A stretch of 64,000 nucleotides of DNA from Gemmatimonadota bacterium (GTDB taxonomy: Bacteria > Gemmatimonadota > Gemmatimonadetes > Gemmatimonadales > GWC2-71-9), in contig QHUZ01000041.1 in NCBI GenBank assembly GCA_003223395.1, positions 1 to 64,000 of the forward strand, written 5' to 3'. Positions 1 through 64,000 of the stretch are shown here, piece by piece. Under the pieces are notes generated by a model, which saw only the letters and a list, made by a program, of their open reading frames with translations, ran no database searches and had not been told where the DNA came from. The translations under genes were made by a program, and so were the position numbers. The number at the start of each line of letters is the position of its first letter. Within the stretch, counting starts at the first letter, position 1.

Positions 1-338
1 TCGAAGAACGCGCCCTGCGGGTCCTCATCCTGCACCTCCGGGAAGACGGCGTACGGCTCGATCTTGTCCAGGTCTACGGTCTCGGGATGCCGGGTACGGC
101 GGCGGTATTCATTGATGAAGGCGTGCCGCAGAATGGTAAGCAGCCAGGCCTTGGCGTTGGTTCCTTTCTCGTACTGGTCCCAGGCGCGATAGGCCTTGAG
201 CATCGTCTCCTGCACCAGGTCGTCGGCGTCCGAGGGGTTGCCGCTGAGGCGGAGGGCCACCCGGTACAGCACGTCGAGATGCACCAGCGCCTCACGCTCG
301 AAGCTCTCACGCTTTAGGTCAGGGCCTGCGTTCGTCAT
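1..338 (-). CDS. ECF-type RNA polymerase sigma factor (partial, 3' end outside window)
   Basis: On the minus strand an ATG at 338 opens a frame that stays open to the window edge (112 codons visible). The translation has sigma-70 region 2: an N-terminal helix (REALVHLDVLYRVALRLSG), then the core-binding stretch DADDLVQETMLKAYRAWDQY and the -10-recognition stretch TNAKAWLLTILRHAFINEY followed by RRRTRHPE. This is the normal ECF (extracytoplasmic function) pattern. Region 4 would lie outside the window. It would direct core RNA polymerase to a stress or envelope regulon; the target promoters cannot be inferred here. It is divergent from the V4R-like gene at 411, with about 70 bases between them. 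The family call is firm; the subgroup is unknown. Confidence 0.9.
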   Translation of the reverse strand, partial: MTNAGPDLKRESFEREALVHLDVLYRVALRLSGNPSDADDLVQETMLKAYRAWDQYEKGTNAKAWLLTILRHAFINEYRRRTRHPETVDLDKIEPYAVFPEVQDEDPQGAFF

Positions 339-410
339 AGGTTTCAACAGAAGGCTCGTGAGGCATTGCAAGTTTCGCAATAGGGCGCCCGGTAGTAGGT
401 TTCGCGCTCC

Positions 411-992
411 GTGGTGCACAGCATCGTCCCGCTCGCCGTCCTCGAGGCGGTCAAGAATCTCGATACTCCCGTGGAAGACGGGCTCACGGAGTTCGCTGAC
501 GAGTTGCTGGTCAAGCGTCTGGGCCTGTCCCCCACCATCCAGATGCAGCTGACCGAGTTCGAGCAGCTCGTGCGGAAAGACGCACGCGTCGAGCCGTCGC
601 ACGTTGAAGCGCTGCTGCGGCTGGTGGGCCGGCGGCCGGACGCCGATCTCGTGTTCGCCGACGCGGGCAGGCGCGCCGCCCGCCGCGCCGTGAAGCGGAT
701 GTTCGCCCTGTCGCGGCTGTTCGGCCATGCCGCGGCGCGGCGCGCGGCGCGCGCGGTCCTCGGCGCCGAGCTGGGCTGGGAACAGCGGCTGCCCGTCGCG
801 CGCGTCAGCGACCCGATCGCGATCCAAGCGACACCCGACGGCGCCGCCTGTGGGTTCTACGGTGCTGGGCTCGTCGAGCTGCTCCGGCTGCTCGTCGGGT
901 ACGAGGGCGCGATGCTGCACGTCGCTTGCCGCGCGCGCGGCGGCCCGGCGTGTGAGTGGCGGGCCGCCGGGCCCGATCCGCGCCACCAATGA
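411..992 (+). CDS. V4R-like small-molecule-binding domain protein (hypothetical)
   Basis: 193 aa, starting at GTG 411 (a second GTG follows at 414). I do not recognise a specific family member. The C-terminal third ends in ACRARGGPACEW, which matches the Cys-x-Ala-Arg-Gly-x3-Cys-x-Trp/Phe signature at the end of V4R (4-vinyl reductase) domains. In other proteins those domains bind small ligands or metals. The middle is rich in Arg and Ala and has no membrane segment or signal peptide, so the protein is probably cytoplasmic. Its TGA overlaps the ATG of the M24 peptidase (ATGA), so the two are probably co-transcribed. The V4R assignment is inference from one motif. Confidence 0.55.
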   Translation: MVHSIVPLAVLEAVKNLDTPVEDGLTEFADELLVKRLGLSPTIQMQLTEFEQLVRKDARVEPSHVEALLRLVGRRPDADLVFADAGRRAARRAVKRMFALSRLFGHAAARRAARAVLGAELGWEQRLPVARVSDPIAIQATPDGAACGFYGAGLVELLRLLVGYEGAMLHVACRARGGPACEWRAAGPDPRHQ

Positions 993-2170
993 CACTACTC
1001 GAGCAATTCGATTTTCCCGCCCTGCGCGAGCTGCTCGGCACGCTCAGCGCCGACGGCTGGTTGCTGTACGACTTCCGCGGCATCAATCCCGCCGCGACCC
1101 GCGTCCTCGGCATCAAGGGCATGGGGACGCGCCGCTTTTTCGTGCTGTTGCCGCGGGAAGGCAAGCCGGTCGCGATCGCGCACCGCATCGAGCTTGCGTC
1201 GTTCGACGGATTTCCGGGAGAGGTCAGGGCCTACGCGGCGTGGCCCGAGCTGCACGACCAGCTGCGGGCGCTCGTCGCCGGGAAGACCGTTGCCATGGAG
1301 ATCTCGCCGGCGGACGCCGTGCCCTACCTGGATCGTGTGCCGCATGGCGTCGTCGAGCTGATCGAGGGGTTCGGCGCAAAGGTCGTTTCGTCGGGGACGC
1401 TGATTACGCGCTTCGCGGCGCGCTGGTCGCCGACCGAGCTCGCGGGACACCGCCGCGCTGCGGAGGCGATCGCGGAGATCGCGGTGGCGACGCTCCGCTG
1501 GGCCGGCAGTGAGCTGGCCCGCGGTGCGGAGGTCCGCGAGACGGCGATGCAGGCGCGGGTGATGGAAGCGTTCGGGCGCGCCGGCCTCGTCACCGACCAT
1601 CCACCAATCGCCGGGTTTCAGGCGAACGCCGCGAATCCGCATTACGAGCCGCAGGCCGGCAGCGATCGGCGGCTCGCGGCGGGCGACGTGTTGCTGCTCG
1701 ATCTCTGGGCCGGCGTCGCGCTGGGCAGCGTGTTTGCGGATCAAACGTGGATGGGGCTCGCAGGACGCGAGCCGAGTGCCGACGTGCGCAAAGTGTGGGA
1801 GACGGTGCGCGGCGCGCGTGATGCGGCGGTCGCGTTGCTGCGGGATCGCTGGAAGAAGAAGAAGACGGTGACCGGGGCGGCACTCGACGATGCCGCGCGC
1901 GGCGTGATTCGCGCCGCCGGGTTCGGAGAGTATTTCGTGCATCGCACGGGACACTCGATCGACCGCGATCTGCACGGATCCGGGCCACATCTCGACAACT
2001 TCGAGACCGCCGACGAGCGGGCGCTGATTCCCGGCGTCGGGTTTTCGGTCGAGCCGGGTGTTTACCTGCCGGGACGTTTCGGCATTCGCAGCGAGATCAA
2101 CGTATACCTGGGAGAGTCGGGCCCCGAGGTGACGCCGCAAAAACCACAACAGGAGTTGTTGCTGGTCTAG
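989..2170 (+). CDS. M24 family metallopeptidase (Xaa-Pro aminopeptidase-like)
   Basis: 393 aa with start ATG 989 overlapping the upstream stop. The N-terminal half (to about residue 165) is a creatinase/prolidase-type N domain. The C-terminal half is the pita-bread catalytic domain with all five expected dinuclear-metal ligands: Asp in LLLDLWAG, Asp in VFADQTW, His in HRTGHSID, Glu in GFSVEPGVY and Glu in IRSEINVYL. The protein would remove an N-terminal residue next to proline, or cleave X-Pro dipeptides, in the cytoplasm. No signal peptide is present. An upstream in-frame start at 956 is less likely because it would run deep into the preceding gene. Substrate specificity within M24 is not determinable. 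Confidence 0.88.
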   Translation: MTLLEQFDFPALRELLGTLSADGWLLYDFRGINPAATRVLGIKGMGTRRFFVLLPREGKPVAIAHRIELASFDGFPGEVRAYAAWPELHDQLRALVAGKTVAMEISPADAVPYLDRVPHGVVELIEGFGAKVVSSGTLITRFAARWSPTELAGHRRAAEAIAEIAVATLRWAGSELARGAEVRETAMQARVMEAFGRAGLVTDHPPIAGFQANAANPHYEPQAGSDRRLAAGDVLLLDLWAGVALGSVFADQTWMGLAGREPSADVRKVWETVRGARDAAVALLRDRWKKKKTVTGAALDDAARGVIRAAGFGEYFVHRTGHSIDRDLHGSGPHLDNFETADERALIPGVGFSVEPGVYLPGRFGIRSEINVYLGESGPEVTPQKPQQELLLV

Positions 2171-2240
2171 ATCCCAAAATACAGATCCTTGTCTTCTGTC
2201 TTCTTTTTTTTCTTCTTACGTCGCAACAGCGACCAAGCAT

Positions 2241-2320
2241 GTCATCCTGAGCCCCGCAGGGGCGAAGGACCTGCTTCTTCTGTGGCAGGTCCTGAAAGCA
2301 GGTCCTTCGACAAGCTCCGC
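2241..2320. repeat. REP-like palindromic intergenic element
   Basis: In the 192-base gap between the M24 gene and ctaA there is a perfect 14-bp inverted repeat, 2263-2276 (CGAAGGACCTGCTT) against 2296-2309 (AAGCAGGTCCTTCG), with a nested GGACCTGC/GCAGGTCC copy in the loop. It is preceded by GTCATCCTGAGC and a small CCCCGCAGGGG palindrome. This arrangement resembles dispersed palindromic elements seen in high-GC soil bacteria. Only one copy is in the window, so the repeat nature is inference. It lies at the convergent 3' ends of two genes and could also act as a bidirectional terminator. Confidence 0.5.
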
Positions 2321-2362
2321 GTCTTTGAATGAGAGAGAAAAGAGTATAAAGGGGATAGGGCA

Positions 2363-3199
2363 TCAGGGCACAGAAGAAGCTGTTGCTGGTCTGACCGCCG
2401 CGATCACCACCATCCCCCACACTCCGGCTCCCACGGCCGCGTGCGCGGCTTGCAGGGCGCCAGGGAAACCGAGCTGGATCATCGTCGCCGCGATCGCGAT
2501 CTGCAGGACGACGATCGCGAGCAAGCCTCCCCACGCGCGACGATCCACCGATCGCATCACCCACCAGACGAGATAGCCCGCGAGCGTGTACGCGAGCAGG
2601 CGGTGCGTCCAGTGAACCCAGGCGAGTGGACCAGCGGTGGGGATGAGTTGGCCGTTGCACAACGGAAACCCGCCGCATGACGCGATGGCCCCCAGGTTCG
2701 CCGTCAGCGCGCCGAACAGCACAGTAATGAAAGTGAGGCCGATGGGGATCCAGGAGCTAGGAGTCGGGATCCAGGGGGCGTGCGCGGCGGCGATGAGGCT
2801 CCCAAGCAGTAGCATCGCGGTCGCGAGATGCAGAATCACGAGGACTGGAGTCAGGCCCGTCTTTACTGTCACCGCGCCGAGCAGGACTTGGATGACGAGC
2901 AGCACAGCAGCGGTGTACGCGGCGGCCCTGGCTCCCGGCTCCAGACTCCCGGCTCCTCTCCACGCCAGCGCAGCGAGCGCCAACACCAGCACCGAGACCA
3001 GCGCAGCGAACAGCCGGTGACTCCACTCGATCACGGTGGGTATGTCGTGTAGAGACGGAAAGAGGTGGCCGTTGCAGAGCGGCCAGTGGTCCCCGCACCC
3101 CATCCCCGAGCCGGTGATGCGCACGACGGCGCCGAGGACGATGAGGAGGTACGCGCAGGCGGCTGCAGTCCAGGCGAGTGTGACGAAGCTTTTGGGCAT
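2363..3199 (-). CDS. ctaA: Heme A synthase (CtaA/COX15 family)
   Basis: 278 aa polytopic membrane protein. It oxidises the C8 methyl of heme O to a formyl group, making heme A for cytochrome c oxidase. The family pattern is clear: an N-terminal helix with VLGAVVRITGSGMGCGD, then WPLCNG and IEWSHR. All four candidate heme-ligand histidines are present in two internal repeats: EWSHRL and VILHLATA in the first, VHWTHRLL and LQAAHAAVG in the second. A second CGGFPLCNG loop mirrors the first, consistent with the duplicated COX15 fold. About eight hydrophobic segments are visible. It is divergent from the susC-like gene (205-base gap) and is not next to oxidase genes in this window. Confidence 0.92.
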   Translation of the reverse strand: MPKSFVTLAWTAAACAYLLIVLGAVVRITGSGMGCGDHWPLCNGHLFPSLHDIPTVIEWSHRLFAALVSVLVLALAALAWRGAGSLEPGARAAAYTAAVLLVIQVLLGAVTVKTGLTPVLVILHLATAMLLLGSLIAAAHAPWIPTPSSWIPIGLTFITVLFGALTANLGAIASCGGFPLCNGQLIPTAGPLAWVHWTHRLLAYTLAGYLVWWVMRSVDRRAWGGLLAIVVLQIAIAATMIQLGFPGALQAAHAAVGAGVWGMVVIAAVRPATASSVP

Positions 3200-3404
3200 G
3201 GGTCGTACGATATGTGCGGAAATACGGGTGTTTCAAGGCGACCTGACGTTAACACGCGCCCCCTTGCGAGACCTGTGACCTTGCGACAGAATCCCGTTGT
3301 TGGTGCAGAATTGGCTGATCCCGCCGGCCGCGCGCAGGAAGGCCGTCACCTCGCCGCGCAGCCCCGTCGTGGGTTCTGATAACCGCAGCAGAAGGAGGAA
3401 GTGT

Positions 3405-6400
3405 ATGACCGACAAACGTTGGTTCGCTCGTTCCATCCTCACACTCGGGTTCGTCCTGCTCGGGCTGATTCCCGCCGCCGCGACCGCGCAGGAAGCGCCG
3501 ACGGTGTCCGGACAGGTGAAATCCACTCCGGGGGGCACGCCGCTCGCCGGCGCGATCGTCAGTATCGCCTCGCTGCGCGTGAGCGCCACGACGGATAACG
3601 ACGGCAGATATCGCCTCGTGCTCCCGGCGGGCAGCAGCGGCGCCGTGCAGCTCACCGTCCGTCGCATCGGCTACCAGACGAGCACGGTGCCCGTCACTCT
3701 CACCGGCACCTCCGTCGAGCAAGACGTCGCGCTCACAGAAGGCGCCATCGAGCTGACCCAGGTCGTCGTGACGGCGCTGGGCATCGAACGGGAGCCGCGC
3801 AGCCTCCCGTTCGCCGCGCAAGCCATTTCCGGTGCACAGCTGTCGGACGTCCCCACCAACAACGTGGTGTCGGCGCTCGGCGGCAAAATCGCCGGCGTGC
3901 AGGTGACGAGCTCGTCGAGTCCGTTCGGCTCGGCGCGCATCGTGGTCCGCGGCGCGAGCTCGATTCTGGGCCAGAACCAGCCGCTGATCGTCGTCGACGG
4001 CATTCCTATCGACAACTCCGCGGCCTCGAACAGCGGCTACGGCGGCGGCTCGCTCGGTGGTTACGACGTCGGCAACGCCGCGTCGGATATCAGCGCCGAC
4101 AACATCGCATCGGTAACGGTGCTGAAGGGTCCAAACGCGGCGGCGCTGTACGGCTCGCGCGCGGCCAACGGCGCGATCGTGTACACGACCAAGAGCGGGA
4201 AGGGCGCCCCCAACCAGGGTTTCGGCGTCACCGCCACGTTCGGCGCGAACATGGAGGCGCCGCTGCGGCTTCCCAACTACCAGAACCGCTACGGCCAGGG
4301 ATTCTATGGTGAGTTCGACTTCGTCGATGGTAACGGCGGCGGTGTCAATGACTACGCGGATGAGAGTTGGGGGCCGAAGCTCGATGGTCGCACGACCGGA
4401 TGTGTCTTCGTCGCCGGAACGACGACCTACGACACGAGCCATCCCTGCAACCAGTTCTTCGGCGCGGGTCCGTGGCAGGCGCACCCGAACAACGTGCGCG
4501 ACTTTTGGAACACGGGTCTCATGATCAACGCGAACGTCGCGGTGGCGCGCAGCAGCGATCGCAGCAACGTCCGCCTGTCCGTCGGCCGCACGAATGAAAG
4601 CGGCATGTATCCGAACAACACCAACAACCGGACGGACGTCGCACTCTCCGGCGGCACGCAGGTCTCCGATCACTGGAGCGCCGAAGCGTCGGTCAACTAC
4701 ATCAACGACGGCATGCAGAACCAGCCGGCGCAGGCGTATGAAGAGATCGACCCGATGCAGGGCTTCATTTGGTTCGGGCGGCAGGTGGACACGAGGATTC
4801 TGAAGAACAACATCTTCCGCAACCCGAACGATCCTTTCACGCAGCAGATCGTCGCGGGCGTTCCGGGTCTCCGCACCGATGCGCCCATTCCGTACAGCTG
4901 GAACTACAGCTATCACCCCAGCCCGTACTGGATGACGAATGTCAAGACGACCGACTACGCCCGCAATCGCGGGCTCGGCCACGCGGCCGTCACGTACAAG
5001 GTGAACGATTGGTTGAGCGTGACGGGGCGCTCGGGGCGTGACTGGTATCAAAACCAGTTCCGCGCGAATTATCCTGTCAACGACATCTCACCGTTTAACA
5101 GCGGCGGCTTGATCGATGTCGGCGAGACACGCAGCGAGACGAACAACGACTTCCTGATCACCGCCAATCGCACGCTCACGCCGTCGCTCAGCCTCACGGT
5201 GAACGCCGGCGGCAACCAGCGGAAGAACGACTTCAAGAGCAGCATCCAGCAGGTAAACGCGCTGGCGGTGCCGGGCGTCTACACCATGAACAACTCCGAT
5301 GGGCAGCCCGTTACCTCGACGCCAGAGTTTCACAAAAAAGTGAACTCACTGTACGGCTCGGCGACTTTGAATTACCGCGACTGGCTCAGCGTCGATATCA
5401 CCGGCCGCAACGACTGGTCGTCAACGCTGCCCAAAGGTGCGAACTCGCTGTTCTATCCGTCGATTGGCGCGGCCTTCGTCTTTACCGACGCCTTGAATCT
5501 GCGGAGTAACTGGCTGTCATACGGCAAGGTGCGGGCCAGCTGGACGCGCGTGGGTAACGACACCGATCCCTATCAGCTCGCCGCAATCTACGATTGCAAT
5601 CCGTGGGGCGGACGGCCGAGCTGCGACGCCGCCGATCGCCTGCCCAATCCGAACCTCAAGCCGGAACAAACCACCGGTGAGGAAATCGGCGCCGATCTCG
5701 GCTTCCTCCACGATCGGGTGATCTTCAACGCCACGGTCTACCAGAAATCGACGACCAATCAGATTCTGCCGGTCTCGATTTCGGCGGCGACCGGCTACAG
5801 GCAGAAGGTCGTGAACTCGGGCGAGGTGCGGAACCGGGGCATCGAGCTGGCGGCAACGCTCACGCCGATCGACCGCGGCGGTTTCCGCTGGAACACCGTG
5901 GTGAACTGGTCGAAGAACAGCAACAGGGTGCTGTCGCTATTCAGCGGCGTGTCGCAGATCATCGTGGGCTCGTACTGGAACGTCAACGTGACCGCTGATG
6001 TGGGGCAGCCATACGGCAACCTCACGGGCTACAGATGGCAGCGGGACGCGCAGGGTCACATCGTCGTCGGCGACGATGGATTGCCGATCCGCGACGCGAC
6101 CCAACGCGCGCTCGGCAACTACAACCCAGACTGGGTGGGTGGTATCAGCAACACGTTCAGCTACAAGCGCATGAGCCTCTCGTTTGCGATCGATGGCCAG
6201 ATGGGCGGCCAGGTGTACTCGGTCACGAAGTGGTTCGGCCAGTATTCCGGCGTGCTCGCGAACACGTTGGCCGGGCGTGAGCTCGATTGGAATAATCCGG
6301 GCTATATCGTGCCGAACGCCGTGTATGCGAACGGCCAGCCCGACACGACGCACGTGTTGGCGCAGGACTACTGGCACAACACGTTCTACGCCCAGGAGCC

Positions 6401-6653
6401 CGGCATCTTCGATGCCACGTACTTCAAGCTCCGCGAGGCGCGCCTGTCCTATGCGCTCCCGCCCTCGGTCGCGCGCTTCCTCGGCTTCTCGGACGCGACC
6501 TTCGCCGTTGTCGGGCGCAACCTGATCCTATGGGCCAGGCAGCCGACCATCGATCCCGAAACCGCGTTCGACACGAGCAATCGTCAGGGTGTCGAAAACG
6601 GCCAGCTGCCGACCGCGCGCAGCATCGGCTTCACCATGTCCGTGCGGCCGTGA
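3405..6653 (+). CDS. SusC/RagA-family TonB-linked outer membrane protein
   Basis: 1082 aa. ATG 3405 is chosen because GAAGGAGGAA lies at 3391-3400 and a signal peptide starts there (hydrophobic core, then AATAQ). An in-frame ATG-less extension upstream is not coding-like. After the signal comes a carboxypeptidase-regulatory-like domain (about 30-110, with GQVKSTPGGTPLAGAIVSI), then the SusC plug (about 125-265) with SALGGKIAGVQV, PLIVVDGIPIDNS and VTVLKGPNAAALYGSRAANG, then a long 22-strand type barrel ending GFTMSVRP. It forms the barrel of a SusCD transporter that imports large ligands using TonB energy. Its SusD partner follows after 14 bases. No glycoside hydrolase is adjacent, so the cargo is unknown. 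Confidence 0.93.
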   Translation: MTDKRWFARSILTLGFVLLGLIPAAATAQEAPTVSGQVKSTPGGTPLAGAIVSIASLRVSATTDNDGRYRLVLPAGSSGAVQLTVRRIGYQTSTVPVTLTGTSVEQDVALTEGAIELTQVVVTALGIEREPRSLPFAAQAISGAQLSDVPTNNVVSALGGKIAGVQVTSSSSPFGSARIVVRGASSILGQNQPLIVVDGIPIDNSAASNSGYGGGSLGGYDVGNAASDISADNIASVTVLKGPNAAALYGSRAANGAIVYTTKSGKGAPNQGFGVTATFGANMEAPLRLPNYQNRYGQGFYGEFDFVDGNGGGVNDYADESWGPKLDGRTTGCVFVAGTTTYDTSHPCNQFFGAGPWQAHPNNVRDFWNTGLMINANVAVARSSDRSNVRLSVGRTNESGMYPNNTNNRTDVALSGGTQVSDHWSAEASVNYINDGMQNQPAQAYEEIDPMQGFIWFGRQVDTRILKNNIFRNPNDPFTQQIVAGVPGLRTDAPIPYSWNYSYHPSPYWMTNVKTTDYARNRGLGHAAVTYKVNDWLSVTGRSGRDWYQNQFRANYPVNDISPFNSGGLIDVGETRSETNNDFLITANRTLTPSLSLTVNAGGNQRKNDFKSSIQQVNALAVPGVYTMNNSDGQPVTSTPEFHKKVNSLYGSATLNYRDWLSVDITGRNDWSSTLPKGANSLFYPSIGAAFVFTDALNLRSNWLSYGKVRASWTRVGNDTDPYQLAAIYDCNPWGGRPSCDAADRLPNPNLKPEQTTGEEIGADLGFLHDRVIFNATVYQKSTTNQILPVSISAATGYRQKVVNSGEVRNRGIELAATLTPIDRGGFRWNTVVNWSKNSNRVLSLFSGVSQIIVGSYWNVNVTADVGQPYGNLTGYRWQRDAQGHIVVGDDGLPIRDATQRALGNYNPDWVGGISNTFSYKRMSLSFAIDGQMGGQVYSVTKWFGQYSGVLANTLAGRELDWNNPGYIVPNAVYANGQPDTTHVLAQDYWHNTFYAQEPGIFDATYFKLREARLSYALPPSVARFLGFSDATFAVVGRNLILWARQPTIDPETAFDTSNRQGVENGQLPTARSIGFTMSVRP

Positions 6654-6667
6654 GGAGATAAATCACT

Positions 6668-8179
6668 ATGCGATACAAGATCCTGAGCGTCTGCGCGGCA
6701 CTCGCGGCAGTCAGCGCGTGCTCCGATTTGACGTCGATCAATAACAACCCGAACGGACCGCAGGACCTCGATCCACCCTCGATGCTTGCCGGCAGCCTCG
6801 ACGAGATTGCCAGTGGAGTGAACGGTGTGAACAGCTTGAACATCCGGGGTGCTGGGCTCTGGGTACAGTACTACGCGGAAATCCAGTACCGCGATGAGGA
6901 TAAGTACATCCTGCGTTCCGGAAGCTCTGGTGGGTGGGCTTTCTATAGTGGCGCGGCGGAGAATGCTCAGCGGATGATCGCCAAAGGCCAGGCAGCCACA
7001 CGGCCGAACTGGACCGCGGTCGGGCGCATCCTGAAATCGTATGTTTTCAGTGTCATGACCGACGCCATGGGTGACCTGCCGTACTCTCAGGCGTTGAAGT
7101 CCGACACCGTGCTGCAGCCGGTGTACGACACGCAACAGTCAATTTATAGTGCTCTGTTCACCGACTTGGCGCAGGCGACCTCGGACATCGATGTTGCCGC
7201 CGCGGCGCCGGCGGGCGATCCCGTGGGAATCGGGTTCCCCAACGGTGACATCCTGTACGGTGGCGACATGAGCAAGTGGCGGAAGTACGCCAACTCATTG
7301 CGTCTGCGGCTCGCAATTCACCTTTCCAAAGTGGATTCGGTGAAAGCGGCAAGTGAGGCAGCCGCTGCCGTGGCGGCCGGCGTCTTCACATCCAGCGCTG
7401 ATAACGCGACGATCGAGTATTTGGCGACAGCGCCAAACCAGAATCCGATTTATCAGGACGTACACGTTGGGAACCGCGACGACTACGGCTTGAGCAAGAC
7501 GTACGTCGACTCGTTGCGGAGCTGGAATGACCCGCGCCTGTCCATCTTTGCGCAAATCCCTCCGGCAGGGACCGCTATCAGGGGTTTGCCAAATGGTCTG
7601 AACGACGGTCAGAAGATCGACGACACATTCGATGCGCTAAAGTACATCTCCCGCATCGGGGCGATGTGGCGGGAGACGCCTAATGCCCCGCTGCCGCTGC
7701 TCACGTATTCCGAGGTGCTGTTTCTCGAGGCCGAGGCGGCCGAGCATGGCTGGATCCCGGGAAGCGCGGCGACTTTCTACAACGGCGCGATCCAGGCGGC
7801 GATGGAAGAGTATGGTGTTCCGGCTGCCGCGATCACCACATACCTCGCGGACGCACGCGTGACATACGTGCCGGGCACCACGGGTCTCACGCAGATCGCC
7901 TATCAGAAATGGGTCTCGCTGTTCATGCAGGGAATGGAGTCGTGGACTGAGGTTCGCCGTACGGGCGTGCCGGCAATAGTCCCGGGTTGCAATGCCCAGC
8001 TGCGTCACATTCCCGAGCGGTTGCCGTACGATGACAACGAAGCGGTCTTGAACCAGCAGAACCTCCAGGCAGCGGTTACGGCTCAGGGGTTCTCCGCAAG
8101 CAACGATATCGCCAAGCCGCTGTGGTTCACTAAACGCACGACGAGCACGACGTATCCACCGCCCGCGTACTGTCCGTAG
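6668..8179 (+). CDS. SusD/RagB-family outer membrane lipoprotein
   Basis: 503 aa. It begins with a lipoprotein signal ending AVSACSD, then DLTSINNNPNGPQDLD, the usual start of the SusD-like (RagB) nutrient-binding lipoproteins. The body is helix-rich with TPR-like segments, for example YSQALKSDTVLQPVYDTQQS. GAGGAGATAA just upstream of ATG 6668 is a good ribosome binding site. It forms the lid that captures ligand over the SusC barrel encoded directly upstream. The 14-base gap and the shared strong terminator downstream indicate one operon. The ligand is unknown. Confidence 0.9.
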   Translation: MRYKILSVCAALAAVSACSDLTSINNNPNGPQDLDPPSMLAGSLDEIASGVNGVNSLNIRGAGLWVQYYAEIQYRDEDKYILRSGSSGGWAFYSGAAENAQRMIAKGQAATRPNWTAVGRILKSYVFSVMTDAMGDLPYSQALKSDTVLQPVYDTQQSIYSALFTDLAQATSDIDVAAAAPAGDPVGIGFPNGDILYGGDMSKWRKYANSLRLRLAIHLSKVDSVKAASEAAAAVAAGVFTSSADNATIEYLATAPNQNPIYQDVHVGNRDDYGLSKTYVDSLRSWNDPRLSIFAQIPPAGTAIRGLPNGLNDGQKIDDTFDALKYISRIGAMWRETPNAPLPLLTYSEVLFLEAEAAEHGWIPGSAATFYNGAIQAAMEEYGVPAAAITTYLADARVTYVPGTTGLTQIAYQKWVSLFMQGMESWTEVRRTGVPAIVPGCNAQLRHIPERLPYDDNEAVLNQQNLQAAVTAQGFSASNDIAKPLWFTKRTTSTTYPPPAYCP

Positions 8180-8202
8180 GGCGACAGTGATCCTTGAAGT
8201 CG

Positions 8203-8235
8203 GCCCCCGGAGAGCGATCTCCGGGGGCTCTTGTT
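8203..8235 (+). terminator. Rho-independent terminator of the susC-susD operon
   Basis: Perfect 11-bp stem GCCCCCGGAGA (8203-8213) / TCTCCGGGGGC (8218-8228) with loop GCGA, followed by TCTTGTTT. It sits between the convergent SusD and small-lipoprotein genes. Confidence 0.85.
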
Positions 8236-8715
8236 TCAAGTGCTGTCGCGGGTGTCGGCGCGCGCGAGGAAGATGAGAATCAGGCCGTGTCCGCTGCTCG
8301 GATAGCCGGGGCGTGAGGTCATCCCCATGGGGTAGACCTCGATGCGGTCCGTCGACACCGCCTGGATCGTGACGAGCGGGCAGGTGTCCGTAGTACGGGT
8401 CCCATCTACATAGACGTCGGGATTGTTGGTTCCTTCGACGCTGTCCTTGCCGCGCATCTCGAGCAGCGGGCAGCGAGTGTATTGGGTCCAACCGGCAATG
8501 CGGAGCTGCGGCATTCGGTACCGAATCACGTCCAGCACCGTGCGGCTCGGATCCGCCGAGAGCGCCCGTCCGGTGATTACCAGACTACCGGTGGTCGTCG
8601 TGGACAATGGTCTGCCGCCGGGGTCATTACGTCGATCGTACGGTTGTGAGGTCTTGCAACCCAGGGCGAGAGCGGAGAGCGCGACAAGGGGCGGAAGCGA
8701 ACGGAAGTGCGACAT
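8236..8715 (-). CDS. Small lipoprotein with a TonB plug-like segment
   Basis: 159 aa, convergent with the susD-like gene. The N-terminus is a lipoprotein signal ending LSALALGCK. A clear GGAGG lies upstream of the ATG at 8715. The second half has RMPQLRIAG, PDVYVDGTRTTD, STDRIEVYPMG and SSGHGLILIFL. The order 'VYVDG... DRIEVY ... G-x-I-L-I' follows the layout of a TonB-receptor plug domain (short VDG strand, then an 'I-e-V' strand, then a final beta strand), but with no barrel attached. It resembles in plan the second lipoprotein at 62777. I infer an outer-membrane-anchored plug-fold protein; the function is unknown. Confidence 0.6.
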   Translation of the reverse strand: MSHFRSLPPLVALSALALGCKTSQPYDRRNDPGGRPLSTTTTGSLVITGRALSADPSRTVLDVIRYRMPQLRIAGWTQYTRCPLLEMRGKDSVEGTNNPDVYVDGTRTTDTCPLVTIQAVSTDRIEVYPMGMTSRPGYPSSGHGLILIFLARADTRDST

Positions 8716-8801
8716 GTGAGGTACCTCCAGGTGAGCCGATTCGACCCTCTCCGGAGTATGCCCCCGGGGCAGGCAGTGTCAAGCTATAATTTGCCAACTC
8801 T

Positions 8802-10184
8802 ATGTCCACGCCTCTGATGCCCGCCGACCGCTGGGGTGAGCGGCTCATCCGCCGCCTCGGCCTGTGGAGCGCCGTCGCGGTGCTGGTGGGCTCGACCATC
8901 GGCAGCGGGATCTTCCGCACGCCGGCGCGCATCGCTGCATACGTGCCGGCCCCGGTTCCGATGTTCGGCGTCTGGGTGCTCGGCGGGCTCCTCGCGTTGT
9001 GCGGTGCGCTCACCTACGCCGAGCTCGCGGCGATGTACCCGCGCTCTGGGGGCGTCTACGTCTACGTGCGCGAAGGCTTCGGGCGGCTGCCCGCGTTTCT
9101 GTTCGGCTGGACCGAGCTCTTGCTGATCCGCGCGTCGGCGCTCGGAGCGATCGCCACGCCGTTCGCGGAATACTTGATGCGCTCGCTCGGTTACGATCCG
9201 AAAATCGCGCCCAACGCCACGTACGTCCATTACGTTGCAGCCGGCGCGATCATCCTGACCGCGACGCTCAACTATGTTGGTGTGCGCTGGAGCTCACTCG
9301 TCCTGAACCTCACCACCGGGGCGAAGTACGGTGCGCTGGTGCTGCTCGTACTGCTGGCCTTCTTGGTGGGGCAGGGCGACTTCGGGCATTTCAGCCGGGT
9401 GGCCGGGGGGGGCGCAGTCCAGTCCGCGTCCTTCGGGCTGGCGCTCGTCTCGGTTCTCTGGGCCTACGATGGGTGGGGCGACCTCTCGTTCGTGGGCGGC
9501 GAGGTGCGAGACCCCGAGCGCAACATGCCGCGCGCCCTCGTGCTGGGGACGCTGAGCGTGATCGCGATCTATCTGCTGGTGAACGCCGCGTACCTGTATC
9601 TCATTCCCATCGACCAGATGGGGCATCTGCCCCTCGTCGCGGCCGACGCCGCGCAGCGGATCGTCGGGCAGGTCGGCGTAGGCCTCGTGGCGGTCCTGGT
9701 GATGCTCGCCACGTTCAGCACGTTGGTGGGATCGATCTTCACCTCGCCCCGCATCTTCTTCGCCATGGCGGACGACGGCTTGCTGTTCCGCCAGGTAGCC
9801 CGAGTGCATCCGCGCTTTCACACGCCGTCGGTCTCGATCGTCGTGACCGGGGCGCTCGGCGTCGTGTGGGTGCTGCTGCTCAACTTCGACCAGCTGGCCG
9901 ACCAGTTCGTGGTCGCGATTTTCCCCTTCTATGCCCTCGCCGCGGCGGCGGTCTTCGCGTTGCGGTGGCGCCAGCCCGAGCGGCCCCGGCCTGTGAAGGT
10001 GCTGGGGTATCCGGTCGTACCGCTGCTGTTTATCCTCGCCACGTTGATCATCCTGGCAAACGCACTCCGCGAGCATCCCGGCCCGACGGGGCTCGCATTC
10101 GGCGGCATCCTGCTCGGCGTGCCGGCCTACTTCGCGTGGCAGCGCTGGCAACGCCGCGGGGCGGCCGCGATTTCCGGTCGTTAA
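8802..10184 (+). CDS. APC-superfamily amino acid permease
   Basis: 460 aa with about twelve hydrophobic segments. The first transmembrane segment carries the APC substrate-binding motif VGSTIGSGIFRTP, followed by GGLLALCGALTYAELAAMYP and a middle-helix segment with YDGWGD. These fit the APC/LAT group of amino acid transporters in the inner membrane. A TATAAT at 8785-8790 lies only 12 bases before the ATG, which would give an almost leaderless mRNA if used; no good -35 is seen. Start ATG 8802 is followed by a short cytoplasmic N-terminus typical of the family. The transported amino acid cannot be read from sequence. Confidence 0.87.
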   Translation: MSTPLMPADRWGERLIRRLGLWSAVAVLVGSTIGSGIFRTPARIAAYVPAPVPMFGVWVLGGLLALCGALTYAELAAMYPRSGGVYVYVREGFGRLPAFLFGWTELLLIRASALGAIATPFAEYLMRSLGYDPKIAPNATYVHYVAAGAIILTATLNYVGVRWSSLVLNLTTGAKYGALVLLVLLAFLVGQGDFGHFSRVAGGGAVQSASFGLALVSVLWAYDGWGDLSFVGGEVRDPERNMPRALVLGTLSVIAIYLLVNAAYLYLIPIDQMGHLPLVAADAAQRIVGQVGVGLVAVLVMLATFSTLVGSIFTSPRIFFAMADDGLLFRQVARVHPRFHTPSVSIVVTGALGVVWVLLLNFDQLADQFVVAIFPFYALAAAAVFALRWRQPERPRPVKVLGYPVVPLLFILATLIILANALREHPGPTGLAFGGILLGVPAYFAWQRWQRRGAAAISGR

Positions 10185-10186
10185 AG

Positions 10187-10210
10187 GTAGGGGCGCAGCA
10201 TGCTGCGTCC
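10187..10210. repeat. Short dispersed palindrome, copy 1
   Basis: GTAGGGGCGCAGCATGCTGC plus GTCC; centre GCAGCATGCTGC is a perfect palindrome. It fills the gap between the convergent APC permease and TonB receptor genes. Related copies lie at 53723-53744 and 57889-57912. Confidence 0.8.
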
Positions 10211-10211
10211 G

Positions 10212-13200
10212 TCAGAACGAATACCGCAGCGTCAGCTGCACCTGGTAGCTGCTGGCCAACGTGGATCGCGCGGCGAACGGCTTCGGATTCAGCGTCGCGG
10301 CATCGTACAGTCGAGTGTCGAAGGTAAACGTCGGAATCGACTGCGACAGGGGACCGGGGTTGCGTCCTGTCTGACTCAGCGCCGACTGGTTGTTGAAGAC
10401 GGGGCTGAGCGTGGGCAGTTTGATCTGGCCCCAGTGCGGATCGAGCAGATTGAGGAAGTTGAAGACGTCGAGCTGTAACGACAGCGCCTGGCCTCGGATC
10501 GACGGGATGGCCTGACGGATCGACAGATCCAAACGGTTCTGGAACGGCGAGCGGCAGCTGTTCCGCTCCATGATCCGGCCGCGCTGGCGGTCGAGACAGG
10601 GCTGTGACTTGATGAAGTTCTCGAACGCCTGGGCGGCCGCGACGTTCTGGACGAAGCCTGTTCCTACTCCCTGAATTCCAGTACCGATTTGAATCTCGTT
10701 CGGATCCTTGGCGTTGCGCGGGACGTAGATCGGGTCGTTGCCGTTGACGAGGTCGCCGTTGAGATCGCCGTTCGTCACATACACGAACGGGACGCCGGAT
10801 GTGCCCTCATAGTAAAGCGTGATATCGGTGCGGGATGGCAAGGTGTACGTCCCGTATGCCAGGATACGGTGCGGCCGGGAGAAGACCGATGTGGTGGCCT
10901 CAAGGTCGCTGTGCGCGACCGAGAGCTGCCGGCCGTTACGGAAGTTCGAGATCGCACGATCGGACGTGAGACTCTGGACGTCCATCGACTTGAGGTACGT
11001 GTACGCGGCGGTGGCCTCGAAGCGATTCGAGAACCGGCGGTGCAGCTGCGTCGAGATCGAGTAGTTGTAGTCCTTCGACTGGTTCGTCACTTCGATGATG
11101 CCTTCACTGAAGGCCACCCCGCGCAGCGTCCTCAGCCACCGCTGCAGGGTGTCGGTCACGACTCCCGTGGCGCTGATGGTGTCAGCGTAGAGCACTCGCC
11201 CATCGCGATCTGTGTACGGGACGCCCCCCACGAGCCGCGGACCCTTGAAATTCGCATCCTTGACCAGCACGCCATTGATCGCCTTGCGGTACATGCCCTC
11301 CACCGTCAGGACGAAGCCCGCGGGCAGCTCACGATCGAACCCGGCGGAGATGCCGAGGTACTGGGGATACTTGAAATTTGGATCCGTGATGTTGACGCCG
11401 AGCGTACCGGCTTGCCCGGGACCAGGCGCGGGCTGGCCCGCGCACGACGTGGGCAATGCGCTGACGTTCACGGTGAACGCAGGCACCGTCGCCGGCGTGG
11501 TGCACGCGAGCCGGACCAGACCGAGTCCGGTGTTCGCGTACGCATTCCCCAGCAGGATGTAGGGCGGGGGCCCCGTGAAGACGCCAATGCCGCCGCGGAT
11601 CTGATTCGCGGTACGCCCACCGGGATTGTAGTTGAACCCGATGCGGGGCGAAAACAGCACCGAGCTGCCCGGTTTCGTGCTGGTGTTCACCGTGAACGCA
11701 CCACCTGACGCGGAGTCGAGCTTCACCCGCAAGGTGTCGTTCTGTGTCGGGGTGTCGGGCAGCGTGGGTATGTCGGCGCGCAGCCCCGCCGTGATCGTCA
11801 GGCGATCGTTCACCGCCCACTGATCCTGGCCGTACAGGCTGAACACCTTGACGTGGAAGTCCGCCGGAATGTCGGCGGCCTTCTGGCTGTTCGCGTAACC
11901 GACCGCGTAGCCGGCGGCCCGGCCGGCGATCAGGCTGTCGGTGTTGAAGAACTTGTACACGCCGAACGAGCCCTGCGCGAAGTTGTTGAAGATGTGCGTG
12001 AAATCGAGCCGCCCCCCGAAGGTGAGCGTGTGCGCGCCGCGGGGAATCGTGACGTTGTCCACCGCCTCGAAAATCGTCTGCTTGAGCAGATTGCCGGGCG
12101 AGAACTGCTCGGTGCCGAACGTGACCGAGCGGCGGAGGCCGCCGACCAGCACGCCGACCGTGATCTCCGGCGCGTCGACCGGCACGATACGCTCGTCCTT
12201 GATCGTGTTGTAGCCGATGATCAGCTCGTTCGAAATGCCGCTGGCGAAGTTGGAGTACAGCTGCGCCGTCGTGGAGTTGTTTTTCGCGTCGCGCTTGAAC
12301 GCGTTCGTCGAGTAGCGGAAGCCGGAATTCTGCACGGTCGGGTCCGCATTGAACGTGTTGACGTTGCGCGAGAAGTCGTCCTGCACGTCGTGGTTGATGA
12401 TTTGGCGGACCACGAAGCGATGCACGGGAGAGATCTGGAAATCGAGCCGTCCGAACAGATTCGTGAGCGGCGTCTCCTTCTCGACGGGAGCGGTCGAGCC
12501 AGGATTGAAGCCGTAGGTCCCCATCGCCGTGCTAATACGCGTCAGCGTGTCCAACGGAATGACGGGATCGTCGGGCGCGGGAGACGGCTGACCCGCGAGG
12601 TAGTATGGGCCCGCGGCGGGGTCGGTCCGCTGCTGCCATTCGGGCGCGATGAAGAACTGCAGCCGGTCCTTGATGATCGGCCCGCCCAGATTGAAGCCGT
12701 ACTGCTTCACATTGAACGCCGGCGTGCGGAGCGGCACGCCGACGAGCTGCACGCCTTCGAGCGGATCGCTGTTGCGGTACGTGAAGAGCGCGCCGCCGTG
12801 AAGGACGTTGGTCCCGCTCTTCGTGACCGCATTCACGAGCATGCCGGCGAAGCTGCCTTGCCGCACGTCGGTGGGCGTGAACATGACGCGGAATTCCTTG
12901 ACCGCATCCAGCGAGATGATCTTGCCGCCGGCGCTCCCGCCCGGCACGCCACCCGTGGCGCCGAGGTTGAAGCGCTCGCTCTGGTTTGCGCCGTCGATGG
13001 TAATCGTATTGAAGCGGTTGTAGGCGCCGGCGCCGCTCGCGGCGCCGCTGGCCGGGTAGACGACCTGCGGCGCGAGCTTCAGCTGATCGATGAAGTCGCG
13101 GCTGAAGGTCGGGATCCGCTGTACCAGGGTGTCGGAGATCTGGGTGGAAATCCCTTGCCGTGTCGGCGCGAAGTCCGGAGTCACCTCACCCAGGATCGGG

Positions 13201-13574
13201 ACGGCCGCGAGCTCGATGGCTTGCGGGGTGAGCTGCGCGTCCACGCGCGTGGCCTCGGAGAGCCGCACGTCCACCTGGTCGCGGGTGAGCGGCTGGAATC
13301 CGATGGCCCGCACCGCGACGGTGTAGGGACCGCCCACCTCGAGACCCTGCACGAGATACTGGCCGTTGGCGCGCGTGCGCACCGACGTCGTGAACCCGGT
13401 GCCGCGATTGGTGACTTGTACCGCCGCCTCACCGACGGGCTGGCCCTGCTTATCCGTCACCTTCCCTGAGATCGCGCCGGTTGTCACGCCTTGGGCTCGT
13501 GCGACGCCCGTGCCGAGCATTGTAAAGAACGCCGCGGCCACGAGGGCGCGGCCAGAGCCAACGATCCAGCGCAT
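10212..13574 (-). CDS. TonB-dependent receptor with carboxypeptidase-regulatory domain (Oar-like)
   Basis: 1120 aa. ATG 13574 is preferred over the longer frame start at 13640 because GGAGAGG precedes it and a signal peptide (hydrophobic core, then GVARAQG) begins there. Residues about 28-120 form a CarboxypepD-regulatory domain (GAISGKVTDKQGQPVGEAAV). A plug follows with NTITIDGANQSERFN and ISLDAVKEFRVMFTPTDVRQG. The rest is a long barrel whose last strand ends VQLTLRYSF with the C-terminal aromatic expected by the BAM machinery. The plan matches Oar-type outer membrane receptors: long barrels with a peptidase-regulatory N-domain, often linked to peptide or protein substrates. It is monocistronic and has no SusD partner nearby. 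The ligand is unknown. Confidence 0.88.
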   Translation of the reverse strand: MRWIVGSGRALVAAAFFTMLGTGVARAQGVTTGAISGKVTDKQGQPVGEAAVQVTNRGTGFTTSVRTRANGQYLVQGLEVGGPYTVAVRAIGFQPLTRDQVDVRLSEATRVDAQLTPQAIELAAVPILGEVTPDFAPTRQGISTQISDTLVQRIPTFSRDFIDQLKLAPQVVYPASGAASGAGAYNRFNTITIDGANQSERFNLGATGGVPGGSAGGKIISLDAVKEFRVMFTPTDVRQGSFAGMLVNAVTKSGTNVLHGGALFTYRNSDPLEGVQLVGVPLRTPAFNVKQYGFNLGGPIIKDRLQFFIAPEWQQRTDPAAGPYYLAGQPSPAPDDPVIPLDTLTRISTAMGTYGFNPGSTAPVEKETPLTNLFGRLDFQISPVHRFVVRQIINHDVQDDFSRNVNTFNADPTVQNSGFRYSTNAFKRDAKNNSTTAQLYSNFASGISNELIIGYNTIKDERIVPVDAPEITVGVLVGGLRRSVTFGTEQFSPGNLLKQTIFEAVDNVTIPRGAHTLTFGGRLDFTHIFNNFAQGSFGVYKFFNTDSLIAGRAAGYAVGYANSQKAADIPADFHVKVFSLYGQDQWAVNDRLTITAGLRADIPTLPDTPTQNDTLRVKLDSASGGAFTVNTSTKPGSSVLFSPRIGFNYNPGGRTANQIRGGIGVFTGPPPYILLGNAYANTGLGLVRLACTTPATVPAFTVNVSALPTSCAGQPAPGPGQAGTLGVNITDPNFKYPQYLGISAGFDRELPAGFVLTVEGMYRKAINGVLVKDANFKGPRLVGGVPYTDRDGRVLYADTISATGVVTDTLQRWLRTLRGVAFSEGIIEVTNQSKDYNYSISTQLHRRFSNRFEATAAYTYLKSMDVQSLTSDRAISNFRNGRQLSVAHSDLEATTSVFSRPHRILAYGTYTLPSRTDITLYYEGTSGVPFVYVTNGDLNGDLVNGNDPIYVPRNAKDPNEIQIGTGIQGVGTGFVQNVAAAQAFENFIKSQPCLDRQRGRIMERNSCRSPFQNRLDLSIRQAIPSIRGQALSLQLDVFNFLNLLDPHWGQIKLPTLSPVFNNQSALSQTGRNPGPLSQSIPTFTFDTRLYDAATLNPKPFAARSTLASSYQVQLTLRYSF

Positions 13575-13645
13575 GGATGGACCTCTCCGTGGAAGGAATC
13601 GAGACCGGGAGAAAGTGTTCCCGATCCCAAACCGCGTCAAGGACG

Positions 13646-14776
13646 TTAGGTGGGTGCTTTACGCAGCAGATACACGGCTGCGACGCCAACGAGAATATTC
13701 GGCGTCCACGCCGCGAGCATCGGGGGCAACACGCCTCCCGCACCGACTGCTTTTGCCAGCTGAAACATCAGCAGCACGATGAACGTCGTCGCGAGGCTCG
13801 CCGCGACCCCCCAGGCCGCGCCGCTCTTGGGACTCGAGATCGCGAGCGGCGCGCCGAACAGCGCGATCAGCAGGCAGATGAACGGAATCGCGATCTTGAG
13901 CGCGAGCTCGACCTGCAGCTTCTTGGCGTTCGAGCCGCTGCGTGTCAGGGCATCGATATAGCGCCGCAGCTCCCCGTAGCGCATTTCGTCCGGCGCCTTC
14001 GGCTCGGCGAGCAGGTCCACCGGGCGCTCCGTCATGGTGCGCGTCTGCAATGAATCGAACTCGAAGGCCCGCTCGCCCCCGGGCTCGTTGCCGGCCATAT
14101 AGCGCAACGTCCCCCGCAGCAGCGTCCACCGCGGGCGCGGCGTGCCGCTGTCGCGGTAGATCGCGCGCTGCGCTGCCAACACGATCGTGGGATAGGCTGC
14201 GCCGGACCCTTCGCGCTCCAGCATCAGATCCGTCATTTCGTGCGTGCGGAGCTCGAGCGCGCGAATCGCGTACACCCAGCCGCCGTCGGCGCGGTACACG
14301 AAGTTGTAGCGCGAGCTCGTGGACCGAATCGCCTTCTCGCCCAGCATCTCGAGGCGCCGCGACGTGGCGACAGGTGCGATCTCGCCGAGCAGCAAGCCGG
14401 CGATGAAGGCGGCGCCGGCCGCGCCGAACAGCGGGCGCACGAGCCGGTGGAACGAGATCCCCGACGCCTTCGCGGCCGTCAGCTCGGAATGCCGGCCGAG
14501 CGAGCCCACCGTAAAGACCGTCGCGAACAGCACCGAGACCGGCAGCACGAGAAACATCTTCTCGGGCAGGTCGAAGACGTACGACAGCGCCACAGCGCCC
14601 GGCTTGATCCCGCGCGCCATGTAGGTGTCGAGCTTGTCGGTCAGATCGATCACGATCGTGAGAATCGGAAAGCCGAGCAACGTGATGAGGAAGACGCGCA
14701 GCCACTCGCTGAGCAGGTACCGGTCCAGGGTCCGCAGTGTGATCTGCGGAATGCGGAACACCGCGCGCACGCTCAC
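13646..14776 (-). CDS. lptG: LPS export ABC permease LptG
   Basis: 376 aa YjgP/YjgQ-family protein. GTG 14776 is chosen because it overlaps the lptF stop as GTGA and gives the canonical start ITLRTLDRYLLSEWLRVFL. A longer frame start at 14920 would overlap lptF by about 150 bases with non-family sequence. Three N-terminal helices (with the coupling stretch LTAAKASGISFHRLVRPL), a periplasmic jelly-roll of about 150 residues and three C-terminal helices (IAIPFICLLIALFGAPLAI) are visible. With LptF and LptB it extracts lipopolysaccharide from the inner membrane. It is second in a two-gene operon with lptF. Confidence 0.9.
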   Translation of the reverse strand: MSVRAVFRIPQITLRTLDRYLLSEWLRVFLITLLGFPILTIVIDLTDKLDTYMARGIKPGAVALSYVFDLPEKMFLVLPVSVLFATVFTVGSLGRHSELTAAKASGISFHRLVRPLFGAAGAAFIAGLLLGEIAPVATSRRLEMLGEKAIRSTSSRYNFVYRADGGWVYAIRALELRTHEMTDLMLEREGSGAAYPTIVLAAQRAIYRDSGTPRPRWTLLRGTLRYMAGNEPGGERAFEFDSLQTRTMTERPVDLLAEPKAPDEMRYGELRRYIDALTRSGSNAKKLQVELALKIAIPFICLLIALFGAPLAISSPKSGAAWGVAASLATTFIVLLMFQLAKAVGAGGVLPPMLAAWTPNILVGVAAVYLLRKAPT

Positions 14777-16257
14777 AGCCGAGCCCGAATCTTTCCCACC
14801 CACCCGAACAGCGCTTCCTTCAGCTCGTCCCAATCCCCCCCGTGCGCGGTGCTGCCGGCGCGTCGCACGGAGAGGAGGAGCGGGATGCCGACGGCCAGGA
14901 AAATGAGATTCGGCGTCCACATCGCGAAGAACGGCGGCACGATGAGCCGGTCCCCCAACTCCTCGCCGCCGATGAGGCCCACGTAGTACACCGAAAAGAC
15001 CGCGAGGCTCGTGCCGATCACGAGTCCGACGCCGCCCCGCGGGTACCGGATCGCGAGCGGCATGCCGAGCAGCGCGAAGATCACGCAGGCGACGGAGATC
15101 GCCAGCTTCTTGTGAATCTCGACTTCGTAGATCGCGGCCCGCTGGCGCGCGGCCCGCAGCCGCTGGCTGTACGCCGACGGCGCCTGCGCGGTGTACGTGA
15201 GGTTGGTGACCGTCCGCCGGGGCGATTGACCGGCCTGTGCCGCCTCCGCGGCCTCCGCGGCGCGGGGGGCAACCACGCGCTGGATCGCGTCGAGAAAGCG
15301 GCAGTACCGGCTCGGCGGCGGCGGTGCCGTGTCGATCGTGGGCGTCGGCAGCTGGGCGAGCTTCGCGACCCGGCGCAGCTCCGCCGACACCGCCGTGACC
15401 GCTTCGCGGCGGACCCGCGCGAGATCCTGGCGCGCGCGGGCGACCACGTCCTGCATCGCGCAGATCGTCATCTCGCGATCGCCGCGGTATTCGTCGTTCT
15501 TGGTCGCCTCGAACGTATTGCTGACGCCGGCGACCTTGATGCGATTGATCCCATAAAAGGTGCGGTTGAAATGCTGCGGATCGGTGCGCTTGATCTCGTG
15601 CATCTCGCCGTCGCGCAGCGTCAGGTAGAGATCGGTGCCGCCCTCGCCGTAGGCCATCCGGCCCGAGTCGGCCATGATGATCCGGCGCCGGTCGGGATCT
15701 TCCAGATCGTATATCGTCACATCCTTGAGGCCGTTGGTGGCGGGATCGATGCGGGCCGCGCGGAGGAAAAACTGCCCCGCCACGACTTCGTTGATTACCT
15801 GTTCCTTCAACTGAAACGTCGGCTTCTTACGCTGGATGTCGACGAGGAGCGTCCGCAGCTCGTGATTGGAGCGCGGCAGGATCTGGTCGTTCCAGAGGAA
15901 TGCGATCAGTCCGATCGCCGTCGCCCCGCCGAGCACCGGCACGAGGATGCGGCCCACACTGATGCCGCTCGCCTTCATGGCCGTGACTTCGTTGTCGGCG
16001 GCGAGGTGGCTGAACGTGTACAGCACCGCGACCAGCACGGCCATCGGCAGCGTCATCGCGACGATGAAGGGGATCGACAAGGCGAACACTTCGACGATGA
16101 CGCCCCAGGGCAGCCCCTTGCCGACGAAGTTGCCGAACTGTTTCGCGATCTGATTGACGAGCATCGCGAACGTGAGTGCCGCGAGCGCGTAGAGGAGCGG
16201 GGGAATGTGTTGCCGCAGGATGTAACGGCTCAGGATGCGCACGGTTGGTCGCGCCAT
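14773..16257 (-). CDS. lptF: LPS export ABC permease LptF, with an enlarged periplasmic insert
   Basis: 494 aa, same YjgP/YjgQ fold as its neighbour: helix 1 from RILSRYILRQHIPPLLYALA, coupling helix VTAMKASGISVGRILVPVL, jelly-roll, and C-terminal helices with LAISVACVIFALLGMPLAIRYP. Family members are usually about 360-400 aa. The extra length is an insert at about residues 260-380 that begins with a charged helical stretch (ARARQDLARVRREAVTAVSA), then Pro/Ala-rich sequence (TAPPPPSRYC, AAEAAEAAQAGQ). It pairs with LptG to export LPS. It is divergent from the SprA-like gene with only 30 bases between the two start codons. Confidence 0.9.
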   Translation of the reverse strand: MARPTVRILSRYILRQHIPPLLYALAALTFAMLVNQIAKQFGNFVGKGLPWGVIVEVFALSIPFIVAMTLPMAVLVAVLYTFSHLAADNEVTAMKASGISVGRILVPVLGGATAIGLIAFLWNDQILPRSNHELRTLLVDIQRKKPTFQLKEQVINEVVAGQFFLRAARIDPATNGLKDVTIYDLEDPDRRRIIMADSGRMAYGEGGTDLYLTLRDGEMHEIKRTDPQHFNRTFYGINRIKVAGVSNTFEATKNDEYRGDREMTICAMQDVVARARQDLARVRREAVTAVSAELRRVAKLAQLPTPTIDTAPPPPSRYCRFLDAIQRVVAPRAAEAAEAAQAGQSPRRTVTNLTYTAQAPSAYSQRLRAARQRAAIYEVEIHKKLAISVACVIFALLGMPLAIRYPRGGVGLVIGTSLAVFSVYYVGLIGGEELGDRLIVPPFFAMWTPNLIFLAVGIPLLLSVRRAGSTAHGGDWDELKEALFGWVGKIRARL

Positions 16258-16287
16258 TATATTCGGAACCCCAAGTATCTACAAGGG

Positions 16288-19200
16288 ATGCGGCGTCTCG
16301 CCCAGCTAGTGGTACTCGCCCTCACGCTCGTCGTACCCCGGGTTCATGCGCAGGCTCCTGTGTACACGTTTGGCGTGCCACCACTCGTCCCGCCGCGCAA
16401 TCCGGCACTCGCGCCCGGCGGCAGACTGGGCGCGCGAGTCCCGCCGTCGATCCTCGCGCGCGCCTGGGCCGAACGCATACTCGCGCAGCGGCCCCCGCTC
16501 TTCGGTGCGCCCCCGTCTGTCGCGGTAGCGACGCCGCCCCTCGCCGCCCCTTCGCCGCCCCCCGCCGCCGCAGTTCCGTACGCAGATCTCGGGATGAACC
16601 TGAACCTTCGGCTCGAGCTGAAGGCAGACCAGTTCCGCAACCTGCGCTGTACCTCGCAGGAGTTGCAGGCGACCCTCTCGGGGTGCAGCTCGGGATTCCC
16701 GACGATCACGCCGAATCCGCAATACGCGATTCGCACCGCCGGGATCGTGGGCCAGCGACTGCATGTGGATGTGGACTTCGACAGCCAGCGCGAGTTCGAC
16801 GCCAACAACAACATCCACGTCTGGTACGAGGGGTTGGAAGACGAATTCTTGCGGCGGGTGGAGGCCGGCAACGTGACCTTCCAGGCGCCGGCCTCGCGCT
16901 TCATCACCGCGGCAATTCCCGCCAACAACTTCGGCGTGCAGGCGATCGCCCAGGCCGGTCCGTTGGAGCTCCGCGCCATCCTCGCGCAGCAGAAGGGCAA
17001 CGTCGTGAAGGACCGGTTCTACAGCGTCGGCGACGTCACGAGTCAGCCGCTCGATCGCGAGGCCCGCGATCTCGACTACGAGGCCGGCCGGTTCTTCTTC
17101 GTGATCGACCCCGCGGCGCTTCCCGGGTATCCCGCCGTCGACATCCTGCAGCTCGACCAGCTGCCGCGTCCCGATTCGCTCACCGTCGGCGCGCTGCGCG
17201 TCTATCGCCGCCGTGCGATCGCGCCCACGTCCAACGGCAACCAGAACGTGGGCGGCGTCCGCGCGGTCGCGTGCGGGCCCGGTCTCAGGGCGGTGGATTG
17301 CAGCGCGCAGCGCGAGGGTCCGTTCGAGTGGGAGGTCCTGCAGGAGGGCAAGGACTACTACGTCGATCCGACCGGTGCCTGGTTCGCCCTGGCCAACCGC
17401 CTCGATCAGAGCGACTACCTGGCCGTCTCGTACGTCACGGCGAGCGGTACCGATTCGATCGGCACGATTCCGGTCGACGCGAGCCGCGACACGGCGAAGG
17501 TCGATACCCTGCGGCTCGTGTATGACCCCAAGCCGGCGGTGAACGCCGCGTCGCCGACGTTCCGCTTCGAGATCCGCAGCGCGTATCGCGTCGGCGGCCG
17601 CGAGATCGACCGCACCAGCGTCGATCTCAACTTGAGCGTGAACCAGCGTGAACGCAGCGCTGCCGGCAAGACCTACCTGGAGCTGCTGCGCGTCGCGTTG
17701 GAAAACGACCCGACCCAATTCGATCAATACAACCGTCTGTTCCCGCGCACCCGCGATCCGAACCAGGGCGATCCGGTGCGCGATCTGTTCATCGTATTTC
17801 CGCACCTCGCGCCGTTCGCCGATTCGACGAAGCTGACCGCTGCCGAGCGCAACGACTCGTTGTACCGCACCCCCCGCGTGTATCTCACTTCGCAGGGGCC
17901 GCCGTCGGTCTTCGCGCTGCGCCTCCACGCCGAGGCGACCGCCTCCGCCGACCGGTCGACCCTGTCGCTCAACAGTTTCCAGATTCGCGAGGGCAGCGAG
18001 CGCATCTACGTGGGCAACCGATTGCTCACCCGGGAACAGGACTACACGATCGATTACACGACGGGGCAGCTGCAATTCAAGAACCCCGATGCGCTGTTCC
18101 AGGGCGGCGTCTCGCAGGTGCGCGCGCAGTTCGAGGAGCGAGCCGCGTTCGCGCTTGCGCCGACGACCACGTACGGACTGTCGGCGCGCTACGACCTCGG
18201 CGCCACGGGGCAGGTGAACCTGCTCGGCATCTTCCAGAGCGAGCAAAGCACGTTCACCCGGCCGCCGCTCGGATTCGAACCGTCGTCCGGCTTCATTGGC
18301 GGCGTATCCACCCAGCTGCGCTTCCAGCCCGAGTGGCTGACGCGGTTCATGAACGCGCTACCCGGCGTCAAGACGAGCGTGCCGTCGGCGCTGAGCGTGA
18401 ATGGCGAGCTCGCGATCTCGAAGCCGTCGCCGAACCGCTTCGGCCAGGCCTACGTGGAGGAATTCGAGGGGGGATCGGCGCGCTCCATCATCCTCACCGA
18501 CAACACGTGGCACTGGGGCAGCATCCCGACGTCGGTGCACGGCGTCGAACCGCTGGGGTTCAGCGGCGCCTTCGATCCCAACCAGGCGGCGTTCCTGACC
18601 TGGCAAAGCCTGCCCTACCGGATGAGCGGCGGGCAGCTCGCGCCGATCCAGTATCTGCCTCAGCAGATCGATCCCACGCTCCGCTTCACCGGCCAGGGGC
18701 AGGCTGCCGAGCCCGTGCTGTGGCTGACGTTGCAGCCGGACAGCGTGCTCGGGCTCGCCAACAACCGGCGTGGCTCGCCGACCTTCGGCCTGCCGAACTG
18801 GACGAGGGCCCCGCAGAACGCGCCGCGGTGGCGTTCGATCACGCAAACGCTCTCGGCCACGGGCGTCGATCTCTCGCGGGTCGAGTTCCTGGAGTTCTGG
18901 GTCTGGGAAGATGCCGGGCGCACCGCTCAGGCCAATGGCGCCACCGTGCTGTTCGATTTCGGGGGCGTCTTCGAGGATGCCATCGCCTTCACGCCGACGT
19001 CGTTTACCGTGAGCGCCGAGGGCGACACGACGTATGCCGGCATCCGGCGCACGGGCGTGGGCCGGCTCGACGACGAACGCGATCCGCGCACGCACACCTG
19101 GAGCGCGACGCTCAACGACGAGGGCATCCTCTCCGACCGCGTGGTGGACGGCATCCTCGATTCCACGCGCGGGGTGGTGATCGACACGCTGCCGCTCTGT

Positions 19201-22200
19201 TCCGCCACCGAAAACGGGCAACTCGTGCCGTACGCGCTGGGCGACATTCGGTCGCGCTGCGGCCGCCACAACAACGCCGTCGACACGGAGGATCAGGACG
19301 GCGACTTCGCGCTCGATTCGGTCGCCGGCGTGCGGACATCGGAGAGCTTCGTGCGCTACGCGTTCCCGATCGGCGATCCGCGCTACTTCGTCCGCGACGG
19401 CGGCAGGGATCCGGATGGTGCAGGATGGCGTCTATATCGAATTCCATTCCGCACCGACACGCTGCAGATCGGGACGCCGAGCCTGCGGCAGGTCCAGGCG
19501 CTGCGGATTACCGTGGTCGCTCCGGCGCCGGTCGGCCCCGAAGCCGCGCTGCCCTTTGCGCTGTCTCGCGTGCGGCTCGTCGGGAGCTCCTGGGTCAAGC
19601 GCAGCGACACGCCGATCGCCGGCATCGGTGGCGATCGCGGCACTGGGCTCGGCGAAGTGGTCGCGTCGGTCGTCAGCACGGAGAACCAGGACCTCGGCTA
19701 CACCTCGCCGCCCGGTGTCACCGACGAAGCCGGTCGCCGCGATGCGGCGTTTCAGATCGGGGCGGCCGAGATCAACGAGCGGTCCATGCGCGTACTCGCG
19801 CGCGGGCTCGCGCTGGGCCAGAGAGCCGAAGCGTATCTCCGCTTCACGACCGAGGGCGACAAGAACTTCCTGAAGTACCGGACGCTGCGCGTCTGGGCGC
19901 GCGGGCGCGGCCCGGGATGGGAGGAGGGCGATCTCGAGTTCTTCATCAAGGCTGGGAAGGATCAGGACAACTTCTACATGTACCACGCGCCCGCGCGCAC
20001 GACCTCCTGGGAGCCCGAGGTCGTGGTGCAGTTCGAGCGCTGGCTGATCCTCCGCGCGCGCATCGAGCAGGCGTGGCTGCGCGGCGACACGGCACAGATC
20101 TATCCCGGCTGCCCCGACTCCTCACTCCTGACTCCCGACTCCTCCTACGTCATGTGCGACGGCCCGTACATCGCGCACGTGCGTGATCCGGGGACCGCGC
20201 CACCCAACCTGTCACGTGTCCAGGAGATTGCGGCGGGCATGTGGCGGGTCGGAACCAGCGTGGTCGTGGATCCGGGGGAGCTCTGGGTCGACGATATCCG
20301 TTTGGGCGACGTCGTGCGCGAGATGGGCGCGGCGGGTGCGATCGATATCGCCGTGGCCGCTGCCGATGTCGCCGATCTCGCCATCAGCGTGTCGCGGCGC
20401 GACGGGCAGTTTCGCCAGCTGACCGACGATCCGTCGTATGTAACGGACAACAGCGCCAATATCAGCGGCACGCTGCGCGTGGACCGGTTCCTCCCCGATC
20501 GCTGGGGACTCTCCGTGCCGGTGACGTTCCAACGCAGTCTCATCGCCAGCGATCCCTTCTATCTCAGCGGCACGGACCTGCGGGCCGACGCCCTGCAGGG
20601 CCTCCGGACCCCGCGCACGAGCTCTGCGAGCTACGCATTTTCGGCTCGGCGAATCCGCCAGGCGAGCAAAGGCATCGCGCGCTGGTTGCTCGACCCGGTC
20701 TCGCTGTTCGGATCGTACGCGAACGGCGATACGCGCACGTCGTTGTCGCGCGCGAACGGCTCGAGCTACGCCTTTAGCCTCGACTATACGATGGCGCCGA
20801 ACGCCTCGGTCGTCCGGGTCGGCGGCAAAGCGCTGCGGCTCAATCCTTCACGGATCCATTTCCGCAGCGGGATGGTGGGCACCGATGCGGAGCGCTTCAC
20901 CTTCCTCGTGCCGATTCAGTCAGCGAGCGACACCGCGCCTCCGGCCGTCTCGCAGACCCGCGCGTGGCAGAACGCGGGCGGCGTGCAGCTCACACCCGTG
21001 GCGGGCATGCAGCTCGGCGTCGATGCCGTCTCCACTCGTGATCTCCGCGATTACGGCGACTCGACCACGATGGGCCGGCTGATCCGGCAGCAACGCGCGT
21101 CGTTGTTCGGCAATGACGTCGGTCTGGAGACGCAGCGCCTGGTCACGACGTCGCTGTCTTTGAGTCCCCGGGTGGGCACCTGGATTCGGCCGCGGGCGTC
21201 CGTCGGCTCGTCGTTCGCGTTCACGCGCGACCCCAACGCTCGCGAGCCGCGGCGAGCGGAGGGCGATACGGCAGGGCCGTTCCGGGTGCCGGCGGCGTTC
21301 AGCAACGCACGCCGCTTCGAGACCGGCGCGCAGCTCGACACGCGCCGTCTGGCGCAGGCCGTCTTTGGTGACTCGTCCGGGGCGGCGCGCTGGCTCGGCC
21401 ACATCACCGGTCTCGACGTGACCTACAGCGCGCAGCAGGGGTCGGTGTTCAGCCGGGCAACGGACACGCCGAACGCGGGCTACCAGCTGGCGCTGGGCGG
21501 ATTCGACGCGTTCCGGCAGGTCGATGGCCAGCTTGCCACGTCGGCGACGCAGACCACCAGCCTGTCCACCGGCGGCGTGGCGGTCCTGCCGCTCGGCCTG
21601 CGCGCCAATGCGACCTACCGTCTCACCCGCGGCATCATCTGGACCCTGCGGGCTGAGGAGCAGGTTCCGATTCGCAGCCGGACGCAGGAGTGGCCCAATG
21701 GGACGATCAGCTGGTCGTTCTCGCCGCGGCAATTCGTCGGTCGGCTGCTGTCGAACGTCAACGCCCGCCTGGGTTATCGTCGCGCGGAATCGATCAATGA
21801 ACAGCCGACGTTCGGTGTGGCGATCCCGGGTGGTGTTGCCGTGAACAGCACGATCGACAGAGTGTTGACGCCATCGGCGTCGGTCACGTGGGCGGGTGGG
21901 GTCTTTACGACGTTCGATATGTCGCGAACCACGTCGGATCGGTTCAGCGCCGGTAACCTGTTTCGGACTGTGCGTGATGCGCACAACACCACCGTGACGT
22001 TCTCGTTCCGGCCTCCCACGAAGGGCCGCTGGCGTTCCAACATTCGCACGACGGCGGGGTATTCCGTGGCGGCCAATACGACCTGTTTGCGGCGCGCAGG
22101 GCAGGACGTCTGCGTGCCGTATGTGGACAGCAAGCAAACGCAGGCTCAGCTTACGATGGACACCGACCTGCCGACCAACATGAGCGCGGGACTGCAGATG

Positions 22201-22302
22201 GCTTACGTCCTCAACGAGGAGCGCCAAACGAACCGCAAGATCTCGCAGTTTGTCATTACGGCGTTCGTCCAACTTTCCACCAGCGTGGGGCAAATCCGAT
22301 GA
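16288..22302 (+). CDS. sprA: SprA/Sov-like giant outer membrane protein (type 9 secretion translocon homologue)
   Basis: 2004 aa. An open frame extends further upstream, but that part is antisense to lptF/lptG. ATG 16288 is followed by a signal peptide ending PRVHAQAPVY. Features matching SprA: an N-terminal Pro/Ala-rich segment, a repeated strand-rich unit with VGNRLLTREQDYTIDYTTGQ and a following VRAQFEERAAF, then QAYVEEFEGG (the 'EFEG' landmark), WRSITQTLSATGVDLSRVEF (sheet with FWVW) and a C-terminal region of many amphipathic strands. In Bacteroidetes, SprA is the 36-strand outer-membrane channel of the type 9 secretion system. Here it sits with LPS export genes and overlaps the M28/glutaminyl-cyclase-like gene. 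No PorV, PorM or gliding genes are in the window. The family is fairly sure; activity as a secretion channel is inference. Confidence 0.8.
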   Translation: MRRLAQLVVLALTLVVPRVHAQAPVYTFGVPPLVPPRNPALAPGGRLGARVPPSILARAWAERILAQRPPLFGAPPSVAVATPPLAAPSPPPAAAVPYADLGMNLNLRLELKADQFRNLRCTSQELQATLSGCSSGFPTITPNPQYAIRTAGIVGQRLHVDVDFDSQREFDANNNIHVWYEGLEDEFLRRVEAGNVTFQAPASRFITAAIPANNFGVQAIAQAGPLELRAILAQQKGNVVKDRFYSVGDVTSQPLDREARDLDYEAGRFFFVIDPAALPGYPAVDILQLDQLPRPDSLTVGALRVYRRRAIAPTSNGNQNVGGVRAVACGPGLRAVDCSAQREGPFEWEVLQEGKDYYVDPTGAWFALANRLDQSDYLAVSYVTASGTDSIGTIPVDASRDTAKVDTLRLVYDPKPAVNAASPTFRFEIRSAYRVGGREIDRTSVDLNLSVNQRERSAAGKTYLELLRVALENDPTQFDQYNRLFPRTRDPNQGDPVRDLFIVFPHLAPFADSTKLTAAERNDSLYRTPRVYLTSQGPPSVFALRLHAEATASADRSTLSLNSFQIREGSERIYVGNRLLTREQDYTIDYTTGQLQFKNPDALFQGGVSQVRAQFEERAAFALAPTTTYGLSARYDLGATGQVNLLGIFQSEQSTFTRPPLGFEPSSGFIGGVSTQLRFQPEWLTRFMNALPGVKTSVPSALSVNGELAISKPSPNRFGQAYVEEFEGGSARSIILTDNTWHWGSIPTSVHGVEPLGFSGAFDPNQAAFLTWQSLPYRMSGGQLAPIQYLPQQIDPTLRFTGQGQAAEPVLWLTLQPDSVLGLANNRRGSPTFGLPNWTRAPQNAPRWRSITQTLSATGVDLSRVEFLEFWVWEDAGRTAQANGATVLFDFGGVFEDAIAFTPTSFTVSAEGDTTYAGIRRTGVGRLDDERDPRTHTWSATLNDEGILSDRVVDGILDSTRGVVIDTLPLCSATENGQLVPYALGDIRSRCGRHNNAVDTEDQDGDFALDSVAGVRTSESFVRYAFPIGDPRYFVRDGGRDPDGAGWRLYRIPFRTDTLQIGTPSLRQVQALRITVVAPAPVGPEAALPFALSRVRLVGSSWVKRSDTPIAGIGGDRGTGLGEVVASVVSTENQDLGYTSPPGVTDEAGRRDAAFQIGAAEINERSMRVLARGLALGQRAEAYLRFTTEGDKNFLKYRTLRVWARGRGPGWEEGDLEFFIKAGKDQDNFYMYHAPARTTSWEPEVVVQFERWLILRARIEQAWLRGDTAQIYPGCPDSSLLTPDSSYVMCDGPYIAHVRDPGTAPPNLSRVQEIAAGMWRVGTSVVVDPGELWVDDIRLGDVVREMGAAGAIDIAVAAADVADLAISVSRRDGQFRQLTDDPSYVTDNSANISGTLRVDRFLPDRWGLSVPVTFQRSLIASDPFYLSGTDLRADALQGLRTPRTSSASYAFSARRIRQASKGIARWLLDPVSLFGSYANGDTRTSLSRANGSSYAFSLDYTMAPNASVVRVGGKALRLNPSRIHFRSGMVGTDAERFTFLVPIQSASDTAPPAVSQTRAWQNAGGVQLTPVAGMQLGVDAVSTRDLRDYGDSTTMGRLIRQQRASLFGNDVGLETQRLVTTSLSLSPRVGTWIRPRASVGSSFAFTRDPNAREPRRAEGDTAGPFRVPAAFSNARRFETGAQLDTRRLAQAVFGDSSGAARWLGHITGLDVTYSAQQGSVFSRATDTPNAGYQLALGGFDAFRQVDGQLATSATQTTSLSTGGVAVLPLGLRANATYRLTRGIIWTLRAEEQVPIRSRTQEWPNGTISWSFSPRQFVGRLLSNVNARLGYRRAESINEQPTFGVAIPGGVAVNSTIDRVLTPSASVTWAGGVFTTFDMSRTTSDRFSAGNLFRTVRDAHNTTVTFSFRPPTKGRWRSNIRTTAGYSVAANTTCLRRAGQDVCVPYVDSKQTQAQLTMDTDLPTNMSAGLQMAYVLNEERQTNRKISQFVITAFVQLSTSVGQIR

Positions 22303-23231
22303 GACGGTGCGTGGTGCGTCGTGCGTGGTGCGTGGGAATCGCGTTCGCGCTGGCGTGCCAGGCGCGCGCTGGGGGCGGGAGTGCGAGCGATACAAAGGGG
22401 AATCGGGAGTTCAACGGCCATACGGCCTTCACGTACGTCGAGCAGCAGATGGCGTTTGGCCCGCGGATTCCCAACACGCCGGGGCACGAGAACATGGGCG
22501 ATTGGCTGTTGTCGACCCTGCGGGCCCGCGCCGACACGGTCATCATGCAGGAGTTCCGTTGGGCCACAAAAAAAGGCGCGAACCTGCGCATGCGCAATTT
22601 CTTCGCGCGGTTTCGGCCTCAGGCGACCGACCGGGTCCTGTTCCTGGCGCACTGGGACACTCGGCCGTTCGCCGACAAGAGCCAGAACCTGGGACAGCAG
22701 CGCATGCCCGTGCCGGGGGCGAACGACGGTGCCTCAGGCGTGGCGGTCTTGCTCGGACTCGCGGACGTCCTGAAAACGACGGCGCCCACGATCGGCGTGG
22801 ATCTGTTGTTCGTGGACGGAGAGGACTACGGTGATTTCAGCGATTCCACGGAGACCCTGATCGGCGCGCGGTACTTCGCCAAACATCAGCCACGGGGCTA
22901 CACGACCCTCTATGCGGTCCTGCTCGACATGGTCGGCGACAAGGACCTGCAGTTCTATCAGGAGGGCTACTCGATGGCGGCCGCGCCAGAGGTCGTGCAG
23001 CGCGTCTGGCAGACGGCGGACCGGCTCGGCTATTCCAAGGTGTTCATTGCCCGTGCGGGCCAGACCCTGATCGACGACCATGTGCCGCTCCAGCAGGCGG
23101 GCATCAGGGCAATCGATGTGATCGACTTTGATTTCCCGTATCATCACACCACCGAAGACACGATCGACAAGGTCAGTGCCGAATCACTGCAGATTGTCGG
23201 TGACGTTGCTGTGGCTTTGGTGCGGCAATAG
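22299..23231 (+). CDS. M28-family glutaminyl cyclase-like enzyme (secreted)
   Basis: 310 aa. ATG 22299 overlaps the SprA-like stop (ATGA). The N-terminus is a signal (AFALACQ, possibly a lipobox). The Zn-dependent M28 core has HWDTRPFAD, GANDGASGVAVLL, FVDGEDYGD, LLDMVGDKD, IDDHVPLQQAGI and FPYHHTTEDT. The spacing and the strings 'HWDTRP-AD', 'DGEDYG' and 'LLDMVGDKD' are those of bacterial animal-type glutaminyl-peptide cyclotransferases rather than aminopeptidases. That enzyme turns an exposed N-terminal Gln into pyroglutamate. Downstream is a strong terminator, so it ends the sprA operon. An aminopeptidase role cannot be excluded by eye. Confidence 0.75.
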   Translation: MRRCVVRRAWCVGIAFALACQARAGGGSASDTKGNREFNGHTAFTYVEQQMAFGPRIPNTPGHENMGDWLLSTLRARADTVIMQEFRWATKKGANLRMRNFFARFRPQATDRVLFLAHWDTRPFADKSQNLGQQRMPVPGANDGASGVAVLLGLADVLKTTAPTIGVDLLFVDGEDYGDFSDSTETLIGARYFAKHQPRGYTTLYAVLLDMVGDKDLQFYQEGYSMAAAPEVVQRVWQTADRLGYSKVFIARAGQTLIDDHVPLQQAGIRAIDVIDFDFPYHHTTEDTIDKVSAESLQIVGDVAVALVRQ

Positions 23232-23237
23232 AAGAAG

Positions 23238-23279
23238 GGCGGTCAAGAGGCATTTTTCTCTTGACCGCCGCTTTTTTTT
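23238..23279 (+). terminator. Rho-independent terminator of the sprA operon
   Basis: 12-bp perfect stem GGCGGTCAAGAG (23238-23249) / CTCTTGACCGCC (23258-23269), then eight consecutive T at 23272-23279. Confidence 0.93.
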
Positions 23280-23318
23280 GATGCCAGTCGCGGTCACCGT
23301 AGGGTGTAGCTTGGCGGA

Positions 23319-23729
23319 ATGGATGATCGCCGAGCCGCGCTCATATTGGCCCTCCTGGCTCTCACAGGTGCCGGTGTTCGTCATTTGCTTTCGCACTCGC
23401 CAGACGCGCCACCGGGTGAGGTTCGACTCCAGTCGAGCAACGCAACTCGACCGGGTGGCCTTCAGGAGACTGCTCGGCGCGCGGCGCAACTCGCCCGTCC
23501 CCTCTTGCCGGGTGAGCGCATCGATCTCGATCACGCCGACGTGAGCGAAATCACACGGCTGCCGCGCGTCGGACCGGGACTCGCGCAGCGGATCGTTGCG
23601 TGGCGCACTGAGCACGGTCCATTTGGCAGTCTCAGCCGACTCGACAGTGTCTCGGGTGTCGGCCCGAAATTGCTCGACGCCGTCCTCCCTTTTGTGTCGT
23701 TTTCGGGGATTCCGGCCTCAAAACCTTGA
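23319..23729 (+). CDS. ComEA-like helix-hairpin-helix DNA-binding protein
   Basis: 136 aa. It has an N-terminal hydrophobic anchor (LILALLALTGAGVRHLL), a linker, and then the paired helix-hairpin-helix domain of ComEA: LDHADVSEITRLPRVGPGLA, IVAWR, LSRLDSVSGVGPKLLDAVLP. ComEA proteins bind incoming double-stranded DNA in the periplasm during natural transformation. The gene sits just before pilB, and T4P-like fibres drive DNA uptake in competent bacteria, so a role in transformation is plausible. No comEC or dprA is in the window. Confidence 0.85.
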   Translation: MDDRRAALILALLALTGAGVRHLLSHSPDAPPGEVRLQSSNATRPGGLQETARRAAQLARPLLPGERIDLDHADVSEITRLPRVGPGLAQRIVAWRTEHGPFGSLSRLDSVSGVGPKLLDAVLPFVSFSGIPASKP

Positions 23730-23774
23730 CCGGCTTGGCACCGAAACACATTTTAGGCCTTCAATTTCAATGAG

Positions 23775-25484
23775 TTGCGTACGGCGAGCGTTGCCCTTAC
23801 CCAAGACAAGCTCGGTGAGATCCTCCTCCGCGAGGGTCTGATCACCCAGGAACAGCTCAGGAAGGCCCTTCTGGAGCAGAAAAACTCCGGGATGCGCCTC
23901 GGCTATACCCTGGTAAAGCTGGGTTTTATAGAGGAAACCGAGGTCAGCAAGATGCTGGCCCGGCAGTACCGCATGCCGGCGGTCGATCTGTCGCGCTTTG
24001 AGGTAGACGCGAAGATCCTGAAGCTGATCCCCCCCGACATCGCCACCAAGCACACCGTCCTGCCACTCAAGCGGGAGGGACGGACCCTCACCGTGGCCAT
24101 CGCCGATCCCAATAACGTGGCGGCGATCGAAGACATCAAGTTCATCACGCGCTGCGACGTCTTCCCGGTCATCGCCGGCGAATACACGCTGCGCAACGCG
24201 ATCGAGCGCTACTACCAGCAGTCCGACGCCCAGCTCCAGACGCTGCTCAAGTCGGTGGAGGCGGCGGAGGACCTCGAGGTTGTCGAGGATGAGCAGGACG
24301 AAGACGTCAAGGCGCAGGACCTGGCCGACGACGCTCCCGTGGTCAAGCTCATCAACGGCTTGCTCACGGACGCGGTGAAGCGCGGCGCCTCCGACATCCA
24401 CATCGAGCCGTTCGAGCACGAGATGCGGGTGCGCTATCGCGTCGACGGCGCGCTGCACGAAGTGATGAAGCCGCCGGTGAAGATGCGGGCCGCCCTCACG
24501 TCGCGCGTGAAGATCATGGCGCAGCTCAACATCGCCGAGCGGCGCGTCCCGCAGGACGGGCGCATCAAGCTCAAGATGGGCGCGCGCGTGATCGACTTCC
24601 GCGTCTCGACGCTGCCCGTACTGTTCGGCGAGAAGATCGTGCTGCGTATTCTCGACAAGGGCAACCTGACGCTCGACCTGAAGACTTTCGGCTTCGAGCC
24701 CAAGTCGGAGGAGAATCTCCTCAAGGCCATCCTCAATCCGTACGGCATGGTGCTGGTGACGGGGCCCACAGGATCTGGGAAGACGACGACGCTATACTCG
24801 GCGCTGTCGCGGATCAATCAGATCGACGTGAACATCATGACCGCCGAAGACCCGGTCGAATACAACCTGCTCGGGATCAATCAGGTCCTCGTGCGGAACG
24901 AAGTCGGGATGACGTTCGCGGCGGCGCTGAAGGCGTTCCTGCGCCAGGACCCGAACATCATCATGGTCGGCGAGATCCGCGACCTCGAGACCGGCTCGAT
25001 CGCCATCAAGGCGGCACTCACGGGCCATCTCGTGCTCTCGACGCTGCACACCAACGACGCCCCGTCGACCATCACCCGCATGGTGGACATGGGCATCGAG
25101 CCGTTCAACGTCGCCAGCGCCGTCAACCTGATCGTCGCGCAGCGCCTGGTGCGCCGCGTCTGCAAAGAGTGCAAACAGCAGCACGAGTACACGGCCGAGG
25201 AGATGCACGCGTTCGCAATCGACAAGAAGGAAGGCCCATTCTTCAAGGGCGCCGGCTGCGATACCTGCGTCGGGACGGGCTATAAGGGTCGCCAGGGACT
25301 CTACGAGGTCATGGCGCTGACGAGTCCGCTCCGCCGCGAGATCCTGAAAGGCGCCTCGACCGAGGAGCTGCGCGACCTCGCGGTGAAAGAAGGCATGCTG
25401 ACGCTGCGCATGGACGGCATGCTGAAGGTCAAGAAGGGCGTGACTACGCTCGAAGAAGTCGTGAAAGAAACCGCAGCCGGATAA
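23775..25484 (+). CDS. pilB: Type IV pilus extension ATPase PilB
   Basis: 569 aa with probable TTG start at 23775; no strong Shine-Dalgarno is visible. The N-terminal MshEN-type domain (LGEILLREGLITQEQLRKAL, residues about 11-150) often binds c-di-GMP. Then comes the GspE-type ATPase: Walker A GPTGSGKTT, Asp box AEDPVEY, Walker B IIMVGEIRDLET, His box TGHLVLSTLHTND. A CxxC...CxxC zinc motif (RRVCKECK and CDTCVGTGYKG) completes the PilB pattern. It hydrolyses ATP in the cytoplasm to drive pilin polymerisation through PilC. It is first of a pilB-pilT-pilC run with short gaps. Confidence 0.95.
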   Translation: MRTASVALTQDKLGEILLREGLITQEQLRKALLEQKNSGMRLGYTLVKLGFIEETEVSKMLARQYRMPAVDLSRFEVDAKILKLIPPDIATKHTVLPLKREGRTLTVAIADPNNVAAIEDIKFITRCDVFPVIAGEYTLRNAIERYYQQSDAQLQTLLKSVEAAEDLEVVEDEQDEDVKAQDLADDAPVVKLINGLLTDAVKRGASDIHIEPFEHEMRVRYRVDGALHEVMKPPVKMRAALTSRVKIMAQLNIAERRVPQDGRIKLKMGARVIDFRVSTLPVLFGEKIVLRILDKGNLTLDLKTFGFEPKSEENLLKAILNPYGMVLVTGPTGSGKTTTLYSALSRINQIDVNIMTAEDPVEYNLLGINQVLVRNEVGMTFAAALKAFLRQDPNIIMVGEIRDLETGSIAIKAALTGHLVLSTLHTNDAPSTITRMVDMGIEPFNVASAVNLIVAQRLVRRVCKECKQQHEYTAEEMHAFAIDKKEGPFFKGAGCDTCVGTGYKGRQGLYEVMALTSPLRREILKGASTEELRDLAVKEGMLTLRMDGMLKVKKGVTTLEEVVKETAAG

Positions 25485-25496
25485 GGAGAGGAAGCA

Positions 25497-26642
25497 ATGC
25501 CAGTCAACCTCCGCGCGCTCCTCGAGGAGATGATCGAGAAGGACGCTTCCGACCTCCACCTCGTGGCGGGCGAGCGCCCCAAGCTCCGCGTGGACGGCGA
25601 TATCGTGAGCGCCTCCAGTGAAGAAGTCATGACGCCCAAGGACACCCTGTCGCTCGCGTACTCGGTGCTCACCGAGAATCAGAAGAAACGCTTCGAGACC
25701 GAGAGCGAGCTCGACTTTTCGTTCGGCATCCAGAACCTGGCGCGCTTCCGCGGCAACGTGTTCAAACAGCGCGGCTGCGTGTCGGTCGTCATCCGGCAAA
25801 TTCCGTTCAACGTGAAGACGTTCAGCGAGCTGGGGCTGCCCAACGTCGTGGCGCAGCTCGCCGACCGTCCCCGCGGGCTCGTGCTGATCACGGGCCCCAC
25901 GGGCTCGGGCAAGAGCACCACGCTGGCCGCGATGATTGACAAGATCAACAAGGAGCTGAAAGGCCACATCATCACGGTGGAGGACCCGATCGAGTTCATC
26001 CACCGCCACCAGTCTTGCATCGTCAATCAGCGCGAAGTGGGGACCGATACCAACAGCTTCCAGGCCGCGCTCAAATACGCGCTGCGGCAGGACCCCGACG
26101 TCGTGCTGGTCGGCGAAATGCGCGATCTCGACACGATTCAGGCGGCGCTCACCATCGCGGAGACGGGGCACCTGGCGTTCGCCACGCTCCATACGAACTC
26201 CGCCGCCGAGTCGATCAACCGTATCATCGACGTCTTCCCGTCGCACCAGCAGTCGCAGGTCCGCGCGCAGCTCGCGTTCGTGCTCGAGGGCGTGCTGACG
26301 CAGACGCTGCTGCAGCGGGCCAAGGGCCGCGGCCGCGTCATGGCCGCCGAGATCATGATCTGCACGCCCGCCATTCGCGCCCTGATCCGCGACGACAAGG
26401 TCCACCAGATCGAGTCGTCGATGCAGGCCGGGAAGAAGTACGGCATGCAGACCCTGAATGACGCGCTCTACCAGCTGTACATGGGCCGCGAAGTCACGAA
26501 AGACGAATGCTTGCGGGTGACGTCCAAGCCCAACGATTTCCTGCGGTCCATCGGCGAAACGCCCCCGGACGAGAAGGACGGTCCACCGGTCGCGGGCGCG
26601 ACGCCGAAAGGGGCCCCACCAAAGGTCGCCGTGCGCCCGTGA
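25497..26642 (+). CDS. pilT: Type IV pilus retraction ATPase PilT
   Basis: 381 aa, 12 bases after pilB with GGAGAGG upstream. N-terminal PAS-like domain with ASDLHLVAGERPKLRVDGDI, then Walker A GPTGSGKSTT, VEDPIEFIH, Walker B VVLVGEMRDLDTIQAALT and ETGHLAFATLHTNSAAESIN, closely following the PilT consensus. PilT disassembles the pilus and powers twitching and DNA uptake. The C-terminal tail (from about residue 345) is Pro/Gly-rich and looks disordered. Confidence 0.95.
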   Translation: MPVNLRALLEEMIEKDASDLHLVAGERPKLRVDGDIVSASSEEVMTPKDTLSLAYSVLTENQKKRFETESELDFSFGIQNLARFRGNVFKQRGCVSVVIRQIPFNVKTFSELGLPNVVAQLADRPRGLVLITGPTGSGKSTTLAAMIDKINKELKGHIITVEDPIEFIHRHQSCIVNQREVGTDTNSFQAALKYALRQDPDVVLVGEMRDLDTIQAALTIAETGHLAFATLHTNSAAESINRIIDVFPSHQQSQVRAQLAFVLEGVLTQTLLQRAKGRGRVMAAEIMICTPAIRALIRDDKVHQIESSMQAGKKYGMQTLNDALYQLYMGREVTKDECLRVTSKPNDFLRSIGETPPDEKDGPPVAGATPKGAPPKVAVRP

Positions 26643-26665
26643 GGCGCGGCGCGGAGGAATAAAGT

Positions 26666-27874
26666 ATGCCGGTCTTCGAATACACAGCGCGTAACATGAA
26701 GGGCGATCTCGTCCGCGATAAGATCGACCTCGCGTCGCGTGACGACGTCATTGCCCACCTGCGCAAGAACCGCATGATCGTGGTGCAGGTCCGCGAAGCG
26801 AAGGGGAAGGGCGGCGGGATCGCCGACTTCTTCAAGGCGGGCGTGAAGACGCGCGACGTCGTGATCTTCACCCGGCAGTTCGCCACCATGATCAACTCCG
26901 GGCTGCCGCTGGTGCAGGCGCTCGACATTCTGTCGCAGCAGACCGAGAACAAGGTGCTGGCGGACGTGACCCGCGCGGTCGTGTACGACGTCGAAAGCGG
27001 CCACACGCTCGCCGACGCGCTGCGCAAACACCCCAAGGCGTTCACCGACCTGTACGTGAACATGGTGGCCGCCGGTGAAGCGGGCGGCATTCTCGACACG
27101 ATTTTGCTGCGCCTAGCGGTCTTCCTCGAAAAGAACGACTCCATCGTGCGCAAGGTGAAAGGCGCGATGATCTATCCCGCGGTCATCTTCTCCGTCGCGG
27201 GCATCGCGATCGCGACGCTGCTCATCTTCGTCATCCCCACGTTCCAAAGCATGTTCGCGTCAGTGAATCTCCAGCTGCCGCTCCCCACGCGCATCGTGAT
27301 CGGCGCGAGCAACCTGCTCAAGAACTTCTGGTGGGCGATCATTGCGGTGTCGATCTTCGCGTTCGTCTCGGTAAATCGCTACTACAAGACGACACCTGGC
27401 AAGCTGCAGATCGACAAGCTGATGCTGAGCCTGCCGGTGCTCGGCGACCTGCTGCGCAAGTCGGCGGTCTCCCGGTTCACGCGCACGCTCGGCACGTTGA
27501 TCTCGTCGGGTGTGTCGATTCTCGACGGACTCGAGATCACCGCGCGCACCGCGGGCAACATGGTCATCCACAATGCCGTGATGGAATCGCGCGCGTCGAT
27601 TGCCGGCGGTGAAACGATCGCGGCCCCGCTGCAGAAGTCGAAGGTCTTCCCGCCCATGGTGATTTCGATGATCGCGGTGGGCGAGCAGACGGGCGGTCTC
27701 GACGAGATGCTCACCAAGATCGCCGACTTCTACGACGACGAGGTCGATGCCGCGGTGAGCGCGCTGCTCTCACTGCTCGAGCCGATCATGATCGTGGTGC
27801 TGGGCGTGATCGTCGGCGGCATGGTGGTGGCCATGTATCTGCCCATTTTCGACATGGTCAACGCCGTCCAATAA
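26666..27874 (+). CDS. pilC: Type IV pilus inner membrane platform protein PilC
   Basis: 402 aa of the T2SF family. It begins MPVFEYTARNMKGDLVRDKI, the usual PilC N-terminus. Two cytoplasmic helical bundle repeats are seen (FTRQFATMINSGLPLVQALD and FTRTLGTLISSGVSILDGLE), each followed by membrane segments, with a final helix IMIVVLGVIVGGMVVAMYLP. It links PilB/PilT rotation to pilin insertion. GAGGAATAA lies just before the ATG. It is followed by a long hairpin that probably ends the pilBTC transcript. Confidence 0.95.
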   Translation: MPVFEYTARNMKGDLVRDKIDLASRDDVIAHLRKNRMIVVQVREAKGKGGGIADFFKAGVKTRDVVIFTRQFATMINSGLPLVQALDILSQQTENKVLADVTRAVVYDVESGHTLADALRKHPKAFTDLYVNMVAAGEAGGILDTILLRLAVFLEKNDSIVRKVKGAMIYPAVIFSVAGIAIATLLIFVIPTFQSMFASVNLQLPLPTRIVIGASNLLKNFWWAIIAVSIFAFVSVNRYYKTTPGKLQIDKLMLSLPVLGDLLRKSAVSRFTRTLGTLISSGVSILDGLEITARTAGNMVIHNAVMESRASIAGGETIAAPLQKSKVFPPMVISMIAVGEQTGGLDEMLTKIADFYDDEVDAAVSALLSLLEPIMIVVLGVIVGGMVVAMYLPIFDMVNAVQ

Positions 27875-27897
27875 AAGGGTCAAGGGCTACGGACCTA

Positions 27898-27931
27898 AAG
27901 GGACTAAGAAACAGCCGTTTCTTAGTCCCTT
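27898..27931 (+). terminator. Perfect 15-bp hairpin after pilC
   Basis: AAGGGACTAAGAAAC (27898-27912), loop AGCC, GTTTCTTAGTCCCTT (27917-27931). The T-tract is poor, so it may be a Rho-independent terminator or an mRNA-stabilising hairpin. The rest of the 134-base pilC-pilS gap shows no gene. Confidence 0.7.
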
Positions 27932-28008
27932 AGTCGTTCAGGCTTCTTAGCCTCTTTGGCAACAGAAGTCCTTGCATTTTGCCACACCGTTTCCAATAAT
28001 CCCCCCCC

Positions 28009-29670
28009 ATGCGCTGGCTAGGCGTGACATCCTCAGGGTCGGCGATCCCGACGACGCGCGGGCTCCTCCGCCTCAACTACGTGGGCCGGATGTGCCTGGC
28101 GATCGCCATCTATGTCACCGCCGCCCTGAAGGTCCGCGTCGCGGCCCCGCTGGACATCCTCGCCACGTCGCTCATGCTGGTGATTGCCGGGGTCGTCACG
28201 TCCGCCTCCTACTGGCATACGCATTTCCGCCGCAGGGCCCCCGGGCCGACCTTCCTATACCTCCAAGCGGTGTTCGACGTCCTCCTGATCACCGCCGTGG
28301 TGCACATGACGGGCGGTGCGGACAGCGACCTCGCCAGCCTGTACGTCATTCTCGTGGCAGTGACGGCACTGTTGATGCCGCCGGCGAACGCCGGCCTCGT
28401 GACGCTGTTCGCTGGCCTCGTCTATTTCGCCGACGTCTTCTGGGGCCACTCGCCCGGAGTGACTCCGGGTGTCTGGGTCCAGCTCGCCGTGTTTGCGCTC
28501 GTTGCGGTGGTCATTGCCTACGTCGCGAGCCGGGTCAACGTGCTGGGCCGGCGGGAGGAAGCTCTCACCGCCGAGGTGCGCCAGGTACAGCTCGAGGCCG
28601 ACGACGTGCTGCGCAACATCCGTACAGGCGTGATCACCGTCGACGCCGACGGGCAGCTCCTGTATGCGAACCCGGCGTCCGAGGACATCCTGGGATTCAA
28701 GGCCCGTGAATGGCTGGGCCGCTCGGTGATGCCCGAGTTCGCCCGGCTGGCGCCGGAATTCTGGGCAGCCGTGACATCCACCGCGCGGCGCGGCGTTCGC
28801 CTGATGCGCGTCGAGGCCACCGTCCACCGTCCCGATCGCAGCTTCCCGATCGGCGTGACCACGACCACGCTCGACGGCCCCGTCGGCAGCCGGCCCCGAG
28901 TCTCCGCAATCTTCACCGACATCTCCGACTCCAAGCGTCTCGAGGAGCTGCACCTGCGCGCCGAGCGGCTCGAGGCCGTGGCGGAGCTGTCGTCGAGCCT
29001 CGCGCATGAGATCAAGAATCCGCTGGCGTCGATCCGGAGCTCTGTCGAGCAGCTCGGTCGCTCGTCGCGCGCCAACCCGGACGAGAAGTTCCTCGCCAAT
29101 CTCATCGTGCGCGAAAGCGACCGTCTGTCGCGGTTGCTGTCGGAGTTTCTCGACTTCTCGCGCGTGCGCGTGACCGAATGCCGGCCCATGGATCTGCACT
29201 CGGTCGCCGAGGCGGCCATTCGGCTGGTCCGCCAACACCCCGATTGCGCGGCCGGCGTCAAGATCATCCTCGAGGGTGGGCCCACCCCGATGGAAGGCGA
29301 TGAGGACCTGCTCCACCGGGTGGTGTCGAACCTGGTCCTCAATGCAGTCCAGGCCGCCGGGTCACGCGCGGCGGTAAAGGTCCGAACGGGCTCGGCGGCG
29401 GCGAACGAGCTGCCCGGCGGTGCCGGTATCGATAACCCGGTGGCGCTGCGGGTCAGCGACAACGGCCCCGGCATCCCCGCCGATCTCCAGGAACGTTTGT
29501 TCGAGCCCTTCGCCACCGGACGTGTCGGCGGTACCGGGCTCGGACTTGCCATCGTGCAGCGCGCGGTGGAAGCCCATCGCGGCTTAGTGCTGGTGGACAC
29601 GAAGGCCGGCGGAGGAACGACATTCACCGTCTACTTCCCGGCCGCTCGTCGCAAAGAGGAGGCCGCGTAA
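28009..29670 (+). CDS. pilS: Sensor histidine kinase PilS (NtrB-type)
   Basis: 553 aa. Six or so transmembrane segments occupy residues about 25-190, then a short coiled coil and a PAS domain (about 200-310, [20 protein letters not shown]). The HisKA box [16 protein letters not shown] has the phospho-accepting His at residue 333. The HATPase region shows the N box [18 protein letters not shown] and GGTGLGLAI. This is the PilS layout, which in Pseudomonas monitors pilin levels in the membrane and controls PilR. It overlaps the pilR ATG by one base. The start sits directly after a run of eight C with no clear ribosome binding site. Confidence 0.88.
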
Positions 29671-30880
29671 TGGCTACCGCACCATCGATTCTCGTCATCG
29701 ACGACGAACAAGGAATCCTCGAAACTCTCCGCATCCTGCTGAAGAACGAGGGCTTCGACATCACCACGGCGCAGGGGGGCAAGGCGGGCCTGGAGCAGCT
29801 GAAGGGTTCGGCGCCCGACATCGTGCTGACCGATCTCAAGATGCCCGGTGTCACCGGGATCGAGATCCTCTCGGCCGTCCGCGGGCAGGACCCCGAAACC
29901 CCGGTCATCCTCATGACGGCGCAGGCATCGCTCCAGACTGCCATCCAGGCCGTGAACGAGGGCGCTTTCTACTATATACAGAAGCCGTTTTCGAACGACG
30001 ACATGGTGGCGATCTGCCGCCGTGCCGCCGAACATCGTCGGCTGCGGGCCGAGAACAAGCAGCTCAAGCAGGAGATTCGCCGCCGCGAGCGCTCCGGCCA
30101 GGTGAAGCCGCTCGGCAAGTCCCGCCTCTTCAGCGAGGTGATGCGGCTGGCGGAACAGGTCGCTCCGACCGAAAGCACCGTCTTGATCCAGGGCGAATCG
30201 GGAACCGGTAAGGAAGTCATTGCCCGCTACCTCCACGAGCTGTCGGCGCGCGCGGAAGGCCTGTTCCTGTCGCTGAACTGCGGCGCACTGCCCGAAAGCC
30301 TGCTGGAGTCGGAGCTCTTCGGCCACGTCAAGGGCTCGTTCACGGGCGCGGTACGCGACAAGCAGGGGCTGTTCGCCGCGGCGCGCGGTGGGACGTTCTT
30401 CCTCGACGAGATCGGCGAGATGTCGCCCGCCACCCAGGTCAAGCTGCTGCGCGTGTTGCAGGAGCGGGAAGCGATCCCGGTCGGCGGCACCGAAGCCATT
30501 CCGGTCGACGTCCGGGTGGTCGCCGCCACCAACCGCAACCTGGAAGACGACATCAAGCGCGCGGCAACGTGCGGGAGCTCGAGAACGCACTGGAGCGAGC
30601 CGTCACCCTGACGAAGGGCGACGTCATCCCGCGGTCCGCGATCCCCGATCGCATCAGCGAGCGCAAGGCGGAGCCGCTGGTGGCGGAGCGGCTGCACAAG
30701 AACCCGTCCCTCGACGTGATCGAGCAGGCGTACATCACCTGGGTGCTACAGAGCGAAGGGGGTAACAAGACCCGCGCCGCCGAGGTGCTGGGCATCGACC
30801 CCTCGACGCTCTACCGCAAGCTCAGTCGTTACGACGGCAGCGACAAGAAACCCGACTCTGAGCCGAGCGGGACCCCATAG
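29670..30880 (+). pseudogene. pilR: PilR/NtrC-family sigma-54 activator, broken by internal deletion and frameshift
   Basis: The receiver domain (phospho-acceptor Asp 55 in LTDLKMPG) and the first part of the AAA+ domain are intact: Walker A GESGTGKE, the sigma-54-contacting loop GSFTGA, and Walker B FFLDEIGE. At about 30555-30565 the frame runs from [12 protein letters not shown] straight to what should be [14 protein letters not shown], now in another frame (+). The first frame ends at 30611. The second carries the C-terminal Fis-type helix-turn-helix (TRAAEVLGIDPSTLYRKL) and stops at 30880. By comparison with the intact NtrC-type protein at 41983, about 62 residues (about 190 bases) are missing, including the FREDLFYRL segment with the arginine finger. 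It is either a real lesion or an assembly error. Confidence 0.85.
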
Positions 30881-30960
30881 CAATCGAACATCCGCCGAGT
30901 GATCCGGTCGGCGCGGAGACGCTGGAGCAGCTCTCCGGCGCCGAGCGCTACAACCGCTGG

Positions 30961-31590
30961 ATGTTCGACCGGCTGCGGCGCTGGGTGGGGGGACGGGTCT
31001 TGGAGATCGGATCGGGAATCGGCAACCTGTCTGCGTTCCTGCTCGATGCCGAACGGCTGGTGCTCACCGATACGCGGGAGGAGTACCTGGACCGGTTGCG
31101 CACGCGCTTCGCAAAGCATCCCAATGTTGCGGTGGCGCGCCTCTACCTGCCGACCGAGCTCGGCGCTGTCGCCGGACAGCAATTCGACAGCATCATCTGT
31201 CTCAACGTGCTCGAGCACGTGGACGACGACATGGCGTCGCTGCACGCGATGCGTCGGCTGCTGGCGCCGAGCGGCCGCCTGATTCTGCTGGTGCCTGCGT
31301 TACCCGCATTGTACGGGACGATCGACAAAGCCCTCGGGCATCACCGGCGGTATCAGCGCGCCCCTCTGACGTCTCTGCTGCAAGCGACCGGCTTCAAGGT
31401 CGCGCACGTCGAATACTTCAATCTCGCCGGGGTCCCCGGCTGGTGGTTCGCCGGGAGAGTGCTGCGCCGCCAGACGATTCCGGCGGCCTCGCTCAAGCTG
31501 TATGACGCCTTGGTGCCCCTGTTCCGGCTCGAGCGACTGCTTCCCTGGCGGCTTGGGCAGTCCCTCATCGCGATCGGGGAGGCGGCCTGA
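30961..31590 (+). CDS. Class I SAM-dependent methyltransferase
   Basis: At least 209 aa. Motif I is VLEIGSGIGNLS, acidic motif II is LVLTDTREEYLD, and FDSIICLNVLEHVDDD and LLAPSGRLILLVPALPALYG follow, a Methyltransf_11/12 pattern. The C-terminal half carries hydrophobic segments and HHRRYQR, typical of methyltransferases found in polysaccharide or polyprenyl-sugar loci. Family-like coding (ETLEQLSGAERYNRWMFDRL) continues upstream to about 30880 without ATG, GTG or TTG, so the true start is uncertain: ATA 30877, ATC 30883 or CTG 30922 are possible, and ATG 30961 is the first standard codon. It is followed by a GT2 gene overlapping by one base, so a sugar or lipid-carrier substrate is likely. 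Confidence 0.8.
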   Translation: MFDRLRRWVGGRVLEIGSGIGNLSAFLLDAERLVLTDTREEYLDRLRTRFAKHPNVAVARLYLPTELGAVAGQQFDSIICLNVLEHVDDDMASLHAMRRLLAPSGRLILLVPALPALYGTIDKALGHHRRYQRAPLTSLLQATGFKVAHVEYFNLAGVPGWWFAGRVLRRQTIPAASLKLYDALVPLFRLERLLPWRLGQSLIAIGEAA

Positions 31591-32339
31591 TGCGCGAAGA
31601 GCGCCGCTCCCCCAACCTGCTCCTCAGCGTCATCGTGCCGGCCTACAACGAAGCTGCGACCGTCGAGGCCGCGCTGCGCCGGATCCGCGCGATTGCCCTG
31701 CGGCTCGAAATCATCGCCGTCAACGACGCCTCGACCGACGGGACGCGGGAAATCCTCGATGGGCTGGCCAAAACGGGGCTGGTGGACCGGGTGATCCATC
31801 ACGAGCAGAACCGGGGCAAGGGCGCCGCGATCCGCAGCGGCATCACCGCCGCGGGCGGCGATGCCGTCGTGGTGCAGGACGCAGATCTCGAGTATGACCC
31901 GGCGGACCTGCCGTCATTGCTGCTGCCGATCCGGGCGCGCCAGGCCGATGCGGTCTATGGATCGCGGTTCCAGGGTGGCCCGCATCGCGTGCTCTACTTC
32001 TGGCACTACGTCGGCAACCGCTTTCTGACCCTGTTGTCGAACATGTTCACCAACCTGAACCTCACTGACCTCGAGACCTGCTACAAGCTGATTCGCACGG
32101 ACCTCCTGAAGCAGCTGCCGCTGTCATCCAATCGGTTCGGCTTCGAGGTCGAAATCACGGCGCGGTTGGCGCAGGCCCGGGCGCGCATCTGGGAAATCCC
32201 CATCTCGTACAGCGGCCGCACCTATGCGGAGGGAAAGAAGATCACCTGGCGCGACGGCTGCGCCGCCCTGTTTCACATCCTGCGGTACAACCTCTTCGTC
32301 CCGCGCAACGTCAACGCTTGGCGCTTACCCGCGAAGTAA
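31590..32339 (+). CDS. GT2 glycosyltransferase, dolichol-phosphate mannose synthase-like
   Basis: 249 aa GT-A fold enzyme: LLSVIVPAYNEAATVEAAL, NDASTDGTREIL, NRGKGAAIRSGI and the metal-binding QDADLEYDP (DAD at 97-99), then YGSRF, TNLNLTDLETCYKLIRTD and a late RYAEGKKI-like stretch. The DLETCYK signature and soluble C-terminus are those of DPM1-like enzymes, which load mannose, glucose or another sugar onto a polyprenyl phosphate on the cytoplasmic face. That product is the donor for membrane GT-C enzymes, and four such proteins are encoded nearby. The sugar identity is unknown. Confidence 0.85.
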   Translation: MREERRSPNLLLSVIVPAYNEAATVEAALRRIRAIALRLEIIAVNDASTDGTREILDGLAKTGLVDRVIHHEQNRGKGAAIRSGITAAGGDAVVVQDADLEYDPADLPSLLLPIRARQADAVYGSRFQGGPHRVLYFWHYVGNRFLTLLSNMFTNLNLTDLETCYKLIRTDLLKQLPLSSNRFGFEVEITARLAQARARIWEIPISYSGRTYAEGKKITWRDGCAALFHILRYNLFVPRNVNAWRLPAK

Positions 32340-33808
32340 AGATCGGTCTCGTCACGGCGGCCGCGACGCTGGCCGTCGGCATCCTCACCCTGAATCAGGC
32401 GCTCGTCGGAGTCTTCTACGATGACGGCCTGTATGCAGGACTCGCGACGGCGCTGGGGAGCGGCCACGGATACGTCCATCCCCATCTCCCCGGCATGCCG
32501 GCGGTCGTGCACTACCCACCCCTCTATCCGGTTTTGCTGGCGCCGTTCTTCGGCACGCTGCCCGTAAAAGCCGCCGCCATTGTCGGGAAGGTGCTCAATG
32601 ACCTGCTGAGTGCGGGGGCAGCGGGACTCATCGCGTGGTACGCCGCCAAAACCGAGTTCCTCGGACCCCGACTTCCGCACTGGGTTTCGGGAGCGGTCGT
32701 CTTTGCTGCGGCCGTCGCGATCCCCGTGCTCGCAACCCAGGGGGTGCTCTTCGCCGAGCCGCTGTTCAGTGGGCTGTTGGCCGTCGCCGTGATCGAAGCG
32801 GATCGCAGTACGCAACCCTGGGTCGCGGGCGTGGCGGCCGCCCTGGCATTGCTTACGCGATCCATCGGGATCGCAATTGTGGCTGGTATTCTCGGTTTTC
32901 TCCTGCTGCATCGCGCGCCGCGGCGCGTTGCACTCGCCGTGGTTCTGCCGGGCGTGGTCGCGGCGATCGCCTGGGGACTGTGGGTGCTGACGCATGCCCG
33001 TCAAATCGATCCAGCCCTCGCGCTCAATTACGGAACGTATCTGGCGCCCGTCAGCCAGGCCGGGCTGTCGGCAGTGGCCGTGAACATCCGGGACTTGCCG
33101 CGCCCACTCGAGGTATTGGCATTCGGCTGGATTCCTGTCTTCTGGCTGTACTTCATCCTTGCGATGACGGCGCTCGCGATCGGACTGTATGGCCTTTTCG
33201 TGGTGTCGCGGCGCTCGGCGATTGGCCTGGTCCTTGTACTGTATTTGTTGATCCTGGCGATCTGGCCGTACCCCCCGGATCGATTCCTCTGGGCTGTTCT
33301 TCCCTGGCTGGCGCTGATCTGGTGTGCCGGCGTGGTCGAGCTGTCGAACCGCTGGCCACGACTCCGCATGCCCCTCGCAGTCTTCGTGGTGGTAACGGCC
33401 GGCGGGTATCTGTATTTCGAGTACCGCGGAGTCAAAGCGCGCGGATGGGACTCGCAGGCGCGCGCCATCTCGGCCAACTTCGCTGAGCTGCTTCCGGTGG
33501 TCCAGAATCTGCCCGACTCCGCCGTCCTCGCGACCGATGACGAGGCGCTGGTCTGGCTCTACAGCCGCCGGTTGTCCGTCCCGTTGTCCCTCGAGAGCTA
33601 TCGCGGCCGCGAGTTGATCCGGCCGACGCCGGCCGAGCACCGCGCATATCTCGAGCGAATGGGTGTGACGCACGTGCTGCTGGCGAGTGCGACGTCCCCG
33701 TCGGCGATCGAGCTGCGAGCCCTGATCGGCGCCTATCCGTCGTTGTTAACCGCCATCTACCGCTGGCCCGATGGACGCTGGCTCTTTGCCGTGAACCGTG
33801 GACAGTAA
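32318..33808 (+). CDS. GT39/PMT-like membrane glycosyltransferase
   Basis: 496 aa with about ten or more hydrophobic helices. TTG 32318 overlaps the GT2 gene's end. The first periplasmic loop has the GT-C acidic pair (FYDDGLYAGLATALGSGHGY, Asp 35-36), then HYPPLYPVLLAPF, as in ArnT/PMT-type enzymes that take sugar from polyprenyl phosphate. The last 100 residues form a soluble periplasmic domain (ATDDEALVWLYSRR, MGVTHVLLASATSP). Acceptor and donor are not known. Its position between the DPM-like gene and TMTC-like genes suggests the same pathway. Confidence 0.75.
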   Translation: MALTREVKIGLVTAAATLAVGILTLNQALVGVFYDDGLYAGLATALGSGHGYVHPHLPGMPAVVHYPPLYPVLLAPFFGTLPVKAAAIVGKVLNDLLSAGAAGLIAWYAAKTEFLGPRLPHWVSGAVVFAAAVAIPVLATQGVLFAEPLFSGLLAVAVIEADRSTQPWVAGVAAALALLTRSIGIAIVAGILGFLLLHRAPRRVALAVVLPGVVAAIAWGLWVLTHARQIDPALALNYGTYLAPVSQAGLSAVAVNIRDLPRPLEVLAFGWIPVFWLYFILAMTALAIGLYGLFVVSRRSAIGLVLVLYLLILAIWPYPPDRFLWAVLPWLALIWCAGVVELSNRWPRLRMPLAVFVVVTAGGYLYFEYRGVKARGWDSQARAISANFAELLPVVQNLPDSAVLATDDEALVWLYSRRLSVPLSLESYRGRELIRPTPAEHRAYLERMGVTHVLLASATSPSAIELRALIGAYPSLLTAIYRWPDGRWLFAVNRGQ

Positions 33809-35294
33809 AGACCGGCGCCTCTACCTCGCCGTTCTCGCTTGCGCCCTCGTTCCCTATGTCCCGGCGCTGTGGAACGGGTTTGCGATGGACGACCTCTACA
33901 TCATCGTCTGGAACCCGCTCGTGCATTCGGTGCAGGGTGTGTGGCACGCCTTCGGCGGACCATACTGGCCGCCGGATTTGGGTGGCCAGATGTACCGCCC
34001 GCTGCCGCTGGCAGACTTCGCGATGGATTGGGCCATCTCGCGGGGCCACCCAGTCTGGTTTCACGCGATGAACCTGGTTTGGCATGCGGGTGTGGCGGTG
34101 GCAGCGGCGGCACTCGCGCGCCGTTGGGCGGAGTGGCCCGCGGCGCTCGCCGCCGGACTGGTCTTTGCCGTCCATCCTGTGCACGTCGAGGCGGTCGCAA
34201 ACGTGGTTGGTCGTGCCGAGCTGATGGCCGCCGCCGGCGTGTGTCTCGCCGTGTACGCGGCGGTCGTGCGGCAAGACGTGCTCCTCAGCGGCGCGGCGCT
34301 CCTGCTCGGCTTGCTCAGCAAAGAGAACGCCGTCGTGGCGCCCGCCCTGATCGGCTGGGCGTGGCTCGTTGGCCTGTCGCGACCATCCCGCCGGCGCATG
34401 CTCGCATTCGCGGCCAGCTGGGTGATCATCGCTGGGGCGTACCTCGCCATCCGAGGCGTCGTCTTGCACCCCTACGCCAGGCTCTATGCTATCGCCCCCG
34501 TGTTCCTGGGCGAAAGCGGGTTTTCCGGTCGGCTCACGGCGATCGCGGCGCTCGGCGATGTGCTCCGACTCCTGGTTTTTCCACTGACCCTGCGCGTCGA
34601 CTACTCGCCTGCCGAGCGCACGGTCGTTCGCTCGCTGCTGGACGGCCGGTTCCTGATCGGCCTGGCATGTGTGGCGCTCTGGGCCTCGCTGCTCGTGATG
34701 GCGTGGCGGCGGCAGCGACGTCTGGAGGCGTATGGATTGGGCTGGATCGCAATCGCGTTCCTGCCCGTGTCCAACCTGCCGTTCTCGAGCGGTGTCTTCC
34801 TCGCCGAGCGGACGTTGTACCTGCCGTCCGTCGGGCTGGCGCTCGCGGTGGGTACGGCGCTCGCTCGGCTTCCCGTGCAGCGGTTTCGGCTGGTGCTGGC
34901 GCTGCTCGTCCTGGCCGGCGGCGTCCGCTCGGTGCTGCGCACGCCGGTGTGGCATGACGACTTCACGGTGACGCAGAGCATTCTCGAGGACTCGCCGGGA
35001 TCCTACCGCGGGCCGGCGCGCATGGCGGCGCTGTACCAAAGCCACCGGCAACCGGATCGGGCGATGGCGTCCCTGCGCATCGCGGCCCGTATCTACGATC
35101 GCGATCCGACCGTGTTCATCGCCGCCGCGGATGCGGCACTCACGCTGGGGCAGTCACACGTCGCGGATTCCCTGCTCACCCGCGCGGAGCTGCTCTGCAC
35201 CGGGTGCCCTGGTTACTACCGGACGCAGGCACTGGCCGCGCGGTCGCGCGGCGACTCAGCCGTGGCCGATTCGCTGCTCGCGCGGATGCGATGA
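33798..35294 (+). CDS. TMTC-like membrane glycosyltransferase 1 (GT-C fold with C-terminal TPR)
   Basis: 498 aa, GTG start at 33798 overlapping the previous gene. N-terminal half: many helices, GT-C acidic pair MDD (Asp 31-32) in the first loop, YRPLPLADFAMDW, and the landmark VHPVHVEAVANVVGRAELMA. Then LLGLLSKENAV, DYSPAER and LAERTLYLPSVGLAL follow. These strings are those of the TMTC family (DUF1736), which in animals O-mannosylates cadherins. Two short TPR-like helix pairs close the protein (ARMAALYQSHRQPDRAMASL and HVADSLLTRAELLCTGCPGY). It should transfer a lipid-linked sugar to Ser/Thr outside the membrane. Two paralogues lie close by, interleaved with pilins. Confidence 0.82.
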   Translation: MDSKDRRLYLAVLACALVPYVPALWNGFAMDDLYIIVWNPLVHSVQGVWHAFGGPYWPPDLGGQMYRPLPLADFAMDWAISRGHPVWFHAMNLVWHAGVAVAAAALARRWAEWPAALAAGLVFAVHPVHVEAVANVVGRAELMAAAGVCLAVYAAVVRQDVLLSGAALLLGLLSKENAVVAPALIGWAWLVGLSRPSRRRMLAFAASWVIIAGAYLAIRGVVLHPYARLYAIAPVFLGESGFSGRLTAIAALGDVLRLLVFPLTLRVDYSPAERTVVRSLLDGRFLIGLACVALWASLLVMAWRRQRRLEAYGLGWIAIAFLPVSNLPFSSGVFLAERTLYLPSVGLALAVGTALARLPVQRFRLVLALLVLAGGVRSVLRTPVWHDDFTVTQSILEDSPGSYRGPARMAALYQSHRQPDRAMASLRIAARIYDRDPTVFIAAADAALTLGQSHVADSLLTRAELLCTGCPGYYRTQALAARSRGDSAVADSLLARMR

Positions 35295-36814
35295 AACGCG
35301 AGCTGTGGTTTGTGTTCGGCGTCGCTGTCGCGTTGTATCTCCCGACGGTTCGATACGGTTTCGTGCAGGACGATCGCGCGATCATCGCGTCGAATCCGGC
35401 GGCGCATTCAGTCGGCGCGGCGCTCCGCGCATTCGACGATCCGTACTGGCCGCGCGAGACCGGCGCGGGCCTCTACCGGCCCCTGACCATTCTGAGTTAT
35501 GCGGTCGATTGGACCGTCTCCGGCGGTCGGCCTGGCTGGTTGCATGTCATGAATGCCTTGTGGCACGGCCTGGCGACCGTTCTGCTCGTGTTGCTGCTCG
35601 CGCGCTGGCTCGCGCCACTCGGCGCCTCCGTCGCAGGGCTTGTGTTCGCCTGGCATCCCGTGCACGTCGAGGCAGTGGCGAGTTTGGTCGGTCGTGCTGA
35701 GCTGCTGGTGGCCGTGGGCATTCTCGGGGCGGTACTCGCCGCCCGGCGCGGGCAATGGGCGGTTGCGGTGCTCTGCGCGGCGCTCGCGATGTTCAGCAAG
35801 GAGCACGGTGTCATTGTCGGTGTCGTCATACTGCTCGATAGGTGGCTGCAGGGATCTGAGGAGCGGCCGTACCCCGTTGGCTTTGGGATCGCCCTGGCAG
35901 TAGTGACGATTGGCTTTCTCGCGGCTTGGCTCGCAGTCGGTTGGGTCGGTGAGAGCGACCAGGCGGCGGTCTTCTACGACCGGGGAACGTGGGGACGACT
36001 GGCAATCGCGCTGCCCGCGTTGCTACGAGCTGCGATGCTGCTGATCTGGCCGGCATCCCTCTCGGTCGATTACAACCCGCAAGTGCTTCCTGCTCGGACC
36101 GGTATGTCGATCGCGGCGGCGTTGGGGTTGTTCCTTCTTGTGGGCATTCCGGCGCTTGCAATCTGGTGCCGGCGTCGCGCACCGGCGATTTCGTTTGCCG
36201 CCTGGATTGCTGCGCTCTCCTACCTGCCGACGGCAAATCTGTTCTTTTCCGCGGGCGTCGTCCTCGCCGAGCGCAACTTGTATCTCGCCGCTGCGCTCCC
36301 CGCCGCGCTCGTCGGCTGGGCTGCGACCTGGGTCGCGGCACGATGCGGGCCACGTCCGGCGGCAGTTGCCGTGGCGATCGTGGCGATCATATGCGGATGG
36401 CGCTCGCTCGCCCGGCTGCCGGCGTGGCGAGACAATCGCTCGCAGCTGGTGACGTTGCTCGCGGAGCATCCCGAGTCCTACCGGGCGCATGCCTCGGCCG
36501 CGGGCGTCCTCGCCGGCACCGGTGACACCGCCGCGGCTCGGCGCCAATACCGGATGGCGGATTCTATTTTTCCCGATGACCGTTACCTGAATGGCGCGAA
36601 CGCGATCTTCTTGATCGGCATCGGTGACACCGCCGCCGCGGTTCCGTTGATCGACCGAGGGAGGCGATCGAATATCGGCGAGCGCATGACATTGCGCGCG
36701 AGGTTTCTCCTCGAGCTGGCTCGCCGCCACCCTGCCAACGCCACTGCAATCGCCGATTCGGCGGGCAGGCGTTTCGCTGGCGAGCAGAAGTGGTATCTCC
36801 AATTTCGGCAGTGA
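35291..36814 (+). CDS. TMTC-like membrane glycosyltransferase 2
   Basis: 507 aa. ATG 35291 overlaps the previous stop as ATGA; an in-frame start 29 codons earlier would run into the first paralogue. Same plan as its neighbour: FVQDDRAII (Asp 27-28), LYRPLTILSYAVDW, WHPVHVEAVASLVGRAELLV, FSKEHGV, VDYNPQVL, LAERNLYLAAAL, then a TPR-like tail (YRAHASAAGVLAGTGDTAAA and YLNGANAIFLIGIGDTAAAV). It differs substantially from copy 1, so the duplication is old. It is last in the run starting at the methyltransferase and is followed by a hairpin terminator. Confidence 0.8.
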   Translation: MKRELWFVFGVAVALYLPTVRYGFVQDDRAIIASNPAAHSVGAALRAFDDPYWPRETGAGLYRPLTILSYAVDWTVSGGRPGWLHVMNALWHGLATVLLVLLLARWLAPLGASVAGLVFAWHPVHVEAVASLVGRAELLVAVGILGAVLAARRGQWAVAVLCAALAMFSKEHGVIVGVVILLDRWLQGSEERPYPVGFGIALAVVTIGFLAAWLAVGWVGESDQAAVFYDRGTWGRLAIALPALLRAAMLLIWPASLSVDYNPQVLPARTGMSIAAALGLFLLVGIPALAIWCRRRAPAISFAAWIAALSYLPTANLFFSAGVVLAERNLYLAAALPAALVGWAATWVAARCGPRPAAVAVAIVAIICGWRSLARLPAWRDNRSQLVTLLAEHPESYRAHASAAGVLAGTGDTAAARRQYRMADSIFPDDRYLNGANAIFLIGIGDTAAAVPLIDRGRRSNIGERMTLRARFLLELARRHPANATAIADSAGRRFAGEQKWYLQFRQ

Positions 36815-36840
36815 GTTAGAGCCTCGTTGCGTCTGGCGTC

Positions 36841-36866
36841 CCGGCTTGCAAAAAGCCGGAGTTTTT
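36841..36866 (+). terminator. Terminator after the glycosyltransferase run
   Basis: Stem CCGGCTT (36841-36847) / AAGCCGG (36853-36859), loop GCAAA, then AGTTTTT. It separates the glycosyltransferase genes from pilin gene 1. Confidence 0.8.
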
Positions 36867-36949
36867 CAGCGTTTTGCGAGGATGAGAAAACGGGTTCCGT
36901 ACGCGTTAGTTGTTGGTGCCATGTTAGTTGTGATGGAGTTCTCGATCCA

Positions 36950-36965
36950 AGGCATGATTCGTGCT
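36950..36965 (+). promoter_or_regulatory. Putative sigma-54 promoter of pilin gene 1
   Basis: AGGCATGATTCGTGCT: GG at 36951-36952 and GC at 36963-36964 with the required 10 bases between. It lies 66 bases before the ATG. The core GGYATGATTMGTGC is shared with the site of pilin gene 2. Confidence 0.6.
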
Positions 36966-37029
36966 TGTTGGAGGGGGGAAAGAACAAGTCACTCTGATTC
37001 GTTGGACCTCATAGGGGAGGTAGTTCCAG

Positions 37030-37398
37030 ATGAACCGCAAGGGTTTTACACTGATCGAGCTTCTGATCGTGGTCGTGATCATCGGCATTTTGGCCGCGAT
37101 CGCGATTCCGAAGTTCGCGAACACGAAGGAGAAGGCGTATCTCGCGTCGATGAAGTCGGATCTGCGCAACCTGATTACCGCTGAAGAGGCGTATTTCGCC
37201 GACTCGGTGAAGTACACCAGCAACCTCGGCACGCAGTACAACGTGACGAGCGGCGTGGTCGGCCCCACCATTGCGGTGACGGCTGATGGGTTCACCGCGA
37301 CGGTGTCCCACACCACGACGACGAAGACCTGTTCGATCTATGTCGGGTCGACGTCGCTGGCGCCTGCCAACAAGGAAGGCGAGCCGAAGTGCCAGTAA
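37030..37398 (+). CDS. pilA: Type IV major pilin, copy 1 (PilA-like)
   Basis: 122 aa. The class III signal MNRKG|FTLIELLIVVVIIGIL has prepilin peptidase cleavage before Phe 6 and the essential Glu at mature position 5, followed by the N-terminal alpha-helix. A short C-terminal domain has Cys 101 and Cys 121, which can form the D-region disulfide. It also has a Thr-rich loop (SHTTTTKT, 93-100) and STSLAP, which could carry O-linked sugar. The ribosome binding site GGGGAGGTAG lies 7 bases upstream. It is one of four genes identical over the first 68 residues. This copy has Gln 69, Asn 71-Val 72, Asp 86, Ser 107 and Gln 122. It is compact like Geobacter-type short pilins. It is preceded by a sigma-54-like element and followed by its own terminator. 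Confidence 0.95.
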   Translation: MNRKGFTLIELLIVVVIIGILAAIAIPKFANTKEKAYLASMKSDLRNLITAEEAYFADSVKYTSNLGTQYNVTSGVVGPTIAVTADGFTATVSHTTTTKTCSIYVGSTSLAPANKEGEPKCQ

Positions 37399-37421
37399 GG
37401 CCTTTGGCCTGACGCACGAGG

Positions 37422-37453
37422 GCGGCGGGGAAAACCCCGCCGCTCTTTTTTTT
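37422..37453 (+). terminator. Terminator of pilin gene 1
   Basis: GCGGCGGGG, loop AAAA, CCCCGCCGC, then TCTTTTTTTT. An AGGCC-TTT-GGCCT mini-palindrome follows the stop codon. The same 3' block follows pilins 2 and 3 and, diverged, pilin 4. Confidence 0.95.
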
Positions 37454-37578
37454 GGGGGCATGTAGCCCGGGGAGTCGCATATTGCCACAGTCATCGAGCT
37501 CCGCTGGCGCCCCTGAGGAGTCTCTGATTTGGCGTAAGTCAATACTCTGTTTACACTTCGCTCTTCGCGCCCCACATC

Positions 37579-37594
37579 GGGTATGATTAGTGCC
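37579..37594 (+). promoter_or_regulatory. Putative sigma-54 promoter of pilin gene 2
   Basis: GGGTATGATTAGTGCC: GG at 37580-37581, GC at 37592-37593, 10-base spacing, 62 bases before the ATG. Confidence 0.55.
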
Positions 37595-37654
37595 TCTAGG
37601 GGGCCCAGAATAACTCAGACGTTCATGCTGTTCCATACAGGGGAGGTAGTCCAG

Positions 37655-38023
37655 ATGAACCGCAAGGGTTTCACACTGATCGAACTTCTGATCGTGGTCG
37701 TGATCATCGGCATTTTGGCCGCGATCGCGATTCCGAAGTTCGCGAACACGAAGGAAAAGGCGTATCTCGCCTCGATGAAGTCGGATCTGCGCAACCTGAT
37801 TACTGCTGAAGAGGCGTATTTCGCCGACTCGGTGAAGTACACGAGCAACCTGGGTACGGCGTATGCGACGACCAGCGGCGTGGTTGGCCCCACCATTGCG
37901 GTGACGGCTAACGGCTTCACGGCGACGGTCTCGCACACCACGACGACGAAGACCTGTTCGATCTATGTCGGTACGACTTCGTTGGCGCCTGCCAACAAGG
38001 AAGGCGAGCCGAAGTGCCAGTAA
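37655..38023 (+). CDS. pilA: Type IV major pilin, copy 2 (PilA-like)
   Basis: 122 aa. ATG 37655 is preceded by GGGGAGGTAG; an ATG further upstream would add 24 residues ahead of the prepilin signal and is rejected. Same class III signal, helix and Cys 101/Cys 121 pair as copy 1. It differs at Ala 69, Ala 71-Thr 72, Asn 86 and Thr 107. Nucleotide identity to copy 1 is very high in the first 200 bases, while the leaders upstream differ. It is monocistronic: own putative sigma-54 promoter and own terminator. The pilin is inserted in the inner membrane, processed by PilD (not in the window) and polymerised by PilB/PilC. Confidence 0.95.
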   Translation: MNRKGFTLIELLIVVVIIGILAAIAIPKFANTKEKAYLASMKSDLRNLITAEEAYFADSVKYTSNLGTAYATTSGVVGPTIAVTANGFTATVSHTTTTKTCSIYVGTTSLAPANKEGEPKCQ

Positions 38024-38046
38024 GGCCTTTGGCCTGACGCATCAGG

Positions 38047-38077
38047 GCGGCGGGGGAAACCCCGCCGCTCCTCTTTC
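38047..38077 (+). terminator. Terminator-like hairpin of pilin gene 2
   Basis: GCGGCGGGG (38047-38055), loop GAAA, CCCCGCCGC (38060-38068). The T-tract is interrupted (TCCTCTTT), so it may leak more than the other copies. Confidence 0.8.
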
Positions 38078-38348
38078 GGCAGGGCTGTAGGGATTACCCT
38101 ACTGTTGCCAGGGTAAAGACCTAGTCCCGCGCGGGTCAATGAAAACCGCAAAAAGCCAGAAACTTAGGTGTTCGCGACGTGAGCAACGGCCGACTACGTG
38201 GGTCGTAACTGGCGTCGCGAGTGTCACTTACGACCCCATGTTCACTTAAGGCACATTTCCTGCCTCCGGGAGAGCCGGAATAATCGGCGTTCGCCCGAAT
38301 CTTTCGACGACGCCCCGTAGTTCTCAGACACTCTCGGGAGGTTGTCAG
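38078..38348 (+). other. Long leader/intergenic region before pilin gene 3
   Basis: The whole gap between pilins 2 and 3 is 325 bases, the longest gene-free stretch here. Beyond the upstream hairpin and the sigma-54-like element at 38249 it holds several small inverted repeats (for example around CCCGCGCGGG at 38127-38136, and GTAGGGATTACCCTAC at 38088-38103). I see no open frame, tRNA or recognised riboswitch. Confidence 0.5.
38249..38264 (+). promoter_or_regulatory. Putative sigma-54 promoter of pilin gene 3
   Basis: AGGCACATTTCCTGCC: GG at 38250-38251 and GC at 38262-38263, 10-base spacing; close to the GGCAC...TTGC consensus. It lies 86 bases before the ATG. Confidence 0.6.
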
Positions 38349-38717
38349 ATGAACCGCAAGGGTTTCACACTGATCGAACTTCTGATCGTGGTCGTGATCA
38401 TCGGCATTTTGGCCGCGATCGCGATTCCGAAGTTCGCGAACACGAAGGAAAAGGCGTATCTCGCCTCGATGAAGTCGGATCTGCGCAACCTGATTACCGC
38501 CGAAGAGGCGTATTTCGCCGACTCGGTGAAGTACACCAGCAACCTGGGCACAGCGTACAACGTGACCAGCGGCGTGGTTGGCCCCACCATCGCGGTGACG
38601 GCTAACGGGTTCACGGCCACCGTGTCCCACACCACGACCACCAAGACGTGCGCGGTGTACGTCGGTACGACTTCGTTGGCGCCTGCCAACAAGGAAGGCG
38701 AGCCAAAGTGCCAGTAA
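38349..38717 (+). CDS. pilA: Type IV major pilin, copy 3 (PilA-like)
   Basis: 122 aa with the same processing site, helix and Cys pair as copies 1 and 2. It carries Ala 69, Asn 71-Val 72, Asn 86, Ala 102-Val 103 (in place of Ser-Ile) and Thr 107, so its differences are a mosaic of those in the other copies. The ribosome binding site is CGGGAGG with a leader unlike the others. It is followed by the strongest of the four terminators and then by the third TMTC-like gene. Confidence 0.95.
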   Translation: MNRKGFTLIELLIVVVIIGILAAIAIPKFANTKEKAYLASMKSDLRNLITAEEAYFADSVKYTSNLGTAYNVTSGVVGPTIAVTANGFTATVSHTTTTKTCAVYVGTTSLAPANKEGEPKCQ

Positions 38718-38738
38718 GGCCTTTGGCCTGACGCATCA

Positions 38739-38772
38739 GGGCGGCGGGGGAAACCCCGCCGCCCTTTTTTTT
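38739..38772 (+). terminator. Terminator of pilin gene 3
   Basis: GGGCGGCGGGG (38739-38749), loop GAAA, CCCCGCCGCCC (38754-38764), then eight T. Confidence 0.95.
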
Positions 38773-38793
38773 GCCTTCTTATATTGTCGCGCG

Positions 38794-40290
38794 ATGAAAG
38801 ACAAACACCTCTATCTCGCAGTGGCGGCGTGCGCCGTCGTGGTGCACATCGGCGCGGTATGGAATCAATTCGCGATGGACGATCGGCTCATCGTGGTCTT
38901 CAATCCGATGGTCCATTCCATCAGCGGAGTCTGGGGTGCTTTCGCCGCTCCGTATTGGCCGGCCAATCTCGGCGGCCTGGTTTACCGTCCCCTCCCGATC
39001 GCCTCGTACGCCCTCGATTGGCAGGTCCACTCTGCGGCCTGGTTCCACGCTGTGAACCTGTTGTGGCATGCCGGAGCAGCAGTGGCCGTCACCGCATTGG
39101 CGCGCCGCTGGGCGAGCGCGACGGCTGCACTCTCGGCGGGTTTGATCTTTGCGGTCCATCCGGTGCACGTCGAGGTGATCGCCAGCGTCGTCGGCCGTGC
39201 CGACCTGATGGCGACGCTGGGAACCTGCCTGGCCGTCTACGCCGCGTTGGTGCTCGACAGCGTCCCCTGGAGCGCGGCGTTTCTGATCTTCGGCATTCTG
39301 AGCAAGGAAAGCGCCGCGGCTACGCCTGCGCTGATCGGGTTGGGCTGGGCGCTGGGCCTGATGCGTCCGTCGCGTCGGCGCATGTTGTCGTTCGTTGCGA
39401 GCTGGGTGGCAATCGCGCTACCGTACCTCCTGCTCCGCTTGACGGTGCTGCATCCGTACGAGGGGTTTCCGAACCTCGCGGCACAATTTGCCGGCCAGGG
39501 GCCGCTCGCCATCCGCTTCACGGCAGTTGCCGCCTTCGCCGACGTCGTCCGTCTCCTGCTCGTTCCGTTCCACCTCCAGGCAGACTACTCCCCGATGGAG
39601 CGGATCGCGGTCACGAGTCCGCTGGCGCCGGGGTTCCTTCTGGGGCTGCTCTGTCTGAGTGCGTGGGTCGCGCTGACGATCCTCGCATGGCGTCGCGGCC
39701 AGCGTGTCGAGGCATACGGGCTCGGCTGGATTGGGATCGCGTACCTGCCGGTCTCGAACCTCGTCGTCCCCCACGGTGTCCTCGTCGCCGAGCGCCTTCT
39801 CTACTTGCCGTCTGTGGGCCTGGCTCTCGCCGCCGGGGCCGCGCTCGACCGGCTCCCACGACGGGCCTGGGCGACGGCGCTCGGTGTGCTGGTCGCGGCT
39901 GGGGCGGCTCGGAGCGCCGTGCGCGTTCCGGCGTGGCGAGACAACAGAACGGCGGTATTGGCCCTGATCGCCGACGCCCCGCTTTCCTACCGATCCTGGG
40001 ATTATCTCGGATGGGAGTACCTCTGGTCCGGGCATGACGAGCGTGCGCTGGCGTCCTTCCGCCGTGCGGGGTTGATATATCCTGGTGACGCGAGACTACA
40101 TCTGGCGGCGGCACACATGGCGTATGCCCTTGGACGCACCGCACTGGCGGATTCTCTCCTCGTGCGCGCGGACTCCGTATGCCCGCGTTGCCCGACGGCC
40201 TATCGGAACCAGGCGAGCGCGGCACGGCTGCGCGGTGACACCGCAGCCGCGGAGTTCCTCCTGCATCATGTCCAGCCTGCGCCGCGATGA
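38794..40290 (+). CDS. TMTC-like membrane glycosyltransferase 3
   Basis: 498 aa, equal in length to copy 1 and clearly closer to it than to copy 2: FAMDDRLIVVFNPMVHSISG (Asp 29-30), YRPLPIASYALDW, VHPVHVEVIASVVGRADLMA, GILSKESAA, DYSPMERIA, LVAERLLYLPSVGLAL, and a TPR-like tail ending with a CPRCPTAYRNQASAARLRGD segment. It has multiple transmembrane helices and the sugar-transfer face should be periplasmic. It starts only 22 bases after the pilin 3 terminator and ends 113 bases before pilin 4, so it is embedded in the pilin array. The donor is probably a polyprenyl-linked sugar. The acceptor is inferred, not shown, to be pilin. Confidence 0.82.
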   Translation: MKDKHLYLAVAACAVVVHIGAVWNQFAMDDRLIVVFNPMVHSISGVWGAFAAPYWPANLGGLVYRPLPIASYALDWQVHSAAWFHAVNLLWHAGAAVAVTALARRWASATAALSAGLIFAVHPVHVEVIASVVGRADLMATLGTCLAVYAALVLDSVPWSAAFLIFGILSKESAAATPALIGLGWALGLMRPSRRRMLSFVASWVAIALPYLLLRLTVLHPYEGFPNLAAQFAGQGPLAIRFTAVAAFADVVRLLLVPFHLQADYSPMERIAVTSPLAPGFLLGLLCLSAWVALTILAWRRGQRVEAYGLGWIGIAYLPVSNLVVPHGVLVAERLLYLPSVGLALAAGAALDRLPRRAWATALGVLVAAGAARSAVRVPAWRDNRTAVLALIADAPLSYRSWDYLGWEYLWSGHDERALASFRRAGLIYPGDARLHLAAAHMAYALGRTALADSLLVRADSVCPRCPTAYRNQASAARLRGDTAAAEFLLHHVQPAPR

Positions 40291-40351
40291 AACGCGCGCT
40301 GGTCGTTGTCGTTTCAATTGTCATCTTGATGTGACTAAATGGCCTCCGGAC

Positions 40352-40367
40352 GGGTCGATAGGCTGCG
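40352..40367 (+). promoter_or_regulatory. Weak sigma-54-like site before pilin gene 4
   Basis: GGGTCGATAGGCTGCG: GG at 40353-40354 and GC at 40365-40366 with 10-base spacing, but flanks are poor compared with pilins 1-3. It lies 38 bases before the GTG. Confidence 0.3.
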
Positions 40368-40403
40368 CCTGACACCGTGTCCCACCTTCCGGAGGTAGTA
40401 CAG

Positions 40404-40772
40404 GTGAACAGGAAAGGCTTCACCCTGATCGAACTTCTGATCGTCGTCGTGATCATCGGTATTCTGGCTGCGATCGCGATTCCGAAGTTCGCGAACACGA
40501 AGGAGAAGGCGTATCTGGCGTCGATGAAGTCGGATTTGCGAAACCTGATTACGGCCGAAGAGGCGTACTTTGCCGACTCGGTGAAATACACCAGCAACCT
40601 CGGTACCGCGTATGCGACGACCACGGGCGTGGTTGGCCCCACCATTGCGGTGACGGCCGACGGATTCACCGCGACGGTGACCCATACCACGACGACGAAG
40701 ACCTGTTCGATCTATGTCGGGTCGACGTCGCTGGCGCCTGCCAACAAGGAAGGCGAGCCGAAGTGCGCGTAA
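40404..40772 (+). CDS. pilA: Type IV major pilin, copy 4 (PilA-like), GTG start
   Basis: 122 aa from GTG 40404, with GGAGGTAG just upstream; the other three copies start with ATG. A longer frame from 40377 would place nine residues before the prepilin leader and is less likely. Same class III signal and helix. It carries Ala 69, Ala 71-Thr 72, Thr 74, Asp 86, Thr 93 and a C-terminal Cys 121-Ala 122. At DNA level it is the most diverged copy (different codons in the leader and TTTGCGAAACC in the helix) and its 3' mini-palindrome is degenerate. It is followed by its own hairpin and by a two-component pair. Confidence 0.93.
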   Translation: MNRKGFTLIELLIVVVIIGILAAIAIPKFANTKEKAYLASMKSDLRNLITAEEAYFADSVKYTSNLGTAYATTTGVVGPTIAVTADGFTATVTHTTTTKTCSIYVGSTSLAPANKEGEPKCA

Positions 40773-40795
40773 GGTTTCGGGCCTAACGCATCAGG

Positions 40796-40827
40796 GCGGC
40801 GGGGGAAACCCCGCCGCTCGCTTTTTT
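40796..40827 (+). terminator. Terminator of pilin gene 4
   Basis: GCGGCGGGG (40796-40804), loop GAAA, CCCCGCCGC (40809-40817), then CTTTTTT. Confidence 0.9.
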
Positions 40828-40846
40828 AGCCTTATCTTGGGGTCCC

Positions 40847-41986
40847 ATGAATCGCCCCAAGCCGGCGCTCCGCGTCGAGCTCCTGTTCTACCTCACCTTC
40901 CTCGCCGCCTTCGCGATCCTCGTGGGCGTGGCGACCTCCCAGTTCGCCCTGTCGATTGCTCCCGAACGCGGCGTCTTCCTTGTTATCGTTTTCGTCGCGG
41001 TCGAAGTTGGGATCTTCGTACTCTATGGCCGCTCACTCGTGACCCGCCTGGTGCTCCGCCCGCTCGACCGCGTCGTGGAGACCGCGGATGCCGTCGCCGA
41101 CGGCGACCTCGCGGCCCGCGCCCCGGACGCCGAGACCCGCGATTTCGCGACCCTCGCCGAGCGTCTGAATCGGATGACGGACCGGCTCCTGGACGCACAG
41201 AGCCAACTAGTCCGCTCGGAAAAGCTGGCCAGCATCGGACGTCTCGCCGCCGGCGTCGCGCATGAGGTCGGCAATCCCCTCGGCGCCGCGGGGACCTATC
41301 TCGAGGTATTGCGGCGCCGCGGCGCCGATCACGAAGTCACGCAGGGCATAGCGCGCGAGCTGGAGCGCCTCGACCGGATCGTACGCAGCCTGCTCGACTA
41401 CGCCCGGCCGCAAGAGGATCCGCTCGTTCCCATCGATCCCTCGCGAATCGTACGCGGTGCCTTCGAGCTGCTGCGGGCACAAGGCGCGTTCCGCAACGTG
41501 CGCGCCGAGATCGACGACGGGCTGCAAGTCCCCGAGATCATGGGCCGCGCCCACATTCTGGAGCAGACGCTCGTCAATCTGCTCCTCAATGCGGTAGACG
41601 CGACGCCGGCAGGCGGATCCATCATCATCGGGGCCCGACGTTGGGCCTACGAGCCCGGACAATCGCTGCCCAAGCGTGAGAGCGATCCGGGCTACGCCCG
41701 GTTTCCGCGGACGTCGGAACGGCGGCCGGCACGGGTCGAGTTTGCGGCGGGGCAACCCGGTGCACTCCTCTTCGTCGCCGACTCCGGATCCGGCGTCGCG
41801 CCCGAAGACCGCGAGAAGGTCTTCGAGCCGTTCTTCACGACCAAGGACCCGGGCCGCGGGACGGGGCTGGGCCTCGCCATCGTTGCGCGATCGGTGCACG
41901 ACATGGGCGGCGTCGTCTGGGTCGACGGCGCCCGCGAAGGCGGCGCAGCGTTCAAGATGTTCTTCCCCATCGCCGTGCCGCGATGA
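40847..41986 (+). CDS. Sensor histidine kinase (NtrB-type, HAMP)
   Basis: 379 aa. Two transmembrane helices (about 12-32 and 45-66) have almost no periplasmic loop between them, then a HAMP linker (LRPLDRVVETADAVADGDLA), a HisKA box (LAAGVAHEVGNPLGAAGTYL, His 139) and a HATPase domain ([30 protein letters not shown]). It therefore senses a membrane or cytoplasmic signal. It is co-transcribed with the response regulator at 41983 (ATGA overlap). The position between pilins and minor pilins suggests a role in pilus control, which is inference. Confidence 0.88.
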   Translation: MNRPKPALRVELLFYLTFLAAFAILVGVATSQFALSIAPERGVFLVIVFVAVEVGIFVLYGRSLVTRLVLRPLDRVVETADAVADGDLAARAPDAETRDFATLAERLNRMTDRLLDAQSQLVRSEKLASIGRLAAGVAHEVGNPLGAAGTYLEVLRRRGADHEVTQGIARELERLDRIVRSLLDYARPQEDPLVPIDPSRIVRGAFELLRAQGAFRNVRAEIDDGLQVPEIMGRAHILEQTLVNLLLNAVDATPAGGSIIIGARRWAYEPGQSLPKRESDPGYARFPRTSERRPARVEFAAGQPGALLFVADSGSGVAPEDREKVFEPFFTTKDPGRGTGLGLAIVARSVHDMGGVVWVDGAREGGAAFKMFFPIAVPR

Positions 41987-43341
41987 AGAAAGTCCTGATT
42001 GTCGACGACGAACCAGGCCTGCGTCAAAGCCTCGGCCTGCTTTTGACGGACGCGGGCTACGCGGTGACGGCCGAACAGGATGGCCGGCGCGGACTCGACC
42101 GCGCCACCGCCGAGCCGTTCGACCTCGTCCTCTGCGATGTGCGCATGCCGGAAATGGACGGCCTGACGTTCCTGCGGAATTACCGCCAACGCGGCGGCAG
42201 CGCGCTCGTCATCGTCATGAGCGCCTACGGCGGCGAGGATGCGGCGATCGCCGCGATGAAAGAAGGCGCGTACGACTATCTCCCCAAGCCGTTCCGCCCG
42301 GACGAAGTCGTGCTCACGCTCCGGAAGGCGGAGGAGCGCGAGCGGCTGCGGCAGGAAGTCGTAGGCCTCAAGGCACAACTCGCCGCCGGGCCGGCAGAGC
42401 GGGGGCTCATCGTCGAAAGCGCCGCGATGCGCCAGGCGCTCGCGCTCGTCACGCGTGTCGCCGAGCACAATACCACCGTCCTGATTACGGGTGAGAGCGG
42501 AACCGGCAAGGAAGTCGTGGCGCGCGCGATTCACCGCGCGAGCCCGCGCGCCGCCAGGGCATTCGTCGGCATCAACTGCGCGGCGATTCCCGAGGCCTTG
42601 CTCGAGTCCGAGCTGTTCGGTCACGTGCGCGGCGCCTTCACCGGCGCGAGCGCGGACAAGATGGGCCTGTTCGAAGCCGCCAACGGCGGAACGATTCTCC
42701 TCGACGAAATCGGCGAGCTGCCGCTCGGCCTGCAAGCGAAGTTGCTGCGCGTGCTGCAGGAGAATGAGATCCGCCGAGTCGGCGACCAGAAGACGCGTCG
42801 CGTCGATGCACGGGTCCTCGCCGCCACGGCACGCGACCTCGAGGCGGAAGTCCGCGCGGGTCGGTTTCGCGAAGACCTGTTTTATCGGATCAATGTCGTG
42901 GTGATTACGCTGCCGCCGCTGCGCGAGCGGGAAGACGACATCGCGCCGCTCTCCCGCCACTTCGCCGCGCGCCTCGCACAGCGACTCGGCCGCCCCTTGG
43001 CGCTCAGCGACGGCGCCATCGCCTGGCTCGAGCAGCAGCCGTGGCCCGGTAACATCCGCGAGCTCGAGAACGCGATCGAGCGCGCCGCGGTGCTGAACGA
43101 AAAGCCGGTCTTGGAGCGCGGAGATTTCAATACCGCTCCCCTTCGCCAGGAAGTGGAGAGGGGGTCAGGGGGTGAGGACACCGGGGACGGGACCCTCAAG
43201 TCCATCGTTGAGGATGCCGAGCGCCGAGCGATCATCGAGGCCCTCAAGGCAACCGAGGGCAACCGCCGCGCGGCGGCGCAGCGGCTGGGCGTGAGTCTGC
43301 GGACGCTCTTCTACAAAATCGATCGGTATGGGATCAGCTAG
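41983..43341 (+). CDS. NtrC-family sigma-54-dependent response regulator
   Basis: 452 aa, complete. Receiver domain with Asp 52 (LCDVRMPEM), AAA+ domain with Walker A GESGTGKE, the sigma-54 loop GAFTGA, Walker [23 protein letters not shown] with the arginine finger, [15 protein letters not shown], and a Fis-type DNA-binding helix ([20 protein letters not shown]). It should activate sigma-54 promoters when phosphorylated by the kinase at 40847. Because the PilR gene at 29670 is broken, this is the only intact sigma-54 activator visible in the window and a natural candidate to drive the pilin promoters. Confidence 0.93.
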
Positions 43342-43478
43342 AGGCATGCAAAACTCTGCATACGTGCAGGATTCTGCGGTGGTTTGGACGTCGGTTGTCT
43401 GGCGTAACACCTTGTGAAACAGTCGCTTACGGCTAGGCACGGAACGTGTAATACGGAGTCGCCCAACGGAGGGGTGAT

Positions 43479-43922
43479 ATGGGTCGCAAGGGGTTCAGCA
43501 CTATCGAATTGATCGTGGTCATCATCCTGATCGGCGTGATCGCGTCGATCGGTTTTCCGCGGCTGCGCGATGGACTGGAGAAGCAGAACGTCCGCAGCGC
43601 CAAGGCGCTGATCGCGACGTTGGCCGCGACGGCCCGTGGCGCGGCGATTCAGCGCGGCTGTTCCGCCACGCTGAACATCACGGTGGACAGCGTCTGGGTG
43701 ACCGCGTGCGGCGTGAACCCGCCGGCAGCCTTGGTCTCGGTGGGAACCAAGAAGCTCGTCGGCGATGAATTCAACGTCACGCTGAATTCGACCGGCGGGT
43801 CGGTCGTCTACGATCCTCGTGGCATCTCGACCGTTTTCCAAGCCACTACGGTGCGGGTCATCGGGCCGCATTACAGCGACTCGGTGATCATCAACGAGGT
43901 GGGGAAGGTGAAGAAACAATGA
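43479..43922 (+). CDS. Minor pilin / pseudopilin, GspH/FimT type
   Basis: 147 aa. Class III signal MGRKG|FSTIELIVVIILIGVIAS, then a helix and a beta-rich C-terminal domain with SARGAAIQRG-type spacing (ATARGAAIQRGC), typical of GspH/FimT proteins. ACGGAGGGG lies upstream. It primes pilus assembly with the other minor pilins. Its stop overlaps the next gene (ATGA). A site 50 bases upstream (GGCACGGAACGTGT, 43435-43448) has a good -24 half but GT instead of GC at -12, so I do not call it a promoter. Confidence 0.88.
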   Translation: MGRKGFSTIELIVVIILIGVIASIGFPRLRDGLEKQNVRSAKALIATLAATARGAAIQRGCSATLNITVDSVWVTACGVNPPAALVSVGTKKLVGDEFNVTLNSTGGSVVYDPRGISTVFQATTVRVIGPHYSDSVIINEVGKVKKQ

Positions 43923-44308
43923 ACACCGTCAAGAACAACAAGGGTTTCACGATCATCGAGATCATCATCGCGATCATCGTGCTGACCGTCGGTGTGCTCG
44001 GCATGGTGACGACGGCCGCACTCGTGACGCGGATGATAGCCCGCGGGCAGCGGTCCGCTCAGGCCTCCGCGTTTGCGTCGCGCCGGCTCGAGCGGATGCG
44101 GGTCGCGGCGTGTGTGAATGCGCAGCGCGTCGATGGCAGCGATACCCTGTACCGCGGATCGACGTGGGTGGCGCTGAACAACTGGACGTTTTCGGACGCC
44201 GGGAATCAGAACTACCGGCTCAAAATCGTGAGCATCTACAAGACGGAAAAGGATAAAACTCGCAGGGACTCATCGGAGACTACGATCTCATGCAACACAT
44301 TCCTATGA
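43919..44308 (+). CDS. Minor pilin PilV-like
   Basis: 129 aa. Prepilin leader MNTVKNNKG|FTIIEIIIAIIVLTVGVLGM, with the 'VGVLGM' helix end typical of PilV/PilI. Helical AFASRRLERMRVAACV follows, then a short C-terminal domain with three Cys in total. It forms part of the minor-pilin tip complex together with the genes on both sides. Overlaps of 4 bases upstream and downstream show translational coupling. Confidence 0.85.
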   Translation: MNTVKNNKGFTIIEIIIAIIVLTVGVLGMVTTAALVTRMIARGQRSAQASAFASRRLERMRVAACVNAQRVDGSDTLYRGSTWVALNNWTFSDAGNQNYRLKIVSIYKTEKDKTRRDSSETTISCNTFL

Positions 44309-45195
44309 GCCGCGGCCGCCGCGGTTTCACGATGATCGAGCTGCTGGTCGCGCTCGTGCTGTTGGGTCTCGTAAGCGCCGCCCTGTACCGCGTGCTGGTC
44401 AACAACCAGCGCCTCTACATGGCGCAGACGCAGCGCATCGATCTGGCGCAGAACATCCGAGCCGCCGGCTCGATTCTGCCGGCCGAGTTCCGCGAGCTGG
44501 ACGCGTCGGAAGGCGACATCACGGCGATGACGCCCACGAGCATCTCGATCCGCGCGATGCGCTGGCTCGGGTTTGCGTGCAACACACCTGGATTGGGCGG
44601 CGCGCTGAACGGCGTCTCGGTCATCGTGCGCGGCGGAGCGCCGGGTGAGCCCCTGTTCTTCGGCTCGCGGGGCATCGACAACAGCAAAGACGGCGTGCTG
44701 ATCTATTACGACGGCAACCAGAACTCGCGACTCGATGATTTCTGGGCGACTGCTACGATCACGGCGGCGCCCAACGGGCAGAACTGCGATGACGGCACGA
44801 ACGGACAGCGCCTGATCTTGAACATCAACCTGCTCGGGCTCGGGCCGAACGTGGCGGGCGCGATCCCGCTGGGTGCTCCCATCCGGGGATGGGAGGCCGT
44901 CACCTACCAGCTGTATCAGCCGGCGGGGGACACGTCCTCGTACGTCGGCTTTCAGCCGGCCGGCCAGACGATGCAGCCGCTCATCGGGCCGGTACTCGCC
45001 GGCAACGGCTTGCAGTTCCAGTACTACGACGCCAACGGCAACGTGACGGCGGTCCGTGCACAGGTCGCCCGGATCGACATCACAGTCCGTGCCCGGACCG
45101 CCGCGGCGGTTCGCGCCGGCGGCCAGGCTGCTATGGCGACGATGGTCGACAGCGTTGTCACCAGCGTGGCATTGCGAAATAACCGGCGGTTTTGA
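44305..45195 (+). CDS. Minor pilin PilW-like
   Basis: 296 aa from ATG 44305, which overlaps the upstream stop (ATGA); an alternative ATG at 44290 adds five residues. Prepilin leader MSRGRRG|FTMIELLVALVLLGLVSAA, then MAQTQRIDLAQNIRAAGSIL and a long beta-rich C-terminal region, as in PilW. It likely acts as a minor pilin linking the tip complex. Ends 56 bases before the next gene. Confidence 0.85.
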   Translation: MSRGRRGFTMIELLVALVLLGLVSAALYRVLVNNQRLYMAQTQRIDLAQNIRAAGSILPAEFRELDASEGDITAMTPTSISIRAMRWLGFACNTPGLGGALNGVSVIVRGGAPGEPLFFGSRGIDNSKDGVLIYYDGNQNSRLDDFWATATITAAPNGQNCDDGTNGQRLILNINLLGLGPNVAGAIPLGAPIRGWEAVTYQLYQPAGDTSSYVGFQPAGQTMQPLIGPVLAGNGLQFQYYDANGNVTAVRAQVARIDITVRARTAAAVRAGGQAAMATMVDSVVTSVALRNNRRF

Positions 45196-45251
45196 ACGGC
45201 AGATTGGTGGAGGTTCGTGAAGGACCTCCAAAACACTTGAAGGGGGAACGT

Positions 45252-46187
45252 ATGCGTAGGGTCTTTCGTGATGAGCGCGGTATGGCGCTCGCAGTCGCGA
45301 TCTTTGCCATGGTGAGGTACTTCGGAACCAGCTACAAGGTCGGGCCGAGCCTCTTCCTCATCGACGTGACCGGTCGTGACCAGGCTAGCGCCGCTGGGGC
45401 GATCGCTGGCGGCGGCGGCGCGCGGCAACGCATCGGGATGATTGCGCGTATCGCGCCGGTCGACTTCGGCATCCAAGCGTCGCTCACAACGCAGGGTCTT
45501 GTGAACATGAGCGGTAATGCCAACATCGTCGGTGTGGACCAGATCCCCACCGGTTGGACAAGCTGCGATCCTCCAGGGCCCGCGAAGGCGGGTGTCCGCG
45601 ATAATGGCGGTAACGTCACTGAAAGCGGTAATGCGACGGTGGTGGGGACGCCGCCGGTCGTGAACGACCCGACCGTCAACAATAACACGTTCACCAGCTT
45701 CGGCGGGGCGACGTACGCCGCGCTCGCTGCGCGGGCGACTATCACGCTGCCAAGCGGGAACTACTCGACGCAGCCCGCCCTCGTGGGCGGTTCCTGCGAT
45801 CGCTCCATCCTGACGAACTGGGGTGATGGCCAGAATCCGGCCGCCGCGTGCAGTGACTACTTCCCGATCATCCATATCGCGGGAAGCGCGACGCTCAACG
45901 GCGTTCAGGGCCAAGGTATCCTGTTGGTGGACGGTGACTTAAGCGTCCAGGGCTCGTACCAATTCTTTGGCATCGTCGTCATTCAGGGTGACCTGAAGAC
46001 GGCCGGGGGTGGTTCAACCGACGCCCACTTCTGGGGTGGTGTTATGGCCAAGAACGCAGATCTATCCGAGCAGAACCTGAGCGGTAAGGCAACGTTGAAC
46101 TACTCTAGCTGCAGTATTAACGCGGTGTTACAGGCCACGAGCGCGATTTCGATGATGCGTTCCAGGGGCTGGGTACAGCTGTACTAA
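45252..46187 (+). CDS. PilX-like pilus assembly protein, probably internally deleted
   Basis: 311 aa. ATG 45252 is chosen for the AGGGGGAA ribosome binding site and the family start MRRVFRDERGMALAVAIFAM. In PilX-type proteins this hydrophobic stretch runs for about 20 or more residues and is followed by a long helical region. Here it breaks off after FAM and jumps to VRYFGTSYKVGPSLFLIDVT, leaving only about 12 hydrophobic residues. The rest is intact-looking: TGRDQASAAGAIAGGGGARQ, repeated NMSGNANIVG / TESGNATVVG / HIAGSATLNG strands, and ILLVDGDLSVQG / VVIQGDLKTAG. I infer an in-frame deletion near 45310; anchoring may be lost. It ends the minor-pilin operon. Confidence 0.7.
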   Translation: MRRVFRDERGMALAVAIFAMVRYFGTSYKVGPSLFLIDVTGRDQASAAGAIAGGGGARQRIGMIARIAPVDFGIQASLTTQGLVNMSGNANIVGVDQIPTGWTSCDPPGPAKAGVRDNGGNVTESGNATVVGTPPVVNDPTVNNNTFTSFGGATYAALAARATITLPSGNYSTQPALVGGSCDRSILTNWGDGQNPAAACSDYFPIIHIAGSATLNGVQGQGILLVDGDLSVQGSYQFFGIVVIQGDLKTAGGGSTDAHFWGGVMAKNADLSEQNLSGKATLNYSSCSINAVLQATSAISMMRSRGWVQLY

Positions 46188-46246
46188 GTGGGCTAAGTCG
46201 CAGTAGTCAAAACAGTTGTTGCTTCGGCCTAAAGTCGATTCGAGGC

Positions 46247-46275
46247 TTGACAGGATAAGGGGCGGGGCCTATTGT
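46247..46275 (+). promoter_or_regulatory. Sigma-70 promoter of pilMNOPQ
   Basis: TTGACA (46247-46252), exactly 17 bases, TATTGT (46270-46275), 44 bases before the pilM ATG. It is the best sigma-70 match noticed in the window. The 131-base gap holds nothing else. Confidence 0.75.
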
Positions 46276-46318
46276 AGTTTGCCCTCGCCCCTTCTTGTCT
46301 CTACGCCAAAAGGTGCAC

Positions 46319-47371
46319 ATGGCCCTTTTTGGGTTATTTGGCGGCAAAAAAACCTCGGTCGGCCTGGATATCGGCTCGGGCATCATCAAACTCGTGGTCA
46401 TCGACCACGGGGGCAGCGAAGCCGAACTGACTAAAGTCGCGACAACGGAAGTCGCGGCCGACGCCATCGTCGAGGGCGAAGTCATGGACCCGGGCCTGGT
46501 TTCGGAGGCTATTCGGGGTCTGTTCGAGGCCGCGGGCGTCAAGCGGAAGTCGGTCGTCACCGCCGTCGGCGGCCGCGACGTGATCGTCAAGAAGATCCAG
46601 ATGGACCGGATGAAAGAGGCGGACGCCCGCGAGGTGATCCGCTGGGAAGCCGAGCAGCACGTGCCGTTCGACATGGCCAACGTGGAGCTCGACTTCCAGA
46701 TCCTCGATCCGGACGCCGAGGGCCTCCAGATGAACGTGCTGTTGGTGGCGGCCAAACGCGAGCTGGTCGAAAGTCGCGTCGGGTTGCTCAGCGAAGCGGG
46801 ACTCGATCCCTCCGTCATCGACGTCGACGCCTTCGCGATCCACAACGCCTTCGAGCTGAACCACCCCGACGCGATGCAGGGCGTCGTGGGACTCGTCAAC
46901 ATCGGTCACGAAGTGACCAACGTGAACATCCTCGAGGACGGCATCCCTGTGCTGACGCGCGACCTCTCGGTCGGCACGCGGCGCTTCCGCGAAGATCTTC
47001 AACGCGAAAAGGGTCTCGCGAGCGAAGAGGCCGAGAAGGTCATTCAGGGGACGTCGCAGCACGGCGACCTGGCGGGCTACGTCAGCGCGCGCGGCGAAGA
47101 AATCGCGACCGGTGTCGAGCGCGCCGCGGCGTTCCTCGCCACGGCCTCGCGCTCGGCCGGCGGTTTGTCTCGCGTCTACACGACCGGCGGCGGCGCGCGC
47201 ATCCCGGGCCTGAACGACGTGCTGGGCGCCCGGCTCAGGGTCCCGATCGAGCTGGCGAATCCCGTGCAACGCTTGCGCGTGAAGGATGACGTGTTCGAAA
47301 CGGTGCCGGTTGACGAGGTCGCCCCGCTCCTCATGCTGGCCGTCGGTCTGGCGCTGAGGCGCGCCTCATGA
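46319..47371 (+). CDS. pilM: Type IV pilus assembly protein PilM
   Basis: 350 aa actin-like ATPase. ATG 46319 (AAAGGTG upstream) begins MALFGLFGGKKTSVGLDIGS, where GLDIGSGIIKLVVID is phosphate-1. VVTAVGGRDVIVKKI and later VYTTGGGARIPGLNDVLGA (adenosine motif) are also seen. It binds the N-terminal INLLP tail of PilN and couples the cytoplasmic ring to the alignment complex. It is first gene of pilMNOPQ. Confidence 0.95.
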   Translation: MALFGLFGGKKTSVGLDIGSGIIKLVVIDHGGSEAELTKVATTEVAADAIVEGEVMDPGLVSEAIRGLFEAAGVKRKSVVTAVGGRDVIVKKIQMDRMKEADAREVIRWEAEQHVPFDMANVELDFQILDPDAEGLQMNVLLVAAKRELVESRVGLLSEAGLDPSVIDVDAFAIHNAFELNHPDAMQGVVGLVNIGHEVTNVNILEDGIPVLTRDLSVGTRRFREDLQREKGLASEEAEKVIQGTSQHGDLAGYVSARGEEIATGVERAAAFLATASRSAGGLSRVYTTGGGARIPGLNDVLGARLRVPIELANPVQRLRVKDDVFETVPVDEVAPLLMLAVGLALRRAS

Positions 47372-48081
47372 TTGAGATAAACCTACTCCCAGGAAAGAAG
47401 AAGGCCGCAAAAGGCGCCGGCATGAAGCTGTCCATGCCGGACTTCAGGGGCCTCATCGCGCAGGTCAAGGATCCCTGGTTGATTGGCGCGATTGCGGCGT
47501 GGGTGGTGGTCGGTGGCGGCGGCGCGTTGCTGTTCATCACCGATCGTGCGCGCCTCGCGTCGGCGGAGACGCGGCTCGAGAACGTGCGCACGGAGAAGCG
47601 GCGCTACGACATCGTGATCGCCCAGAAGCGGCAGGCGGAGAAGGTGCGCGATTCACTGCTGTTTCAGATCAACATGATTCGGCAGATCGACGCCGATCGC
47701 TACATCTGGCCGCACGTCCTCGATCAGGCCACGAAGGCGCTGCCGCCCTACACCTGGATCACGCAGATGCGGACCGCGTCGGCCCTGGTCGCGCCGGGAG
47801 CCGGGCAAGTGAACAACGGACCGGTCACCGTCGAACGGGACTCGAGCGGCGCGCCGCTGGTGGCCGTCGCGATTGAAGGTCGCACGGTCGATATCCAGGC
47901 CTATACGACGTTCCTGCGACAGCTGGCCGCGTCACCGTGGTTCACCGACGTGACGCCCGCCAGCTCGCAGACGGTGATCGAAGCGGACCGCCCCGTCACG
48001 TCGTTCACCGTGACGGTGCATTATCGCATTGCGGATTCGGTCTACATCCGCACCGTCCCGCTCGTGCAAGCGGTGAGGTAG
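47368..48081 (+). CDS. pilN: Type IV pilus assembly protein PilN
   Basis: 237 aa, ATGA overlap with pilM. It starts MIEINLLPGKKK, the PilM-binding motif of PilN, then one transmembrane helix (LIGAIAAWVVVGGGGALLFI), a coiled coil (ARLASAETRLENVRTEKRRY) and a periplasmic ferredoxin-like domain. It forms an inner-membrane complex with PilO and PilM. Confidence 0.93.
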   Translation: MIEINLLPGKKKAAKGAGMKLSMPDFRGLIAQVKDPWLIGAIAAWVVVGGGGALLFITDRARLASAETRLENVRTEKRRYDIVIAQKRQAEKVRDSLLFQINMIRQIDADRYIWPHVLDQATKALPPYTWITQMRTASALVAPGAGQVNNGPVTVERDSSGAPLVAVAIEGRTVDIQAYTTFLRQLAASPWFTDVTPASSQTVIEADRPVTSFTVTVHYRIADSVYIRTVPLVQAVR

Positions 48082-48087
48082 GGGACA

Positions 48088-48717
48088 ATGGCATTCGGTT
48101 TCCCGACCGACCAACGCGGCCAGATCATGCTGCTGCTCGTCGTCGCGGCCCTGGCGGGGGGGTACTTCTTCTGGACGAAGAAGCACACGCCCGACATCGC
48201 CCAGATCGGCGCCGATAATCAGGAGTCCGACAGCCTCGAGCGGATCGTCGCGGCCGCCAAGGCCGACTTGGCGAGCGGGAGCATCGAGGATCTGCGCCGG
48301 CGCGTGGAAGAGTATCAGGGCTCGCTCGAGCTGATGCGCCGGCTGGTGCCGGATCGCAACGAAGTGCCGACGCTGATCGACGACATCTCGACGAAGGCCA
48401 AGGTGCGCGGGATCACCATCGGCAAGATTCAGCCGCTCACTCCCGAGCCCGGGTCGCCGTTCGACACCTACCGCTATCGGCTCGAGATCTACGGCCATTA
48501 CGATCAGGTCGGCGAGTATCTCGCCGACATCGCGTCGCTGCCGCGCATTATCGTGCCGCAGGACGTCGCGTTGTCAGCGGCGTCGCCGGCCGCGCAGAAG
48601 CTGCTCGGGGACACCGCGGGGGCCTTACTGCTGGCCGAGTTCTCGATTCGGACCTTCGTAAAATCGGCCGCGCCGCCGCCACCCAGAGCTGCGGGAGCGC
48701 CTCGTGCGCGCACCTAG
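48088..48717 (+). CDS. pilO: Type IV pilus assembly protein PilO
   Basis: 209 aa, six bases after pilN. Short cytoplasmic N-terminus, one transmembrane helix (IMLLLVVAALAGGYFFW), coiled coil (EDLRRRVEEYQGSLELMRRL), then the PilO core with VPDRNEVPTLIDDISTKAKV, YRYRLEIYGHYDQVGEYLAD and PRIIVPQDVAL. It forms heterodimers with PilN. The Ala/Pro-rich tail overlaps pilP by 14 bases. Confidence 0.92.
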   Translation: MAFGFPTDQRGQIMLLLVVAALAGGYFFWTKKHTPDIAQIGADNQESDSLERIVAAAKADLASGSIEDLRRRVEEYQGSLELMRRLVPDRNEVPTLIDDISTKAKVRGITIGKIQPLTPEPGSPFDTYRYRLEIYGHYDQVGEYLADIASLPRIIVPQDVALSAASPAAQKLLGDTAGALLLAEFSIRTFVKSAAPPPPRAAGAPRART

Positions 48718-49120
48718 CCTCGCGCTCGTCGCCGCCCTGGCGGCCGGGCCGGTAGTCGCGCAGCAGCCGGCGCGCGACACGACGGCGGTGCAACCGCAGT
48801 CGCTGATTCGCGAGGTGTTCGCGTACGAAGGCGGCGGCCGCGATCCGTTCATGTCGCTGCTCAAATCCGGCGATGTGCGGCCGCTGATCTCCGACTTGAG
48901 GCTGACAACCGTCGTGTACGACGGGCGGTTCGCATCGCGCAGCGTCGCGGTGCTCCGCGACATCACGAATCGCCGCATTTACCGGGTGAAAACGGGCGAC
49001 ATCATCGGGCGCTTGAAGGTGACACAGATCCGGCCCCGCGAGGTCGTATTCACCGTGCAGGAATTCGGGTTCGAGCGGCAGGAAACGCTGTCGCTCGCCA
49101 AGCAGGAGGAGACGCCATGA
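48704..49120 (+). CDS. pilP: PilP-like type IV pilus biogenesis protein
   Basis: 138 aa from GTG 48704. The signal peptide ends GPVVAQ|QPAR, so it looks like a secreted rather than a lipidated form; Proteobacterial PilP is a lipoprotein. It has the PilP N-linker motif YEGGGRDPFMSL, followed by a small beta domain (IYRVKTGDIIGRLKVTQI, VVFTVQEFGFER). It bridges PilN/O to the secretin PilQ. Its stop overlaps pilQ (ATGA). Confidence 0.85.
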   Translation: MRAPSLALVAALAAGPVVAQQPARDTTAVQPQSLIREVFAYEGGGRDPFMSLLKSGDVRPLISDLRLTTVVYDGRFASRSVAVLRDITNRRIYRVKTGDIIGRLKVTQIRPREVVFTVQEFGFERQETLSLAKQEETP

Positions 49121-51036
49121 GGGCCATTCTTCCCATCGCGGCGCTGCTCGTCGCCGTCGCTCCCCGGGCCCTTGCGGGGACGCCGGTTGACGGGCGCGGT
49201 GCTCGCGACGGCGAAGTCCGCGGGGTCAGCGTGCTGCCGGCTGCCGGCAAGGTCGAGATCGTCATCGACGTGCAGGGGGCCGCGCTCGTCCAGGACTTCA
49301 CGCTCGCGAATCCCGCGCGCCTCGTCATCGACCTCCAGGGTGTACGGCTCGCGGCGCCCGTGGCCTTGTACGACGGCCAGAATCGCGGCGGCGTGCGCAA
49401 CGTGCGCTACGCGCAGTTCAAGCCCGACGTCGTGCGCGTCGTCATCGATCTCGACGCGCTCAAGGACTATCAGGTCGAGCGCGCGGCCGGACAGGTGCGC
49501 GTGCGCATCGGCAGCGAACGCACGTCGTTCGCCGCGTGGTCGAGTCGCACGGTGACCCCCGCGGCGCCGGCGGCACCCGTCGCGGTCGCGAGCCGTGCAC
49601 CGGCTCCGCCGGTGAGCGGCGGTCCGGAGCAGGCCGCGCGGGTTACGACGCCGACGCTGACTCAACCGCTCTCCATCGACGAATACCTCGCGACGCATCG
49701 CGCCGAAGCGGCGCAGTCACAGGCGGCGCGCATCACCGTGCAATGGGACAACGCGAGCATCGAGGACGTCATCGCGGGCTTCGCGGCGTTCAGCGGCCGC
49801 ACGATCATTCTCGGCAAGGACATCAAGGGCACCGTCACTGCCGAGGTGAAGAACCAGCCGTGGGACCTGGCGATGAACGCCGTGCTCGAATCACAGGGCC
49901 TCGCGGTGAAGACGCTGCCCGGCGGAATTCTCAACGTCATGAGTCAAATCGAGCTGGCGCGCGCCGACTCGACCGTGCCGATCACGACGCGGCTGGTGCG
50001 CATCAACTATGCGAAAGCGACCTCGCTCGTGCCGTCCGTGGCGTCGATTCTCAGCAAGCGCGGCAACGCGGTGGCGGACTCGACGAGCAACTCGCTCGTG
50101 ATCACCGAAGTGACCTCGCGGATCGACGAAGTCGTGGAGTTCGTGAAGGGTCTGGACCAGCGCACGCCGCAGGTCTCGATCCAGGCGAAGATTATTTTCG
50201 TCGATCGCCAGGACATCGAAAACCTCGGTGTCAAATACGACCTCGGCTCGACGACCCAGTTCTTCAATAAGCTCATTCAGCGGCCCGATCCGCGGAGCGC
50301 GAAACCGGTCGACACGGACCTCGACGGCGTGCCCGACGCGCTCGTGCCCACGGAGAATTTCCCGTCCAACCAGAACATCGTCTCGCTGGGCGGGAACTCG
50401 CTGTCGGCGCTCGGCAACGCGGGCCAGGAAGTCATCAATCCGGCGCTCGAGCTGATCTTCTCGACCGCGATCGGCAATTTCGACCTCACGACGTTCGTCC
50501 AGGCGCTGAGCAACGTCGACCTCGCCGACATCCAGGCCGAGCCGACGATCACGACGCTCGACAACCGCCAGGCCGAGATCCTCGTCGGCGACCGTGTGCC
50601 GATCCGCATCATCGACGTGAGCGCCATCAATACGGGCGGCGGGACCGGCACCGTGGTACCACGCGCGACGGTGCAGTTCCAGCAGACCGGTATCAACCTG
50701 CGCGTCACGCCACACGTGACGGGAACGCGTCAAATCCTGATGGAAGTGCACGCGGAGCGGTCGAACGTCCGGCCGGCGGCCGTGGACATCGGCTACACGT
50801 TCCAGACCCAGCAGGCGGACAACCAAATCCTGGTCAATGATGGCGAAACGGCCGTAATTGGCGGACTTACGGTGACTGAGGTCACGGTTACGAAGTCCGG
50901 AATCCCGTTTCTTGTAGATCTCCCGATTCTGGGCAAGCTATTCGGATTTACGTCCCAGTCAGAGAGTCGGCGTGATCTCCTGATCCTGATCACGCCCCAC
51001 ATCATCGACGATTTGGTCGCGCCCAGCGGGCAGTAA
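49117..51036 (+). CDS. pilQ: Type IV pilus secretin PilQ
   Basis: 639 aa. The signal peptide ends APRALAG. An AMIN domain (about 35-130) has FTLANPARLVIDLQGV and VRYAQFKPDVVRVVIDLD. An STN/N0 domain (about 200-260) has WDNASIEDVIAGFAAFSGRT and WDLAMNAVLESQGL. N1 has IRINYAKATSLVPSVASI, and the secretin core has ALSNVDLADIQAEPTITTLD, NTGGGTGTV, VTPHVTG, NDGETAVIGGL and the closing ILITPHIIDDL. It forms the outer membrane gate through which the pilus emerges. Only one AMIN domain is seen, fewer than in many PilQs. Confidence 0.95.
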   Translation: MRAILPIAALLVAVAPRALAGTPVDGRGARDGEVRGVSVLPAAGKVEIVIDVQGAALVQDFTLANPARLVIDLQGVRLAAPVALYDGQNRGGVRNVRYAQFKPDVVRVVIDLDALKDYQVERAAGQVRVRIGSERTSFAAWSSRTVTPAAPAAPVAVASRAPAPPVSGGPEQAARVTTPTLTQPLSIDEYLATHRAEAAQSQAARITVQWDNASIEDVIAGFAAFSGRTIILGKDIKGTVTAEVKNQPWDLAMNAVLESQGLAVKTLPGGILNVMSQIELARADSTVPITTRLVRINYAKATSLVPSVASILSKRGNAVADSTSNSLVITEVTSRIDEVVEFVKGLDQRTPQVSIQAKIIFVDRQDIENLGVKYDLGSTTQFFNKLIQRPDPRSAKPVDTDLDGVPDALVPTENFPSNQNIVSLGGNSLSALGNAGQEVINPALELIFSTAIGNFDLTTFVQALSNVDLADIQAEPTITTLDNRQAEILVGDRVPIRIIDVSAINTGGGTGTVVPRATVQFQQTGINLRVTPHVTGTRQILMEVHAERSNVRPAAVDIGYTFQTQQADNQILVNDGETAVIGGLTVTEVTVTKSGIPFLVDLPILGKLFGFTSQSESRRDLLILITPHIIDDLVAPSGQ

Positions 51037-51069
51037 TTCCGCGGGCCGATACAGGCGGAGAGGGTAGCT

Positions 51070-53649
51070 ATGCGGCTGGTCAGACGGAGTAACGCGATCC
51101 TGAGCATCGGAGCGCTCGCACTCGCGGTGTATGCGTGCGAGACGGCGCGAAATATTGGCGGCAACCCCGACACCCAGTCGCCGACCGTGAAGATCACGAG
51201 TACCGCGGGGGATACGCAGGAAATCGCCGGTGGGCTGCGCTTCAACGTACAGGCCAGCGACAACCTGGGCCTCAAAACCATCGACCTGGTGTTCAGCGGT
51301 GGCCTCAACGGTGTGCTCGACACGGTGTTTCATAGCGCCGTCACTGCGTACAACGTCTCCCACACCCTCACGTTCCCCGTGAACTCGGGCAACGGTGGCA
51401 ACATCACGATCATCGCCCGCGCGACGGACGGCCGGGGCAATTTCGCCGCAGACACGATCACCATCTTTCTGTCGAACGTGCAGGCGCTCCAGGTCACGCT
51501 GATATCGCCTACCGCTGGTGCGGTCGCGTCGCAAAACCGGTCCATCCCCGTCGAGGTCCGCGCGATCCAGAATTCGGGCATCGCGAAGGTCGGGTTCCTC
51601 GTGAACCCACCCGGGGCGGTGGCCAACCCCACGACGCCGCCGAACGACTCGCTCATCTTCATCGGCACGCTGCGGGACACGGTTGACTACACCGACACAC
51701 TGACGGTTCTGGCCGCGACGGGGACGTTCGACATCGTCGGATTCGCCGAAGACTCGGCGGGCCGCCGCCTGTACACCAACGTCATCACGGTGACGATCCA
51801 GTCTGCGGCCAACGACGTCACGCCGCCGCAAGTGTCCCACAAGATCGGGCCACGCGTCGAGGTGGACGACACCATCATCGTGCGCGCCACCGACGCGAGC
51901 GCGGTCGCCTGGATCGGCTTCCGGGTCGATACCGGTGCCGCGCCCGGCGTGCTCTTGAAGTTCGACACCGTCTTCGTGGGCGCCGGGAACCTCACCGACG
52001 TCACGCGCCGCGCGAGCCTGAACCTCGGCTCCGTGCTGCCGCCGGGAGTGTTGCCGCACTCGATCGTCGTGCGCGGCTACGCCTGCGACGCGGCAGCGGC
52101 GCGCAACTGCTCGTACAGCAATAACACGACGCTCTTGCCCAGCGCCCCCGTATCCGGCGCCCGTACGAGCAAGGGCGGCTCCCGCCCGAGCATGTCGCCG
52201 GCCGGCTTGATCGACACCGTGATCGTCGTCAACGGTATCACGGTTCCGCTTCAGGGAGCCGGCAGCATTGCCGACGCGATCTACAACGCCAACCGGCGCG
52301 AGCTGTACCTCACCAACCCGGCGTTCAACCGGGTGGACGTGTTCCAGGTGGCCAACACGACCTTCGTGGCTGGCGGTATCACGACGGCGGGTGGACAGCC
52401 GTGGGGCATCGCGCTATGGCCGCGCGACACGCTGGGTGGGTACAAGGACACGATCGTCGTCGCGGACGTCGGTGGGACGCAGCTCGCCGTCATCAACGTC
52501 GGGGCGGGGGGTCCGCGTCAGGTGATATGGCGCCAGGACCTGCCGAACTTCCTGCTCGAGACGTACAAGGTGGTCCGCTCGGCGGGCGGGGAACAAGTCC
52601 TGATCAAGGCATTCGACCTGTCCGACCTGCCCCAGTACGTGGCCACGGTGTGCCGCGTGGGGGCCGCGCCCCCCAACTGCGATGCGGACTCGGTGTTCGC
52701 GCTGTACTCGACGTCGCCGACCGCGAGCAGCACACCACCGTTCAACGGGCACGGCACGCTGCGGATGGAGAAGCTGATCAACACGACCAACCGCAATCTG
52801 ATGTACGGCAAGTTTTTCTGGGAGATCGCCACTGTCCCGCCCGGGCTGGGCGTGGACACGCTGCGAATCGTCCTCGACCGCGGGCGCGGGTTCAACAAGG
52901 TGGTCTTGTCGGCGTGCGCCGGCGTCACGGTCGACATCGCGACCATGGGCCTCGGCAATCGAACCTTCGCGCGCAACTCCGGAAACTTCGTCCATGCCTT
53001 CTTCGGTGAGGGCGGCAACACCGCGGCGGCGTTCGCGCGCGTCATGTCGTACGACTCCCGCTTCCCGTTGAGCCACGGTCCGGCGACGGCACAAGGCTGC
53101 CCCACCGGCGCAGTGGTACGGGACTCGGGGGAAAACGACGTGGACTTGGGCATGTCGCCCGGCATCCACGTGTCGGATTTCATCAGCAACACGGGCGTCT
53201 CGGTCCTCGGTATCGCGACGAACTTCAACGGGCTGACGAACGCCGTGCGCGCCGACTCGATCTACTATCTGGACCAGGATCTGCGGCGCAAGGTGACGTC
53301 GGCCGCGCCGCCAGGGACGTCCCCGTTCACGCCCGGCATGGACATGAATTATTTCCACGACTTCGCGCCGACTGGGCAGTGTCCGCCGGGCAGCACATAC
53401 TGCGGCGGCGGCACCGACAAGAACCAGCGTTTGATATTCTCGGCGAACCCGAACGGCAACATCGACGTGTTCGACACGTATTTCGGCGATTTCCTCGGGT
53501 CGATCCCCGTCCGCGATCCGATCATCGGGCCGCTGCGGGTCGCGCGTGACGTAGGCGGGAACCAGTTGCTGTTTGGGGTCACGGCGACCGGGCTCCTGGT
53601 CCTGCAGTTGCCGCCGATTACGAACCCGTTGCCGGTGCCACCGCGCTGA
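51070..53649 (+). CDS. Large lipoprotein with Ig-like domains, downstream of pilQ
   Basis: 859 aa, not recognised as a named family. The N-terminal signal ends LALAVYACE, a fair lipobox. Residues about 35-340 contain three Ig-like beta domains with DTQSPTVKITSTAGDTQEIA, VTLISPTAGAVASQNRSIPV and DVTPPQVSHKIGPRVEVDDT. Residues about 370-520 contain beta-propeller-like blades (ADAIYNANRRELYLTNPAFN, VDVFQV, WGIALWP), and a Cys-containing region follows. It starts 34 bases after pilQ with GGAGAGGG upstream, so it may share the pilus transcript. I infer an outer-membrane surface protein, possibly pilus-associated; it is not PilY1 by sequence. Confidence 0.6.
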   Translation: MRLVRRSNAILSIGALALAVYACETARNIGGNPDTQSPTVKITSTAGDTQEIAGGLRFNVQASDNLGLKTIDLVFSGGLNGVLDTVFHSAVTAYNVSHTLTFPVNSGNGGNITIIARATDGRGNFAADTITIFLSNVQALQVTLISPTAGAVASQNRSIPVEVRAIQNSGIAKVGFLVNPPGAVANPTTPPNDSLIFIGTLRDTVDYTDTLTVLAATGTFDIVGFAEDSAGRRLYTNVITVTIQSAANDVTPPQVSHKIGPRVEVDDTIIVRATDASAVAWIGFRVDTGAAPGVLLKFDTVFVGAGNLTDVTRRASLNLGSVLPPGVLPHSIVVRGYACDAAAARNCSYSNNTTLLPSAPVSGARTSKGGSRPSMSPAGLIDTVIVVNGITVPLQGAGSIADAIYNANRRELYLTNPAFNRVDVFQVANTTFVAGGITTAGGQPWGIALWPRDTLGGYKDTIVVADVGGTQLAVINVGAGGPRQVIWRQDLPNFLLETYKVVRSAGGEQVLIKAFDLSDLPQYVATVCRVGAAPPNCDADSVFALYSTSPTASSTPPFNGHGTLRMEKLINTTNRNLMYGKFFWEIATVPPGLGVDTLRIVLDRGRGFNKVVLSACAGVTVDIATMGLGNRTFARNSGNFVHAFFGEGGNTAAAFARVMSYDSRFPLSHGPATAQGCPTGAVVRDSGENDVDLGMSPGIHVSDFISNTGVSVLGIATNFNGLTNAVRADSIYYLDQDLRRKVTSAAPPGTSPFTPGMDMNYFHDFAPTGQCPPGSTYCGGGTDKNQRLIFSANPNGNIDVFDTYFGDFLGSIPVRDPIIGPLRVARDVGGNQLLFGVTATGLLVLQLPPITNPLPVPPR

Positions 53650-53676
53650 CGCCTAGGGGCGTCTAGAAGATGCTGG

Positions 53677-53704
53677 GCCGAGCCCGACCGAGGTCGGGCT
53701 CGGC
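53677..53704 (+). terminator. Terminator-like hairpin after the Ig-like lipoprotein
   Basis: 13-bp stem GCCGAGCCCGACC (53677-53689) / GGTCGGGCTCGGC (53692-53704) with a two-base formal loop (GA), followed by TGTTATAT. Confidence 0.75.
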
Positions 53705-53722
53705 TGTTATATAGGAGATTGC

Positions 53723-53744
53723 AGGGGCGTAGCATGCTGCGCCC
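53723..53744. repeat. Short dispersed palindrome, copy 2
   Basis: AGGGGCGTAGCATGCTGCGC plus CC, one base different from copy 3. It lies 16 bases upstream of the aroC start, between the terminator and GAGGGGGAGC. Confidence 0.85.
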
Positions 53745-53760
53745 GTAACAGAGGGGGAGC

Positions 53761-54945
53761 ATGACTTTCCGGTTTACGACGGCGGGCGAATCGCACGGCC
53801 GCGGCCTGGTGGGAATTCTCGAAGGCATTCCCGCCGGCCTCCCCGTGTCTGCCGCCGACGTGGACGTCGAGCTGAAGCGGCGCATGGGCGGCTACGGCCG
53901 CGGCGCCCGCATGAAGATCGAGTCTGACCGCATCGAATGGCTGGCCGGCGTGCGCGCCGGCGAAACGCTGGGCTCGCCAATCGCCATGCTCGTCTGGAAC
54001 CGCGACTGGGAGCACTGGCAGGACGTCATGGCTCCGGAAGCCGACGCGACCCCCGACCCCCAGGGTCGCCGGCGTCAGGTCACCCGGCCGCGGCCTGGGC
54101 ACGCCGATCTCGCCGGCTCCCTCAAGTACGACCGCCTGGATGCCCGCGACATTCTGGAGCGCGCCAGCGCCCGCGAGACCGTGGCTCGGGTCGCCTGTGG
54201 AGCGATCTGCAAGAAGCTGCTACGCGAGTTCAACATCGAAATCGGCTCCCACGTAGCGGAATTGGGCGGTGTGGTTGCGCATCCCGCATCACCCATCCCG
54301 CATCCCGTCAACGAAATCGCGGACCAGAGCCCAGTTCGGTGCCTGGATAAAGAGGCCGAGACCGAAATCATCATGCGCATCGACGCCGCCAAGGCCGCCG
54401 GCGACACCCTCGGCGGTATCGTCGAAGTGATCGCGCTGGGCGTGCCCGTGGGGCTCGGTTCGCACGTCTCCTGGGACCGGAAGCTCGACGGCCGGCTGGC
54501 GCAGGCCCTGATGTCGATCCCGGCCGTGAAGGGTGTCGAGCTGGGACTCGGTTTCGAGGCGGCCCGCCGCAAAGGCTCGGAAGTACACGACGAAATCATG
54601 CCCGGCTTTGCGCGCGCGACGAACCGCGCCGGCGGCACCGAAGGCGGGATGACGACAGGTGAGCCGCTCGTCGTGCGCGTCGCGATGAAGCCGATCTCCA
54701 CGCTGATGTCGCCGCTCAAGACGGTGGACCTCAAGACGGGCGGCCCCGCGCAAGCACAGTCGGAGCGCTCCGATGTGACGGCCGTCCCCGCGATGGGAGT
54801 GATCGCTGAGGCAATGTTGGCGATCGTCTTGACGGAGGCGTTGCTCGAGAAATTCGGCGGCGACGCGCTGAGCGAGCTGAAGCGCAATGTGGACGGCTAT
54901 CTCGCACAGGTGCGCGCGCGTACTCCCAAAGGAGCGGCGTCGTGA
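53761..54945 (+). CDS. aroC: Chorismate synthase
   Basis: 394 aa. It converts 5-enolpyruvylshikimate-3-phosphate to chorismate with reduced FMN, the last shikimate pathway step. Signatures: FTTAGESHGRGLVGILEGIP, RRMGGYGRGARMKIESDRIE, the FMN/substrate region RPGHADLAGSLKY, the ARETVARVACGAICKKLL block, and FARATNRAGGTEGGMTTGEP. GAGGGGGAGC precedes the ATG. Length and motifs are complete. It overlaps aroK by 4 bases (GTGA). Confidence 0.97.
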   Translation: MTFRFTTAGESHGRGLVGILEGIPAGLPVSAADVDVELKRRMGGYGRGARMKIESDRIEWLAGVRAGETLGSPIAMLVWNRDWEHWQDVMAPEADATPDPQGRRRQVTRPRPGHADLAGSLKYDRLDARDILERASARETVARVACGAICKKLLREFNIEIGSHVAELGGVVAHPASPIPHPVNEIADQSPVRCLDKEAETEIIMRIDAAKAAGDTLGGIVEVIALGVPVGLGSHVSWDRKLDGRLAQALMSIPAVKGVELGLGFEAARRKGSEVHDEIMPGFARATNRAGGTEGGMTTGEPLVVRVAMKPISTLMSPLKTVDLKTGGPAQAQSERSDVTAVPAMGVIAEAMLAIVLTEALLEKFGGDALSELKRNVDGYLAQVRARTPKGAAS

Positions 54946-55460
54946 AACGGCACATCGTGCTCATCGGACTGCCGGGCGCCGGCAAGAGCACGGTGGGGCG
55001 GATGGTCGCGGACAAACTGCATGCGGGATTCGTCGATATCGACACAATCCTGATTCGTAAAGAAGGCAAACCGATCTCCATGATCTTCGCCGAGAAGGGC
55101 GAGCCGGTGTTTCGGGAGATGGAGCGCAAGGAAGTCGAGGCCGCGCTCGCGAACGAGCCTGCGGTGATTGCGCCGGGCGGTGGATGGGCCGCGCAACCAG
55201 GTGCGCTGGAAAACGCCAAATCACGCGGCTACCTCGTTTATCTGAAGGCGCGCGCCGAAGTGGCAGCCGGTCGCGCCGAGCCGTCGGGAACCCGGGCCGT
55301 TTTAATGGGTGACGATCCCTTGGCGCGCATGCGTGAGCTATACACCGCCCGCGATCCGTTCTACGCCAAAGCCGACGCCACGGTGCTGACTGAAGCTAAA
55401 AGTGCCGAAAATGTCGCCGCCGAGATCGTAAAGCTTGCGCAGACGGGTGCCGGATGGTAA
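54942..55460 (+). CDS. aroK: Shikimate kinase
   Basis: 172 aa from GTG 54942. P-loop GLPGAGKST, shikimate-binding DID in FVDIDTILIRKEG, FREMERKEVEAAL with the conserved Arg, and APGGGW. The lid region has RAEPSGTRAVLMGDDP in place of the more usual short RPLL string. It phosphorylates shikimate; the chorismate synthase upstream uses a later product, so both genes serve aromatic amino acid synthesis. It follows pilMNOPQ at some distance, as aroK does in many Proteobacteria. Confidence 0.93.
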   Translation: MKRHIVLIGLPGAGKSTVGRMVADKLHAGFVDIDTILIRKEGKPISMIFAEKGEPVFREMERKEVEAALANEPAVIAPGGGWAAQPGALENAKSRGYLVYLKARAEVAAGRAEPSGTRAVLMGDDPLARMRELYTARDPFYAKADATVLTEAKSAENVAAEIVKLAQTGAGW

Positions 55461-55498
55461 AGATGCGAACCCTCTACAGGTTGAACTGAGGTTGATAG

Positions 55499-57892
55499 GT
55501 GCCTGATAACGAAGAAGAAGTGAAACCAAAAAAACCGAGAGCGCCGCGAAAGAAAAAAGTCGCGGCCGAAGCTCTCCCGACGGCGGATACCGAAGAAGCC
55601 GACGCCGCTCCTGCAAAGGGCGGCGCACTCGTCATTGTAGAGTCCCCGACCAAGGCCAAAACGATCGGCAAGTACCTCGGTCGCGGCTACACCGTCAAGG
55701 CGACGATCGGGCATTTGCGCGACCTGCCCAAGCGCGAGCTTGGCGTGGACGTCGAGAACAACTTCGCGCCGAAATACGTCACGATTAAGGAAAAGGCGAA
55801 GACGCTCGCCGAGATCAAGAAGGCGGCCAAGGCTGCTGATCGCGTGCTACTTGCGACGGATCCTGATAGAGAAGGTGAAGCGATAGCTTGGCATGTGGCC
55901 TCCCAGTTAAATGGAAATGGAAATATCCAGCGGGTGCTGTTCCACGAGATCACGAAGGACGCGGTCGCGGAAGCGCTCGCCAACCCGCTCGACATCGATC
56001 AGCGCAAAGTCGACGCGCAGCAGGCCCGGCGCGTGCTCGACCGTCTGGTCGGCTACAAGGCCTCTCCGGTGCTCTGGAAGAGCATCAAGACCGGCCTGTC
56101 GGCCGGTCGGGTGCAGACCGTGGCGCTGCGGCTGATCATCGAGCGCGAGGAAGAAATCCGGAAGTTCGTCCCGCAGGAGTACTGGACCGTTGCCGCCGAC
56201 CTGGAGAAGGACGGCCAGGCATTCCAGGCGCGGCTCCAGAAGCTCGAGGGGCACAAGCCGGAGATCAAAACCGAAGCCGCAGCGCGCGCCATCGTCGCCG
56301 AAGTCGAGAAGCTGCCGTTTGTCGTGACGTCGGTTTCCACCGGCGAGCGCCGCCGCAAGGCGCCGGCGCCTTTCACGACCAGCACGATGCAACAGGAAGC
56401 GGCCAAGCAGCTCGGCTTCTCCGCCGGCCGCACGATGCGCGCCGCGCAGAAGCTGTACGAGGGCGTCGAGCTGGGTGAGCAGGGATCGGTCGGCCTCATC
56501 ACCTACATGCGCACCGACTCGGTGCGCGTCTCGGATGCGGCGATCAAGCAGGCCCGCGAGTACATCAACGCCCAGTTCGACAAGCGCTATCTGCCCGACG
56601 AGCCGAACGTGCACAAAGGCGGGCGGGGCTCAAAGGTGCAGGACGCGCATGAGGCGATTCGGCCGACCGAAGTCGGTCTCACGCCCGACGATCTCAAGAA
56701 ATACCTGGAACGCGACCTCTTTAAGCTCTACCAGCTGATTTGGCGGCGCTTCCTCGCATCCCAGATGACCCCGGCCGTCTACGAGGCGACGAAGGTGGAC
56801 TTCGAGCTGGCGAACGGAAAGTTCCTGTTCCGCGCGACCGGCTCCCGCGTCCTATTCGACGGCTACCACGCGCTCTACAGCGAGGCCCACGAGGCCGAAG
56901 ACGCCAAGACGCTCGACAGCCTTGCACCGATCCCGAAGCTCGCCGAGGGCGACCGGGCGACGCTCAAGCAAGTCGTGCCCAGCCAGCACTTTACGGAGCC
57001 ACCGCCGCGCTACAGCGAAGCGAGCCTGGTGAAGGAGCTGGAGCGGCTGGGGATCGGGCGACCGTCTACGTATGCGGCCATCATCTCCACGCTCCGCACG
57101 CGGTGGTATGCGACTGCCAAGGATCGGCGCTTCCAGCCGACCCCACAGGGCGAGACCGTCTGGAAGGTCCTGAAGCGGTCGTTCCCGGAGGTCTTCGAGG
57201 TCGGGTTCACCGCGAACATGGAAAACGAGCTGGACAAGGTCGAAGAAGGGGACCTCGACTGGCAGGCCGTGCTGGGGGATTTCTGGCTCCCGTTCAACCG
57301 TGCGCTCGAAGCGATCGACATCAACAAGATCATCCACGAGGTGCACGACCTGTCGGGGTTGGACAAGGAGAAATGTCCCAAGTGTGGCTCGCCACTCGAG
57401 GTGAAGAGCGGCCGGTTCGGGCCGTACATCGCGTGCGCGCGCTACGCGTCGAAGGAGTGTGACTACTCGCGCTCGATCAAGAAAGACAAGGTCCCCGACC
57501 GGCCGTCCGACGAGATCTGCAAAGAGTGCGGCGCGCCGATGGTGATCAAGACTGGTCGCTTCGGCGAGTTCCTGGCGTGCACGACGTACCCCAAGTGCAA
57601 GTACACGCAGCCGGTCCCGCTAGGGATCAAGTGCCCGAAATGCGACGTGGGCGACCTCGCCGAACGCCGCACCAAGCGGGGCCGCACGTTCTACGGTTGC
57701 CTGCGGTATCCGGATTGCGATTATTCGACCTGGAATAAGCCGGTCCCCGTCCCCTGTCCGAACTGCAGCTTCGTGGGGATGGAAGAGATCAAGTCGAAGA
57801 CGACGGGAGAGACGACACGCAAGTGCCTGAAGTGCGGGCATCAGATGATAGTCGAGGAATCCGCCCCCGAAGCCGAGGAAGTGGCGTCGTAG
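55499..57892 (+). CDS. topA: DNA topoisomerase I (type IA)
   Basis: 797 aa from GTG 55499. A basic, Pro/Lys-rich N-terminal extension comes first (about 40 residues). The Toprim domain follows with [19 protein letters not shown] and [12 protein letters not shown]. The active-site Tyr is in [12 protein letters not shown], with HEAIRPT and [14 protein letters not shown] further on. Four C-terminal Cys4 zinc ribbons follow: CPKCGSPLE..., CKECGAPMV..., CPKCDVGDL... and CPNCSFVGM.... It relaxes negative supercoils. The TAG stop lies inside the third copy of the short palindrome and the next gene overlaps. Confidence 0.96.
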
Positions 57893-59238
57893 GGGCGCAG
57901 CATGCTGCGCCCATACCTGTAGTTGGCGGCGGGCTCGCGGGCTGCGAAGCCGCCTGGGCGCTGGCTGAGCGTGGCGTCCGTGTGACGCTGCACGAGATGC
58001 GCCCCGCCCGGATGACGCCGGCCCATCAGACCGACCGCCTCGCCGAGCTTGTCTGCAGCAACACGTTCAAATCGATTGAACCCACGCACGCACACGGTCT
58101 GCTCAAAGCCGAGATGCGCCAGCTGGGGGGGGGCAGCATCGTGCTGCGGGCTGCGGACGAGGCGCGGATCCCCGGCGGGAGCGCCCTCGCGGTCGATCGC
58201 ATAGCGTTCGCGGCCGGCGTGCAGGAGCGGGTGCTGGGCCATCCGAACATCACGCTCGTCCGCGGGGAAGTCACCGAGTTGCCGTCCCCCGGCATCGTCG
58301 CGACGGGCCCGCTGACGTCTGACGCCTTGGCGGGTGCGATCGCGACTCGCCTCGGCGTGCAGTCGCTCGCGTTCTACGATGCCATCGCGCCCATCGTCGC
58401 CGCCGAGTCGCTCGATTACAGCCGGCTCTTCAAGGCCTCGCGCTACGGCAAGGGCGGAGGCGACGATTACTGGAACGCCCCGTTTACGAAGGAAGAGTAC
58501 GACGCGTTCGTCGCGGCACTCATCGCCGGAGAGCAGTACGTGCCCGGCCACGAGTTCGACGCGGTGCCGTACTTCGAAGGATGCTTGCCAGTCGAGGAGA
58601 TGGCGCAGCGGGGACCGGAGACCTTAAGGTTCGGACCGATGAAACCAATTGGACTGGTTGATCCCCGGGCTGGCGCCCGGGGTCAGCCATACGCGGTGGT
58701 GCAATTGAGGCAGGAAGATCGCGCCGCGCAGATGTGGAACCTGGTTGGTTTTCAGACGCGGCTCAAGACCGGGGCGCAACAGCGAATCTTCCGGACTATT
58801 CCGGGCCTCGAGAACGCGGAATTTCTCCGGTATGGGAGCATCCATCGCAACAGCTATCTCAACGCTCCCCAGGCCCTGACCCCCTACCTCTCCGCCCTCG
58901 ATGATCCGCAGCTGCTGTTCGCCGGCCAGCTTACCGGCGTCGAGGGGTACACCGAGTCGGCCGCGACAGGAATGCTGGCCGGCATCAACCTCGCGCGGCT
59001 GCTCGCGGGGGAAGCGCCGCGCCTGCCGCCCGCGACGACGATGCTCGGCGCGCTGTACCGCTACCTGCGCGAGACGGAGCCGGCCCGCTTCCAGCCGATG
59101 AACGCGAACTTCGGGCTGATGGACGCGCTGCCGAATCCGCCGCGCGACAAGTTCAAGAAGAAGGAGGTACTGGCGGAGCGTGCACTGAGAGAGATGGCAG
59201 TGTTTGCGCAGGAGCTGGGAGCTGTGATCTCCGCATGA
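57823..59238 (+). CDS. trmFO: Folate-dependent tRNA (uracil-54-C5) methyltransferase TrmFO
   Basis: FAD/methylene-THF enzyme that makes ribothymidine-54 in tRNA. FAD-binding [40 protein letters not shown], the catalytic-Cys segment [18 protein letters not shown], and late [20 protein letters not shown] are all present. Family proteins begin a few residues before the FAD motif, but here no ATG, GTG or TTG exists there. The nearest in-frame starts are ATG 57823 and GTG 57832, inside topA, giving a 32-35 residue extension that reads through the short palindrome ([10 protein letters not shown]). The exact start is therefore uncertain. Confidence 0.92.
57889..57912. repeat. Short dispersed palindrome, copy 3
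   Basis: GTAGGGGCGCAGCATGCTGC plus GCCC; GGGCGCAGCATGCTGCGCCC is a perfect 20-bp palindrome. It contains the topA stop codon and lies within the open frame of trmFO. Confidence 0.9.
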
Positions 59239-60143
59239 ACGAGATCTCCGAATTCGTCACGTTCCTTTCCAAAGAACGGAACGATTCTCCGCATACGGTG
59301 AAGGCATACGAGCACGACCTCGGCGCATTCGCGGCGTTCTGCCAGGACTACTACGGCGGACCGTGGAGCTGGGCCGGCGTGGACCGGCTGGCGGTGCGCG
59401 GGTTCCTGGCGGCGGAGCAGCGGCGCGGCCTGGCCAAGCGCTCCGTGGCGCGGGCGCTGTCGGCGCTGCGCACGTTTTATCGCTTTCTGAACGCGACGCG
59501 CGGGCTCGAGGTCAACCCCGCGCGCGCAGCACGAACTCCCAAGCTCGAGAAGACGTTACCGACCTACCTGAGTCGAGCCGAAGTCGAGATGCTGTTTGCC
59601 GACGCGGAAGCGCGCGCGGCGGCGGGCGGATTCCGCGAGGCACGCGATCTCGCCATGCTCGAGCTGTTTTACTCGACCGGAATGCGGCTCTCCGAGCTCG
59701 CTGGGCTCAACGACCCCGACGTCGATCTCGTCTCCGACCAGGTCAAGCTGCGGGGCAAGGGCAAGAAAGAACGCATCGTGCCGGTGGGCTTGCACGCCAC
59801 GACTGCGGTGCGGAAATACCTGCAACAGCGGGACGGACGACTGGCGGGGAGCGTGCGGGCGGGATCGCGTCCCGTGTTCGTGAACCTGCGGGGGAAGCGG
59901 ATTACGCCTCGCGGCGTGCAACTCGCGATGAAGCGGCTGTTTGACGGCCTCGCGCGGGGAACGGAACTCCACGTCCATGCGTTACGACATTCTTTCGCGA
60001 CGCACCTGCTCGACGCCGGCGCCGATCTCAGATCGGTGCAGGAATTACTGGGTCATGCGTCGCTCGGGACCACCCAAGTGTATACTCATACGTCGGTCGA
60101 ACGGCTAAAGAAGGTTTACCATCAGGCGCATCCTCGTGCATGA
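59235..60143 (+). CDS. xerC: Tyrosine recombinase XerC/XerD family
   Basis: 302 aa, ATGA overlap with trmFO. N-terminal SAM-like core-binding domain ([20 protein letters not shown]) and a catalytic domain with the full set: Arg in [11 protein letters not shown], Lys in [15 protein letters not shown], His-x2-Arg in [12 protein letters not shown], His in [11 protein letters not shown] and the nucleophile Tyr in VYTHTS. Length and synteny (between trmFO and hslV) indicate the housekeeping XerC that resolves chromosome dimers at dif, not an integrase. No dif-like site was recognised here. Confidence 0.93.
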
Positions 60144-60703
60144 GGAACCAGGCGTCGGGAGCCAGGATCTTGAAGCGCATACATAGCACGACAATTCTCT
60201 GCGTTCGCCGCGACGGCAAGGTCGCCATTGGCGGCGACGGCCAGGTCACGGTCGGTGAGACTGTGATGAAAGCCAATGCCAACAAGGTGCGCACCCTGCG
60301 GGGCGGGAAGATCCTCGCCGGGTTTGCCGGCGCGGCGGCGGATGCCTTCACGCTGTTCGAGAAGTTCGAGGAGAAGCTCGAGCGCTATCCGTCGAACCTG
60401 CCGCGCGCCGCGGTCGAGCTGGCGAAGGATTGGCGCTCAGACCGGGTGTTGCGCCGCCTGGAAGCACTGCTCGTCGTCGCGGATCAGGAGCATGGCTTCG
60501 TCGTGAGCGGCTCGGGCGAGCTGATCGAGCCGGACGACGGCGTGCTCGCCATCGGGTCGGGCGGATCGTTCGCCCTGGCAGCCGCGCGCGCGTTGCTCAA
60601 GGACACGAAGCTCGATCCGGCGGAAATCGTCCGGAAGTCGCTCGAAATCGCGGCCGAGATCTGCGTCTACACTAACATGAACATCACCGTACTCGAGTTA
60701 TAA
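60140..60703 (+). CDS. hslV: HslV, proteolytic subunit of the HslUV protease
   Basis: 187 aa, ATGA overlap with xerC. The mature enzyme would start at Thr 17 ([22 protein letters not shown]), leaving a 16-residue propeptide, longer than the single Met of the E. coli protein. Further signatures are [50 protein letters not shown] and ICVYTNMNI. It forms a dodecamer that degrades unfolded proteins delivered by HslU. It is followed without a gap by hslU. Confidence 0.95.
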
Positions 60704-62248
<1,545 letters not shown>

Positions 62249-62275
62249 CGCCATACCATTATGACTTTTGGCGCG

Positions 62276-62304
62276 CGGCGTGCTCTTTGGCGGCACGCCG
62301 TTTT
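62276..62304 (+). terminator. Terminator after hslU
   Basis: Stem CGGCGTGC (62276-62283) / GCACGCCG (62293-62300), loop of 9, then TTTT. It closes the run topA-trmFO-xerC-hslV-hslU. Confidence 0.8.
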
Positions 62305-62349
62305 GCTTTGCGGGTAGGATTTGCGCAGGGGAGCACACCGGAGGACTCC

Positions 62350-62757
62350 ATGAAGCGGATTCTGCTGGCCGTTACCGCTGCCGCCGCCGTCGCCTGTTCC
62401 GACGCCTTCAAGCCCACTACCGAGAACGTCCTCGGCGACTACAACCTCCGGACGTTTGAGACGACCGACACCAGCGGCACGATCGACTGGGTGCAGCGGG
62501 GCGGAACCATGACTATCTCCCTCGGCCCGTTTGGAGTCACCACGGGGCATATGTTCATGCCCGGAGCGGCGGAAGGTGGCGGCGATTTCGATCAGCTCTT
62601 GATCGGCGATTGGACACTCACCGGCAATACGATCACATTCGATATGCCGGCCGTCGACACGTTCGTTCGGGACATGCCTTGGACGGTGACCGAGAACAAG
62701 CTGTCCGGCGATCACACCTTCAGCGGCACGCGAATCAGAGTGGTGCTCACCAAGTAG
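62350..62757 (+). CDS. Small beta-rich lipoprotein (hypothetical)
   Basis: 135 aa. ATG 62350 is chosen because a lipoprotein signal starts there (MKRILLAVTAAAAVAC|SD); the open frame upstream is antisense or overlap noise in hslU. The mature part is short alternating strands (LGDYNLRTFETTDTSGTIDW, GTMTISLGPFG, LIGDWTLTGNTITFDM, DHTFSGTRIRVVLTK), resembling small lipocalin-like domains. No function is recognised. It is followed after 19 bases by another lipoprotein, so the two are probably one transcript. Confidence 0.75.
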   Translation: MKRILLAVTAAAAVACSDAFKPTTENVLGDYNLRTFETTDTSGTIDWVQRGGTMTISLGPFGVTTGHMFMPGAAEGGGDFDQLLIGDWTLTGNTITFDMPAVDTFVRDMPWTVTENKLSGDHTFSGTRIRVVLTK

Positions 62758-62776
62758 TCGTGCGGGAGGAGGAACT

Positions 62777-63223
62777 ATGAAAAAGTCGCACCTTGCCGGT
62801 GTCGCTCTTGGAATGCTGTGTGTCGCATGCAGTCATAGTCGTCCCGAAAGCGCGCAACCGAGCGCGGCGTTGCCGCCGCCGCCATCCGCGACGGTCCAGG
62901 GCGTCGCGCCCGGCGATCCGGCGCCGCGGACGCTCGCTCAGATGCTCGCCGGGAAGCTGTCCGGCGTGTCGGTTACTCCTGGGCCAAGCGGCGGCATCAT
63001 CGTCCGCATGATGGGCCCAACCTCGTTCAGGGAAGCGTCTGAGGGTCCGCTGTTCATCGTCGACGGCACGCAGGTCGAGGTGAGCCCCGGCGGCGCGTTG
63101 CCGTGGATCAATCCGCGGGACGTCGAGTCGATCACAGCGCTCAAGAATCCGAGTGACATCGCGATCTATGGCGTGCGCGGCGCCAACGGCGTCATCGTCA
63201 TCAAAACAAAGAACTCTCGCTAA
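62777..63223 (+). CDS. Stand-alone TonB plug-domain lipoprotein
   Basis: 148 aa with GGGAGGAGG upstream of ATG 62777 and a lipobox (MLCVAC|SH). After a Pro-rich linker the sequence is a SusC-type plug domain by itself: LAGKLSGVSVTPGPSGGIIV, EGPLFIVDGTQVEVSPGGAL, WINPRDVESITALKNPSDIA, IYGVRGANGVIVIKTK. No barrel follows. Compare the SusC plug at about 4000-4200 (PLIVVDGIPI ... SVTVLKGPNAAALYGSRAAN). It may act as an adaptor or decoy at the outer membrane; the function is not known. Confidence 0.75.
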   Translation: MKKSHLAGVALGMLCVACSHSRPESAQPSAALPPPPSATVQGVAPGDPAPRTLAQMLAGKLSGVSVTPGPSGGIIVRMMGPTSFREASEGPLFIVDGTQVEVSPGGALPWINPRDVESITALKNPSDIAIYGVRGANGVIVIKTKNSR

Positions 63224-63226
63224 GCC

Positions 63227-63255
63227 TTGTCCTTCCCCAGGCCCCCGGGTAAAAT
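63227..63255 (+). promoter_or_regulatory. Putative sigma-70 promoter of the carbamoyltransferase gene
   Basis: TTGTCC (63227-63232), 17 bases, TAAAAT (63250-63255), 45 bases before the ATG. Confidence 0.55.
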
Positions 63256-63300
63256 CCGTCCTGTCATCGTAGCCTGTCATTTTGACCGACTCGGGGGCCT

Positions 63301-64000
63301 ATGGCGAAGCGCGACTTCCTCCAGATCACCGACTTCAGCCGCAAGGAGATTGAGCAGCTATTCGACCTCGCCAAGCGGATGAAGGCGCGGGGGTACCGGG
63401 AGACCCCCCTCGCCGGCAAGACGCTGGCGATGATCTTCGCCAAGTCCTCCACCCGCACCCGCGTCTCCTTTGAAGTCGGCGCCTACCAGCTGGGCGGCCA
63501 GGCGCTGTTTCTCTCCAGCAAGGACATCCAGATCGGCCGCGGTGAGCCGATTCCGGATACCGCCCGCGTGCTCTCCCGCTACGTCGACGGGATCATGATC
63601 CGCACCTACGACCACGCGGAGGTCGAGGAGTTGGCGCGCTTCGCCTCGATTCCGGTGATCAACGGCCTCACCGACCTAACCCACCCATGTCAGGTTCTGG
63701 CCGACGTTTTCACCATCAAAGAGCACCTTGGTGGGTGGGATGGGAAGCGCGTTGCTTGGGTTGGTGATGGGAATAACATGGCCAACGCCTGGCTCGAGGC
63801 CGCCCAGGTGCTGGGCTTCGAGCTGCGCCTCGCGTGCCCCGAGGGGTTCGAGCCCAATCGCGCGAAGTTCGAAGCCGCGAAGCAAAGCGGCTGCGTGATG
63901 GTGACCGAGGTCCCCGAGGAGGCCGTGGAGGGGGCGCACGTCGTGAATACCGACGTCTGGGCCTCGATGGGCCAGGAAGGCGAAGCTGAGGCCCGGCGCA
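63301..64000 (+). CDS. argF: Ornithine carbamoyltransferase (partial, 3' end outside window)
   Basis: 233 codons visible from ATG 63301. It begins AKRDFLQITDFSRKEIEQLF. The carbamoyl-phosphate loop is AKSSTRTRVSFEVGAYQLGG. IQIGRGEPIPDTARVLSRYV, the HPCQVLADVFTIKEH segment, and WVGDGNNMANAWLEAAQVLG (start of the ornithine domain) follow. It catalyses carbamoyl phosphate + ornithine to citrulline in arginine synthesis. The ornithine-specific SMG-type loop is partly beyond the window (an ASMGQEGEAEARRA stretch is visible at the edge), so close relatives such as acetylornithine carbamoyltransferase are unlikely but not fully excluded. Confidence 0.93.
   Translation, partial: MAKRDFLQITDFSRKEIEQLFDLAKRMKARGYRETPLAGKTLAMIFAKSSTRTRVSFEVGAYQLGGQALFLSSKDIQIGRGEPIPDTARVLSRYVDGIMIRTYDHAEVEELARFASIPVINGLTDLTHPCQVLADVFTIKEHLGGWDGKRVAWVGDGNNMANAWLEAAQVLGFELRLACPEGFEPNRAKFEAAKQSGCVMVTEVPEEAVEGAHVVNTDVWASMGQEGEAEARR

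What the first reader, a model, noticed from the sequence alone, without database searches (positions are those of the whole stretch)
16288..23231. SprA-like channel translationally coupled to a glutaminyl-cyclase-like enzyme, with Ala|Gln signal peptides across the window
The SprA-like stop overlaps the start of an M28 protein with glutaminyl-cyclase signatures. Signal peptides of the SusC protein (ATAQE), the Oar-like receptor (ARAQG), SprA itself (VHAQA) and the PilP-like protein (VVAQQ) all place Gln at +1; PilQ (ALAG) does not. In Bacteroidetes a +1 Gln rule with pyroglutamate formation by a cyclase is established. The pairing suggests the same N-terminal capping of exported proteins here, tied to the type 9 secretion channel by gene order.
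Basis: partly seen in the sequence, partly recalled or inferred. Interest (0 to 1): 0.7.

Follow-up and report, generated by a model that had tools for sequence, protein, structure and literature searches.

The report
Channel gene paired with glutamine-capping enzyme
A bacterium outside the Bacteroidota (phylum Gemmatimonadota) makes a secretion channel and, from an overlapping gene, a probably lipid-anchored enzyme that very likely seals the exposed glutamine at the front of its exported proteins; the same gene pair recurs in several other phyla, so a trait described as exclusive to Bacteroidota looks older and wider.

Summary
sprA (16288-22302, TIGR04189, 491 bits) overlaps by ATGA a 310-aa M28 protein (22299-23231) that is a bacterial type II glutaminyl cyclase (QC), not an aminopeptidase: best PDB hits by sequence and fold are P. 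gingivalis, T. forsythia and Bacteroides QCs; zinc and catalytic residues and a lipobox Cys are kept. In 1.03 Mb of this Gemmatimonadota genome Gln is the commonest +1 residue after predicted signal peptides (37/94 by a caller blind to it; 55% after demixing; shuffled maximum 18%; E. coli 6%). The sprA-qc pair is conserved in Gemmatimonadota (51/53 genomes with both on one contig) and recurs in KSB1, Calditrichota, Neomarinimicrobiota and Zixibacteria. Across 150 genomes M28 QC and plant-type QC largely replace each other (p=4e-13). Against the strong reading: QC and SprA presence are independent across the phylum (odds ratio 1.0); no GldL motor was found; a Cupriavidus control also shows about 35-60% +1 Gln, so the excess alone does not prove a Q-rule; two genomes without detectable QC still show it. 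Best reading: general periplasmic N-terminal capping by a QC whose gene sits in an old sprA operon. Activity and pyroglutamate are untested.

The parts
16288..22302 (+). SprA/Sov-like outer-membrane translocon, 2004 aa
   Evidence: TIGR04189 491.5 bits vs cut-off 200; PF14349
16288..16353 (+). SprA signal peptide MRRLAQLVVLALTLVVPRVHA followed by Gln at +1 (codon 16351-16353)
   Evidence: +1 Gln also read at most other SprA junctions examined
22299..22302 (+). ATGA overlap: stop of sprA, start of the cyclase gene
   Evidence: exact ATGA in 12 of 22 related loci
22299..23231 (+). M28-fold type II glutaminyl cyclase, 310 aa; Zn ligands D143, D176, H283; catalytic E175, D210
22356..22358 (+). Codon of lipobox-like Cys20 of the cyclase (predicted lipoprotein anchor)
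   Evidence: Cys invariant in 29 aligned Gemmatimonadota QCs
3405..6653 (+). SusC-like TonB-dependent receptor, signal peptide ...ATA|QE
10212..13574 (-). Oar-like receptor, signal peptide ...ARA|QG
48704..49120 (+).
49117..51036 (+).
13646..16257 (-). Two divergent lptF/lptG-type permease genes upstream of sprA; an lptF/lptG gene also lies there in two KSB1 loci
   Evidence: Pfam LptF_LptG for 14773-16257; KSB1 L157, L174

Best explanation
The M28 gene is a periplasmic, lipid-anchored type II glutaminyl cyclase. Sec-exported proteins of this bacterium are cut by signal peptidase I so that most expose an N-terminal Gln; the cyclase converts it to pyroglutamate, which by analogy with P. gingivalis protects the protein from aminopeptidases. 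This is a general capping pathway for SPase I products, SprA included, and not a step of type 9 secretion. The gene sits behind sprA because the two form an old operon shared by several FCB phyla. Shown here: enzyme family, residues, gene order, +1 Gln excess. Inferred: lipid anchoring, cyclase activity, pyroglutamate on the proteins, protective role.
For: Sequence: best PDB matches are bacterial QCs at about 200 bits, against 45 bits for the best aminopeptidase. Fold: pLDDT 91.6; the 13 best PDB hits are Bacteroides/Parabacteroides/Porphyromonas/Tannerella QCs or their close kin and other bacterial QCs, TM to query 0.74-0.86, then animal QCs. Residues: D143, D176, H283, E175, D210 and the QC-type D-G step kept in 29 relatives (numbering and diagnostics from PMC7948796). 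+1 Gln: 37/94 blind, EM 55% (61-63% in the strict set), shuffle maximum 15-20%, Q peak exactly at +1; EM 39-69% in 8 other sampled Gemmatimonadota, E. coli 6%. One QC type or the other in 139 of 150 genomes, the two anti-correlated (odds ratio 0.05, p=4e-13), as reported for Bacteroidetes (PMC5837995). One plant-type QC inspected (G019) also has a lipobox.
Against: C. metallidurans megaplasmid shows 35-59% +1 Gln after removing paralogues, so the excess is not specific to this biology. G034 and G035 have no detectable QC of either kind yet 41-55% +1 Gln, on small samples. Trp298 of the Porphyromonas enzyme is His282 here, and PgTrp193 has no obvious counterpart. The home-made signal-peptide caller gave only 29% EM on Bacteroidota loci, where 71% is published, so absolute percentages are rough. 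No biochemical data.
Confidence: 0.78

Rival explanations
1. The cyclase is functionally tied to the SprA channel: it caps SprA itself and/or SprA-dependent cargo, so the operon is a functional unit of a type 9-like export module.
For: sprA upstream on the same strand in 51 of 53 Gemmatimonadota genomes with both on one contig and directly upstream in loci of KSB1, Calditrichota, Neomarinimicrobiota, Zixibacteria and one 'Bacteroidota' MAG; in Calditrichota and Neomarinimicrobiota the cluster goes on with PorV/PorQ-family genes. Predicted +1 Gln on SprA in most QC-linked orthologues examined. The single marginal CTD protein of this genome also reads ASA|Q.
Against: QC and SprA presence independent over 150 genomes; G129 has QC and +1 Gln without SprA; 20 Bacteroidota loci with at least 6 kb upstream show no SprA next to QC; published P. 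gingivalis data argue against a role of cyclization in type 9 targeting (PMC5837995).
Confidence: 0.25
2. The protein is an ordinary M28 zinc aminopeptidase and the +1 Gln is unrelated.
For: Pfam names it Peptidase_M28; NCBIfam gives only weak peptidase-type hits.
Against: All top PDB sequence and fold hits are QCs; Asp-Gly follows the zinc Asp where aminopeptidases have Asp-Asn/Asp; bacteroidal-QC Asp at the third zinc site.
Confidence: 0.04
3. +1 Gln is mainly a signal-peptidase or sequence-level preference found in many Gram-negatives; it is not specifically selected for capping, and the cyclase acts on few substrates.
For: Cupriavidus control 35-59% and S. meliloti 17-25% +1 Gln after removing paralogues; QC-less G034/G035 keep the excess.
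Against: E. coli 6%; the shuffle null removes composition effects; near-universal QC with two interchangeable types in Gemmatimonadota. The QC status of the Cupriavidus chromosome was not testable here.
Confidence: 0.18

Closest known systems
Porphyromonas gingivalis glutaminyl cyclase PG2157 / type II bacteroidal QCs (PDB 6QQL, 6QRO, 7D1E)
   Same: M28 alpha/beta fold, Asp/Asp/His zinc site, catalytic Glu/Asp, N-terminal lipobox Cys, about 35-39% identity over nearly the whole domain
   Different: Gemmatimonadota; gene overlaps sprA; PgTrp298 is His282, PgTrp193 not conserved
Bacteroidetes Q-rule (PMC5837995, PMC10653852)
   Same: Gln commonest +1 residue after SPase I sites; animal-type and plant-type QCs replace each other
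   Different: Described as exclusive to Bacteroidetes; Gemmatimonadota are not mentioned in those papers. Blind value here 39-48%, demixed 53-63%, against a published mean of 71% by SignalP
Type 9 secretion system (SprA/Sov, PorV, CTD cargo)
   Same: SprA over cut-off; one PorV-family protein over cut-off; one marginal CTD protein
   Different: No GldL found; SprA linked to QC, an arrangement not seen in the Bacteroidota QC loci examined
Plant-type (type I, PF05096) glutaminyl cyclase
   Same: Same predicted reaction; takes the place of the M28 enzyme in Gemmatimonas-like genomes
   Different: Unrelated beta-propeller fold; absent from this genome

Membership tests
Type II (M28-fold) bacterial glutaminyl cyclase | Sequence and fold closer to QCs than to aminopeptidases | tested here: met
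Type II (M28-fold) bacterial glutaminyl cyclase | Single-zinc ligands (PgD149, D183, H299) and catalytic Glu/Asp | tested here: met
   D143, D176, H283, E175, D210 invariant in 29 relatives; reference residues
Type II (M28-fold) bacterial glutaminyl cyclase | Gly/Ser, not Asn/Asp, after the zinc Asp | tested here: met
   D143-G144 invariant
Type II (M28-fold) bacterial glutaminyl cyclase | Active-site Trp (PgTrp298) before the zinc His (secondary feature, not required for metal binding) | tested here: inconclusive
   His282 in the window protein; Trp or His among close relatives
Type II (M28-fold) bacterial glutaminyl cyclase | N-terminal lipid anchor | tested here: met
   Cys20 in a lipobox-like context, invariant; prediction only
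Type II (M28-fold) bacterial glutaminyl cyclase | Cyclizes N-terminal Gln | not testable with these tools
   needs an enzyme assay
Q-rule | Gln at +1 in most SPase I substrates | tested here: met
   39% blind, 55% demixed, 61-63% demixed in the strict set; shuffle maximum 15-20%
Q-rule | Gln excess tracks presence of a cyclase and is absent elsewhere | tested here: inconclusive
   C. metallidurans megaplasmid 35-59%, its chromosomal QC status unknown; G034/G035 41-55% without a detectable QC; E. coli 6%
Q-rule | Pyroglutamate on mature proteins | not testable with these tools
   needs mass spectrometry
Type 9 secretion system | SprA translocon | tested here: met
Type 9 secretion system | PorV-family shuttle | tested here: met
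   C46:2029-2922, 125.5 bits vs cut-off 90; family level only
Type 9 secretion system | CTD-bearing cargo | tested here: inconclusive
   one hit, 24.8 bits vs cut-off 23
Type 9 secretion system | GldL/GldM motor | tested here: not met
   GldL model silent in this genome, rings in 3 Bacteroidota; GldM, GldK and GldN not searched; a diverged motor is possible

The most novel reading that the evidence does not exclude
sprA-qc is an ancestral export module of the FCB group: the cyclase is made together with the channel so that SprA, itself a +1 Gln protein, and what passes through it are capped as they emerge in the periplasm; Bacteroidota kept both genes but lost the linkage, and some Gemmatimonadota swapped the cyclase for the plant type.
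Probability: 0.25. Interest if true: 0.7.

Novelty: new variant of a known kind. Interest (0 to 1): 0.55.

Why it matters
The Q-rule has been called exclusive to Bacteroidetes, and its coincidence with type 9 secretion has been left unexplained. A QC operon with sprA in at least four other phyla besides Gemmatimonadota, with a +1 Gln excess in Gemmatimonadota, moves the trait back towards the base of the FCB group and gives a concrete genetic link to test. The Cupriavidus control is a warning that +1 Gln tallies alone should not be read as proof of capping.

Tried and rejected
First gene and signal-peptide callers under-called genes, mis-picked sites and counted prepilins; replaced. Bacteroidota loci as positive control gave only 29% EM from a small, mixed set: the caller underestimates there. 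'21 of 22 overlaps' not used as evidence, because any xTGA with x = A, G or T counts as a start; only exact ATGA (12 of 22) is quoted. Divergent QC in QC-less genomes: only weak M28 hits and, in G034 and G035, no PF05096. A PF05096-like hit on the Cupriavidus megaplasmid is a short beta-propeller-like protein, judged not a QC. Glassbacteria (0/4) and Poribacteria (0/3) loci carry a QC relative but show no +1 Gln; samples too small to conclude. Plain aminopeptidase reading rejected.

Full report
WHAT IS THERE. The window lies in a Gemmatimonadota genome (G000, 3.41 Mb in 123 contigs, window = C93:1-64000). sprA runs 16288-22302 (2004 aa) and its TGA overlaps the ATG of the next gene at 22299 (ATGA). 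It scores 491.5 bits against TIGR04189, cut-off 200. Two lptF/lptG-type genes diverge upstream; a helix-hairpin-helix protein and pilB/pilT-type genes follow.

THE ENZYME. The downstream protein (310 aa) is M28 by Pfam. Its nearest solved structures are bacterial glutaminyl cyclases, six of them at 193-206 bits; the best aminopeptidase scores 45. An AlphaFold model from 30 related sequences (pLDDT 91.6) matches P. gingivalis, T. forsythia and Bacteroides/Parabacteroides QCs best (TM to query 0.84-0.86, rmsd 1.4-2.0), then animal QCs; no aminopeptidase is among the first 50 apart from entries that PMC7948796 re-annotates as QCs. Against the residues given in PMC7948796, the zinc ligands (D143, D176, H283), the catalytic E175 and D210 and the QC-type Asp-Gly step are kept, and invariant in 29 relatives, as is a lipobox-like Cys20. 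So it is very probably a lipid-anchored periplasmic QC. His282 replaces the Trp of the Porphyromonas enzyme. Activity is inferred.

+1 GLN. A signal-peptide caller that never uses the +1 residue (except to forbid Pro) was run on about 1.03 Mb, 30% of the genome. Gln is at +1 in 37 of 94 predicted SPase I substrates; the next commonest residue has 9. Gln counts at other positions are 0-7, apart from 13 at +2, many of them off-by-one site picks. Demixing the site uncertainty gives 55% (61-63% in a stricter set), against a shuffled maximum of 15-20%. Eight other sampled Gemmatimonadota give 39-69%, all above their shuffle maxima; E. coli gives 6%. Named Gemmatimonadota loci give 60%.

A CONTROL THAT LIMITS THE CLAIM. 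High-GC Proteobacteria were added as controls. S. meliloti pSymB gives 17-27% and the C. metallidurans megaplasmid 35-60%, even after removing paralogues (35-59%). The window's genome is not distinguishable from C. metallidurans on this measure (Fisher p 0.57-0.84). Whether the Cupriavidus chromosome encodes a QC could not be tested. In addition G034 and G035, which have no detectable QC of either type, keep 41-55% +1 Gln on 10-15 proteins. The excess is therefore real, but not by itself proof of QC-based capping.

DISTRIBUTION. Over 150 Gemmatimonadota genomes the M28 QC is in 106 (one copy each), SprA in 106, the unrelated plant-type QC (PF05096) in 47. The two QC types are anti-correlated (14 both, 92 M28 only, 33 plant only, 11 neither; odds ratio 0.05, p=4e-13). 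An approximate hand count by genus still gives p about 0.004. The same mutual replacement is published for Bacteroidetes (574 animal-type, 507 plant-type, only 63 with both; PMC5837995). This suggests that most of the phylum needs a QC and supports a physiological role. In contrast M28 QC and SprA are independent (75/31/31/13, odds ratio 1.0). Genomes are related, so p-values are indicative.

GENE ORDER. Where QC and SprA matches are on one contig they lie within 6 kb on the same strand, QC downstream, in 51 of 53 genomes (the two exceptions are single-contig genomes of family f5). In the 22 related loci examined directly SprA's C-terminus abuts QC, with exact ATGA in 12. The pair also occurs in KSB1 (L157, L174), Calditrichota (L163, L173), Neomarinimicrobiota (L165, L172, L197), Zixibacteria (L181) and one 'Bacteroidota' MAG (L160). 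In L173, L165 and L197 PorV/PorQ-family genes follow within a few kilobases, which places QC in a type 9-like outer-membrane cluster there. None of 20 other Bacteroidota-labelled loci with at least 6 kb upstream has SprA beside QC (by tblastn with the window's SprA; sensitivity for Bacteroidota SprA was not separately tested). SprA orthologues linked to QC mostly carry a predicted +1 Gln.

TYPE 9 SYSTEM. This genome has one PorV-family protein over cut-off, one marginal CTD protein whose own signal peptide reads ASA|Q, and no GldL; the GldL model rings in three Bacteroidota. It is a SprA/PorV set without a recognisable motor, not a demonstrated T9SS.

LITERATURE. Papers found call the Q-rule Bacteroidetes-specific or exclusive, though Ignavibacterium album (77%) and a few Chlorobi were noted as high; Gemmatimonadota are not mentioned in either paper. 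No paper in the searched library combines Gemmatimonadota, or SprA with type IX secretion, with glutaminyl cyclase. A possible T9SS in Gemmatimonadetes has been mentioned. Absence from this library is not proof of absence.

VERDICT. Observation confirmed. Interpretation partly supported: QC identity about 0.95, capping of exported proteins about 0.78, specific functional tie to SprA about 0.25.

Noticed in passing
window 37030-40772: Four nearly identical type IV major pilin genes (37030-37398, 37583-38023, 38349-38717, 40377-40772) repeated in one pilus cluster, differing at a few residues.
   Followed up: partly
G001 (family f9 of the same phylum): 33 CTD-tail (TIGR04183) and 25 PorV-family matches but no GldL match: a large, possibly motor-divergent type 9 repertoire in a deep Gemmatimonadota lineage.
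   Followed up: no
C. metallidurans megaplasmid, L279-L282 and L284-L286: Unexpected +1 Gln excess (about 35-60%) in a betaproteobacterium, including porins starting QSSVTLYG and receptor-like binding proteins; not explained here.
   Followed up: partly
G034, G035 (family f5); L242-L261: No M28-type or plant-type QC detected, yet +1 Gln excess persists; possible third cyclase, gap in assembly, or chance in small samples.
   Followed up: partly
L222:15647-18038 (G000:C24): Only candidate CTD-bearing protein of the genome found; its predicted signal peptide ends ASA|Q.
   Followed up: partly
L157, L174 (KSB1) and Gemmatimonadota loci: lptF/lptG genes divergent from sprA-qc in both phyla, suggesting an older envelope-biogenesis neighbourhood.
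   Followed up: partly
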